From: Brachyhypopomus gauderio
Lineage: Eukaryota; Chordata; Actinopteri; Gymnotiformes; Hypopomidae
DNA length: 64,000 nt
Assembly: GCF_052324685.1 (NCBI RefSeq)
Contig: NC_135220.1
Coordinates: 6,207,843-6,271,842 of the forward strand
Reading direction: 5' to 3'
Part shown: piece by piece, positions 1 through 64,000 of the stretch
Numbering within the stretch: position 1 is the first letter of the stretch
Layout: every line of letters starts with the position of its first letter
Translations under genes and position numbers: made by a program
The notes under the pieces: generated by a model
What the model saw: only the letters and a program-made list of their open reading frames with translations
Told to the model about the DNA's origin: nothing
The model's database searches: none

Positions 1-196
1 TTGCTCCTATTCATTAGCACATTTCGTTTATCCACTTAATGCTACTCTTGATATACATTTGAGCCATGCCAAAATATCGATTATCATAATCTATTATTGT
101 TATTTAAAATGCAGTATGATCTGCAGGTCTTAATTTCATATGCTGGTCTGAAGATTGAACGTGTCCTCTACAGTTCTGCCTGTGTTTCATGTCCAG

Positions 197-3100
197 GTTC
201 AGTGGAGCCTCCCCAGCTCCACTCTCCAGGGTGGAAGAGAGAGAGAGTGGGGAGACTTCACCGGAGCGGCAGACATCTTCAACCCTTGCTTCCAGACATA
301 TTCGAAGCAGCTAACCCCAGTGATGCTGGCAGAGGTGACTTATTGATGTTGGCTTTACTTTATATGTCATTGAAATACCTGTACAAAATGTAGAATTTAT
401 AATGTTGCGTAATTTGTTTTGTGTTAAAATATTGCTAAATACGATATTTGGGAACAAGGAGATCAGTTAGTCAGAAACTTCACTCAGGTGTCAAGTGAAC
501 GGAGCTAAACTCATGATCATGGATGCCCTTTCCCATGCAGGTTTGCCCAAATCCAGCCGCTTGCTGTCTGGGAACCCCCCCGGGTCTTTCCTACTGCCCT
601 CCTACCCTCTGGCCACTCTTCCGGGAGTGCAGCTCACTCCCACTCTGCATCGTAGACGACACAAGCGAGACACGAGCCCTCGGCGCAGAGACCCGAGCCC
701 GTGGAGGGACAGTACTGGTGAGCGCATGGCTACGTTGCTAAGAACGTGCTAGGCACACACAGTGAGGCATGGCCGGTTATTTGGGTGCCCGGTTAAGTTA
801 AGTTCGTCTTGCACTAAGCTTGTCTTGCACTTGTTCCCACGTCAGTGGTAAAGTGATGAGCAGACCTAATTTTGTGGTGTCATACATACTACATGAATTT
901 TATTTTAACCAAAAAATGTGCATATACTTGGATCATTTATAGTCACCACTTGTCAAATGTACAAAATACTCATACTGATGCTCTTCATCTGACATGGTTT
1001 CACTCAGTAATGGAACAGTGTCTAGCAGAGGCGACATGTGCTAGCCATTAGCAGAGCTAGGCGGTACTGTAGTTTGGCGCTTCAGTATCTACCAGTATCA
1101 GAATTAAAATAATTTTGAATTGTGCCGAAATAATTAAATTGAATCAAATTGTATTTAAATGTAAGACTTCATAATGCAATAAACTAAAAGAATCACAACT
1201 AAGCTAAGTGGCACTTTCAGATAAAGAAACATATGCAACGTAGTACTAAGGCACTGAGAAATGTTATGGTGAGGTAATTTCTGCTAATGGCCTTATTCGC
1301 CCATGCAGGTGAAGTTGGCTCCAGCAGGTGTCCCCCACTGCCTGTGCTCGCTTCACGCACGACAGTCACCTCGTCAGGACTGATGAGGCCTTCTCCGCCC
1401 ACATTCACAAGGTTGCCTCCACTCCCCAAACCTTCTGGCCGAGAGCCTCTCCGTGCCTTCAGGCCTGCCAAAGGTGAGCTCACTCTTTTGCTCTCCTGGA
1501 AATTGCATCCAAAATCATTTGCTGCACCAACAACAACAAAAAAAGTAAAAAAAGTATTAAAAGAGTAAAAACTGCTTTGAAAGCCCTATACTACAAACAA
1601 AAAGCCCCTGCTGATCCTCTTGTACATTGCTATGCCTGCACCCATGGACATGTTTTTCTGCACCATGAAGAAACCACTATGAAACCAGAAGTTATATTTG
1701 GGATTTTTGATGGAGTACGTGTTAATATGTATTGTGCTTTTCAGGATCTCAAGTGCAAAGCACCAGGGCAGTCCCTGCTGACGACATGTGTGAAGGAGTA
1801 GTTGGCAGAGGTTGGAATTGCTTTGCTGTTAACACTGCATTACACAACAATGTTTTATATCTAGTTCTCCATGTTGAATAATGTTTTGCAGTCAGTTTTC
1901 AAGCTGATTTGAACCAAAGTTGAGCTGGTAGCCCTAAAAGTCCTAGTCAGTTTGTTTGGGTTCTGGTATTCCTCTCTAGATGAACTCAAACCAGGAACAC
2001 CCAGGGAGGATCCCCATGAGCATCAGATTTTACAGCCCTTCTACAAACCAGACCTCGCTCTCGCTCAGAGCTTCAGACTGCTTAGCTCTGATGACTGGTA
2101 AGTCACACCTGCAAAATTCTGAAGCATTTGGCTAGGGCAGGTTAAACAGCAAGTCATTTATGGTGTTCTGCATATATGGTATGTATGCATGTATTTAGTG
2201 AAGTTTTTTCCTCTTTGTCCCTTTTCTTGTAGCATTTTTTACTTTCAGTAGCCGATGGTTACAGTGTGTGTCTATGTCCAATATCTTCATACAGGGAGAA
2301 GAAAATTGAAGGATTGATGTCAATCCATAGATTGGCTCGGTATCACGCTGATGTGCTTGGCAGCAGGCTTCATGATGTCTGCATTGTTCTTATTCAAGAG
2401 GTAAGCCACTATATTTGCTGACTGTGTATCTGTAAATTCAGATGGCATATCTAACTGTAATTAGTGATTAAGGTATTTAGGCCTACATAACACATTGCAG
2501 TGGTGGATTATACTTATTAAGATGGCGGTGGCAGTGTTGGATGTGGCTGAAACGAGCTGGAACGTCGTCTTTCCTGCAGGTGCTGCACCTGTGCTCTGCA
2601 GTGTCCCGCATGGCGGTGGTGTCCTTGAGGGAGTTGTACTCCAGCCTGCAGAAAGGGATGGACCAGGAAGTGGAGGCTACAGCTAAGGTCCTCCTCCACA
2701 AAGCAGCGGAGGCCAATGGCTTCATCAGGCAGGACGTGGACACAGCTCTGGACAGCATGGTGCAGAACTGCACCCCCATTCGGAGCATGAACGCCCTTCT
2801 TGCTGGAGGACTCTGGTCAGTTAGCATGCAGTGAGCTTTAAACTGTGGCTTTCAGATAGCAACAACAGTCACAAGAAGCTAACACAACACTGATTATGGC
2901 TGCTGTTTTTACTTCTCCATTGTTCTTTCAAAATATTGCCACGACCTATATCAATATTTTTAGTTATTTATCCTCTTAAATATTTTTTTTATTGAGTTCC
3001 ATCTCCGCTCTGCTGATCCAAACTGCCCTTCACACCACTTAAAGAATAGGCTAGTTAGCTAGCTCACAGAGGACATACAAACATTTTCTGTTTAAAAAAT

Positions 3101-6100
3101 ACATATATACACTAACTGTTGCAAACTAAGCCATTGAATAGAATATGATCATTTGATTGTGCACGTAGATCATACATAAGGGCATTAAGTTTCTTTATAG
3201 AAGCAAAAAGTTGTACTGTATACATTGATTGGATGGATTAATAGTTATTACCTTCTTTTTTTGAATGCCCTAATTTTTTTCCTTCTGTTTTCCTCAAAAG
3301 TCATCTGAATGCTGCAGTAAGAAAGTGTACTGCTCGGCACTTGGCTACTTTGGTAGAGAAGATTGGTGCAGAGCGAATTATTCCTGCAGTCTCCAAGTTG
3401 GCACAGGACTCTTCCCAAGAAACCAGGTTAGTATTGTGATCAGAACGAGAATTCTACAAAGCTTATTCAATTTCCCAGATAGTAATAGATGCTGTGAGTC
3501 ATGGATCCCTCACTCTCGGTTCTCTCCTGTTTTGGGGTCTGTTCCTTGTCTCAGGCGCTTGGGCCGGCGTATGCTGCTGTTCCTGTCCTCCCACCACGAC
3601 TTTGATAAGATGGTGGAAAAGTACATCCCTGCCAAAGACCTGGCAACCATCAGGGACACTGTCCTCACTCTGAAATCCAAGGTGGCGATTCATGTTTGGA
3701 TACATGATGAGGATTTTTTATCCCTTTCAGCAACTATGCCCCATGTTTACTCACTAAACAAAGCTTATTCACAAAACTTCTAGGTGAAACAGACTGCAAT
3801 AAAAAAACATCTAAACTGTCATGGTAGACGTATATTGTAAACAAATAATAAAGTACAGGGCAGTGCGTGACATCACACATTGTATTTACAGTAGGACATG
3901 CACAGTGGTTGAGCATGGTTCAAAATGAACCGGTTTGAAACCTTTGGGATAGAATCAAAGTATGAAGCAACATGTGGACTTCAATATCATCACTCCATGT
4001 TTTGTGGTGATTCGTACGTGTGTATTCCCAGAAGAGGACAAAGGTGTCTAGGATTCCAAGATATAAGATGCGTCAGCCTCGTCTGGAGCAGCAAGAAGCT
4101 CCAGCCGCACAGACGGATCGGCAGAACACGCAGCGAATGAAGCGCAGCCTTAGGCACACGGTGAAGGACGTGAGCCCAGACGACGCGGCACCTCTGAAAG
4201 GTAACGGCTGACCTCGGCAAACGCTCCCCTCCTGTTTCCTGAGAACTTTACCTTACCGCTTACCTATGAACCTCCTTCTCATCAGACCTGCAGCTGAACA
4301 GTAATGTTCCAGCCCAGACTAAGACCGATGTCCTCATGGATGATTTGCCCACGAGCCCCAGCAATGCACGCACCCCCAGAAGTCCCGTCAAAAGTTTGAT
4401 TCCCCCGCTTCATCCCAGCCCCACCACGGCTGTCCCTACTAAACACTTACTGCCACGACGCAGACGAGCTCCCAGCCTGATCAGAGCACGCCCGTCCCTT
4501 TCAAACAGTTCTGGTGAGTGTTGTCTGCTCTTCAGCTTCTACATGTGTGATCACTGCGCTTGCACGTAAATTGCTTTGCTGTTAACACTGCATTACACAA
4601 CAATGTTTTAAATCTAGTTCTCCATGTTGAATAATGTTTTGCAGTTACAAGGATGTAACTTTTTTTGTTTCATGTAGTGAGCTTCACTTCACGTTACACT
4701 GCGGGACGTCTTCTGGGCACAGGAGGATTCGGCTCAGTGTATGCAGGAGTCCGCAAGGCTGATGGAAAACAGGTGAGCATCAGCACACAATACAAGAATG
4801 ATTGTGGGACCTAATTTCTATTTTAGATTGTGATTAGAACTTTGAGCTATGAGTTTTCCCTAGAGATCCATTGTTATTCACATGGCAATCAAGTGGTCAA
4901 GTCTAATGTACCTTGACCTTTTTCCACTTTTTGAACACAAAGATCCTGATTATACAATGTGATAAGCTTGGTAATCTGTGGATGAGTATTTATCAGACTC
5001 CAGATTTATGAGTTACCCGAGAAGCTGTGGCTACCATCTGAAAGCCCTTAGATATGTTAAATATACTGTCTGTTTTGTGTAAATAACTTCACTTCCTGTG
5101 TTTTTTATGTGACCAGATCGCCATTAAATTTGTGCCAAAGTGTCACGCAGAAAGGTTCATCACTGTTGTAAGTCCAATACCTTTACTTATGTAATATTGC
5201 AACAATGTTTGGAACTTTTTAGATGGGTAAAACTGTAAAGGGACTATAAACGCAAAGCTGTTAATTTTCCATTCAGTGACTCACAACACGAATGGAAAAC
5301 AGTTCACATTTTAGATTCAGGTTTCATCTAATGATTGGTACCAATCCAGATCCCTTTCATGTTAACCTGCTAACCATAATTCCACTATAAAACTTCAAAC
5401 CCATACTAACCAAGTCTTCCTTAATTTTAGCCCGGCAATACTCGCCGTCTCCCCTTAGAGGTGGCTTTAATGGAGATGGTGTGCAAGCCACCTCGTTGTG
5501 AGCATATTGTGGAGCTCCTAGAATGGTTTGAGTGCCACAAGTGCTTCATCTTGATTCTGGAGCGACCCGTCCCCTGCATAGACCTGTTTGACTTCTTGAA
5601 CTTGCACCAACGCCAACTGCCTGAGCCACTGGCACGACGGATCATGCGTCAGGTGGTTCAGGCTGTCCTTCACTGCCATGACCGTGGAGTTCTGCATAGA
5701 GACATCAAGGGAAAGAACCTTCTGGTGAACCTGGACACCCTTGACGTCAAGTTGATCGACTTTGGCTGTGGCGATCTGCTTAAGACCGGACCCTACAGGC
5801 ACTTTAGAGGTTATTCACCATAGGAATGAAATGTGCACCTCAAGTTAAAAAATGGGATCAAATTAGAGACTATTATAAACTTTTTATTTTGTTACTGATG
5901 ATTCTCTCTCGTTGTCTCAGGCACCATGGTATACAGCCCACCTGAATGGCAGGTTGACAGGACGTATGAGGGCCGTCAAGCCACCATCTGGAGTCTGGGT
6001 GTGCTCCTCTACAGTATTATCTGTGGACATCTGCCCTTTGAGAAGGTGGAGGACATTGTTGAGGCTCACCTGTGCTTCAGTGGAAACCCATCCAGAGGTG

Positions 6101-6527
6101 AAAAGGCAGAAGCATCTTCAAGATAACTAGAAAGTCTAAATTGCAAAATGATCATTTATGTAATTATTTAATCTGGTAATGTAATACACAACCACAGATT
6201 GATAAAATGGACTAATGAAGAATGGAGAATTGGCAATACAACATTTTGTAACCATCTTAAAATGATAAAAAGTTTTGTTCAGTCTTTTTTGTTAGTGATG
6301 GAGGTTTCTGTACAGTTCTGTCATTTATAAACTTTGAATAAGCCATTAGAACAGTCAGATCAGAAGTTTCAGATGGTAATTGATTTTCTTTCTCAACTAA
6401 TCCCGTTGCTACACACACAGACTGCCGCCATCTGATAACATGGTGTCTTCAAAAGGACCCTGAAAAACGTCCTGTGCTCGAGGATGTTCTTACACATGAG
6501 TGGTTTTTAGAAGGACTTCAGAACTAA
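197..6527 (+). CDS. TOG-PIM kinase chimeric gene, copy A (5' exons outside window)
   Basis: Sixteen exons can be placed with GT-AG borders and matching phases: 197-334, 541-717, 1309-1473, 1745-1810, 1980-2097, 2295-2400, 2580-2815, 3301-3426, 3555-3681, 4032-4200, 4286-4513, 4678-4772, 5117-5167, 5431-5809, 5921-6097 and 6421-6527. They total 2465 nt, which is two carried bases plus 820 codons and a TAA stop. The first four encode a Pro/Arg/Ser-rich segment. The next five encode a TOG domain of the TOGARAM (Crescerin, FAM179) type. Two linker exons follow, then a complete PIM-type kinase. The start exon must lie upstream, as in copy B. From the families, TOG domains bind tubulin and PIM kinases are constitutively active Ser/Thr kinases; a kinase acting at microtubules or cilia is inference. 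The 1745-1810 exon has a weak donor (GTTGGA). Confidence 0.8.
1816..1892 (+). repeat. 77-bp intron segment repeated before the kinase exon
   Basis: The 77 bp from 'aattgctttgctgttaac' to 'aatgttttgcagt' recur at 4569-4645 with one mismatch. One copy is in the intron before the first TOG exon and the other in the intron before the first kinase exon. Copy B has the same pair at 15100-15176 and 17853-17929, so the duplication predates the tandem duplication. Confidence 0.9.
1980..3681 (+). CDS. TOG-domain exons of copy A
   Basis: Five exons (1980-2097, 2295-2400, 2580-2815, 3301-3426, 3555-3681) encode about 238 residues of helical-repeat sequence typical of the third TOG domain of TOGARAM proteins. 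Landmarks include 'LLSSDDWEKKIEGLMSIHRL', 'SAVSRMAVVSLRELY', 'VLLHKAAEANGFIRQDVD', 'HLNAAVRKCTARHLATLVE' and 'LAQDSSQETRRLGRRML'. The W-E-K-K motif in the first repeat is the usual tubulin-facing segment of this family. The last exon ends in phase 0 after '...TLKSK', where vertebrate TOGARAM continues with a linker. The assignment to TOGARAM1 rather than TOGARAM2 is from memory and tentative. Confidence 0.85.
3691..3999 (+). repeat. Direct repeat left of the kinase block, copy A
   Basis: This intron segment, from 'catgtttggatacatgatga' to 'atcatcactccatg', recurs at 6557-6893 with small differences and one extra stretch of about 30 bp in the second copy. The two copies bracket exons 4032-6527. 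The right copy lies immediately before the exon that should naturally follow the TOG exons (6912), so the repeat looks like the ancestral intron, duplicated when the kinase block arrived. Confidence 0.85.
4569..4645 (+). repeat. Second copy of the 77-bp intron segment
   Basis: It matches 1816-1892 with one mismatch (taaat for tatat). It lies about 30 bp upstream of the acceptor of the first kinase exon, so part of this intron was copied from the intron in front of the TOG exons. Confidence 0.9.
4678..6527 (+). CDS. PIM-like Ser/Thr kinase domain exons of copy A
   Basis: Five exons encode a complete kinase domain. It has the glycine loop 'GTGGFGSVYAG', 'IAIK' lysine, helix-C glutamate in 'PLEVALME', the PIM-specific hinge 'ERPVPCIDLFDF', 'HRDIKGKN' catalytic loop, 'DFGCGDLLK' and the PIM-type 'SPPEW' in place of APE. 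It ends 'EWFLEGLQN' plus stop, as compact PIM kinases do. All catalytic residues are present. The first kinase exon opens in phase 1 (G|TG), exactly matching the end of the preceding linker exon, so the domain reads as a fusion. No start codon with leader was seen that would favour an independent gene. A separate nested pim gene with an unseen first exon remains possible. Confidence 0.88.
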
Positions 6528-6556
6528 CTCAGGTTAGACAAGGAGTATAAATGGAA

Positions 6557-6893
6557 CATGTTTGCATACACGATGAGGATTTTTTATCCCATTCAGCCAC
6601 TATGCCCCATGTTTACTCACTAAACAAAGCTTATTCACAAAACCTTTAGGTGAAACAGACTGCAAAAAAAAAAAACCATCTAAACTGTGATGGTAGACAT
6701 ATATTGTAAAAAAATATTAAAGTACAGGGCAGTGCGTGGCACCATACATTGTATTTACAGTAGGGCATGTACAGTGTAGTCCCAGACCCAGTAGTTAAAG
6801 GACAGAGCATGGTTCAAAATGAACCGGCTTGAAACCTTTGGGATATAACCAAAGTATGAAGCAACATGTGGACTTCAATATCATCACTCCATG
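6557..6893 (+). repeat. Direct repeat right of the kinase block, copy A
   Basis: Partner of 3691-3999. It begins just after the kinase stop codon and its short 3' flank, and ends a few bases before the TOGARAM-type exon at 6912. It carries an extra segment near 6777-6805 that the left copy lacks. Confidence 0.85.
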
Positions 6894-6911
6894 ATGTTGA
6901 TGTGGCTTTAG

Positions 6912-8783
6912 GATCTGGGTGAGATGCCTCAGGATACACAGCTCGAGGCAGGCGCTCCATCCCAGCTGTGGAGTCATGCGTACCTCCTCCTCAGTTTGCC
7001 AGCAGGTGAATATTTAAAATCAAACAACAACAAAAATCAAAACAACAACAAAAAAGTGCATCCTGATTGGAACTGCTTTGATGTTTGCAATTTTGATGGT
7101 TTTGATGTTGGTTTAATTTGATTGCATTGCCTTGTTCATTTTCTGTTTCGACACTATAACCCAATCCTTGTGTTTTCTCTCTTGTGTGTGTTCAGCAAAG
7201 ACAGCAGCAGAGCACACATTCTTAGCATTGCAGACAAGACGGAGTACGTCAAGCAGCTCAAGGCCCTGCTGGGTTCAAAAGACTTCAGGGAGCGCATCAA
7301 GTGCATTGATCAGCTGGTGGTCGACTGCGAAGACAACCCATATATGGTCGTGGGCAACATGTTCCCGGTAACTCATTTGAACTGAATAGATTTTTAATGT
7401 TTTCAGCAGCTTTCAGAAGTGATCTGTATAGGGGGTCATACGTTGGAGAACATTAAATGCTGGCACATTTTAAATGCTGGCACATCACACTGCTCAGATA
7501 CAACCTGGCCCAAGTGGTCTAGATCTTAGTCCCAGCTATAGTGGACAATCACCTCAACTCCAAGAATAACGCCATCTACATGGCAACAATAGGTGCCATT
7601 CAAGCTCTCATCAATAACCTTGGTGGGTTCTTTTCTCTCTTCACAAAACATCTTGAAGAACACATGCCACTGGGCTTTAGAAAAACAACAACAACAATGA
7701 TTGTGTTCTGTTTTACCTTTGGGGAAAAGGTTCACACAAATCGGTAAAAGAATGTTCCTGCTCTTTGGCTAGATGTTTGTGGTGCAGATCAAATGGAAAT
7801 TTCCTTTCATATTAAGGCACAGTCCAATGTAAAGAGAAAAAAAAAGACTGACAGGAGATCTTGCGTTATCTGACAGCAGATTGTTAAATAATGGAGTTTA
7901 CAGTGGATGTGCTTAGGCTCTTTTGTTCTGCCTAATATGCACTCAAATAATTATGCATATGTGTTCCAAATGACCATTTGCAAACAGAGCTTTGTTCTCC
8001 TATCAGATACTGTTCATATATATTTAGTTAAAGTGTAACATTTTATGTGAATAATTAGTTGTTTTGATAAAGCAGGACACGTTTCTAAAAAGAATTACCA
8101 TACTGTAAATATTGCTGAACTTGACCAACACTGTCCTTGATCTATCTTTTTTCAGATAACACTACTTCTTCAACTGTTTTGCACAAAGGCTCGATTTCTC
8201 AGTGGAAAAGCTAAAGTGGATCTTGTTGATAAAGTTGCAGGTAAGTATACAATATACAGTGTCTAATCTTTTGTGGTTGTGTATACAGAAATATTCTACA
8301 AATTCAAATACATTTATCAAAAAACAATTATTTCAGAAAGTCATTCCACTGATATGCTAAGAGATGCCAGAGATAAAAAAAAAGATAAAAGATTTACCAG
8401 AAATACTATAATTCCTATATTTATTAATAATATTTATAATATTGATAATAATCATTCCAGAGAGTTACCATAGTTACCAAATACTGTCACTTTAATTGAA
8501 TTAAATCTTTCTAGGTTAAGAAAATGCTTCTGCAATAACCCAGTACTTTCCAGGGTTGATTTATTTATCTTGTTCTTTTTATAGAGCTGGTTAGGGAACT
8601 CTACCCCTGCAAGCCACAACTGGTTGAGCAGAAGGTGCTTCCTCTGCTCTGGTACCTCCTGGGGACCTCCAGCAACAGTGGTACAGTCCACGGGAGGGGT
8701 GGAAGCGTAAGGGGGGCCACTGTCCACCTATGCCAAGCCGCAAGAGCCTAAACGAGTTTGTGAAGAACCTCTCGATCAACTGA
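6912..8783 (+). pseudogene. Decayed downstream TOGARAM exons (next TOG domain), copy A
   Basis: Exon-like blocks at 6912-7005, 7196-7367, 7523-7622, 8156-8240 and 8585-8783 encode recognisable TOGARAM C-terminal sequence, such as 'DLGEMPQDTQ', 'KTEYVKQLKALLGSKDFRER', 'ILVPAIVDNHLNSKNNAIY', 'LLLQLFCTKARFLSGKAK' and 'SLNEFVKNLSIN'. They cannot be joined into one frame. The phase between the first two blocks is wrong unless an odd acceptor is used. About 30 residues before 'ILVPA' are missing, and an in-frame TAG stands where the upstream exon should read on. The 8156 block is frameshifted relative to its donor. The last exon has an internal deletion that ends the frame at 8748-8750, before the native C-terminus. 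The defects are shared with copy B, so decay preceded the duplication. Confidence 0.75.
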
Positions 8784-8810
8784 GAGCTGCCAGCCAGACC
8801 TCCAGACCAA

Positions 8811-8816
8811 AATAAA
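8811..8816 (+). terminator. AATAAA polyadenylation signal after the old TOGARAM end, copy A
   Basis: A canonical AATAAA lies 28 bases after the ancestral TGA at 8781-8783. Copy B has it at 23028-23033. It was presumably the original 3' end of the TOGARAM transcript. Transcripts ending at the kinase stop (6527) would need another signal; 'atattaaag' near 6715 is the nearest weak candidate I saw. Confidence 0.5.
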
Positions 8817-8904
8817 CCCCAACATGGTTTCTACTTGAAGATGGAGATGTTTGTGCATTTCTTATTGTGCCTGCACTTTAAATGAAAGAGAGAGGAAGAA
8901 AGTC

Positions 8905-10299
8905 AAATTAGCAGAAAGCTAAATCATTCAACTCAGAAGTCCTTTTAAATAAGGAGCACAGATTTTAGCGAATCACATCAGGTTTAACATGCCTAGGAGC
9001 TCTGCTCTTTTTGCACTTTGAAATACTAACACTTATCATGATAACTGTTGTCATGGTGACTATAGATATATATTGTTCTATGATTGTTATTTTCTGTTGA
9101 CATATCTATCATATATATGACCTCAGTGACCCCTTGTCTCATGCCGCTGTTTGCGTTCCGGCATTGTTTGATTTACAAATTAAGCACTGTATAGCTAATA
9201 AGTGTAATGGCAGATTTTGCAGACCGGCCTCAGGGAGGACTTCAGCACAACACTAAGTGCTTGTGGGTTATATTGAACATTTGTTCTTGCTTTTTGTGTT
9301 TGTTTTTGGGACTTTTGTGAGGGAAATTAAATGACAGTAATATTAGCTAAAGCATTTAAATCAACTCCAAACACTCAAATAATAAGAGAGATTTCCCACA
9401 TCCTGTGTGTGTGCCCGCTAATGACACTATATGCAAGAGGACGTGCTGATGCTCCTACCTGAGGCTCACCATCTACACCAAAGAGACTGTGACTACTTGG
9501 CCGGGGAACAAGGACCTTAAACATTATCTGTAGAACCATCCTGCGCACCACGGACTTGTGCTAACGGGCCGCCCAATGGAGGATGGGTTCCCTTTTGAGT
9601 CTTGGTCCTCCCAAGGTTTCTTCCTAATCCCCACCACCATAGGGAGTTTTTCCTTGCCACTGTCGCCTTGGCTTGCTCATTAGGGACCCATACGATTGTA
9701 AAGCTGCTTTGTGACATGTACTGTGAAAGCTATATAAATAAATTTGACTTTGACTATACAACAAAAATAACTTCTATGTTTAATTTACAGTAGAACTATA
9801 ATCCACATACTTCTTTGAATGGTGTATTTTTAGGCACACTGAAACAGCATATATAATTTACTATAGCTATAAATTATTATACATCTAAGCATTCCTGCTT
9901 TTAACCTAGTAATGGTGATTATGTGTATAATTTTATGCAATGTATGATTTTTTAAAAATAGTTTGTCACTTGTACTACATCCCTATCCCACTAGTGGGCA
10001 GTATTTGACAGTGAGTTGTGTTGAGACCAGAGTGAGACCGTATGTACTCTCGGAGGGCCTAAAAATATTCTTAAAACATAAATATATATAAAATAATTTA
10101 TCCAAATTTATTTTATCTACTTACAGTTTGGCAATCGACATCTAAACAATGACAAAAATATAAGGAAATACATTATTCAACCGTGTCTATTCAATCTGTG
10201 TTGGAAGGTGAGGGGTTAAGTGGAAGCCTGTGAGCCTGTGTCTCCCCCTATCAGGACTGTGATGCCCGCTGTTCGTTTACAGACAGCAAAATTGACCAA
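8905..10299. other. Intergenic spacer between gene copies A and B
   Basis: AT-rich sequence with no convincing gene. It contains one interspersed retroposon-type repeat (9451-9757). Short open frames here lack splice context or similarity I recognise. Confidence 0.6.
9451..9757 (+). repeat. Interspersed retroposon-type repeat (fish SINE/LINE tail)
   Basis: The segment runs from 'gctcctacctgaggctcacc' through 'ccaatggaggatgggttccc' and 'gtttttccttgccactgtcg' to 'ctatataaataaatttgac'. A second, internally deleted copy is at 42860-43085. This tail is familiar from many fish genomes as the 3' part of a retroposon family, which I cannot name with certainty. Confidence 0.65.
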
Positions 10300-10439
10300 T
10301 CATGTCTTCCCTCTTAGTGGGCGGGCTTAACTGTATGATAATTTCCGCCCGCTGTTGAAACGCAGCTGTCGTTAGCGTACCACCGCTAGCTAGTTTCAAT
10401 TCATTCCTTTGATGTATATATATAATATATACGGTCTCT
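10300..10439 (+). promoter_or_regulatory. Candidate promoter and non-coding first exon of gene B
   Basis: This stretch is relatively CpG-rich for the region ('agtgggcgggctt', 'tccgcccgctg', 'cgttagcgtaccaccgctag') and is followed by a plausible donor, CTG|GTATGA, at 10440. A pyrimidine-rich tract and acceptor at 10734 then lead into the exon with the start codon. The transcription start is inferred, not shown. Confidence 0.4.
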
Positions 10440-10741
10440 GGTATGAACCCTTTGGGTACAAGCCAGGCGGCATCAGGTTATTGTAGCAGTCTGGCTGATT
10501 TGGTGTTTTGGTTAGAAAAACTGGAAATTGTGATATCACGTGCTACTCAACTTTGGAATGTTTGGTTTAGAATGTTTGGTTGGGAAGGTGGAATGTTTGG
10601 ATTCAGTTTTGATGCTGAAAAGCTCAGAACAAGTCGAAAGACATTTTGCTCTGTGAATTACAATACATACAAATCTAACAAATCTTTCTATTTCTTCTAT
10701 ATCTTTCTGTCTTTCTATTCTTTCTATTTTTCAGGTGGAGA

Positions 10742-13700
10742 ATGAGTTTTTTCCCCAGGAGAACCGACCAGCCTAGGCCTAGGCAGGAACAGAACCACTT
10801 CATATACACACCAGGTTTTACCACTCATGGTGAGAAAAATACATTTTCATATATACTGTACATAATTTTATACTTCTATGTAAGACAGTATATTAATTCT
10901 TATGAGTATGGATTTCCATAGGCTTATTCATAATAATTAAAAGTTAAATATGTATACACATTTATATAGTAGGTTTCTAAGGTTCAGAAAAATAACCTGT
11001 ATATTTATTCTACAGATGACTGTCAAGCTCTTTATTTCATGTGTACAGGATAATATAATTAATGGAGCATGGGTTATTTCTTTGATTTCTTTGACTCAGC
11101 ACAATTTTCATAAATCCCACCATGTTAACATTGTCCATGTGGCCATGGAAAAAGCAAATAAAAATAAACATTTTTAAAAAGAAACAGATTTCTAACATGA
11201 CCTCACAAATTCTTAAGCATTCTCCCCACATTCTAATGACATCACATGGCACCATAGCCCTTGTTATAATCACTTGTTCATTGGGAAACACTTACAAGGC
11301 ATTTGAGCCTCACTGGGAGGCGTGCTGGGTTTCACTTTACCTGCTGTGGGATTTTCAGGTGTGCCCTACAACCCCCAAGCGACAGTGATCCACACGGATC
11401 CCTGTGGACCAGCACCCTTCCCTCACGGAAGGACGGCGGGACCCTCAGATGTCGGCTATGTTAACATGCCTGTAGAAGGACCACTCCTCACTGGTACTGT
11501 GTAACACTGAAGATTACATGCGTATTCAACAAACCAAATAACCATGCATGATGAAGTATTTATTACATTTGTTTGTAAGGTCTGGCAGAGGTGCAGAACC
11601 ATCAGCTTTCTGCACATGACCTGACCAGTAAAACATCAGTTTTATCAGAAAATATGACATCACATATTCTTCAACATTGTAATGAATTCACATGGCACTG
11701 TAGCCCTTCTTATAAACCTGATGATCTTAACAGTACATGCTCATGCTTCCTCTGTGCCCTGCGTTGGTGTTTTGCATTTAGGCCCTGACATGGAGAGGCA
11801 GAGACACCTTGCTCAGCCCCATGTTCAAGGCAAGGTTCTGAGGCAGATGGATCCAGTCTACCTCCAGCCTGCTGGTGGGTTCTTCATCGATAACTGTCTT
11901 CTTTCATATAGACATTGATAAGATATTTTTACTAGGCACGCGGACTGTTTTTACAAACATTTGTGAATGGGTCACTCTCAGGAGCTCAGTGAATTCCAGC
12001 GTGGAACTGTGACAGTATGCCACCTGTGCAATAAATCCAGTCGTGAAATTTCCTCGCTCCTAAAATTCGACAGTCAGCTGTATTATAAGGAAATGGAAGT
12101 GTTTGCGATTAACAGCAACTCAGCCACTTGCTTGAATCATATTTCAGTGGCACTTTCAGATAAAGAAACATATGCAACGTAGTACTAAGGCACTGAGAAA
12201 TGTTATGGTGAGGTCATTTCTGCTAATGGCCTTATTCGCCCATGCAGGTGAAGTTGGCTCCAGCAGGTGTCCCCCACTGCCTGTGCTCACTTCACGCACG
12301 ACAGTCACCTCGTCAGGACTGATGAGGCCTTCTCCACCCACCTTCACAAGGTTGCCTCCACTCCCCAAACCTGCTGGCCGAGAGCCTCTCCGTGCCTTCA
12401 GGCCTGCCAAAGGTGAGCTCACTCTTTTGCTCTCCTGGAAATGGCATCCAAACCGTTTGTTGCAGCAACAAAAAAAGTAAAAAAAAAATATTTAAAAAGT
12501 AAAAACTGCTTTGAAAACCCTATAGGGGAGACCGGGTATGGTTGTAACACCATCAGTTCACTCATCTGCTAGGCGGTTGTGTTTAGTATAAGGTGATAAT
12601 GCTTCGAATCATTGTTATACCAGCATAGTATAATACTGATAATACATGTATATGGATTACAGATGTCATTTATCACTATTTTAGTACACCCCCAAACAAT
12701 CTAAACAAAACATTGTCATGCTGCTTTGCTGGCTTCTGATACCTCATCTGGACTGCTGCTAAAGCATATATCTATTAATCTTTGTAATCTATATAACATG
12801 GCTTCTTTAAGTATTGGGTATCACCTGGCCAGCGTCAAGCAGCAGCAGTCTGTGTGATATAAGGAGTTTGTGCTTTGTACCTACTTCTGTTGGCAAGGGC
12901 AATGTGAGCTTACAAGCAAGACTAGACTTGAAAGTTTTATTGCAGTCAGTTGATTGTGCCAGCACCCCACTCCCCAGGCCTGCGCTGTTCCGATCCAGAG
13001 CTTTCCAGAGCTCTCCCATAGCCACTTTTGCTCCTCACTGCCATCTGCAGATTTGATTATGAATAAAAGTTTTCTTAAATGTTATTCAAATTGCTCCTAT
13101 TCATTAGCACATTTCGTTTATCCACTTAATGCTACTCTTGATATACATTTGAGCCATGCCAAAATATCGATTATCATAATCTATTATTGTTATTTAAAAT
13201 GCAGTATGATCTGCAGGTCTTAATTTCATATGCTGGTCTGAAGATTGAACGTGTCCTCTACAGTTCTGCCTGTGTTTCATGTCCAGGTTCAGTGGAGCCT
13301 CCCCAGCTCCAATCTCCAGGGTGGAAGAGAGAGAGAGTGGGGAGACTTCACCGGAGCGGCAGACATCTTCAACCCTTGCTTCCAGACATATTCGAAGCAG
13401 CTAACCCCAGTGATGCTGGCAGAGGTGACTTATTGATGTTGGCTTTACTTTATATGTCATTGAAATACCTGTACAAAATGTAGAATTTATAATGTTGCGT
13501 AATTTGTTTTGTGTTAAAATATTGCTAAATACGATATTTGGGAACAAGGAGATCAGTTAGTCAGAAACTTCACTCAGGTGTCAAGTGAACGGAGCTAAAC
13601 TCATGATCATGGATGCCCTTTCCCATGCAGGTTTGCCCAAATCCAGCCGCTTACTGTCTGGGAACCCCCCCGGGTCTTTCCTACTGCCCTCCTACCCTCT

Positions 13701-16700
13701 GGCCACTCTTCCGGGAGTGCAGCTCACTCCCACTCTGCATCGTAGACGACACAAGCGAGACACGAGCCCTCGGCGCAGAGACCCGGGCCCGTGGAGGGAC
13801 AGTACTGGTGAGCGCATGGCTACGTTGCTAAGAACGTGCTAGGCACACACAGTGAGGCATGGCCGGTTATTTGGGTGCCCGGTTAAGTTGGTCTTGCACT
13901 AAGCTTGTCTTGCACTTGTTCCCACGTCAGTGGTAAAGTGATGAGCAGACCTAATTTTGTGGTGTCATACATACTACATGAATTTTATTTTAACCAAAAA
14001 ATGTGCATATACTTGGATCATTTATAGTCACCACTTGTCAAATGTACAAAATACTCATACTGATGCTCTTCATCTGACATGGTTTCACTCAGTAATGGAA
14101 CAGTGTCTAGCAGAGGCGACATGTGCTAGCCATTAGCAGAGCTAGGCGGTACTGTAGTTTGGCGCTTCAGTATCTACCAGTATCAGAATTAAAATAATTT
14201 TGAATTGTGCCGAAATAATTAAATTGAATCAAATTGTATTTAAATGTAAGACTTCATGATACAATAAACTAAAAGAATCACAACTAAGCTAAACTAAAAC
14301 TGGGTCACACATTTACTGAAGCTCTGATAAATGTCTTCCTGCTTCTGGGCTCACGGATGCCCTGCTTTCAGTTCTTCAGTACTAATTCATTGTGCTGCCA
14401 TTACATGAATTGTAGCAAGATGCATATGAGATGTTGCCGTTCTCGGTCCATCTTGCTTGAATCATATTTCAGTGGCACTTTCAGATAAAGAAACATATGC
14501 AACGTAGTACTAAGGCACTGAGAAATGTAATTTAGAGGTAAAAAATGTAAAAAAGAGGTAATTTCTGCTAATGGCCTTATTCGCCCATGCAGGTGAAGTT
14601 GGCTCCAGCAGGTGTCCCCCACTGCCTGTGCTCGCTTCACACACGACAGTCACCTCGTCAGGACTGATGAGGCCTTCTCCGCCCACATTCACAAGGTTGC
14701 CTCCACTCCCCAAACCTTCTGGCCGAGAGCCTCTCCGTGCCTTCAGGCCTGCCAAAGGTGAGCTCACTCTTTTGCTCTCCTGGAAATTGCATCCAAAATC
14801 ATTTGCTGCACCAACAACAACAAAAAAAGTAAAAAAAGTATTAAAAGAGTAAAAACTGCTTTGAAAGCCCTATACTACAAACAAAAAGCCCCTGCTGATC
14901 CTCTTGTACATTGCTATGCTTGCACCCATGGACATGTTTTTCTGCACCATGAAGAAACCACTATGAAACCAGAAGTTATATTTGGGATTTTTGATGGAGT
15001 ACGTGTTAATATGTATTGTGCTTTTCAGGATCTCAAGTGCAAAGCACCAGGGCAGTCCCTGCTGACGACATGTGTGAAGGAGTAGTTGGCAGAGGTTGGA
15101 ATTGCTTTGCTGTTAACACTGCATTACACAACAATGTTTTATATCTAGTTCTCCATGTTGAATAATGTTTTGCAGTCAGTTTTCAAGCTGATTTGAACCA
15201 AAGTTGAGCTGGTAGCCCTAAAAGTCCTAGTCAGTTTGTTTGGGTTCTGGTATTCCTCTCTAGATGAACTCAAACCAGGAACTCCCAGGGAGGATCCCCA
15301 TGAGCATCAGATTTTACAGCCCTTCTACAAACCAGACCTCGCTCTCGCTCAGAGCTTCAGACTGCTTAGCTCTGATGACTGGTAAGTCACACCTGCAAAA
15401 TTCTGAAGCATTTGGCTAGGGCAGGTTAAACAGCAAGTCATTTATGGTGTTCTGCATATATGGTATGTATGCATGTATTTAGTGAAGTTTTTTCCTCTTT
15501 GTCCCTTTTCTTGTAGCATTTTTTACTTTCAGTAGCCGATGGTTACAGTGTGTGTCTATGTCCAATATCTTCATACAGGGAGAAGAAAATTGAAGGATTG
15601 ATGTCAATCCGTAGATTGGCTCGGTATCACGCTGATGTGCTTGGCAGCAGGCTTCATGATGTCTGCATTGTTCTTATTCAAGAGGTAAGCCACTATATTT
15701 GCTGACTGTGTATCTGTAAATTCAGATGGCATATCTAACTGTAATTAGTGATTAAGGTATTTAGGCCTACATAACACATTGCAGTGGTGGATTATACTTA
15801 TTAAGATGGCGGTGGCAGTGTTGGATGTGGCTGAAACGAGCTGGAACGTCGTCTTTCCTGCAGGTGCTGCACCTGCGCTCTGCAGTGTCCCGCATGGCGG
15901 TGGTGTCCTTGAGGGAGTTGTACTCCAGCCTGCAGAAAGGGATGGACCAGGAAGTGGAGGCTACAGCTAAGGTCCTCCTCCACAAAGCAGCGGAGGCCAA
16001 TGGCTTCATCAGGCAGGACGTGGACACAGCTCTGGACAGCATGGTGCAGAACTGCACCCCCATTCGGAGCATGAACGCCCTTCTTGCTGGAGGACTCTGG
16101 TCAGTTAGCATGCAGTGAGCTTTAAACTGTGGCTTTCAGATAGCAACAACAGTCACAAGAAGCTAACACAACACTGATTATGGCTGCTGTTTTTACTTCT
16201 CCATTGTTCTTTCAAAATATTGCCCTGGCCTATATCAATATTTTTAGTTATTTATCCTCTTAAATATTTTTTTTATTGAGTTCCATCTCCGCTCTGCTGA
16301 TCCAAACTGCCCTTCACACCACTTAAAGAATAGGCTAGTTAGCTAGCTCACAGAGGACATACAAACATTTTCTGTTTAAAAAATACATATATACACTAAC
16401 TGTTGCAAACTAAGCCATTGAATAGAATATGATCATTTGATTGTGCACGTAGATCATACATAAGGGCATTAAGTTTCTTTATAGAAGCAAAAAGTTGTAC
16501 TGTATACATTGATTGGATGGATTAATAGTTATTACCTTCTTTTTTTGAATGCCCTAATTTTTTTCCTTCTGTTTTCCTCAAAAGTCATCTGAATGCTGCA
16601 GTAAGAAAGTGTACTGCTCGGCACTTGGCTACTTTGGTAGAGAAGATTGGTGCAGAGCGAATTATTCCTGCAGTCTCCAAGTTGGCACAGGACTCTTCCC

Positions 16701-19700
16701 AAGAAACCAGGTTAGTATTGTGATCAGAACGAGAATTCTACAAAGCTTATTCAATTTCCCAGATAGTAATAGATGCTGTGAGTCATGGATCCCTCACTCT
16801 CGGTTCTCTCCTGTTTTGGGGTCTGTTCCTCGTCTCAGGCGCTTGGGCCGGCGTATGCTGCTGTTCCTGTCCTCCCACCATGACTTTGATAAGATGGTGG
16901 AAAAGTACATCCCTGCCAAAGACCTGGCAACCATCAGGGACACTGTCCACACTCTGAAATCCAAGGTGGCGATTCATGTTTGGATACATGATGAGGATTT
17001 TTTATCCCTTTCAGCAACTATGCCCCATGTTTACTCACTAAACAAAGCTTATTCACAAAACTTCTAGGTGAAACAGACTGCAATAAAAAAACATCTAAAC
17101 TGTCATGGTAGACATATATTGTAAACAAATAATAAAGTACAGGACAGTGCGTGACACCACACATTGTATTTACAGTAGGACATGCACAGTGGTTGAGCAT
17201 GGTTCAAAATGATCCGGTTTGAAACCTTTGGGATAGAATCAAAGTATGAAGCAACATGTGGACTTCAATATCATCACTCCATGTTTTGTGGTGATTCGTA
17301 CGTGTGTATTCCCAGAAGAGGACAAAGGTGTCTAGGATTCCAAGATATAAGATGCGTCAGCCTCGTCTGGAGCAGCAAGAAGCTCCAGCCGCACAGACGG
17401 ATCGGCAGAACACGCAGCGAATGAAGCGCAGCCTTAGGCACACGGTGAAGGACGTGAGCCCAGACGACGCGGCACCTCTGAAAGGTAACGGCTGACCTCG
17501 GCAAACGCTCCCCTCCTGTTTCCTGAGAACTTTACCTTACCGCTTACCTATGAACCTCCTTCTCATCAGACCTGCAGCTGAACAGTAATGTTCCAGCCCA
17601 GACTAAGACCGATGTCCTCATGGATGATTTGCCCACGAGCCCCAGCAATGCACGCACCCCCAGAAGTCCCGTCAAAAGTTTGATTCCCCCGCTTCATCCC
17701 AGCCCCCCCACGGCTGTCCCTACTAAACACTTACTGCCACGACGCAGACGAGCTCCCAGTCTGATCAGAGCACGCCCGTCCCTTTCAAACAGTTCTGGTG
17801 AGTGTTGCCTGCTCTTCAGCTTCTACATGTGTGATCACTGCGCTTGCACGTAAATTGCTTTGCTGTTAACACTGCATTACACAACAATGTTTTAAATCTA
17901 GTTCTCCATGTTGAATAATGTTTTGCAGTTACAAGGATGTAACTTTTTTTGTTTCATGTAGTGAGCTTCACTTCACGTTACACTGCGGGACGTCTTCTGG
18001 GCACAGGAGGATTCGGCTCAGTGTATGCAGGAGTCCGCAAGGCTGATGGAAAACAGGTGAGCATCAGCACACAATACAAGAATGATTGTGGGACCTAATT
18101 TCTATTTTAGATTGTGATTAGAACTTTGAGCTATGAGTTTTCCCTAGAGATCCTTTGTTATTCACATGGCAATCAAGTGGTCAAGTCTAATGTACCTTGA
18201 CCTTTTTCCACTTTTTGAACACAAAGATCCTGATTATACAATGTGATAAGCTTGGTAATCTGTGGATGAGTATTTATCAGACTCCAGATTTATGAGTTAC
18301 CCGAGAAGCTGTGGCTACCATCTGAAAGCCCTTAGATATGTTAAATATACTGTCTGTTTTGTGTAAATAACTTCACTTCCTGTGTTTTTTATGTGACCAG
18401 ATCGCCATTAAATTTGTGCCAAAGTATCACGCAGAAAGGTTCATCACTGTTGTAAGTCCAATACCTTTACTTATGTAATATTGCAACAATGTTTGGAACT
18501 TTTTAGATGGGTAAAACTGTAAAGGGACTATAAACGCAAAGCTGTTAATTTTCCATTCAGTGACTCACAACACGAATGGAAAACAGTTCACATTTTAGAT
18601 TCAGGTTTCATCTAATGATTGGTACCAATCCAGATCCCTTTCATGTTAACCTGCTAACCATAATTCCACTATAAAACTTCAAACCCATACTAACCAAGTC
18701 TTCCTTAATTTTAGCCCGGCAATACTCGCCGTCTCCCCTTAGAGGTGGCTTTAATGGAGATGGTGTGCAAGCCACCTCGTTGTGAGCATATTGTGGAGCT
18801 CCTAGAATGGTTTGAGTGCCACAAGTGCTTCATCTTGATTCTGGAGCGACCCGTCCCCTGCATAGACCTGTTTGACTTCTTGAACTTGCACCAACGCCAA
18901 CTGCCTGAGCCACTGGCACGACGGATCATGCGTCAGGTGGTTCAGGCTGTCCTTCACTGCCATGACCGTGGAGTTCTGCATAGAGACATCAAGGGAAAGA
19001 ACCTTCTGGTGAACCTGGACACCCTTGACGTCAAGTTGATCGACTTTGGCTGTGGCGATCTGCTTAAGACCGGACCCTACAGGCACTTTAGAGGTTATTC
19101 ACCATAGGAATGAAATGTGCACCTCAAGTTAAAAAATGGGATCAAATTAGAGACTATTATAAACATTTTATTTTGTTATTGATGATTCTCTCTCGTTGTC
19201 TCAGGCACCATGGTATACAGCCCACCTGAATGGCAGGTTGACAGGACGTATGAGGGCCGTCAAGCCACCATCTGGAGTCTGGGTGTGCTCCTCTACAGTA
19301 TTATCTGTGGACATCTGCCCTTTGAGAAGGTGGAGGACATTGTTGAGGCACACCTGTGCTTCAGTGGAAACCCATCCAGAGGTGAAAAGGCAGAAGCATC
19401 TTCAAGATAACTAGAAAGTCTAAATTGCAAAATGATCATTTATGTAATTATTTAATCTGGTAATGTAATACACAACCACAGATTGATAAAATGGACTAAT
19501 GAAGAATGGAGAATTGGCAATACAACATTTTGTAACCGTCTTAAAATGATAAAGTTTTGTTCAGTCTTTTTTGTTAGTGATGGAGGTTTCTGTACAGTTC
19601 TGTCATTTATAAACTTTGAATAAGCCATTAGAACAGTCAGATCAGAAGTTTCAGATGGTAATTGATTTTCTTTCTCAACTAATCCCGTTGCTACACACAC

Positions 19701-19809
19701 AGACTGCCGCCATCTGATAACATGGTGTCTTCAAAAGGACCCTGCAAAACGTCCTGTGCTCGAGGATGTTCTTGCACATGAGTGGTTTTTAGAAGGACTT
19801 CAGAACTAA
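10742..19809 (+). CDS. TOG-PIM kinase chimeric gene, copy B (complete, 981 aa)
   Basis: Twenty coding exons: 10742-10829, 11359-11493, 11782-11874, 12248-12412, 13287-13424, 13631-13807, 14593-14757, 15029-15094, 15264-15381, 15579-15684, 15864-16099, 16585-16710, 16839-16965, 17316-17484, 17570-17797, 17962-18056, 18401-18451, 18715-19093, 19205-19381 and 19703-19809. All have GT-AG borders, all phases agree, and the sum is 2946 nt with no internal stop. The start ATG lies seven bases into an exon whose acceptor follows a C/T tract. Residues 1-342 are Pro/Arg-rich, about 343-580 form a TOG domain, 581-712 a basic linker and 713-981 a PIM-like kinase (K748, E771, hinge 805-809, D852, N857, D871). 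The family's TOG1 and TOG2 appear absent. Exons 2-8 are all phase 1-1. By eye, copies A and B differ at about ten coding replacements and five silent sites, with no frame breaks. Confidence 0.82.
12129..12524 (+). repeat. Internally duplicated exon block, first copy
   Basis: From 'cttgcttgaatcatatttcag' through the exon 12248-12412 to 'gctttgaaaaccctata', this block recurs at about 14454-14872 within the same gene. The duplicated exon encodes 'GEVGSSRCPPLPVL...' with two replacements between the copies (T for A, A for S). Since the exon is 165 nt and phase 1-1, both copies can be used without breaking the frame. Confidence 0.88.
14454..14872 (+). repeat. Internally duplicated exon block, second copy
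   Basis: Second copy of the block at 12129-12524, carrying exon 14593-14757. Copy A has the matching exon at 1309-1473 but lacks about 180 bp of the upstream flank (present at 14289-14473 here). Confidence 0.88.
15264..16965 (+). CDS. TOG-domain exons of copy B
   Basis: Counterpart of 1980-3681, with exons 15264-15381, 15579-15684, 15864-16099, 16585-16710 and 16839-16965. Replacements relative to copy A include H to R after 'LMSI', C to R in 'VLHLRSAVSR' and L to H in 'DTVHTLKSK'. The copy B residues at the first two look closer to the TOGARAM family pattern I remember. Confidence 0.85.
16975..17283 (+). repeat. Direct repeat left of the kinase block, copy B
   Basis: Same arrangement as 3691-3999. 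The partner is 19839-20173. Both flank exons 17316-19809. Confidence 0.85.
17962..19809 (+). CDS. PIM-like Ser/Thr kinase domain exons of copy B
   Basis: Exons 17962-18056, 18401-18451, 18715-19093, 19205-19381 and 19703-19809 give an intact kinase domain with every catalytic motif seen in copy A. Replacements are C to Y in 'VPKYHAERF', and E to A and T to A in the last exon ('DPAKRPVLEDVLAHEWF'). None touches a catalytic residue. Confidence 0.88.
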
Positions 19810-19838
19810 CTCAGGTTAGACAAGGAGTATAAATGGAA

Positions 19839-20173
19839 CATGTTTGCATACATGATGAGGATTTTTTATCCCATTCAGCCACTATGCCCCATGTTTACTC
19901 ACTAAACAAAGCTTATTCACAAAACCTTTAGGTGAAACAGACTGCAAAAAAAAACCATCTAAACTGTGATGGTAGACATATATTGTAAAAAAAATATTAA
20001 AGTACAGGGCAGTGCGTGGCACCATACATTGTATTTACAGTAGGGCATGCACAGTGTAGTCCCAGACCCAGTAGTTAAAGGACAGAGCATGGTTCAAAAT
20101 GAACCGGCTTGAAACCTTTGGGATAGAACCAAAGTATGAAGCAACATGTGGACTTCAATATCATCACTCCATG
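19839..20173 (+). repeat. Direct repeat right of the kinase block, copy B
   Basis: Partner of 16975-17283, ending just before the TOGARAM-type exon remnant at 20192. Confidence 0.85.
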
Positions 20174-20191
20174 ATGTTGATGTGGCTTTAG

Positions 20192-23000
20192 GATCTGGGT
20201 GAGATGCCTCAGGATACACAGCTCGAGGCAGGCGCTCCATCCCAGCTGTGGAGTCATGCGTACCTCCTCCTCAGTTTGCCAGCAGGTGAATATTTAAAAT
20301 CAAACAACAACAAAAATCAAAACAACAACAAAAAAGTGCATCCTGATTGGAACTGCTTTGATGTTTGCAATTTTGATGGTTTTGATGTTGGTTTAATTTG
20401 ATTGCAGCCTTGTTCATTTTGTGTTTCAACACTATAACCCAATCCTTGTGTTTTCTCTCTTGTGTGTGTTCAGCAAAGACAGCAGCAGGGCACACATCCT
20501 TAGCATTGCAGACAAGACGGAGTACGTCAAGCAGCTCAAGGCCCTGCTGGGTTCAAAAGACTTCAGGGAGCGCATCAAGTGCATTGATCAGCTGGTGGTC
20601 GACTGCGAAGACAACCCATATATGGTCGTGGGCAACATGTTCCCGGTAACTCATTTGAACTGAATTGATTTTTAATGTTTTCAGCAGCTTTCAGAAGTGA
20701 TCTGTATAGGGCAGGGGTACTCAACTGGCGGACCGCGGTCCGGATCCGGACCCGAACGCAGTCCTGTCCGGACCCAATCTCATTCCTGATTAACTGGATA
20801 CGGACCAAAACAAAACCGTAACATTTATTTCAGGGCTATTGAAAAAACACTCCGTCACGAGTGTTACGTTTGCCACCCCCGCTCAACAACTTACGTTCGC
20901 CACCCCCCCCCCCCCCCCGGGCTACAAGCCTGGTTGACGCTTCGCGAGCGGCGCGAGGGTCCGCGCGGCGAAAATAAGGTAATCGCTGAGGCTCCGCGCT
21001 GTCGGTTCGCGAGGTCGTGCACCTGTAACTTCGCGCGCGCCGCGCTTCAGCGCAATGAACAAAGTCACGTTTTCAGGGTTCATACACCTTCATAAGGTGG
21101 AATTAAAGCACTTGTACGTCACTTTCAAGGTCCATTTCAATATTTCCCAGCATGTTAAACATAATTAAGTTAAATATTTATACATATACTCGAAATAATT
21201 CGCTTTTTATCACATTATTTAATGGTTGTTTATTTAAAAAACGCCCAATCTTCACGTCTTCACGTTCTCATGTTTCGTCCTGGAATTATAAGAGGCTCGT
21301 ATTTGTTAACCTAATACAAGATAACTATTCAGTCAGACAGATATTTGTTGTGAAACCAAGTAGTTACAATTTCAAGCATTTTAAAGTACTTTAACCTAAA
21401 TTCCAGCACTTTTCAAACCTGAAACACATAGCAACATTAAAATTGGTCAGGTAAATGTTCATTCCCCTGTTTTGAGGGGTGTTTCTACCACATATCGTTT
21501 CGGACAAAACACCACAACACCCCCTCACCCCCCCCCCCCCCCCCCCCCCGCCCCCCCCCCTGGACCTCAGGTCACAGGTATATGCCAAAATTGGACCGCG
21601 GACAAATTTAGTTGAGTACGCCTGGTAAAGGGGGTCATACGTTGGAGAACATTAAATGCTGGCACATTTTAAATGCTGGCACATCACACTGCTCAGATGT
21701 GCCAGCACTGCTCAGAGACAACCTGGCCCAAGTGGTCTAGATCTTAGTCCCAGCTATAGTGGACAATCACCTCAACTCCAAGAATAACGCCATCTACATG
21801 GCAACAATAGGTGCCATTCAAGCTCTCATCAATAACCTTGGTGGGTTCATTTCTCTCTTTACAAAACATCTTGAAGAACACATGCCACTGGGCTTTAGAA
21901 AAACAACAACAACAATGATTGTGTTCTGTTTTACCTTTGGGGAAAAGGTTCACACAAATCGGTAAAAGAATGTTCCTGCTCTTTGGCTAGATGTTTGTGG
22001 TGCAGATCAAATGGAAATTTCCTTTCATATTAAGGCACAGTCCAATATAAAGAGAAAAAAAAAGACTGACAGGAGATCTTGCGTTATCTGACAGCAGATT
22101 GTTAAATAATGGAGTTTACAGTGGATGTGCTTAGGCTCTTTTGTTCTGCCTAATATGCACTCAAATAATTATGCATATGTGTTCCAAATGACCATTTGCA
22201 AACAGAGCTTTGTTCTCCTATCAGATACTGTTCATATATATTTAGTTAAAGTGTAACATTTTATGTGAATAATTAGTTGTTTTGATAAAGCAGGACAAGT
22301 TTCTAAAAAGAATTACCATACTGTAAATATTGCTGAACTTGACCAACACTGTCCTTGATCTATCTTTTTTCAGATAACACTACTTCTTCAACTGTTTTGC
22401 ACAAAGGCTCGATTTCTCAGTGGAAAAGCTAAAGTGGATCTTGTTGATAAAGTTGCAGGTAAGTATACAATATACAGTGTCTAATCTTTTGTGGTTGTGT
22501 ATACAGAAATATTCTACAAATTCAAATACATTTATCAAAAAACAATTATTTCAGAAAGTCATTCCACTGATATGCTAAGAGATGCCAGAGATAAAAAAAA
22601 GATAAAAGATTTACCAGAAATACTATAATTCCTATATTTATTAATAATATTTATAATATTGATAATAATCATTCCAGAGAGTTACCATAGTTACCAAATA
22701 CTGTCACTTTAATTGAATTAAATCTTTCTAGGTTAAGAAAATGCTTCTGCAATAACCCAGTACTTTCCAGGGTTGATTTATTTATCTTGTTCTTTTTATA
22801 GAGCTGGTTAGGGAACTCTACCCCTGCAAGCCACAACTGGTTGAGCAGAAGGTGCTTCCTCTGCTCTGGTACCTCCTGGGGACCTCCAGCAACAGTGGTA
22901 CAGTCCACGGGAGGGGTGGAAGCGTAAGGGGGGGCACTGTCCACCTATGCCAAGCCGCAAGAGCCTAAACGAGTTTGTGAAGAACCTCTCAATCAACTGA
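20192..23000 (+). pseudogene. Decayed downstream TOGARAM exons, copy B
   Basis: Blocks at 20192-20285, 20474-20645, 21741-21840, 22374-22458 and 22802-23000 repeat the defects of copy A: lost phase, missing block and TAG before 'ILVPA', frameshift before 'LLLQLF', and a deletion near the C-terminus. In addition, a 913-bp hAT-like element sits in the second intron. An AATAAA follows at 23028-23033. Confidence 0.75.
20712..21624 (+). mobile_element. Non-autonomous hAT-like element, 913 bp, copy B only
   Basis: The ends are inverted: 'caggggtactcaact' on the left and 'agttgagtacgcctg' on the right (14 of 15 match). It is flanked by gtataggg and gtaaaggg, an 8-bp target duplication with one mismatch, the length used by hAT elements. 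Copy A at 7424-7431 shows the empty site, a single gtataggg. Inside there are GC-rich stretches and two long C runs (about 20896-20918 and 21529-21560) but no transposase. Confidence 0.88.
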
Positions 23001-23123
23001 GAGCTGCCAGCCAGACCTCCAGACCAAAATAAACCCCAACATGGTTTCTACTTGAAGATGGAGATGTTTGTGCATTTCTTATTGTGCCTGCACTTTAAAT
23101 GAAAGAGAGAGGAAGAAAGTCAA

Positions 23124-26100
23124 AATATAGCCGCAAGCGGCAATTGGCGGGTTCACACACGAATAGGCCACTTGGCTTCAATAGGCAATAGACCCAATAG
23201 GTCCTTTAGACCCAAAAGAAGCTGTTTGAGTGGAAAAAATGCACAAATAAATCAATGTGCAAAAAAATGTTCAATTGGGGCACTAAAGGCCCAAAAGGAT
23301 CAAAATAATGTGTATTGGCAAAATGATTCAAATCACAGAACTAAATCACATGCTGAGATCAGCTTTGTGTGTGTGTTTGTGTGGTATTTCATGTGAGAAA
23401 TAGTTTTCAGTCCGTTCCGATGTTTGGCCACTAGATGGAGCCCAAGTACTACCATACTGATATCTCATTAATCTCAGTAATGCAATATGACATTTTGGTG
23501 AATTAAAAGGTTCATTTCTGGTCAGGCAGTGCACTTTTTGTTATAAGATGCAATTGCAATGTTATAGAACTTATTGATCTGGATCATACAAGACCAATTA
23601 CTTGTCTGTATTCTGCATAACAAGATTGCAGCATGAGTTTTTATGTTTTCTTAGGTTTTTGGGTACTGTAGCGCCCCCGACAGGCCAATTTGAACCAAAC
23701 TTGGCATACCTCACACGGACTTCAGGATATAAAAGCCTTTCAAATTGGGAATTGATTGCATACATGGTTCATGAGTTATAGCAATATAGGTCATATATGG
23801 CATGGCCACAATGATATAATGGGAAAATGGACCAATCAGAAAAATAAAAATCCAACATTTTTTTACTCAGTTTTTACCTACAGAGTCTACTGATTATGCT
23901 CATAGCAATTTTTCCATAATTGGATCAAATTCCTATGACTAGTTTGTAAATAGCTATTTTCAAACAATAGATGAATGTGACAAAAGTATGCATTTTTTAA
24001 TAGGACTTGTAATTGCAAAGTTGTCAGGTCTACTGCAAGGAATAAAAAGAAACAAGTTGCATGTTCCTAAGTGAAAATTTGGAGGAGTTATGCATGATTT
24101 TCACAAATAGCGCCACCTAGTGGCCAAATGTTTCAAAACTGCACAGCATGACACATAGTCCTAAGATATGCACAGTGGTGAGGTTTCATGTTGTTTGGCC
24201 AATGGTAAGTCTGTCAAATGGCCAATTAATTCAAATAAAAATTAATTGGCTCATGGCGGCCATGTTTTTTGAGTGATGATGTCATCATTGTGTGTCTTGA
24301 TATCACTTGGGCCCCTGATGATGCCTGTAAAGTTTTGGCTTGATGTGACTAATGGTTTCTGAGATACAGTTTTTCCCATGTTATAGCGCCCCCTATTGGA
24401 CGATCGTGGCCAGCTTTGACCTATGACCTCGGAGTCATGTGCCCTAACAACTGTTAAAGTTTTATGAAGATCCGTCAAAGCGTTGCTGAGATATGGCTGT
24501 TTAAGTAAATTTGGCCACGCCTTGGAGCTATTGATTGACATGTGACAACCAGACTGTATGCAAATCTCAAAATGTTTTTAAGCAACGTTGATAATGAGAT
24601 TCTCCTGAATATTTTGACACCAAGGTTGTGGTGATCCGATGAAAAACCAGGGACTAGTACAAAAAAGTAGGTTTTGCATATTATGCAAATTAGCAAAAAA
24701 TCTAAGTAGGCGGAGCTTAATGGTTCTTGAGGCTTTTTTTTTTTATTTTTTTTTTGGAATACATCAGAAGTGGAATTTTGTTTCTAGGCCCTACGGTTTG
24801 GGAGATATGGACCAAAACGCAAAATGGTGCGCTATAGCGCCACCATCAGGCCAATGTGGGTCTCTGTGCTTTAGCACGGTCTCGCAAAGAGACTACACCA
24901 TTCTGCCAAGTTTGGTGTCTCTGGCCTTTACGGTCTAGGCTGCAGTATGCGTTTTATGCGGAGAAAAATAATAATAAATATAGCCGCAAGCGGCAATTGG
25001 CGGGTTCACACACGAATAGGCTTCTTGGCCTCAATAGGCAGAGGCCCAAAAGGTCCTTTAGACCCCAAAATGTGAAAAGAAGCTGTTTGAATGGAAAAAA
25101 TGCACAAATAAATCAATGTGCAAAAAAAGGTTCAGTTGAGGCACTAAAGGCCCAAAAGGATCAAAATAATGTGTATTGGCAAAATTATTCAGATCACAGA
25201 ACTAAATCACATGCTGAGATCAGCTTTGTGTGTGTTTGTGTGGTGTTTCATGTGAGCAATAGTTTTCAGTCTGTTCTGGTGTTTGGCCACTAGATGGGAC
25301 CCAAGTACTACCATACTGATATCTCATTAATCTCATTAATGAAATAGGACATTTTGGTGACTTAAAAGGTTCATTTCTGGTCAGGCAGTGTACTTTATGT
25401 AAAAAAAAAAGATTCAGTTGAGGCACTAAAGGCCCAAAAGGATCAAAATAATGTGTATTGGCAAAATGATTCAGATCACAGAACTAAATCACATGCTGAG
25501 ATCAGCTTTGTGTGTGTTTGTGTGGTGTTTCATGTGAGCAATAGTTTTCAGTCAGTTTCGGTGTTTGGCCACTAGATGGAGCCCAAGTACTATCATACTG
25601 ATAACTCATTAATCTCAGTAATGCAATGACATTTTGGTGAATTAAAAGGTTCATTTCTGGTCAGGCAGTGCACTTTTTGTTATGAGATGTAATTGCAATG
25701 TTATAGATCTCATTGAGCTGAATCATACAAGGCCAATTACTTGTCTGTATTATGCATAACAAGATTGCAGCATGCGTTTTTATGATTTTATAGGTTTTTG
25801 GGTACTGTAGCGCCCCCGACAGTTTGAACCAAACTTGGTATACCTCACAAAGACCTCAGGCTATAAATGGTTTTTTGAGTGATGATGTCATCATTGTGTG
25901 TCTTGATATCACTTGGGCCCCTGATGATGCCTGTAAAGTTTTGGCTTGATGTGACTAATGGTTTCTGAGAAACAGTTTTTCCCATGTTATAGCGCCCCCT
26001 ATTGGACAATCGTGGCCAGCTTTGACCTGTTACCTCTGAGTCATTTGCCCTAACAACTGATAAATTTTCATGAAGATTGGTCAAAGCGTTGCTGAGATAC

Positions 26101-26478
26101 AGCTTCTTAAGTAAATTTGGCCACTCCTCTGAGCTATTGATTGACATGTGACAACCAGACTGTATGGAAATGTCGAAATGTTTGATAATGAGATTCTTGT
26201 GAATATTTTGACACCAAAATCGTATAAAAAAGTAGTTTTGCTTATTATGCAAATTAGCAAAAAATCTAAGTGGGCGGTTCTTGAGGCTTTTTCGTTTGGC
26301 TTGAGCCAAGGAATGCAACTGAAGTGGAATTTTATTTCTAGGACCTACAGTGTGGGAGATATGGACCAAAAGAAGAAGAAACAACCTAACAATTACAATA
26401 GGTTTCCCACACTATGTGTGTGAACCCTAATAATAAGAAAAATTTCAGCAATTACAATATGTTTCCCACGTATTGTGT
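23124..26478 (+). mobile_element. Family F1 repeat, copy a (interrupted by copy b)
   Basis: It starts 'atatagccgcaagcggcaat' with 'gggttcacacac' about 23 bases in. The body contains blocks beginning TAGCGCC. It runs to a (TAA)n tract near 24967 where another F1 copy is inserted, and its own degenerate 3' end ('aattacaatatgtttcccac') resumes after 26430. It interrupts the right flank of gene copy B. No coding capacity is apparent; family traits are listed under 60945-62899. Confidence 0.8.
24978..26430 (+). mobile_element. Family F1 repeat, copy b (nested in copy a)
   Basis: Inserted in the TAA tail of copy a. It has an internal tandem duplication of the 5' part (junction near 25403) and a deletion joining the 'tagcgcccccgacag' block to a later block near 25868. 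It ends '...actatgtgtgtgaaccctaa'. Confidence 0.8.
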
Positions 26479-28030
26479 GGTGGTTGACGGGGGGATGTTT
26501 GTGTGAGTGGCAGCGTGTGTGGGAGACTGTGGCTCTGTGTCACTCCCTGCTGAACCTGTGACTGAGATGCAAACACTTGAGTAAGCATGTGTGTGCCTGT
26601 GCTTGTGCACGTGTGTGTTTGTGTCGTCACTGGGTAGGTATGGCTAGGGCAATGTGTATTTGAAACCCATAGGTAGGCCAGTACATGTGTGTGTGCATGT
26701 GTAATAGACTGAGAGAGATAGGCTTGGTGTGATTGAGAGTGTTCATGAATTAGGGCTGTATATGTGAATGTGTGTGTTTGTGTTTGCGTATAATGGGCAA
26801 TATTATGCCTTAACATACTATGTGAGTTGGATGTGAATTGAAATATGAACAGCTTGAGAAATCTGTACACTCCAGTGCACTGATGATTTCTGCATTCACG
26901 TGGACTTTCTTTCATCGTAAGACACTATGAAGCACTACAGGACTCACACAATGCTTGAAAAATACTGCAATTAATGGGCCACTTGTTATGCACATTTGCA
27001 CCTCTACCATGACATTTGTTGCACAGATTGGCTACTGGTGTTTAGTCGTCTTCTCATACCACATACAGAAGCACTATCATAGTGCCTACGACTTCTCAGG
27101 AATGACAACTAAGTAGATGACTATGCTTGTCGTAATCATAATTATTAGTTATTTCTTGTAGGACTACATTGTTTAACATGCTGTATATATCCTTCACACA
27201 GCTCTTATTGATTGTCAGTTGTTTATCTTTGTAAACCAAAACAAACCCATCACTCATCATTTCATCTTTAATAAAAATATTTGCCAATCATCTACTCGTG
27301 TACATTGTGACTTTCACTCAGTTTGCATATATAAACCACTTGGCCTTTGACTGCACGTGTGTGTGTGTGTGTGTGTGCGTGCGTTAAGTGGTTAAGTGCT
27401 CAGCAACCTCTAGATGGAAGAGTAAAAGGGAAAGGCTACATATTGCTTTTCCTCACCTAGTTGAGCTCTGAAATCAAGCCCTCCCCAAAACTGGGCAGAG
27501 CTGTGGGCTGAGGAGTCAGACTCACCCTGGCATTCGCTGTTTAGACTTTCACTACACAGCAGTGAGTGTGTGTATAATGGGCAGTGTCAGTTGTCACAGT
27601 GAACTCACATGTCTGACAAGACAGGAGTGTGCCTGTGACGTTTGGTGTGAGTACATGAAAGCATTCATGAGCTAGAGCTGTATTTGTTTGTGTATGTGTG
27701 TGTGTGATAGAGAGAGTGTGTGAGTGTTATCAAAAACAAACTAAATGTTAGTTTGTGCATGTGATTGTTAGTCCCTGAAGTATGGATAAGAATGGCTAGG
27801 GCAGTGTAGTTATGGGGCAGTTGCAATATGAAATATATATGTCATGAAGAGGTTTTAGGAGTGTCAGTTGTCACAGACAACTCACATGTCTGATGATGGT
27901 GTATGTAGTGTATGTGCTGAACCTATGACTGAGATGCGTAAGCATGTATGTAATCACTGGGTAGGTATGGGTGAAGCAATGTGTATATGAAACCAATAGG
28001 TAGGCCAGTGCATGTGTGTGCATGTATAAT

Positions 28031-28114
<84 letters not shown>

Positions 28115-28700
28115 GTTTGTTGTGATTATGTGAAAGTGTTCATGAGTAAGGGCTGTATGTGAATGTGTGTCTGTGTGTGTATAATGGGCAGTGTTAGTTG
28201 TCACAGTGAGCATGTCTGACATAATATGGTGGAGTGTGTAATACAGAGAGAGATAAGAGGGAGAAAAGACCATGTGTAGTGAGTACTGTAGGTAGATCTG
28301 TGAGTGTTTATGCTATATGTGATACGTTTTGATTAGAATGCTTGAAGTGGATTTCTTAATGAGAAGTCTAGACAATAGGCCTATGAGGCAGTAAAAAACA
28401 TGACTAAATAATAATTAAAAAAAAACAGAATTTATCAACATGCTGACAAATACTTATTTTGGTTTGTCATGGTGTTCTTGTGGTAGCCAAGTATAATAAA
28501 GAAAGTGAGTGCATGTTTACTTACAGGGCTCTGTGTGTGTGTTTTTGAGGCCATGGGACATGAAAACCACACAAGACATTTACTTCTAATTATTTGATTT
28601 TCAGAATCATAAATATTAGGATCACAACAAATGTGATGGCTTTAAAAGACTGACTAATGTGGACTTAAAGTCATTGTGGTTGTTGAAGGGTGTCTGCTGC
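26479..28700. other. TG/GA-rich non-coding region with a diverged duplication
   Basis: Many TG-rich runs, including (GT)n near 27357-27377. A segment at about 26550-26800 is repeated, diverged, at about 27905-28195; both share 'gagatgc', 'cactgggtaggtatgg', 'ggtaggccag' and 'ataatgggca'. The 27931-28029 part also matches the 5' portion of family F2 repeats. No gene is supported. Confidence 0.7.
28031..28110 (+). repeat. (GA)n microsatellite
   Basis: About 80 bp of nearly pure GA dinucleotide with one or two interruptions ('agatagagag'). Confidence 0.95.
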
Positions 28701-28725
28701 CCGTGTATCCTGTTCTGGTCGATGG

Positions 28726-28790
28726 CCCCGCCCCAGAATGTTCCCTCGCACGTGCGATCAGGTTCTTTCGTGCATTCTGCTCTTGTTGAG
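28726..28790 (+). promoter_or_regulatory. Candidate Helentron promoter and non-coding first exon
   Basis: A GC box (ccccgcccc, 28726-28734) is followed by a perfect 12-bp palindrome with an E-box core (tcgCACGTGcga, 28746-28757), then a strong donor GAG|GTAAGA at 28791. The Helentron start codon at 33335 directly follows a good acceptor (tttgtattttcag). A non-coding exon joined across an intron of about 4.5 kb is therefore plausible, but inferred. Confidence 0.4.
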
Positions 28791-29913
28791 GTAAGATGTG
28801 CTTTGGTCTCTTAAGTAGTGTAAGACAATTGTCTAAAATGTGCTGTTTTTTAATATGCTGGGTTAATGTTCTTGTTTGTGATAAAGTTACTTGTGTGGAC
28901 GTAAAGTTTAGTGAGGGAGATAATGAGATAAATTAAGAATAAAAGTATGTTATAATGTAATTAGCGCGTGTGCTAGTTCAATGCTATCATGCTGTTTGCG
29001 CTTAGCATGCTAGTCCGATTAGACAAATGTCAGAAATGTGTTGTTTTTGACGTCGGATTTTTGCTCTAGATTGTTTGGTTAATTGTGTTTAGATGGACGT
29101 TTTAGTGTATGAGATGGCAAATGAGCTAAATAAAGGATTAAAGTATGTTATAACGTGGTTAGTGCGTTCGCTAGTACAACGCTAGCATGTTCCGTGCGTA
29201 TGCTAGCGGAACGTTTTTGTGCTGTTGTAGTTGTCCAGAGTGCCATCAGTTTTCATTTATATTGCCTAGTTCTTTCATGAAAACGAGTTATTTGATGTTA
29301 CATATATTTGCAGTGTACATGTATGAGCAAGTATACATGATTTGTATATGTATGAGTAAGAGCGGTTTTGTAGTTGCTCTAAGATGGCGTGTGGGTCTTG
29401 TGCCTGTAATGGCGGCGCCCAGTGCAGCTGACCACGAGGGCGCTGGCTGAGTAGGCGTGGTTGTAGATGTAGTGAAGTAGTAGCACTTACACGTACTGAT
29501 TTATAACTGTACAATCGGGCGATTCGTGTATATGGTTTAATGTAGCCCAGATAATGGTGTATTTGGGTAAATGAAGCGTCTGCTGGGTCGAGTGTTGCTA
29601 TGCATGTTTTGTGCTCGTTGGAAAACCTGGTCACGCACAGGTTTTAATTTTTTTAGTCAAAATAATGGACTATGAGTATGTTATGTATATAATTTTTTAC
29701 GTTGTGTATAAAAATGTACGTGCTTGCAGAGGCAATTTGTGCTTTTTATACTAGTCTGAATGTGAATGTTTTTTTGTGTCGGTGGTTTGTCAGCACCAAA
29801 ATGTATGTGAAATATGAATAGACGTCTATCACATTGCAAATGTAAATGGAGTTATTGCATTTGAATTTTGAGCTCAAAGTTGCTTGTATGTGTGGAACAT
29901 GCGTGTTAGGCTA

Positions 29914-31075
29914 CATTTTCATTTTAATATTGACACAGAAAAGCTTCCATACTTATATACACTAGCCCAAAAACTTGATAAGTATGGTGCTTTAGTGACG
30001 CTGTATAACTGTAGCCTTAAGTAGAATAGAAAGATTCTAAGTGTCCAATTAATGATTCATGTCGTTATAGCAGCTTTTTAAAATTATACATATGAATTAT
30101 TTTAACCCATTAATGTTTACTAACTGTTACAAATGTGTTCTGTCTATTTTCTATGAATTGCCTGTTGGTGAAGGAGAATTCTGCTGGAACACATTAAAGG
30201 TATGTTTGAAGTGTATCGTGTATGAGCAGTGGTTGAACTGGTATACTTTTATAAAACGGTGCACACAATGAATGGTGAGAGTAGTTGATGTGCTGCAGAA
30301 TAATTGTTCATTTATGATGAGTATCTGTAGTGATATGTAAACACTTGGAAGCAATAATGTAAAATGTATAGAAGAGAACTCAGAAACTGCAGCTCCAACT
30401 TCTCAAAGTCCTGTTCAATGTGTACCCTGTCTTAATTGTGCTTTGATGTTTGAAACTTGATTAGGTACAGTAAGTTAACCTGCTTATTGCCTAGACTAAA
30501 TTTATACTCCTATTTGGAACAGAGTAAACTGCAGTGTAGCGGATGTCTTGAAGTAGTCTTCATTGTATTCTGTGTTGAGGACAATTTGATGCATTCTCAC
30601 AGTTTAATTGGCTCATGAATATTCTGTCCAATAGTTTAAAGATTATGCAGCAGTAATTACATGAATGCAGTGAATGTGTAGTATTTGCGCTAGAAATATT
30701 TAATGCATGCTATAAAATAGCCCATCAAATGGTAATACACTTGTGAGTATGTGCAACAGGTATCACATGTGCTGCTGATTACATGATACTGATCAACTTT
30801 GAAAGATGTGAAATGTGCTGTTGGTGTGACAATTAAGACACAAGAATAATAACACACACACAACGCCTGCTGGTTGAAGATGCCACACACACGCGATAAT
30901 CTTGGAGCAACGCCTGCTTGATGAAGATGCCACACACAACGCCTGCTGGATGAAGATGCCACACACACATGCATTTTAGCTGTGGAGTTGATTTTGTGTT
31001 GAGTGGTGTATACAAAATTATTATATAGTATTATTAATTTAACAACCTGTGTTGAAATTGATGCTTAGAAGTTAG
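29914..31075 (+). repeat. Tandem leader repeat, unit 1
   Basis: From 'cattttcattttaa' to 'cttagaagttag', this matches 31103-32509 closely. It includes three diverged versions of the 27-bp minisatellite unit ('acgcctgctggttgaagatg'). Confidence 0.85.
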
Positions 31076-31102
31076 AATGGACTAATATTTTAATTATTTT
31101 CA

Positions 31103-32509
31103 CATTTTCATTTTAAAATTAACATAGATAAACTTCCATACCATACTTATATACACTAGCCAAATAACTTGATAAGTATGGGGCTTTAGTAATGCTGTAT
31201 AACTGTAGCCTTAAGTAGAATAGAAAGATTCTAAGTGTTTGTCCAATTGATGATTCATGTCGTTATAGCAGCTTTTTAAAATTATACATATGAATTTTTT
31301 AACCCCTTAATGTTTACTAACTGTTACAAATGTGTTTTGTCTATTTTGTATGAATAGCTTGTTGGTGAAGGAGAATTGTGGTGAAGGAGAATTGTGCTGG
31401 AACACATTAAAGGTACGTTTGAAGTGTATCGTGTATGAACAGTGGTTGAACTGGTATACCTTTATAAAACGGTGCACACAATGAATGGTGAGAGTAGTTG
31501 ATGTGTTGCAGAATAATTGTTCATTTATGATGAGTATCTGTAGTGATATGTAAACACTTGGAAGCAATAATGTAAAATGTATAGAAGAGAACTCAGAAAC
31601 TGCAGCTCCAACTTCTCAAAGTCCTGTTCAATGTGTACCCTGTCTTAATTGTGCTTTGATGTTTGAAACTTGATTAGGTACAGTAAGTTAACCTGCTTAT
31701 TGCCTAGACTAAATTTATACTCCTATTTGGAACAGAGTAAACTGCAGTGTAGCGGATGTCTTGAAGTAGTCTTCATTGTATTCTGTGTTGAGGACAATTT
31801 GATGCATTCTCACAGTTTAATTGGCTCATGAATATTCTGTCCAATAGTTTAAAGATTATGCAGCAGTAATTACATTAATGCAGTGAATGTGTAGTATTTG
31901 CACTAGAAATATTTAATGCATGCTATAAAATAGCCCATCAAATGGTAATACACTTGTGAGTATGTGCAACAGGTATCACATGTGCTGCTGATTACATGAT
32001 ACTGATCAACTTTGAAAGATGTGAAATGTGCTGTTGGTGTGACAATTAAGACACAAGAATAACACACACACACACAACGCCTGCTGGTTGAGGATGCCAC
32101 TCAACGCCTGCTGGTTGAGGATGCCACTCAACGCCTGCTGGTTGAGGATGCCACTCAACGCCTGCTGGTTGAGGATGCCACTCAACGCCTGCTGGTTGAG
32201 GATGCCACTCAACGCCTGCTGGTTGAGGATGCCACTCAACGCCTGCTGGTTGAGGATGCCACTCAACGCCTGCTAGATGATGTGCCACACACACAAGATT
32301 AATCTTGGAGCAATGCCTGCTGTATGAAGATGACACACACATGCATTTTAGCTGTGAAGTTGATTTAGTGTTGAGTGGTGGTATACAAAATTATTATATA
32401 GTGAGTAAACATGGTTGAGTTTAGTGTCCAGTTGAGTAAGTGCACAAATGATGAGCTGAACAATGTATTATTAATTTAACTACTATTGAAATTAATGCTT
32501 AGAAGTTAG
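31103..32509 (+). repeat. Tandem leader repeat, unit 2
   Basis: Second copy of 29914-31075. It is longer because the minisatellite has expanded to seven units and about 75 bp are added near 32401-32465. Confidence 0.85.
32075..32289 (+). repeat. 27-bp minisatellite, seven full units
   Basis: Seven near-identical 27-bp units begin at 32075, 32102, 32129, 32156, 32183, 32210 and 32237, followed by a partial diverged unit. The unit begins 'caacgcctgctggttgagg'. Since 27 is divisible by three, open frames appear on both strands; they are artefacts of the repeat. Confidence 0.97.
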
Positions 32510-33334
32510 CATGGGCACGATAACACCCAGCAACATTTTCATAATACATATTCTGTTTCACAATGCATTATGTGGTAATATGTTTTAATTGCTAAAGTGG
32601 AACCAAATGGAATGTTTTTGTTTAACTTGTCTGTTAGATTAACTACGCTATTGGAACAAAGACATTTAATGTGTTAAATTGTTTATTTATATATACACTA
32701 AGTGATCAGTGCTTAGCACAAGTAGAGTATATGAAACAGCTGTTACACAGGTGCTGCTGACATCAAGCTCCTGAATCAGATGAAGAATGAATGTTGGCGT
32801 TCCAAGGAAGAAGCAAGAATGTCCTGTTGAAGCAAAGCCTGCTGAACACATCTCACACACACAATACATTTTTAAACTGTTGAGCTGAAAGTGTTTAGTG
32901 ATGTACATATTTGCAACTTAAGCTTGTCTGATCAAGTATTCTGATGTGGTTATTTGTTTTAAAGCTATACAGCTTTTAAATGAGCAGTAAAGCGTGGTTT
33001 TGCTCATTGTATTCTGAAAAATGTACATTAGTGGAAATGGTCCCTTGAATCAAGTCCCTTGATTATAAAGTAATGCTTAGTTTGTATAACATGGTGTTAG
33101 GAAGGCATTTACTTCACAGTAATTTCTATATGCAATACTGTAACAATGTATGCAAGTAAGAAATTAGTCATGAATACACCTGTCACGAATACAATGTCTG
33201 TTCTGATTTTTTTTTACCTTTTTTCTTTTTATGATTTGATATGTGCTGTTTGTATTAAGTAATATTGATTGATTAGTATGTCGTGTTGGGATAGACATCA
33301 TAGGTTTTGACTGGTTGTGTGTTTGTATTTTCAG

Positions 33335-36300
33335 ATGCCTCGCACGAAAGCTTCGCTGAGGTCGGCTGCAGCCAGGAGGAGGATTACGGAGCGGCTTGTG
33401 GCTCAGACTGACGGGGTTCTGGCTTTTTCCCCTGACAAAAAGGTCCTGACTGAGACTGTTCCTGTGAGCCACAGCTGTCCTGCAGACCAGATCTCGTCTC
33501 TGACTGACGGGGTTATGCCTTCATCCCTTGACAAAAAAGGTCTGACTGACACGGGAGTGCTCCTGAAGAGCACTCCTCAAAGCAATTTACAAACTCAAGC
33601 TGCCAAATACCTGCCAAATACCTTGCCAAATACCTTGCCAAATACCTTGCCAAATACCTTGCCAAATACAATTGCCAAATACTTGCCAAATACCTTACCA
33701 GATACAAGCTGCAAAACTGATTCTGATGAATGTGTACATGTGGATATGCTCAGAGGTTCTTTTCATCAAGCTCATCCAAAGTTTGGCATAAACAGTAACA
33801 AACAATGTGTTGCAAATAGTATTACTGCCATCATGACTAACAAAGTAAAAAATGTGCTTTCTTGGACAATCAGAGACCTTGATGATGTTCTGCTGAATGG
33901 TGACAGATTCTACAGCAATATAAGAGATGCCGGCAAAATTCATGATCCATTGGGCTATTTATATGTTACAGATGTACCTACAGAATACACTGTGTGTGGA
34001 TATGACTTTTCAATAAATTTTCATGATGAAATGTTTACTGGGAAGTTTGGCGTCACTGAATATGGACCGTTACAAAACGTTCTTATGTCACATGATGAGG
34101 CAATCCGAAGAGTGTTTATGCAATGTGAAGCATGTTTGTTTACTGTTAAAGAGAATACATGTGCTATCATTAAACAAGACTCCTGGTATGTGCTGATTGA
34201 CTCTCATTCACGAAGCGAAAACGGTGCACGTATTGATTCAGGCAAGAGTTTGGCTGCTTTTTATGCTGACATGGAATCATTACTTAACCACGTTATGATA
34301 CTTGGTCTTTCACTGAAAGCTGAAGGAGCACAATTTGAAGTTACTGGCGTTGTTGTGAACATAACTGGCAGAAGCACAGCGGAAGAGAAAACACAAGGTG
34401 GTTTGTCTGTCACTACACACCGAGAGCTCTACAGCAGTGTGCTAAAACGAAATCGTAACACAAATGAAAATGAAACTAAAAAAGGTGACGCATTTGACCG
34501 TTCACAACCCTGCAGCAAAGCAAACGTGCAAAGTAAACGCAAAGCAGCTGACAATGATTCCGAGGTGAAAACGGTACCCGAACTGCATGTTGGTAAACGA
34601 ATGAAGCATGTAAACAACCTTACCGATGTATCTGTGAGAAATGACAGTGACGTGCTGATTGGCGACACACAACGTGAATACTTTCAGTTTTGTCCATTGA
34701 CAGTGAAACAGCAGAAGACATTATGTTTAAGGCAAAACGTTGTGTACATCGAACATGCTCGTAGCGACCAAATCATACCAGTACCGATGGGTGATCCTTG
34801 TGAAACAAAAACTATCATTGGTGACGGTAACTGTTTATTCAGATCACTGGCATTTGCAATTAGCGGAAGTGAGAAAGAACACAGAAAAATACGACGTGCT
34901 GTAACTACACAAATGGAGAGAAACGAATCTAAGTACATTAACTGTCTTCGACAAGGGTTTTCATCTGTTGCAAATTATCTTGCTACTTCCCGAATGAAAT
35001 ACGTGGGAACCTGGGCTACTGAAGTTGAAATACAAGCTGCAGCCGATCTTTTTTTTACCAATATATTTACATTCACTAGAAATACGTGGCTAAAATATTC
35101 ATCGTGCAATAGTTGCGACCAAGATGCGGGAATATACCTCAAACATTGTAGCGAGTCTCATTATGAAGTAGTGACGTGTGTTAAAGTTCCTGATGGACAG
35201 ACCTGTGCCGCACTAGGTTTAAAGAGATGTGACAGCAGAAAATCAGAAACAAAGTCCAGTCGCTCTGAACTTGAGAAACGGAGAATCAAATATGGAACAA
35301 GCCAGGAGGAAAAGATTCAGAGAACACTGAAACGATACCGTGAAAATGAAATATACAGAGATAGTGTCAAAACACGTAGCAGTGTTGAATACGCAACGAA
35401 TTCGCAACATAAAGAACGGAATAAACAGTTAAGCATAAACAAATATGCGACGGATATGGAACACAGAGGAAAAGTTAAACAAGCAAGTGTAAACAAATAT
35501 GCGACGGATATGGAACACAGTGGAAAAGTTAAACAAGCAAGTGTAAACAAATATGCGACGGATATGGAACACAGAGGAAAAGTTAAACAAGCAAGTGTAA
35601 ACAAATATGCGACGGATATGGAACACAGTGGAAAAGTTAAACAAGCAAGTGTAAACAAATATGCGACGGATATGGAACACAGGGAACATGTGAAACAATT
35701 AAGTATTAATAAATATTCCTCAAATGAACATCACAGAGAGACTATAAAAAGACAGAGTTTTGACGCTTATCATACCGATCCAGAATATCAAACGGCTAAG
35801 AAAAAGAAGAGTATGGAGAGGAGTTTTGAAGCTTATCATCATGATCCTCAACATCAAGCAGCTAAGAAACAACTTGGTATTGAGAGGTATAAAACAGACA
35901 TCTGCTATGCTAACGTTACTAAAAACAGAAGTAAAGAAAGAAAGAACACAGAAAAAAGGAAACACAAAGATATTAACTATGTGACTGAAAACTTCAGAGA
36001 GAAAATAAGTACTGGTCCTGAATATGTGTGCTCAGTATGCCATCGACTATTGTTCAAGAATCAAGTAATCAAATGCAGAAAAGATACATATCTCAATAAA
36101 GCCCAGGAGGTTGTTTCCATAGCAGAGAGATGTATTACTGACACATACTTACATCGATGTAGTCATACCTGTGTTCCTAAGTGTAACATTCAAACTGGCC
36201 CTGCTGGATCACTGTGGATTTGCTACACATGTCACAGAAAGATTCTTAATGGGAAAATGCCAGAAGAAAGTGTTATGAACAATCTTGCACTAGAACCAAT

Positions 36301-38450
36301 TCCACCTGAACTACACAATCTAAACTCACTTGAACAACATCTGATTGGGATGAATATTCCATTCATGAGACTTGTGTCTTTACCAAAAGGTGGACAGAAT
36401 GGTGTTCATGGACCTGTTGTGTGTGTTCCATCTAACATTACAGATGTAACTGAAGTGCTACCAAGAACAGAAAATGTTGATTTGATGATTCGCATAAAAC
36501 TAAAGAGGAAATTGACTTACAAGGGGCACTATGAGTACAAATTTGTTAATACAGAAAAAATAAAGGATGCATTATTGTACCTCAAACAACATAATGACTT
36601 TTACAGAGATGTGACATTTAATAATGACTGGGTCAATCCACTAAATAAAACTGAACATGAAACACAAGAGCCTGATGACACATGTACACAGCATGTTGAT
36701 GAGGAGAACAATGATGAGAATAATGAATCTGAAGATGTGGATATAGATGAAACCTTGCACGACAGACAACAGCACGGTATGTTCATGGATACCTGTTTAC
36801 AACCTGTTGATATTGCACAAGAGGTTTTGGATCAGCACTTTGATGGCATAATGTCTGTGGCACCTGCAGAAGGTAATAATCCTGTAAGGCTCTTGAACGA
36901 TCATTCAAATGAGGCAAAGTGTTTTCCAGTTCTATTTCCAAATGGTACGGGTACTTTTCATGACCACAGAAAAGAGAAACTCACACTGAGCAGATACTTG
37001 AACACCAGAATACTCAACGCAGACGGACGTTTTGCAAAGAACTTGGATTACATTTTTTATGGTCAATATTTGTCAGAGTTAAATCAGATTGTGTCAAATG
37101 TGTCTATTGCATTGAGAAAAGGACATGATACACGCAACAAACCTGTGATTACATCAGAAATGTTGACTAACAGAGAAGCCTTGCAGAACATTTTCAATTT
37201 TGATGAAGGGTATAAATTCTTAAGACCTATTCGTGGTACACCCCCTTTCTGGCAAAGTGTTCAAAAAGACCTGTTTGCAATGGTGCGACAACTGGGTATT
37301 CCCACATGGTTTTGCTCATTTTCATCTGCTGATCTGCGTTGGCCAGAATTATTGCAAACTATTCTCAAACAAGAGGGGAGAGAAACTTCTACTGATGATC
37401 TAGACTGGTCAGAAAGATGTGCTCTAATAAAAACTAACCCTGTCACAGCAGCCAGGATGTTTGAACATCGATTCCACTATTTCCTTAAAGATGTGATTAT
37501 GTCTGAAGCACAACCGATTGGCGAAATTGTTGATTACTTTTACAGAGTTGAATTTCAACAGCGTGGCTCACCTCACACTCACTGCTTGTTTTGGGTCAAG
37601 GATGCACCTCAAGTGGACAAAAATGATGATGATGAAGTTGTGTCATTTGTAGATCACTATGTGACATGTGAAATGCCATCGGAGGATGACAAAGAAATGC
37701 ATGACATTGTTTCCAGTGTACAACAACACAGCAAAAGACATTCAAAATCATGCAGAAAAAAGAAAACAACTTGTCGTTTTAATTTTCCACGCCCACCGAG
37801 TAGCAGAACATTTATAACAAGGCGTAAAACTGACAATCCTGAAAAAGATGCTAAAGAGAAAGATGAGAATTATGTGGAATCAGCCAAAGGTAATAACATG
37901 CCTTCAATGGAAAAAGATGTAGCAGAGGCTATCATGAAAAAAGTAAAAGATGCGTTATTGAATACAGATGTTATCTTTGATTCTACTGAGGAGTTATTTG
38001 CTTCGCTTGGTATAAGTCAAGAGATATTTGAAGCTGCTTACATCAGAGTGTCTCGAAAAACTACTTTTGTCCTAAAAAGAAAACCAGGTGACATATGGGT
38101 AAACCAATACAACAGAGATCTTATACGTTGTTGGAATGCAAATATGGACATTCAGTTTGTAGTTGATGCATATTCTTGCATTGTGTATATAATCTCTTAC
38201 ATTTCCAAAGCTGAGAGAGAGATGGGATTGCTTTTGTCACGTACTCAAAAAGAAGCCACAGAACAAGGTAACCTTGACGCTAAACATGCTTTACGGAAAC
38301 TCGGAAGTGTATTTTTACACAATCGTGAAGTTTCAGCTCAGGAAAGTGTGTACCGACTTACTAACATGAAACTGAAAGAAGCCTCTCGCAAAGTGCAATT
38401 TATTCCTACTGGTGATAACGTAGTGAGAATGAGTCTTCCACTTCACGTAA
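33335..38450 (+). CDS. Helentron Rep/helicase protein, N-terminal part (to gap)
   Basis: The ATG at 33335 follows an acceptor-like tttgtattttcag; an ATG six codons earlier (33317) is in frame. Residues below are counted from 33317. About 95-125 hold LPNT repeats. Residues 140-340 resemble a C76-type deubiquitinase (Q151, C164, D295-x-H297). Residues 480-625 are an OTU cysteine protease (GDGNC with C506, 'SHYEVV' with H615). Residues 700-830 contain 18-residue tandem repeats. A CxxC zinc finger begins at C905, followed by a conserved Helitron region ('IPPELHNLNSLEQHLIG'). Acidic sequence comes before Rep at about 1215-1640, with 'RGSPHTHCLFWV' (H1420, H1422) and tyrosines Y1624 and Y1628 in 'VYIISYISK'. 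The frame runs open into the N gap. Confidence 0.88.
35440..35700 (+). repeat. 54-bp coding tandem repeat in the Helentron ORF
   Basis: About five units encode an 18-residue repeat beginning 'NKYATDMEH'. The R/S at the following position alternates between units, suggesting the array grew by duplicating pairs (108 bp). Diverged relatives continue to about 35890 ('NKYSSNEHHRE', 'DAYHTDPEYQ'). Confidence 0.92.
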
Positions 38451-38950
38451 NNNNNNNNNNNNNNNNNNNNNNNNNNNNNNNNNNNNNNNNNNNNNNNNNN
38501 NNNNNNNNNNNNNNNNNNNNNNNNNNNNNNNNNNNNNNNNNNNNNNNNNNNNNNNNNNNNNNNNNNNNNNNNNNNNNNNNNNNNNNNNNNNNNNNNNNNN
38601 NNNNNNNNNNNNNNNNNNNNNNNNNNNNNNNNNNNNNNNNNNNNNNNNNNNNNNNNNNNNNNNNNNNNNNNNNNNNNNNNNNNNNNNNNNNNNNNNNNNN
38701 NNNNNNNNNNNNNNNNNNNNNNNNNNNNNNNNNNNNNNNNNNNNNNNNNNNNNNNNNNNNNNNNNNNNNNNNNNNNNNNNNNNNNNNNNNNNNNNNNNNN
38801 NNNNNNNNNNNNNNNNNNNNNNNNNNNNNNNNNNNNNNNNNNNNNNNNNNNNNNNNNNNNNNNNNNNNNNNNNNNNNNNNNNNNNNNNNNNNNNNNNNNN
38901 NNNNNNNNNNNNNNNNNNNNNNNNNNNNNNNNNNNNNNNNNNNNNNNNNN
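38451..38950. other. Assembly gap, 500 N
   Basis: Exactly 500 Ns interrupt the Helentron ORF between the Rep tyrosine region and the helicase. The round length suggests a placeholder. Joining the upstream frame to the downstream frame requires a true gap length divisible by three, which 500 is not. Confidence 0.98.
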
Positions 38951-38952
38951 TA

Positions 38953-41760
38953 CAAACGCGAGCTGAATATGACAATGATGATAATCAAAACATATGGATG
39001 AACAGCATCACAGACAGATACAGATATAGACCAAAAACGGACGAATTTTCCCAGATGTGTTTAGCCAGTTTTGCATCGGAGTACAGAATATTGTCAAAAT
39101 CTGAAAGTTCAGCTCGTGATGCCATAAAGTTGGAGAAAAGCTTAGGATTCATAAGGAAACGGACACGAACAGATTCTGCTGTTGTGCGATACGCTCGCTT
39201 TTCACCCACAAAACATCCAGAGAAGCATTATCAAAGTATTTTGCAATTGTTTTTGCCTCATTATTTGGATTGTCAACTCAAGCCACCAACTTTCAACACT
39301 TATGAGGATTTTTATAAGACTGGGTTTATCAAATATTCTGATGAAGAAGTCCAATCAGTCAAAACAATAGTAGACTTAAATATGTCATATTTCGAGAAAG
39401 ATGCTGACACAATAGATGAAGCCGAGGAACAGTTAAAAAGAAACGGTGCAGTGGAAGATGCTTGGGCGGAAATCTGTCCAGAGAATGAACGTGAACGTTT
39501 AGAATGTCTTCACAGAAAAGAAAATCCTACTGATGAAACAGAGCAAAATATTTCTGCTGCTGACATACCTGATTTATTACCAGCTGAACCACGCTGTGCT
39601 ATAGGAAAAGAGAAAGGTATGCGAAAAGAGGAAGCAATGTATGTGCTTCGTTCACTAAACGAACAACAGTCTGAAATATTTTACAAAATTCGACATTGGT
39701 GTTTAGAAAAGACACTTGCTAAAAACCCGCAGCCATTTCATGTGTTTATATCTGGTCCAGGTGGTGTTGGAAAATCCATGTTAATCAAAGCAATATACTA
39801 CGAATCATGTCGCATCCTGTCCCGATTGTCAGATAATCCAGATGAGACGCATGTGTTAATAACAGCTCCAACTGGTGTAAGTGCATTTAACATCGACGCT
39901 GCAACAATACACAACTGTTTCTCTATATCACCAGAGGTAACGCTGCCTTATCAACCGCTCGGAGATGAAAAGATAAATTCACTGAGAGCTAAATTGGGAA
40001 ATCTACAAATTGTCATTATTGATGAAATCTCAATGGTTGATCACAAACTCTTATCGTATATTCATGGCAGATTGAGACAAATTAAACAACAAGGAGATTA
40101 TTCTGCTTTTGGAAATGTGTCTATAATTGCAGTTGGAGATTTTTATCAACTTTCTCCTGTGAAAGGAAAGTCTCTATACACTGAGCCTAAAGGTGTAAAT
40201 CTATGGCAGAACCACTTTGCATTGGTTGAGCTGTCACAAATCATGAGACAAAAAAACATGGAGTTTGCTCAGTTACTGAGTCGTTTAAGGAAACACAAAA
40301 GACAAGATAATTTGTCAGAACATGATGTGAATATGTTGAAATTATGTGAAACAGGTGGTGAAGGTGATGAACTGGACAGTACTGCTCTGTATATTTATGC
40401 AACAAATGCTGAAGTGGATGATCACAATGCAAACATGTTGAAGAAGGTATGTGCAGACATTACTATCATTCATGCACAGGACTTTGAAAAGGTTGCAAAA
40501 ACAGGTCGGCTGGAAAAAATGCATGGACATCATGTTCATACTACCCACACGTCTTTACCAGAATCTCTTCACATCGCTGTAAATGCTCATGTTATGCTTC
40601 TTAAAAACATTGATGTAGCAGACGGACTTGTAAACGGTGCATTTGGTACAGTTGCTGAAGTGTGTTTTGATTCTGAAGATGACTTTCCAGCCAAAATATA
40701 TGTCACATTTGAAAATGAAAGAATAGGAAATAAATTAAGAGCAAAACATCCTTGTTTAAAACCAGGATTTGAAAAAGCCACTCCTATTTTCCCTGAAGAA
40801 GAAAGAGTGACAAAAAGTGGTGGAATGCGACGACAGTTTCCCCTGAAATTAGCTTGGGCTTGCACTGTTCACAAAGTACAAGGTCTTACTGTGGAAAAAG
40901 CTGTTGTGTCACTAAAAAAGATATTTGCAGCAGGACAAGCATATGTGGCCTTGAGTCGTGTAACATCTTTGGAAGGGCTTAAGATAAAAGATTTCAAAGA
41001 GAGTGCTATTTATGCAAAAGAAGACATTGAACAGTCATTACATAACATGCCTCTATTTATTGAACCAGTGACAGAGCTGCCACCTCCCTGTGGGTCATAC
41101 AAGATTCTTCTGCACAATGTTGAAGGACTAACATGCCATGTGGAAAACCTGAGACATGATACGAGGTACATGGAAGCTGACATTATCTGTGTGACAGAAA
41201 CTTGGTTACAACCAAATGATTGCAACATTGATATTGAATTATCTGAATTTACATTCTATAGTAAACCCAGATGTTTTTCATATGACACTAGTCAGGTGAT
41301 GTTTGCTGACTTGAAGGATCGACAACATGGTGGTGTTGGTGTGTATTATAAACGACATACTGGTTGTAGTATTGTTGATTTACCATGCATTAACATTGAA
41401 TGCCTGCAGTTCATCCTACCTCAGCTGAATACAACAGTGGCAGTTCTGTACAGACCTCCTTCCTACAATCTGGTAATGTTTCAAAATAACCTGATACACT
41501 TGATTTCTCATATTGACAGGTTCCCAGGAAGAAAAGTGATCATGGGAGATTTCAATGAAAATCTTTTTGTAACAAGTACAGTCAGTAATACTATGCAACT
41601 CCATGGCTTTACTCAGGTTATAAGAGAACCAACAACTGAACATGGCACTTTGATTGATCATGTATATATCAAAGATGTTTCTGCAGAAGATGTCAGTGTT
41701 TCTGTTATGCCAACATATTTCAGTTTTCATGAATGTATTGTACTGAATTGTTTTCATTAA
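38953..41760 (+). CDS. Helentron protein, C-terminal part: Pif1-like helicase and EEP endonuclease
   Basis: The frame is already open at the gap edge ('QTRAEYDNDDNQNIWMNSI'), so the ATG at 38998 is probably internal. Counting from 38998, a Pif1-type helicase carries Walker A 'GPGGVGKS' (K259), 'TAPTGVSAF', Walker B 'IIDEIS' (D342, E343), 'VGDFYQLSPV' and the C-terminal motifs 'WACTVHKVQGLT' and 'YVALSRVTSLEGL'. From about residue 700 an endonuclease/exonuclease/phosphatase domain follows: 'HNVEGL' (N707), 'TETWL' (E734), 'GDFNE' (D851, N853), 'GTLIDHVY' (D887) and 'YFSFHE' (H911). The last motif normally reads S-D-H; here F910 replaces the aspartate. The stop is at 41758-41760. Confidence 0.9.
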   Translation, partial: QTRAEYDNDDNQNIWMNSITDRYRYRPKTDEFSQMCLASFASEYRILSKSESSARDAIKLEKSLGFIRKRTRTDSAVVRYARFSPTKHPEKHYQSILQLFLPHYLDCQLKPPTFNTYEDFYKTGFIKYSDEEVQSVKTIVDLNMSYFEKDADTIDEAEEQLKRNGAVEDAWAEICPENERERLECLHRKENPTDETEQNISAADIPDLLPAEPRCAIGKEKGMRKEEAMYVLRSLNEQQSEIFYKIRHWCLEKTLAKNPQPFHVFISGPGGVGKSMLIKAIYYESCRILSRLSDNPDETHVLITAPTGVSAFNIDAATIHNCFSISPEVTLPYQPLGDEKINSLRAKLGNLQIVIIDEISMVDHKLLSYIHGRLRQIKQQGDYSAFGNVSIIAVGDFYQLSPVKGKSLYTEPKGVNLWQNHFALVELSQIMRQKNMEFAQLLSRLRKHKRQDNLSEHDVNMLKLCETGGEGDELDSTALYIYATNAEVDDHNANMLKKVCADITIIHAQDFEKVAKTGRLEKMHGHHVHTTHTSLPESLHIAVNAHVMLLKNIDVADGLVNGAFGTVAEVCFDSEDDFPAKIYVTFENERIGNKLRAKHPCLKPGFEKATPIFPEEERVTKSGGMRRQFPLKLAWACTVHKVQGLTVEKAVVSLKKIFAAGQAYVALSRVTSLEGLKIKDFKESAIYAKEDIEQSLHNMPLFIEPVTELPPPCGSYKILLHNVEGLTCHVENLRHDTRYMEADIICVTETWLQPNDCNIDIELSEFTFYSKPRCFSYDTSQVMFADLKDRQHGGVGVYYKRHTGCSIVDLPCINIECLQFILPQLNTTVAVLYRPPSYNLVMFQNNLIHLISHIDRFPGRKVIMGDFNENLFVTSTVSNTMQLHGFTQVIREPTTEHGTLIDHVYIKDVSAEDVSVSVMPTYFSFHECIVLNCFH

Positions 41761-42224
41761 TCTTCAATTTCAGGTACTTAACGTTTGCTGACGGTTTGCT
41801 GACACTTTACTGACAATTTGGTGACACTTTGAACTAAAACTTTTGATTAAGTCAGGCACAAATTGAAGCGTCCACGATGTGGGGGGCTGGGGGATACAGG
41901 GGGTAAACTTTCTGGACGGCCTCTTGTGGGAACAGACTAAGGAGCTGAGAGTGCCCTATTAACTGGTTCACAGCATTTTATTTTATTGTATGTATTATTT
42001 ATTTTATTTTTTTATTTTATTATGAAATATAAAGGTATTAATATAAAATACAGGCCAAATGTTTAACAAAGCAAAACAGTTCTCAAATCATCTGTTAAAG
42101 GACTGTTGACAAATATCATACTTCAGGACTGAATCCACAGGTAATACAGTTTCCAAGAAGCAATAAACATGGACATTTAACTTCACATCTAATCCTGCAC
42201 AAACCAAAATTCCTGATTAAAGGC
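41761..42224. other. 3' flank of the Helentron ORF
   Basis: It begins with a stuttering stretch ('gtttgctgac', 'actttactgac', 'aatttggtgac'), then AT-rich sequence. The part at about 42030-42190 is weakly similar to 44650-44810 ('ttcaggact...aatccacag', 'acatggaca'), so both may be fragments of one unnamed repeat. No terminal hairpin of the Helentron was identified. Confidence 0.4.
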
Positions 42225-42720
42225 TGGAGCTATTGGTCAAAGAGTGGTCAGTGCTGCCTACATGTCTGGGAACCTGGTGTCATACAGGAAAGCCAGGAAT
42301 GTCCTTCTAAAGGCCAGGGACAAGTTGCAGTCAACTATCAAGGATGTGACATCAAGCACATATGGAATCACTTGCATGCTATCACAGATTACAGAGATGG
42401 ACAGATTTGGTATCTGCTGCGTTCACCAGGTAAGATGTTCTATTGTAATTTGGAGACAAACATATCTTTATGTAAAGTTAAACTACCATTGTACTGTGAC
42501 AGGTGCACATTAACCATGTCTGTGTCTGATGTGCTCAGATCTTTATGGAGGGTTCCCTTACACAAGGCATGTGGTCTTGATGGCATCAATGGTTCATCAG
42601 TGTGCACTGTAGGACCATGTTACAGTCATCTACCAATGATGTCACATCTAGCACATGTGGATTGGCATACACTCTATCACAGAATTAAAAGGTGGACAGG
42701 TCTGTGATACAAGTGTTGCT
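42225..42720 (+). pseudogene. LINE (L2/CR1/Rex1-like) reverse-transcriptase fragment
   Basis: Translations in shifting frames give 'AYMSGNLVSYRKARNVLLKA', then 'HAITDYRDGQ' (typical 'W...L..ITDYK'), then 'SVSDVLRSLWRVPLHKACGL' with 'DGI', matching the 'DV...L..v...KA.GPDgI' block at the start of many LINE reverse transcriptases. Frames are broken, so this is a dead fragment. Confidence 0.6.
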
Positions 42721-42859
42721 GCAGGTATGCTAAACATATTTCATATTCCTTTAGAGACCAGACAAACACCTTCACTCTAACTGTCACAGCTGCACCTTAA
42801 CTATCTCTCTATTTGATGTGCTCAGATGATTCTTCAGGAGAATTCAGTCACACAAGTCC

Positions 42860-43085
42860 TTCCTACCTGAGGCTCAACTTCCATATTGGAGGGACTGTGA
42901 CTACTAGCTGGGCCGCCCAATGGAGGATGGGTTCCCTTTTGAGTCTTGGTCCTCCCAAGGTTTCTTCCTAATCATGCCAAGGGAGTTTTTCCTTGCCACT
43001 GTCGCCCCTGGCTTGCTCATTAGGGATATGGACCCATGCGCTTGTAAAGCTGCTTGCATACTGCACATAGAGATATATAGATATC
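42860..43085 (+). repeat. Interspersed retroposon-type repeat, second copy
   Basis: It matches 9451-9757 from 'tcctacctgaggctc' through 'aatggaggatgggttccc' to 'tagggatatggacccatgcg', with an internal deletion. It adjoins the LINE fragment, in keeping with a LINE or LINE-mobilised tail. Confidence 0.65.
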
Positions 43086-43315
43086 TACACATATTGTGAT
43101 TACTAACTACAGGTCTGCTTTGAACTCAATAATGACAAAATTTTAATTTACAGTGGACTGTATTATTATCTGATGTTTCTTTTATTTGCTGTGAACCAGT
43201 ACAGGGCACCTCAGCTCCTTAGTGAGGGATTATTACAATAGTTATACTATACATTATCATAAATTTTTTTTTATTATATTTATCTAGAGAAATGATCTCA
43301 AATAAACAGACTGAA

Positions 43316-43808
43316 TGTCACAGTCCTGCCTCCCTCCTGTCGGTCATGTCTTCCGTTTGTCTTTTATTTTGAAATTCCTCATTGTGTCTGACTTCACTCC
43401 CCTGCCTTGTTTTCTGCCCCTCGTTATTGCTTTCTGGTGTGTCTTGTTAAGTACCTTCTTTGGTCAGTGTATTTAAGTCTTGCGTTTAGTCTCTTATGTG
43501 GTCTGTTATTGTAAGTACCACTTGCTTGTATGTTATTTGGTATCTTGGTCTTTTGTGTCTATAATACTAGTCTGTGTGTACTCCTTGTATTTTACATTCT
43601 CTGTTAGATGTACTTTGTGTGGTTTTGCTTGTTGTATTTTCTTTTCTTTAGCCTTGCCCACCCAGTTATTTCTGTTAGTGTTTGGTTCATATGTTAGATG
43701 TTTGATTTATTCTTGGTGTCTGTTCTGTGTGCTGTGTATGTATTCGTTTTGGTATTAAATCATTGGTCAGTCCGCACTTGCATTCAGCCTTCTCTCCTAG
43801 TTGTTATA
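43316..43808 (+). mobile_element. Candidate solo LTR, 493 bp
   Basis: The segment begins TGTCACA, ends TGTTATA (one transition and one transversion from TGTGACA), and is bracketed by an exact 5-bp duplication, ctgaa (43311-43315 and 43809-43813). A 'tattaaat' polyadenylation-like signal lies near 43752. The C/T-rich body resembles fish Gypsy-type LTRs. No internal retroviral genes adjoin it. Confidence 0.6.
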
Positions 43809-44084
43809 CTGAACATGAAAAGTTTTGCATTGTGTTGATTGTCAGTTATAAATAAAATACATTATGTTTATAAAGAGGTTCTCGTGTGTTATTATATTGA
43901 CAGTTTGCACTGGTCTCAAATAGAGCCCAAATATGAAAATGTTTGTCAATATATAATGTTCTGACAATTTTATGCAAATGAAAATCACATACACTTGTTG
44001 TTTTTAGAAAATTGGGATTAGGGTTAGATACAAAGGCCATAGACCAAAGGCCTTAATCACTTTGAGCATGTGAGGTGAAATAAT

Positions 44085-44260
44085 CAGAGGTGGACATTAC
44101 AGGTTCAGAAAGTAAAAGTCTTCAGCAGGATTTTACTGAAGCTTGCTATATTTTCTAATTAGTGCAATGCAGGTAAAATGTGGAATCAACACAATCCAGG
44201 AGGACTGAGCAAAATCCTGCTGGTGACTTTTACTTCCTGAACTTGCAATGCCCACCTCTG
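44085..44260 (+). mobile_element. hAT-type MITE, 176 bp
   Basis: Long inverted ends: 'cagaggtggacattacaggt' on the left matches the inverse of the right end '...gcaatgcccacctctg', and the match extends to 'agtaaaagtc'. Flanks gaaataat and gaaataag form an 8-bp target duplication with one mismatch. No coding capacity. Confidence 0.85.
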
Positions 44261-46918
44261 GAAATAAGCCTCTTGAATGCAGATACTTAGTGCACATAGC
44301 CTGTATAAACAGATCTCCACATATGAGTGATCATGAGAACTTTATGAAAGAGTTTAAAAACTTTGACCTTTAAACAATGCGCTGTATTTTGGAAGGGAAA
44401 AGTCTAAAAACTATATGTGCATTTCAAATTTTGTCTCACAGCTCCATCTACTGGCCAAATAATTTGCAACTTTTGACACTTATTGCATGAAAGAGGTTTG
44501 TATACCTTTGGTAAATATATACAGTGCAGTGTAGTTAGTGTCACATGTCATCAATGATGAATATAAATCTTTAACAAAGCTGTTAGGACAGATTTGCACA
44601 TTTTGACCTTTTGGCCAGCAGTGCCTTTTATTTCATATGATCAGAAAAGCAATAATTTACAATACAGGCAAAACGAACACAAGTACTCATGTTATTCTGT
44701 CCACAGAAGAATTAGGACATCATAAAAGTTCAGGACTAATCCACAGATCAGCAGATCATCCAACAGGAAGTAGACATGGACACTACTGCATATATAGATG
44801 GACCCAATCAAGAAATAACAGGCCATTGAGGCACTAAAGACAAAAATACATTTTATTGGAAAAAAAATTATTCAGATCATAGAACTAAATCGCATACTGA
44901 GATTAGCTTTGTGTGTGTATGAGTGTGTTTGTGTGGTGTTTCATGTGAGCAATAGTTTTCAGTCAGTTCCGGAATTTAGTATTACCATACTGATATTATA
45001 GTGACAAATAAGACATTTTAGTGAATTAAAAGGTTTATTTATGGTCAGGCAGTGCACTTTTATGAGATGTCATTTCAAAGTTAATTATTTCACTGTTCTG
45101 AATCATACAAGCCCCATTACTCGTCTGCATTCTGCATAACAGGATTGCATCACAAGTTTTTATGATTTCTTAGGTTTTTGGGTACTGTAGCGCCCTCGAC
45201 AGGCCAATTTGAGGCACTAAAGGCCCAAAAGGTTCAAAAGAAATTGTATTGGCAAAATGATTTAGATCACAGAACTAAATCGCATGCTGAGATCAGCTTT
45301 GTGTGTCTTTGTGTGGTATTTCATGTGAGCAATAGTTTTAAGTCAGTTCCGGTGTTTGACCACTAGATGGAGCCCAAGTACTATCATACCGATACCTCAT
45401 TAATCTCAGAAATGAAATAGGACATTTTGGTGAATTAAAAGGTTCATTTCTGGTCAGGCAGTGCACTTTTTGTTATGAGATGTAATTGCAATGTTATAGA
45501 TCTCATTGATCTGAATCATACAAGACCAATTACTTGTCTGTATTCTTTATAACAAGATTGCAGCCTGAGTTTTTATGATTTTCTAGGTTTTTGGGTACTG
45601 TAGTGCCCCCGACAGGCCAATTTGAACCAAACTTGGCATACCTCACAGGGACCTCAGGCTATATAAGCAGTTCAAATTGCGAGTTGATCACTTACATGGT
45701 TTATGAGTTATAGCAATAAAGGTCATAAATGGCATGGCCACAATGATATAATGGGAAAATGGACCAATCAGATAAATAAAAATCCAACATTTTTTTAATC
45801 ACTTTTTACCTACAGAGTCTACTGATTATGCTCATAGCAATTTTTCCATAATTGGATCAAATTCCTATGACTAGTTTGTAAATAGCTATTTTCAAACAAC
45901 AGATGAATGTGACAAAAGTATGCATTTTTTAATAGGACTTGTAATTGCAAAGTTGTCAGGTCTACTGCAAGGAATAAAAAGAAACAAGTTGCATGTTCCT
46001 AAGTGAAAATTTGGAGGAGTTATGCATGATTTTCACAAATAGCGCCACCTAGTGGCCAAATGTTTTAAAACTGCACAGCATGACACATAGTCCTGAGATA
46101 TGCACAGTGGTGAGGTTTGATGTTGTTTGGCCAATGGTAAGTCTGTCAAATGGCCAATTAATTCAAATAAAAATTAATTGGCTCATGGCGGCCATGTTTT
46201 TTGAGTGATGATGTCATCATTGTGTGTCTTGATATCACTTGGGCCCCTGATGATGCCTGTAAAGTTTTGGCTTGATGTGACTAATGGTTTCTGAGATACA
46301 GTTTTTCCCATGTTATAGCGCCCCCTATTGGACAATCGAGGCCAGCTTTGACCTATGACCTCGGAGTCATGTGCCCTAACAACTGTTAAAATTTTATGAA
46401 GATCCGTCAAAGCGTTGCTGAGATATGGCTGTTTAAGTAAATTTGGCCACGCCTTGGAGCTATTGATTGACATGTGACAACCAGACTGTATGCAAATCTC
46501 AAAATGTTTTTAAGCAACTTTGATAATGAGATTCTCCTGAATATTTTGACACCAAGGTTGTGGTGATCCGATGAAAAACCAAGGAGTAGTAGGAAAAAGT
46601 AGGTTTTGCATATTATGCAAATTAGCAAAAAATCTAAGTAGGCGGAGCTTAATGGTTCTTGAGGCTTTTTTGTTTGTCTGGAGCCAGGGAATCCACCTGA
46701 AGTGGAATTTTGTTTCTAGGACCTAAGGGGTGGGAGATATGGACCAAAACGCAAAAGGCTGCGCTATAGCGCCACCATCAGGCCAATGTGGGTGTCTGTA
46801 CTTTAGCACGGTCTCGCAAAGAGACTACACCATTCTGCCAAGTTTGGTGTCTCTGGGCCTTACGGTCTAGGCTGCAGTATGCGTTTTATGCGGAGAAAAA
46901 TAATAATAATAATAATAA

Positions 46919-49900
46919 ATATAGCCGCAAGCGGCGATTGGCGGGTTCACACAAAAAAGGCAAAAAAGCCCAAAAGGTCTTTTAGACTAACAAATTGGCC
47001 TCTTGGCCTCAATAGGCAAAAAGAAGCCCATTAGGTCCTTTATACCCAAAAGTGAATAGAAGCTGTTTGAGTGGAAAAAATGCACAAATAAATCAATGTG
47101 ACAAAACATTCAATTCAACTGAGGCACTAAAGGCCCAAAAGGATCACAATAATGTGTACTGGGAAATTGAGTCAGATCAAAAAGCTAAACCACATGCTGA
47201 GATCAGCTTTGTGTGTGTTTGTGTGGTATTTCATGTGAGCAATAGTTTTCAGTCAGTTCTGGAATATGGCCACTAGATGGAGGCCAAGTACTACCATACT
47301 GATATCTCATTAATCTCAGTAATGAAATAGGACATTTTGGTGAAATAAAAGGTTCATTTCTGGTCAGGCAGTGCACTTTTTGTTATGAGATGTAATTGCA
47401 AAGTTATAGACCTCATTGATCTGAATCATACAAGCCCCATTACTTGTCTGTATTCTGCATAACAACATTCCTGCATGAGTTTTTATGATTTCTTAGGTTT
47501 TTGGGTACTGTAGCGCCCCCGACAGGCCAATTTAAACCAACCTTGGCATACCTCAGAAGGACCTCAGGCTATAAAAGGCTGTCAAATTGGGAGTAGATTG
47601 CATACATGGTTTATGAGTTATAGCAATATAGGTCATTTATGGCATGGCCAGAAGGATATAATGGAAAAATGGACCTGCCTGAATATTTAAAAATCCAACA
47701 TTTTTAAAAAAAATTTTTACCTCCAGAGTCTACAGATTATGCTCATATCATTTTTTCCATAATTGCATCAAATTCCTAGGACTAATTCCAAAAGAGCTAT
47801 TTTCAAACAATTGATGAATGTGACAAAAGTATGCATTTTTTAATAGGACTTGTAATTGCAAAGTTGTCAGGTCTACTGCAAGGACTCAAAAGAATCAAGC
47901 GGCATTTTCCTAAGTGAAAATTTGGAGGAGTTATGCATGATTTTCACAAATAGCGCCACCTAGTGGCCAAATGTTTCAAAACTGCACAGCATGACACATA
48001 GTCCTGAGAAATGCACAGTGGTGAGGTTTCATGTTGATTGGGCAATGTTAAGTCTGTCAAATGGCCAATTAATTCAAATAAAAATTAATTGGCTCATGGC
48101 GGCCATGTTTTTTGAGTGATGATGTCATCATTGTGTGCCTTTATACCAATTAGGCCCCTGATGATGCCTGTAAAGTTTGGGCTTGATGTGACTAATGGTT
48201 TCTGAGAAACAAATTTCCCCATGTTATAGCGCCCCCTATTGGACAATCGTGGCCAGCTTTGACCACTGACCTCTGAGTCATGTGCCCTAACAACTGATAA
48301 ATTTTCATAAAGATAGGTCAAAGCATTGCTGAGATATAGCTGCTGAAGTAAATTTGGCCACGCCTCAGAGCTATTGATTGACATGTGACAACCAGACTGT
48401 ACACCAATGTCACAGTTTTGTTGATGTTCCTTGATAATGAGATTCTTGTGAATATTTTGACACCAAGATTGTGGTGATCAGATGAAAAACCAGGGACTAG
48501 TATAAAAAAGTAGGTTTTGCATATTATGCAAATTAGCAAAAAATCGAAGTAGGCGGAGCTTAATGGTTCTTGAGGCTTTTTTGTTTGTCTGGAGCCAAGG
48601 AATGCACCTGAAGTGGAATTTTGTTTCTAGGACCTACGGGGTGAGAGATATGGACCAAAACGCAAAATGCTGCGCTATAGCGCCACCATCAGGCCAATGT
48701 GGGTCTCTGTACTTTAGCACGGTCCCGCAAACAGACTACACCATTCTGCCAAGTTTGGTCTCCCTGGGCCTTACGGTCTAGGCTGCAGTATGCGTTTTAT
48801 GCGGAGAAAAATAATAATAATAAATATAGCCGCAAGCGGCAATTACGGGGTCCAAGCGCAGGGTATAGGCACCATCTGGCACGCCTGAGATGCGTAAGCA
48901 TGTGTGTGTAATCACTGGGTAGGTATGGGTGAAGCAATGTGTATATGAAACCTATAGGTAGGCCATTGCATGTGTGTGCATGTGTAAGAAAGATGTAGGG
49001 GTAATTCAGGAAATTCTAGTATAGCGCCACCTAGTGGTGCAATTCCCGTCATACTTGAGTATGTCTTAGAGGGTGTGTAGATGAACATAATATGTGAGTT
49101 TCATGTTGATTGGCATATGATAAGCTTGTGAAATGTGAACTGAAAGCTGATTGGTCGATAGCGGCGGCCATATTGGACATATGATGGTGCAGGTCAAGTA
49201 CCTGTGTCATAGGTGCATATAGATGATGCGTACCAAGTTTGGAGTTATTTGGCCAATCGGTGTGGGCAGGAGAGTTTTTTGGCCGTTATAGCGCCACCTA
49301 GGTGTGCATGTCTGCCAAAATGTATGTACCGGTCTAGACACCCAATAGGTACATGTGTGTGAAATTTGGAGTGAATTCATGAAAGTATGCCTGAGATACA
49401 GCAGAATATGTGGATTTTTGGCGAAGGAATTTTCTACGCTTGACTTGTGATGCATGTGGCCACGCCCATGTGCAGAAATGTGCACTTTGGCTCCATAACA
49501 ATTAAAGTTCAGACTCTTGTGAGCGCCTGGATACCACATATGTGCATGTATGTGAAAAATCCAGGGACTAGTACGCGCTCAAAAATGTGTGCAAATTTGC
49601 ATATTATGCAAATTAGCTCGACATGTAAGGGGCGGAGCATATAGCTTCAATGGAACTTTTTTTAGATGAGCACATGCCTGATCAGGTGAAGTTTACATTT
49701 TGTCTCTAGGACATACGGTTTAGGAGAAACACCAGTTTAAACTTTTTCATGCGTTTTTGTGCGCTATTGCGCCACCTATGGTCGGATCGGGCTGGCGTGT
49801 TGCGCCTGAGTAGCGGAGAGGAGTACTACAAGTTGGCCAAAGGAGAAGTCTGTAGGTCTTACGGTTTGGGCTGCACAACGCGTTTTAAGGCAGAAAAAAA

Positions 49901-50690
49901 ATTGGCATATGAAAAGCTTGTGAAAGGTGTACTGAAAGCTGATTGGTCGATAGCGGCGGCCATATTGGACATATGATGGTGCAGGTCAAGGACCTGTGTC
50001 ATAGGTGCATATAGATGATGCGTACCAAGTTTGGAGTTATTTGGCCAATCGGTGTGGGCAGGAGAGTTTTTTGGCCGTTATAGCGCCACCTAGGTGTGCA
50101 TGTCTTCCAAAATGTATGTGCCGGTCTAGACACCCAATAGGTACATGTGTGTGAAATTTGGAGTGAATACATGAAAGTATGCCTGAGATACAGCAGAATA
50201 TGTGCATTTTTGGCGAAGGAATTTTCTACGCTTGACTTGTGATGCATGTGGCCACGCCCATGTGCAGAAATGTGCACTTTGGCTCCATAACAATTAAAGT
50301 TCAGACTCTTGTGAGCGCCTGGATACCACATATGTGCATGTATGTGAAAAATCCAGGGACTAGTACGCGCTCAAAAATGTGTGCAAATTTGCATATTATG
50401 CAAATTAGCTCGACATGTAAGGGGCGGAGCATATGGCTTCAATGGAACTTTATTTAGATGAGCTCATGCCTGATCATATGCAGTTTACATTTTGTCTCTA
50501 GGACATACGGTGTAGGAGAAACACCTGTGTAAACTTTTTCATGCGTTTGTGTGCGCTATAGCGCCACCTAGGGTCGTATCGGGCTGGCGTGTTGCGCCTG
50601 AGTAGCGGAGAGGAGTACTACAAGTTGGCCAAAGGAGAAGTCTGTAGGTCTTACGGTTTAGGCTGCACAACGCGTTTTAGCGGAGAAAAA

Positions 50691-50736
<46 letters not shown>

Positions 50737-50845
50737 CGGAACAAATACAATAGGGTTCCAGCACCGGTGGTGCTTGGACCCCTAATAAGAAAGAAAAATC
50801 CGAGCAATAACAATAGGTTTCCCACACTGTGTGTGTGAACCCTAA
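46919..50845 (+). mobile_element. Family F1 repeat, copy d (nested in c, contains F2 a)
   Basis: It starts 'atatagccgcaagcggcgat', runs to the TAA tract at 48823, is interrupted by an F2 element, and resumes with its own 3' end '...actgtgtgtgtgaaccctaa' ending at 50845. Confidence 0.8.
48824..50785 (+). mobile_element. Family F2 repeat, copy a (two internal modules)
   Basis: It starts 'atatagccgcaagcggcaat' then 'tacggggtccaagcgcag', and ends '...gtgcttggacccctaa' after an (AAT)n tract. The roughly 791-bp internal module occurs twice (joint near 49900). Each module contains TAGCGCCACCTA-type motifs and an open minus-strand frame of 110 codons that I consider fortuitous. Confidence 0.82.
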
Positions 50846-52808
50846 TAAGAAAGAAAAAACCCGACAATTACAATAGGTTTCCCACACTACGTGTGTGAAC
50901 CCTAAATATAGCCGCAAGCGGCGATTGGCGGGTTCACACAAAAAAAGGCAAAAAAGCCCAAAGGGTCTTTTAGACCAACAAATTGGCCTCTTGGCCTCAA
51001 TAGGCAAAAAGAAGCCCAATAGGTCCTTTAGACCCAAAAGTGAATAGAAGCTGTTTGAGTGGAAAAAATGCATAAGTAAATCAATGTGACAAAACATTCA
51101 ATTCAACTGAGGCACTAAAGGCCCAAAAGGATCAAAATAATGTGTATTGGCAAAATGATTCAGATCACAGAACTAAATCACATGCTGAGATCAGCTTTGT
51201 GTGCGTTTGTGTGGTGTTTCATGTGAGCAATTGTTTTCAGTCAGTTTCGGTGTTTGGCCACTAGATGGAGCCCAAGTACTATCATACTGATATCTCATTA
51301 ATCTCAGTAATGCAATGACATTTTGGTGAATTAAAAGGTTCATTTCTGGTCAGGCAGTGCACTTTTTGTTATGAGATGTAATTGCAATGTTATAGACCTC
51401 ATTGATCTGAATCATACAAGCCCCATTACTTGTCTGTATTCTGCATAACAAGATTGCTGCGTGAGTTTTTATGATTTCTCAGGTTTTTGGGTACTGTAGC
51501 GCCTCCGACAGGCCAATTTGAACCAAACTTGGCCTACCTCACAAGGACCTCAGTCTATAAAAGCCTTTCAAATTGGGAGTTGATCACTTACATGGTTTAT
51601 GAGTTATAGCAATAAAGGTCATTTATGGCATGGCCAGAAGGATATAATGGAAAAATTGACCAATCAGACAAATAAAAATGCAACATTTTTTCCATATTTA
51701 GTTAACTACAGTGTCTACAGATTATGCCTATGCCATTTTTGCCATCATTGGATCAAATTCCTAGGACTAGTTCTTAAAGAGCTATTTTCAAACAATTGAT
51801 GAATGTGACAAAAGTATGCATTTTTTAATAGGACTTGTAATTGCAAAGTTGTCAGGTCTACTGCAAGGTATAAAAAGAAACAAGTTGCATGTTCCTAAGT
51901 GAAAATTTGGAGGAGTTATGCATGATTTTCACAAATAGCGCCACCTAGTGGCCAAATGTTTCAACACTGCACAGTATGACACATAGTCCTGGGATATGCA
52001 CAGTGATGAGGTTTCATGTTGATTGGCCAATGGTAAGTCTGTCAAATGGCCAATTAATTCAAATAAAAATTAATTGGCTCATGGCGGCCATGTTTTTTGA
52101 GTGATGAGGTCATCATTGTGTGCCTTGATACCACTTGGGCCCCTGATGATGCCTGTAAAGTTTGGGCTTGATGTGACTAATGGTTTCTGAGAAACAAATT
52201 TCCCCATGTTATAGCGCCCCCTATTGGACAATCGTGGCCAGCTTTGACCTGTGACCTCTGAGTCATGTGCCCTAACAACTGATAAATTTTCATAAAGATA
52301 GGTCAAAGCATTGCTGAGATATAGCTGCTGAAGTCAATTTGGCCACGCCTCAGAGCTATTGATTGACATGTGACAACCAGACTGTATACCAATGTCACAG
52401 TTTTGTTGATGTTCCTTGATAATGAGATTCTTGTGAATATTTTGACACCAAGATTGTGGTGATCAGATGAAAAACCAGGGACTAGTATAAAAAAGTAGGT
52501 TTTGCATATTATGCAAATTAGCAAAAAATCTAAGTAGGCGGAGCTTAATGGTTCTTGAGGCTTTTTTGTTTGTCTGGAGCCAAGGAATGCACCTGAAGTG
52601 GAATTTTGTTTCTACGACCTACGGGGTGGGAGATATGGACCAAAACGCAAAATGCTGCGCTATAGCGCCACCATCAGGCCAATGTGGGTCTCTGTACTTT
52701 AGCACGGTCCCGCAAACAGACTACACCAGTCTGCCAAGTTTGGTCTCCCTGGGCCTTACGGTTTAGGCTGCAGTATGCGTTTTATGCGGAGAAAAATAAT
52801 AATAATAA

Positions 52809-54675
52809 ATATAGCCGCAAGCGGCAATTACGGGGTCCAAGCGCAGGGTATGGGCACCATCTGGCACGCCTGAGATGCGTAAGCATGTGTGTGTAATCAC
52901 TGGGTAGGTATGGGTGAAGCAATGTGTATATGAAACCTATAGGTAGGCCATTGCATGTGTGTGCATGTGTAAGAAAGATGTAGGGGTAATTCAGGAAATT
53001 CTAGTATAGCGCCACCTAGTGGTGCAATTCCCGTCATACTTGAGCATGTCTTAGAGAGTGTGTAGATGAACATAATATGTGAGTTTCATGTTGATTGGCA
53101 TATGATAAGCTTGTGAAATGTGAACTGAAAGCTGATTGGTCGATAGCGGCGGCCATATTGGACATATGATGGTGCAGGTCAAGGACCTGTGTCATAGGTG
53201 CATATAGATGATGCGTACCAAGTTTGGAGTTATTTGGCCAATCGGTGTGGGCAGGAGAGTTTTTTGGCCGTTATAGCGCCACCTAGGTGTGCATGTCTGC
53301 CAAAATGTATGTACCGGTCTAGACACCTAATAGGTACATGTGTGTGAAATTTGGAGTGAATACATGAAAGTATGCCTGAGATACAGCAGAATATGTGGAT
53401 TTTTGGCGAAGAAATTTTCTACGCTTGACTTGTGATGCATGTGGCCACGCCCATGTGCAGAAATGTGCACTTTGGCTCCATAACAATTAAAGTTCAGACT
53501 CTTGTGAGCGCCTGGATACCACATATGTGCATGTATGTGAAAAATCCAGGGACTAGTACGCGCTCAAAAATGTGTGCAAATTTGCATATTATGCAAATTA
53601 GCTCGACATGTAAGGGGCGGAGCATATGGCTTCAATGGAACTTTTTTTAGATGAGCACATGCCTGATCAGGTGAAGTTTACATTTTGTCTCTAGGACATA
53701 CGGTTTAGGAGAAACACCAGTTTAAACTTTTTCATGTGTTTTTGTGCGCTATAGCGCCACCTATGGTCGGATCGGGCTGGCGTGTTGCGCCTGAGTAGCG
53801 GAGAGGAGTACTACAAGTTGGCCAAAGGAGAAGTCTGTAGGTCTTACGGTTTAGGCTGCACAACGAGTTTTAAGGCAGAAAAAAAATTGGCATATGAAAA
53901 GCTTGTGAAAGGTGTACTGAAAGCTTATTGGTCGATAGCGGCGGCCATATTGGACATATGATGGTGCAGGTCAAGGACCTGTGTCATAGGTGCATATAGA
54001 TGATGCGTACCAAGTTTGGAGTTATTTGGCCAATCGGTGTGGGCAGGAGAGTTTTTTGGCCGTTATAGCGCCACCTAGATGTGCATGTCTGCCAAAATGC
54101 ATGTGCAGGTCTAGACACCCAGTAGGTACATGTGTGTGAAATTTGGTATGAATACGTGAAAGAATGCCTGAGATATAGCAGAATATGTGGATTTTTGGCG
54201 AAGGAATTTTCTACGCTTGACTTGTGATGCATGTGGCCACGCCCATGTGCAGAAATGTGCACTTTGGCTCCATAACAATTAAAGTTCAGACTCTTCTGAG
54301 CGCCTGGATATCACATATGTGCATGTATGTGAAAAATCCAGGGACTAGTACGCGCTCAAAAATGTGTGCAAATTTGCATATTATGCAAATTAGCTCGACA
54401 TGTAAGGGGCGGAGCATATGGCTTCAATGGAACTTTTTTTAGATGAGCACATGCCTGATCAGATGAAGTTTACATTTTGTCTCTAGGACATACGGTTTAG
54501 GAGAAACACCAGTTTAAACTTTTTCATGCGTTTTTGTGCGCTATAGCGCCACCTAGGGTCGTATCGGGCTGGCGTGTTGCGCCTGAGTAGCGGAGAGGAG
54601 TACTACAAGTTGGCCAAAGGAGAAGTCTGTAGGTCTTACGGTTTAGGCTGCACAACGCGTTTTAGCGGAGAAAAA

Positions 54676-54712
<37 letters not shown>

Positions 54713-54761
54713 CGGAACAAATACAATAGGGTTCCAGCACCTTCAGTGCTTGGACCCCTAA
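52809..54761 (+). mobile_element. Family F2 repeat, copy b (two internal modules)
   Basis: Very similar to copy a, including the captured 5' segment and two modules of about 792 bp (joint near 53885). It ends '...ttcagtgcttggacccctaa' at 54761. Confidence 0.82.
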
Positions 54762-56680
54762 ATATAGCCGCAAGCGGCAATTGGCGGGTTCACACACGAA
54801 TAGGCCACTTGGCTTCAATAGGCAATAGACCCAATAGGTCCTTTAGACCCAAAAGAAGCTGTTTGAGTGGAAAAAATGCACAAATAAATCAATGTGCAAA
54901 AAAATGTTCAATTGGGGCACTAAAGGCCCAAAAGGATCAAAATAATGTGTATTGGCAAAATGATTCAAATCACAAAACTAAATCACATGCTGAGATTAGC
55001 TTTGTGTGTGTGTTTGTGTGGTATTTCATGTGAGAAATAGTTTTCAGTCCGTTCCGATGTTTGGCCACTAGATGGAGCCCAAGTACTACCATACTGATAT
55101 CTCATTAATCTCAGTAATGCAATATGACATTTTGGTGAATTAAAAGGTTCATTTCTGGTCAGGCAGTGCACTTTTTGTTATAAGATGCAATTGCAATGTT
55201 ATAGAACTTATTGATCTGGACAATACAAGACCAATTACTTGTCTGTATTCTGCATAACAAGATTGCAGCATGAGTTTTTATGTTTTCTTAGGTTTTTGGG
55301 TACTGTAGCGCCCCCGACAGGCCAATTTGAACCAAACTTGGCATACCTCACAGGGACCTCAGTCTATAAAAGCCTTTCAAATTGGGAGTTGATCACTTAC
55401 ATGGTTTATGAGTTATAGCAATAAAGGTCATTTATGGCATGGCCAGAAGGATATAATGGGAAAATGGACCAATCAGAAAAATAAAAATCCAACATTTTTT
55501 TACTCAGTTTTTACCTACAGAGTCTACTGATTATGCTCATAGCAATTTTTCCATAATTGGATCAAATTCCTATGACTAGTTTGTAAATAGCTATTTTCAA
55601 ACAATAGATGAATGTGACAAAAGTATGCATTTTTTAATAGGACTTGTAATTGCAAAGTTGTCAGGTCTACTGCAAGGAATAAAATGAAACAAGCTGCATG
55701 TTCGTAAGTGAAAATTTGGAGGAGTTATGCATGATTTTCACAAATAGCGCCACCTAGTGGCCATATGTTTTAAAACTGCACAGCATGACACATAGTCCTG
55801 AGATATGCACAGTGGTGAGGTTTCATGTTGTTTGGCCAATGGTAAGTCTGTCAAATGGCAAATTATTTCAAATAAAAATTAATTGGCTCATGGCGGCCAT
55901 GTTTTTTGAGTGATGATGTCATCATTGTGTGTCTTGATATCACTTGGGCCCCTGATGATGCCTGTAAAGTTTTGGCTTGATGTGACTAATGGTTTCTGAG
56001 ATACAGTTTTTCCCATGTTATAGCGCCCCCTATTGGACAATCGAGGCCAGCTTTGACCTATGACCTCGGAGTCATGTGCCCTAACAACTGTTAAAATTTT
56101 ATGAAGATCCGTCAAAGCGTTGCTGAGATATGGCTGTTTAAGTAAATTTGGCCACGCCTTGGAGCCATTGATTGACATGTGACAACCAGACTGTATGCAA
56201 ATCTCAAAATGTTTTTAAGCAACTTTGATAATGAGATTCTCCTGAATATTTTGACACCAAGGTTGTGGTGATCCGATGAAAAACCAAGGAGTAGTAGGAA
56301 AAAGTAGGTTTTGCATATTATGCAAATTAGCAAAAAATCTAAGTAGGCGGAGCTTAATGGTTCTTGAGGCTTTTTTGTTTGGCCTGAGCCAAGGAATCCA
56401 ACAGAAGTGGAATTTTGTTTCTAGGCCCTACGGTTTGGGAGATATGGACCAAAACGCAAAAAGGTGCGCTATAGCGCCACCATCAGGCCAATGTGGGTCT
56501 CTGTGCTTTAGCACGGTCTCGCAAAGAGACTACACCATCCTGCCAAGTTTGGTCTCCCTGGGCCTTACGGTCTAGGCTGCAGTATGCGTTTTATCAGTAG
56601 AAAAATAATAATAATAATAAGAAGAAAGAAAAAACCCGACAATTACAATAGGTTTCCCACACTACGTGTGTGAACCCTAA
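54762..56680 (+). mobile_element. Family F1 repeat, copy f
   Basis: An uninterrupted F1 copy starting exactly at the end of F2 b, closest to copy a (23124) in its 5' part ('cacgaataggccacttggct'). It ends with the hairpin '...actacgtgtgtgaaccctaa' at 56680. Confidence 0.82.
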
Positions 56681-56746
56681 TAATAAGAAGAAAGAAAAAA
56701 CCCGACAATTACAATAGGTTTCCCACACTACGTGTGTGAACCCTAA

Positions 56747-57050
56747 TAATCGGAACAAAACCAATAGGGTTCCAGCACCGCTGGTGCTTGGACCCCTAAT
56801 AATAATAATAATCAGAACAATTACAATAGGGTTCCAGCACCGCTGGTGCTTGGACCCCTAATAATAATAATAATAATAATAAAAATCGGAACAAAAACAA
56901 TAGGGTTCCAGCACCGGTGGTGCTTGGACCCCTAATAAAAATCGGAACAATTACAATAGGGTTCCAGCACCGGTGGTGCTTGGACCCCTAATAATAATAA
57001 TCGGAACAAATACAATAGGGTTCCAGCACCACTGGTGCTTGGACCCCTAA
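56747..57050 (+). repeat. Stack of five F2-type 3' ends without 5' partners
   Basis: Five consecutive units each read roughly 'taat-cggaacaa-acaatagggttccagcacc-(g/a)(c/g)tggtgcttggacccctaa', separated by TAA tracts of varied length. None has a matching F2 start nearby, so they are orphan 3' termini. The small differences between units show they are not one recent expansion. Confidence 0.88.
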
Positions 57051-59755
57051 ATAGCCGCAAGCGGCAATTACGGGGTCCAAGCACAGGGTATGGGCACCAT
57101 CTGGCACGCCTGAGATGCGTAAGCATGTGTGTGTAATCACTGGGTAGGTATGGGTGAAGCAATGTGTATATGAAACCTATAGGTAGGCCATTGCATGTGT
57201 GTGCATGTGTAAGAAAGATGTAGGGGTAATTCAGGAAATTCTAGTATAGCGCCACCTCGTGGTGCAATTCCCGTCATACTTGAGTATGTCTTAGAGGGTG
57301 TGTAGATGAACATAATATGTGAGTTTCATGTTGATTGGCTTATGATAAGCTTGTGAAATGTGAACTGAAAGCTGATTGGTCGATAGCGGCGGCCATATTG
57401 GACATATGATGGTGCAGGTCAAGGACCTGTGTCATAGGTGCATATAGATGATGCGTACCAAGTTTGGAGTTATTTGGCCAATCGGTGTGGGCAGGAGAGT
57501 TTTTTGGCCGTTATAGCGCCACCTAGGTGTGCATGTCTGCCAAAATGTATGTACCGGTCTAGACACCCAATAGGTACATGTGTGTGAAATTTGGAGTGAA
57601 TACATGAAAGTATGCCTGAGATACAGCAGAATATGTGGATTTTTGGCGAAGGAATTTTCTACGCTTGACTTGTGATGCATGTGGCCACACCCATGTGCAG
57701 AAATGTGCACTTTGGCTCCATAACAATTAAAGTTCAGACTCTTGTGAGCGCCTGGATACCACATATGTGCATGTATGTGAAAAATCCAGGGACTAGTACG
57801 CGCTCAAAAATGTGTGCAAATTTGCATATTATGCAAATTAGCTCGACATGTAAGGGGCGGAGCATATGGCTTCAATGGAACTTTTTTTAGATGAGCACAT
57901 GCCTGATCAGGTGAAGTTTACATTTTGTCTCTAGGACATACGGTTTAGGAGAAACACCAGTTTAAACTTTTTCATGCGTTTTTGTGCGCTATAGCGCCAC
58001 CTATGGTCGGATCGGGCTGGCGTGTTGGGCCTGAGTAGCGGAGAGGAGTACTACAAGTTGGCCAAAGGAGAAGTCTGTAGGTCTTACGGTTTAGGCTGCA
58101 CAACGCGTTTTAAGGCAGAAAAAAAATTGGCATATGAAAAGCTTGTGAAAGGTGTACTGAAAGCTGATTGGTCGATAGCGGCGGCCATATTGGACATATG
58201 ATGGTGCAGGTCAAGGACCTGTGCCATAGGTGCATATAGATGATGCGTACCAAGTTTGGAGTTATTTGGCCAATCGGTGTGGGCAGGAGAGTTTTTTGGC
58301 CGTTATAGCGCCACCTAGGTGTGCATGTCTGCCAAAATGTATGTGCAGGTCTAGACACTCAATAGGTGCATGTATGTGAAATTTGGTATGAATACATGAA
58401 AGAATGCCTGAGATATAGCAGAATATGTGGATTTTTGGCGAAGGAATTTTCTACGCTTGACTTGTCATGCATGTGGCCACGCCCATGTGCAGAAATGTGC
58501 ACTTTGGCTCCATAACAATTAAAGTTCAGACTCTTGTGAGCGCCTGGATACCACAAATATGCATGTATGTGAAAAATCCAGGGACTAGTACGCGCTCAAA
58601 AATGTATGCAAATTTGCATATTATGCAAATTAGCTCGACATGTAAGAGGCGGAGCATATGGCTTCAATGGAACTTTTTTTAGATGAGCTCATGCCTGATC
58701 AGATGCAGTTTGAATTTTGTCTCTAGGACATATGGTGTAGGAGAAACACCTGTGTAAACTTTTTCATGCGTTTGTGTGAGCTATAGCGCCACCTATGGTC
58801 GTATCGGGTTGGCGTGTTGCGCCTGAGTAGCGGAGAGGAGTACTATAAGTTGGCCAAAGGAGAAGTCTGTAGGTCTTACGGTTTAGGCTGCACAACGCGT
58901 TTTAAGGCAGAAAAAAAATTGGCATATGAAAAGCTTGTGAAAGATGTACTGAAAGCTGATTGGTCGATAGCGGCGGCCATATTGGACATATGATGGTGCA
59001 GATCAAGGACCTGTGTCATAGGTGCATATAGATGATGCGTACCAAGTTTGGAGTTATTTGGCCAATCGGTGTGGGCAGGAGAGTTTTTTGGCCGTTATAG
59101 CGCCACCTAGGTGTGCATGTCTGCCAAAATGCATGTGCAGGTCTAGACACCCAATAGGTACATGTGTGTGAAATTTGGAGTGAATACATGAAAGTATGCC
59201 TGAGATACAGCAGAATATGTGTATTTTTGGCGAAGGAATTTTCGACGCATGACTTGTGATGCATGTGGCCACGCCCATGTGCAGAAATGTGCACTTTGGC
59301 TCCATAACTTTTAAAGTTCAGACTCTTCTGAACGTTTTGATACCACATATGTGCATGTATGTGAAAAATCCAGGGACTAGTACGCGTTCAAAAATGTGTG
59401 CAAATTTGCATATTATGCAAATTAGCTCGACATGTAAGGGGCGGAGCTTATGGGTTCAAATGTATTTTTTGTAGAATGGAAGATGACTGATCAGATGCAA
59501 TTGGAATTTTTTGTTTATGACATACGGTGTAGGCGTGACAATTTTTTGCGCTCTATAGCGCCACCTATGGTCGGATCGGGCTGGCGTGTTGCGCCTGAGT
59601 AGCGGAGAGGAGTACTACAAGTTGGCCAAAGGAGAAGTCTGTAGGTGTTACGGTTTGGTCTGCACAACGCGTTTTAGGGCAGAAAAAGAAGAATAATAAT
59701 AATAATCGGAACAATTACAATAGGGTTCCAGCACCTTCAGTGCTTGGACCCCTAA
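57051..59755 (+). mobile_element. Family F2 repeat, copy c (three internal modules)
   Basis: It starts 'atagccgcaagcggcaatta' with 'ggggtccaagcac', carries three internal modules (joints near 58125 and 58915), and ends '...ttcagtgcttggacccctaa'. The last module has a diverged 3' part ('gtattttttgtagaatgg') shared with copy d. Confidence 0.83.
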
Positions 59756-60878
59756 ATATAGCCGCAAGCGGCAATTACGGGGTCCAAGCACAGGGTATGG
59801 GCACCATCTGGCACGCCTGAGATGCGTAAGCATGTGTGTGTAATCACTTGGTAGGTATGGGTGAAGCAATGTGTATATGAAACCTATAGGTAGGCCATTG
59901 CATGTGTGTGCATGTGTAAGAAAGATGTAGGGGTAATTCAGGAAATTCTAGTATAGCGCCACCTAGTGGTGCAATTCCCGTCATACTTGAGTATGTCTTA
60001 GAGGGTGTGTAGATGAACATAATATGTGAGTTTCATGTTGATTGGCATATGATAAGCTTGTGAAATGTGAACTGAAAGCTGATTGGTCGATAGCGGCGGC
60101 CATATTGGACATATGATGGTGCAGGTCAAGGACCTGTGTCATAGGTGCATATAGATGATGCGTACCAAGTTTGGAGTTATTTGGCCAATCGGTGTGGGCA
60201 GGAGAGTTTTTTGGCCGTTATAGCGCCACCTAGGTGTGCATGTCTGCCAAAATGTATGTACCGGTCTAGACACCCAATAGGTACATGTGTGTGAAATTTG
60301 GAGTGAATACATAAAAGTATGCCTGAGATACAGCAGAATATGTGGATTTTTGGCGAAGGAATTTTCGACGCTTGACTTGTGATGCATGTGGCCACGCCCA
60401 TGTGCAGAAATGTGCACTTTGGCTCCATAACAATTAAAGTTCAGACTCTTGTGAGCGCCTGGATACCACATATGTGCATGTATGTGAAAAATCCAGGGAC
60501 TAGTACGCGCTCAAAAATGTGTGCAAATTTGCATATTATGCAAATTAGCTCGACATGTAAGGGGCGGAGCTTATGGGTTCAAATGTATTTTTTGTAGAAT
60601 GGAAGATGACTGATCAGATGCAATTGGAATTTTTTGTTTATGACATACGGTGTAGGCGTGACAATTTTTTGCGCTCTATAGCGCCACCTATGGTCGGATC
60701 GGGCTGGCGTGTTGCGCCTGAGTAGCGGAGAGGAGTACTACAAGTTGGCCAAAGGAGAAGTCTGTAGGTGTTACGGTTTGGTCTGCACAACGCGTTTTAG
60801 GGCAGAAAAAGAAGAATAATAATAATAATCGGAACAATTACAATAGGGTTCCAGCACCTTCAGTGCTTGGACCCCTAA
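59756..60878 (+). mobile_element. Family F2 repeat, copy d (single module, complete)
   Basis: The shortest complete F2, 1123 bp, with one module. The subterminal inverted repeats 'ggggtccaagcac' and 'gtgcttggacccc' match perfectly (13 bp). They lie about 23 bases from the 5' end but only three from the 3' end. Confidence 0.85.
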
Positions 60879-60944
60879 TAATAAGAAAGAAGAAAAAACC
60901 TAACAATAACAATAGGTTTCCCACACTACGTGTGTGAACCCTAA
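60879..60944 (+). repeat. Orphan F1 3' end
   Basis: A lone F1-type terminus ('aataggtttcccacactacg' then 'tgtgtgaaccctaa') with no matching 5' end in the preceding F2 run. It may close an element whose start was deleted. Confidence 0.75.
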
Positions 60945-62899
60945 ATATAGCCGCAAGCGGCGATTGGCGGGTTCACACAAAAAAAGGCAAAAAAGCCCAA
61001 AGGGTCTTTTAGACCAACAAATTGGCCTCTTGGCCTCAATAGACAAAAAGAAGCCCAATAGGTCCTTTAGACCCAAAAGTGAATAGAAGCTGTTTGAGTG
61101 GAAAAAATGCATAAGTAAATCAATGTGACAAAACATTCAATTCAACTGAGGCACTAAAGGCCCAAAAGGATCAAAATAATGTGTATTGGCAAAATGATTC
61201 AGATCACAGAACTAAATCACATGCTGAGATCAGCTTTGTGTGCGTTTGTGTGGTGTTTCATGTGAGCAATTGTTTTCAGTCAGTTTCGGTGTTTGGCCAC
61301 TAGATGGAGCCCAAGTACCATCATACTGATATCTCATTAATCTCAGTAATGCAATGACATTTTGGTGAATTAAAAGGTTCATTTCTGGTCAGGCAGTGCA
61401 CTTTTTGTTATGAGATGTAATTGCAATGTTATAGACCTCATTGATCTGAATCATACAAGCCCCATTACTTGTCTGTATTCTGCATAACAAGATTGCTGCG
61501 TGAGTTTTTATGATTTCTCAGGTTTTTGGGTACTGTAGCGCCTCCGACAGGCCAATTTGAACCAAACTTGGCCTACCTCACAAGGACCTCAGTGTATAAA
61601 AGCCTTTCAAATTGGGAGTTGATCACTTACATGGTTTATGAGTTATAGCAATAAAGGTCATTTATGGCATGGCCAGAAGGATATAATGGAAAAATTGACC
61701 AATCAGACAAATAAAAATGCAACATTTTTTCCATATTTAGTTAACTACAGTGTCTACAGATTATGCCTATGCCATTTTTGCCATCATTGGATCAAATTCC
61801 TAGGACTAGTTCTTAAAGAGCTATTTTCAAACAATTGATGAATGTGACAAAAGTATGCATTTTTTAATAGGACTTGTAATTGCAAAGTTGTCAGGTCTAC
61901 TGCAAGGTATAAAAAGAAACAAGCTGCATGTTCCTAGGTGAAAATTTGGAGGAGTTATGCATGATTTTCACAAATAGCGCCACCTAGTGGCCAAATGTTT
62001 CAACACTGCACAGTATGACACATAGTCCTGGGATATGCACAGTGATGAGGTTTCATGTTGATTGGCCAATGGTAAGTCTGTCAAATGGCCAATTAATTCA
62101 AATAAAAATTAATTGGCTCATGGCGGCCATGTTTTTTGAGTGATGAGGTCATCATTGTGTGCCTTGATACAACTTGGGCCCCTGATGATGCCTGTAAAGT
62201 TTGGGCTTGATGTGACTAATGGTTTCTGAGAAACAAATTTCCCCATGTTATAGCGCCCCCTATTGGACAATCGTGGCCAGCTTTGACCTGTGACCTCTGA
62301 GTCATGTGCCCTAACAACTGATAAATTTTCATAAAGATAGGTCAAAGCATTGCTGAGATATAGCTGCTGAAGTAAATTTGGCCACGCCTCAGAGCTATTG
62401 ATTGACATGTGACAACCAGACTGTATACCAATGTCACAGTTTTGTTGATGTTCCTTGATAATGAGATTCTTGTGAATATTTTGACACCAAGATTGTGGTG
62501 ATCAGATGAAAAACCAGGGACTAGTATAAAAAAGTAGGTTTTGCATATTATGCAAATTAGCAAAAAATCTAAGTAGGCGGAGCTTAATAATTTTTGTACC
62601 ATTGTTTTTGGCTTGAGCCAAGGAATCCATCAGAAGTGGAATTTTCTTTCTAGGACCTACGGTGTGGGAGATATGGGCCAAAATGCAAAAAACTGCGCTA
62701 TAGCGCCACCATCAGGCCAATTTAGGCCTCTGTACTTAAGCGTGGTCCTGCAAAGAGACTACACCATTCTGCCAACTTTGGTGTTTCTGGGCCTTACGGT
62801 CTAGGCTGCAGTATGCGTTTTATGCGGAGAAAAATAATAATAATAAGAAAAACCCGAGCAATTACAATAGGTTTCCCACACTACGTGTGTGAACCCTAA
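60945..62899 (+). mobile_element. Family F1 repeat, copy g (complete reference copy)
   Basis: A complete, un-nested F1 of 1955 bp. The 5' end has a perfect hairpin (gccg-caag-cggc), then 'gggttcacaca' about 23 bases in. The 3' end has a short stem (cacac-tac-gtgtg), then 'gtgtgaaccctaa'. Asymmetric subterminal inverted repeats, a 3' hairpin, no clear target duplication and insertion into TAA repeats fit non-autonomous Helentrons (HINE). The body has CTCF-like motifs: one in forward sense near 61291 and four reverse-sense motifs at 61536, 61975, 62251 and 62701. No credible protein is encoded. I cannot tie the termini to the autonomous element in this window. Confidence 0.83.
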
Positions 62900-64000
62900 A
62901 TATAGCCGCAAGCGGCAATTACGGGGTCCAAGCTGAGGTTTGGCAAGATTTTGCACCCACTGGCACAACATTATGTAAAGCTTTATGAAATGTACATGAA
63001 AGTATATGAAGCACGTTCGTGAATGAAGTACCTGCTCAAAAAACAGAATCTAAATGGCAGCTTTTTAAACTTATGGTGGAATACTGCCCAACGTTGGATT
63101 CGAACCCCCGTTGTCCACGTGCATTGTGGCTGGGAGCACATTGCTCTACCCATTGAGCTAATGGGTCTGACTGGATTACAGGCTCAACTCTAACTCTTTT
63201 GAGGAAAAGAATGACCTTTGATCTGCATGCATGTTCAGCATAGAAAATGAAAATATTCACAGTACAACCATTTGTGGATGGATTTGGCACAAACTTGGCA
63301 GATATCACCTCAGTGGTCTTCTGAATGTGTCTGTCCAGTTTCATAACAATCAGACATTATATAGGGGAGTTTTTGAAATATGCAGTTCATATGTCATGAC
63401 GGTACCATTGTGATGCATATGAAAAATATTAAATTGCAAGAATCTTAGAATTTGTTCCACCAGTTTTGTATTTCACATGCTGCTGGATATTATAATATGT
63501 GATTTGAGGTGATGGAGTGAAAATCCTAGGACTAGTATGAAAAGTGTAAATTATATGTATTGGATTATACACAAAAATCTGTACTTTTTTGCAAAGCACT
63601 TGCAATTACAAAGTTGTTAGTGATTTTGCATAGAATCATATGAGATCATGATTGTCCTTCTACATGAAAGCATGTAGGAGTAATTCAGGAATTTCTAGTA
63701 TAGCGCCACCTAGTGGTGCAATTCCCGTCATACTTTGATATGTATTAGAGGGTGTGTAGATGAACATAATATGTGAGTTTCATGTTGATTGGCATATGAT
63801 AAGCTTGTGAAAGGTGTACTGAAAGCTGATTGGTCGATAGCGGCGGCCATATTGGACATATGATGGTGCAGGTCAAGGACCTGTGTCATAGGTGCATATA
63901 GATGATGCGTACCAAGTTTGGAGTTATTTGGCCAATCGGTGTGGGCAGGAGAGTTTTTTGGCCGTTATAGCGCCACCTAGGTGTGCATGTCTGCCAAAAT
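62900..64000 (+). mobile_element. F2-like repeat, variant subfamily (cut by window end)
   Basis: It has the F2 start ('atatagccgcaagcggcaat', 'ggggtccaagc'), then about 700 bp unlike the other F2 copies, including a tRNA-like stretch. It returns to typical F2 sequence from 'gtaggagtaattcagg' near 63675 to the window end. Confidence 0.78.
63086..63167 (-). tRNA. tRNA-like sequence (pseudogene or SINE head)
   Basis: Read on the minus strand, it has a box A (tagctcaatggg) and a perfect box B (ggttcgaatcc) at tRNA spacing, 82 nt long. The acceptor and T stems pair poorly and no clean 7-base anticodon loop forms, so a working tRNA is unlikely. It is probably a tRNA pseudogene or the head of a SINE carried in the F2 variant. 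Confidence 0.5.

Follow-up and report, generated by a model that had tools for sequence, protein, structure and literature searches.

The window, a stretch of 64,000 nucleotides of the Brachyhypopomus gauderio genome (C10:6207843-6271842; assembly of 796.5 Mb), contains a 20-exon gene on the forward strand (positions 10742-19809). Rebuilt from the sequence, the model comprises 2946 nt, i.e. 982 codons including the stop. All 19 introns have GT-AG borders, the phases agree and no internal stop occurs. An initial annotation of this DNA had given 20 exons, 982 codons and agreeing phases, all of which were reproduced exactly. Exon borders were set by reading the sequence; this was not done blind, as the end points and two junctions of that annotation were known.

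The N-terminal part including the start codon is encoded by exons 1-3 (10742-10829, 11359-11493 and 11782-11874). It has no match in TOGARAM1, and a Pfam search gave none up to E = 1. Similar exons are found in PIM-only loci (L012, L018, L019 and L020; exon 1 alone in L016). The following exons were assigned by a tblastn comparison with the TOGARAM1 protein of B. gauderio (P0013). Exons 4-8 (12248-12412, 13287-13424, 13631-13807, 14593-14757 and 15029-15094) form a TOGARAM1-derived linker. Exons 9-13 (15264-15381, 15579-15684, 15864-16099, 16585-16710 and 16839-16965) correspond to the second-to-last TOG domain, which we take to be TOG3 in the usual numbering. They are followed by the native TOG3-TOG4 intron in a first copy (16966-17283); a second one lies after the kinase (19839-20191). 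Exons 14-15 (17316-17484 and 17570-17797) are duplicates of linker exons that in native TOGARAM1 lie ahead of TOG3. A chimeric intron 15 (17798-17961) leads to exons 16-20 (17962-18056, 18401-18451, 18715-19093, 19205-19381 and 19703-19809), which encode a complete PIM-like kinase domain and the stop. Beyond a right breakpoint region (19832-19838), damaged remains of TOG4 extend from 20192 to 22994. The initial annotation was silent on these remains, on the duplicated intron block (16966-17283/19839-20191) and on the native place of exons 14-15.

This gene is referred to as copy B. Copy A (exons 5-20 at 197-6527, forward strand) is likewise followed by TOG4 remains (6912-8777), which carry the same lesions. 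It had been described as a second intact copy. Proper splice sites and an open frame were indeed found in all 16 exons inside the window, but exons 1-4 lie to the left of its start, so that "intact" covers 16 of the 20 exons.

The TOG domain and the kinase share one reading frame. The two junctions singled out in the initial annotation read LKSK|KRTK (16965-17316) and SNSS|VSFTS (17797-17962), and the same residues are joined in P0003, an NCBI-predicted "uncharacterized protein" of B. gauderio (LOC143525291 isoform X1), which matches the product with 95% over 100% of its length and belongs to a database cluster of 46 members. Among the matches listed, the database proteins nearest to the product were predicted by NCBI for B. 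gauderio. Pfam places a CLASP_N (TOG) domain at residues 379-518 (8.3e-9) and a Pkinase domain at residues 719-975 (3.4e-53), with an N-terminal extension of about 710 residues ahead of the kinase. An Rfam search gave no match. Because of the agreement with P0003, the Pfam domains and the structural match to PIM1 described below, the 982-codon model is not a product of chance. The claim that a TOGARAM-type TOG domain and a complete PIM-like kinase are joined with matching phases is supported.

Kinase and TOG domain

The solved structures closest to the kinase by sequence are PIM1 (263 bits) and PIM2 (240 bits); the next family, PAS domain kinase, follows at 135 bits. In the structural model of P0003 (alignment of 63 sequences) the kinase has pLDDT values mostly above 90, and the best fold matches are to human PIM1 with a TM score of 0.90 to the target.

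We read the kinase exons of 20 loci selected because their exon 18 is open. Eleven of them have a TOG domain and nine are PIM-only (L001, L004-L006, L012, L016 and L018-L020) with N-terminal exons of their own. Together with copies A and B this gave 22 genes, which have exons of 95/51/379/177/107 nt (376 for 379 in four genes). AG|GT is found at all internal kinase borders, and no internal stop occurs in any of the 22. A hinge with a proline (ERPxPxxDL) is characteristic of PIM kinases, and the pattern ERPxPCxD is present in 22 out of 22 genes, as are the G-loop, the AIK lysine, HRD and DFG. The statement that the catalytic residues are intact was confirmed by the presence of eight kinase motifs throughout this set.

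An exon-by-exon comparison with the native TOGARAM1 locus (L035) indicates that the TOG exons descend from the TOG3 exons of that gene, with 92% identity for exon 11. The domain is 11 residues shorter than native TOG3 due to a deletion in exon 12. A search of the TOG half against solved structures yielded no match at 1e-3. In the P0003 model the TOG domain is helical with moderate confidence (pLDDT blocks from 43 to 77). The rest is long and disordered, and the linker of exons 4-8 has low pLDDT.

The HEAT-A loop of TOG domains carries a tryptophan that contacts tubulin. It is kept in nine of 13 TOG-kinase genes (L007-L010, copies A and B, L002, L003, L011, L013, L014, L015 and L017), among them both copies in the window. 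In the units read from L002, L003, L015 and L017 it is replaced by Gly or Arg, which makes a tubulin contact doubtful for these four. The TOG exons are open in all 14 units that lie fully inside the fetched stretches; this count drops the first units of L003, L013 and L017, which ran off the edge, and an extra partial unit of L015 consisting of exon 13 only. In L002 and L003 the mapped end of exon 13 does not lie at a GT donor; a small deletion close by is the probable cause.

Descent and family size

The locus comparison derives exons 4-15 from TOGARAM1 and exons 16-20 from a PIM-like gene. In the native locus the order is exon 14, exon 15, TOG3, TOG4, and there is no kinase match. The native layout is thus linker-TOG3-TOG4, whereas here the kinase exons stand in place of a second, duplicated TOG3. 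A stretch of 237 residues from the N-terminal TOG region of P0013 has a single match in the genome, on C17, where the order is linker-TOG3-TOG4 without a kinase.

Blast searches with the junctions placed the left breakpoint at 17930/17931, 31 nt upstream of exon 16. Homology to the native TOGARAM1 intron reaches to 17931 and homology to the PIM-only intron starts at 17930, and intron 15 itself is therefore a hybrid. On the right side PIM homology stops at 19819-19831, just past the stop at 19809, and the native TOG3-TOG4 intron resumes at 19839. In L002 and L011 the PIM 3' flank continues for approximately another 210 bases and is followed by the last ~15 nt of native exon 13. This looks like the original junction, in which case the array in the window would have suffered a later deletion.

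Homology across the left breakpoint is unbroken in the diverged loci L002, L011, L014 and L017, which are located on other contigs. A single founding event is the simplest reading of this continuity, which suggests a common origin of the TOG-kinase loci. TOG4 sequence was found within 6 kb downstream of eight out of eight TOG-kinase loci and of none of the six PIM-only loci examined. In a protein tree the TOG-linked kinases cluster together with a support of 88. A processed retrocopy is ruled out, as the kinase retains four introns. We are highly confident of this gene architecture and of its origin by domain replacement.

By comparison with P0013, both copies have TOG4 exons past the kinase. 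In copy B the frame is lost in the exon at 20192-20285, an in-frame TAG is present at 21738-21740, the last exon is damaged, and residues 1282-1307 of P0013 were not found in the TOG4 remains. At some other loci, e.g. L032, TOG4 is better preserved, so its decay is not general. Skipping of the kinase by splicing exon 13 to 20192 was also considered: the phases are compatible, yet the reading frame breaks down, and the product would end in a short tail other than TOG4.

The second copy pointed out in the initial annotation proved to be part of a multi-locus family. We counted 25 TOG-kinase loci, a figure that is a minimum from the matches listed and may include alternative haplotypes on small contigs. 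Eleven form one tandem array on C10 (6.16-6.34 Mb), where each of the 11 matches to kinase exon 18 has a match to TOG exon 11 located 2.85-2.88 kb upstream. Five further pairs with a spacing of 2.88-2.89 kb were found on C156, C557, C181 (two) and C1. The others were read exon by exon: L009 (C249), L010 (C23) and the diverged loci L002, L003, L011, L013, L014, L015 and L017. Annotated proteins with both domains lie on three contigs, C10, C2 and C7 (P0001, P0002, P0003, P0005 and P0011). A BLASTP search for TOG plus PIM in other fish had been suggested; among the best 120 of 484 matches to the full product, five proteins have both domains, as do five of the best 120 of 5753 matches to the kinase, and all of them are from B. 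gauderio.

Based on these comparisons we propose the following origin. A duplicate of TOGARAM1 without the N-terminal TOG region would have undergone tandem duplication of its linker-linker-TOG3 block, as supported by the locus comparison. In the next step, the segment that begins in the intron ahead of TOG3 and ends with TOG3 would, in one copy, have been swapped for ~2.1 kb of a PIM-like gene. The breakpoints are observed, and the order of events is inferred. The insert would have started 31 nt ahead of kinase exon 16 and ended approximately 210 nt further past the stop than the array now keeps. As the phases matched, the hybrid intron would splice in frame, and the kinase stop would end the protein ahead of TOG4. 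Multiplication of this unit would then account for the related copies observed on several contigs and for the tandem array on C10.

Selection and possible function

Pairwise counts gave dN/dS values from 0.58 to 1.31 for the kinase in 14 diverged pairs, three of them between PIM-only genes (two near-identical pairs were left out), and pN/pS values from 0.33 to 1.21 for the TOG domain in 21 pairs. There is no strong purifying selection on either part. By region, in ten kinases of which five are PIM-only, pN/pS was lowest in the segment with the catalytic loop, DFG and P+1 (0.61) and highest between the G-loop and the catalytic lysine (1.54). Between the young copies A and B there is no sign of constraint on the coding sequence: they differ at 15 positions in 2465 coding nt (five synonymous and ten nonsynonymous, 0.61%) and at 18 of 3859 aligned intron positions (0.47%).

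PIM kinases are constitutively active and do not depend on phosphorylation of the activation loop. The product would consequently be a Ser/Thr kinase with constitutive activity, borne on a long, disordered tail together with one TOG3, which may recruit the kinase weakly to tubulin or microtubules. Where the HEAT-A tryptophan is missing, the TOG domain may serve as some other docking surface. According to PMC12170345, TOGARAM proteins have four TOG domains in two pairs, TOG3 and TOG4 of TOGARAM1 bind tubulin redundantly, and the linker raises microtubule affinity. The hybrid carries a single TOG domain in place of four, and TOG4 is absent from the product. Taken together, constitutive PIM activity and these properties of TOG3 and linker lead to our reading of the product as a predicted linker-assisted, weakly tubulin-directed PIM-type kinase. 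Counting against a docked kinase are a study cited in PMC12170345, in which TOG3 by itself failed to promote the polymerization of tubulin, the missing TOG4 and the loss of the tryptophan in four of the 13 genes. For a chimeric family formed by domain replacement that also acts as a microtubule-docked kinase, we regard the chances as evenly balanced.

The fusion could also be real at the DNA level and yet a by-product of amplification, i.e. a relaxed or decaying, repeat-like family with little or no transcription and no function for the organism. The dN/dS values near 1 fit this view, as do the near-identical tandem copies, the unconstrained differences between copies A and B, the broken TOG4 downstream in the window and further copies of the TOG exons elsewhere in the genome (40 scored of 261 candidates). 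However, the frames have stayed open. In a rough count on trees, a lack of constraint would predict approximately 8.2 nonsense changes in the four kinase exons that played no part in the choice of loci, and 4.7 in the TOG exons, whereas none was observed in either; no stop or frameshift occurs in 22 out of 22 kinases and 14 out of 14 full TOG units. All eight catalytic motifs are also retained in the 22 kinases, where the openness of exon 18 is partly a matter of choice because loci were selected for it. We consider a mere by-product unlikely, albeit the most serious of the alternatives.

A family driven by conflict would explain the same pattern differently. The PIM-like kinase would be an effector of innate immunity or of another arms race, and the TOG domain would mimic a target at microtubules or the cilium tip, thereby acting as bait or sensor. 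Integrated decoys of plant immune receptors follow a comparable logic. The tandem array is in line with this, and so is rapid amino-acid change around a conserved catalytic core, although the regional values include PIM-only kinases. Fish PIM-like kinases moreover occur with varied N-terminal partners (TPR_Sec16, PH and TOG among the best 120 of 5753 matches), but these partner proteins are gene predictions, and dN/dS near 1 suits relaxation equally well. This explanation appears improbable to us.

Two wrongly joined genes, of which a TOG gene would stop short of the kinase and an independent PIM-like gene would have a promoter and start of its own, are very improbable and largely refuted by the sequence. 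PIM-only genes with N-terminal exons of their own do exist (9 of 20 loci read), but a search of the window for one of the two types of such exons (PIMn) found none. Exon 16 begins in phase 1 behind an acceptor, and the preceding intron is TOGARAM1 sequence until 31 nt before it. A separate start codon of the kinase, named in the initial annotation as evidence against a fused gene, is lacking in usable form: an in-frame stop at 17940 is not followed by an ATG ahead of exon 16, and the first methionine of the kinase cassette is residue 62, beyond the G-loop and the lysine. The whole kinase can therefore not be made alone. An assembly artefact fusing TOGARAM1 and PIM sequences, for which a 500-N gap at 38451-38950 and the near-identical tandem array might speak, is refuted by recurrence, since the gap lies more than 18 kb from the gene, the left breakpoint is common to four diverged loci on other contigs and 25 loci have the pair.

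Comparison with known systems

The initial annotation knew of no described protein joining these domains. Topic searches of the open-licence literature listed no paper on a TOG-PIM fusion either, but NCBI gene models already have this architecture; the sequence is thus known and, as far as we could see, undescribed. The preferred reading, a chimeric family formed by domain replacement, adds a new domain combination, a clean exchange of one domain for another, whose birth marks are preserved unusually well: the breakpoints, the hybrid intron and the TOG4 left behind are all legible. It also offers a natural experiment on the effect of a TOG domain on a kinase, since the family includes natural variants that retain or lack the tryptophan expected to contact tubulin.

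Among the best 120 of 5753 kinase relatives (540-1717 residues), TPR_Sec16 is found in 53, PH in three and TOG in five. The Sec16 carriers are catfishes in the 52 cases bearing a name, the PH carriers belong to the catfish Trichomycterus and the TOG carriers to B. gauderio. Partner domains were rechecked in ten sampled proteins; all are predictions, some possibly mis-joined. Tentatively, and with rather low confidence, the PIM-like exons (the 95/51/379/177/107-nt set) may be a cassette transplanted repeatedly in fishes behind modules captured in each lineage: TOG in the knifefish, Sec16 in many catfishes and PH in Trichomycterus. Each combination would then multiply and change fast. If true, this would amount to a kinase-based, decoy-like recognition system in vertebrates. 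If the N-termini of other fish PIM-like kinases are independent captures, a general vertebrate route to new signalling proteins would be indicated.

With TOGARAM1/Crescerin (TOG array regulator of axonemal microtubules 1), a gene of the cilium tip, the hybrid has the linker and TOG3 exons and the remains of TOG4 in common. It differs by the absence of the N-terminal TOG region and, in the window, of a working TOG4, by the 11-residue deletion in TOG3 and by the kinase at its end. With PIM1/2/3 and fish PIM-like kinases it shares the whole catalytic domain, including the ERPxPC hinge, HRDxKxxN and DFG (47% identity to human PIM1), whereas TOGARAM1-derived exons take the place of PIM-like N-terminal ones and extend the protein by ~710 residues. 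The Sec16-PIM and PH-PIM proteins predicted by NCBI in catfishes resemble it in having a PIM-like kinase behind another module; they come from other fishes, and their partner is TPR_Sec16 or PH instead of TOG.

Repeats and a Helitron-like element around the gene copies

The TOG4 remains downstream of the kinase, which are broken leftover TOGARAM1 exons, differ in length between the two gene copies. A stretch of ~0.9 kb (20711-21624) is present in those of copy B (gene at 10742-19809) and missing from those of copy A (gene at 197-6527). Between the gene copies and the end of the window, repeats in the form of ~1.85 kb blocks and ~792 bp units occupy positions 23123-25012 and 45205-62899, with a likeness of roughly 90-98%. 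A Helitron-like element (33311-41760), in which OTU-like and helicase-like segments were recognized by eye, is split by an assembly gap of 500 N at 38451-38950.

Diverged TOG-kinase loci

The HEAT-A tryptophan of the TOG domain is replaced by Gly or Arg in four TOG-kinase genes (L002, L003, L015 and L017), and their kinase starts with CLTSRYT as compared to SFTSRYT. Downstream of L013, a TOG-TOG-kinase gene, the TOG4 exons (L032) are mostly 93-100% identical to native TOG4, with one piece at 68%. A TOG4 isoform made by skipping the kinase could still be conceivable at this locus.

Candidates for TOG amplification without a kinase

Of 40 TOG exon 11 copies that were scored, 24 lie in two regions of contig C9 of the same B. 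gauderio assembly (17.5-19.0 Mb and 22.5-22.9 Mb), at 98% identity. None of the kinase matches listed lies near these copies. They perhaps represent a second, TOG-only amplification, with protein P0006 as a parallel. The catfish Ictalurus is another lineage with TOG3 amplification: its proteins P0008 and P0009 carry TOG3-type domains in tandem without a kinase (domain scan of P0008).
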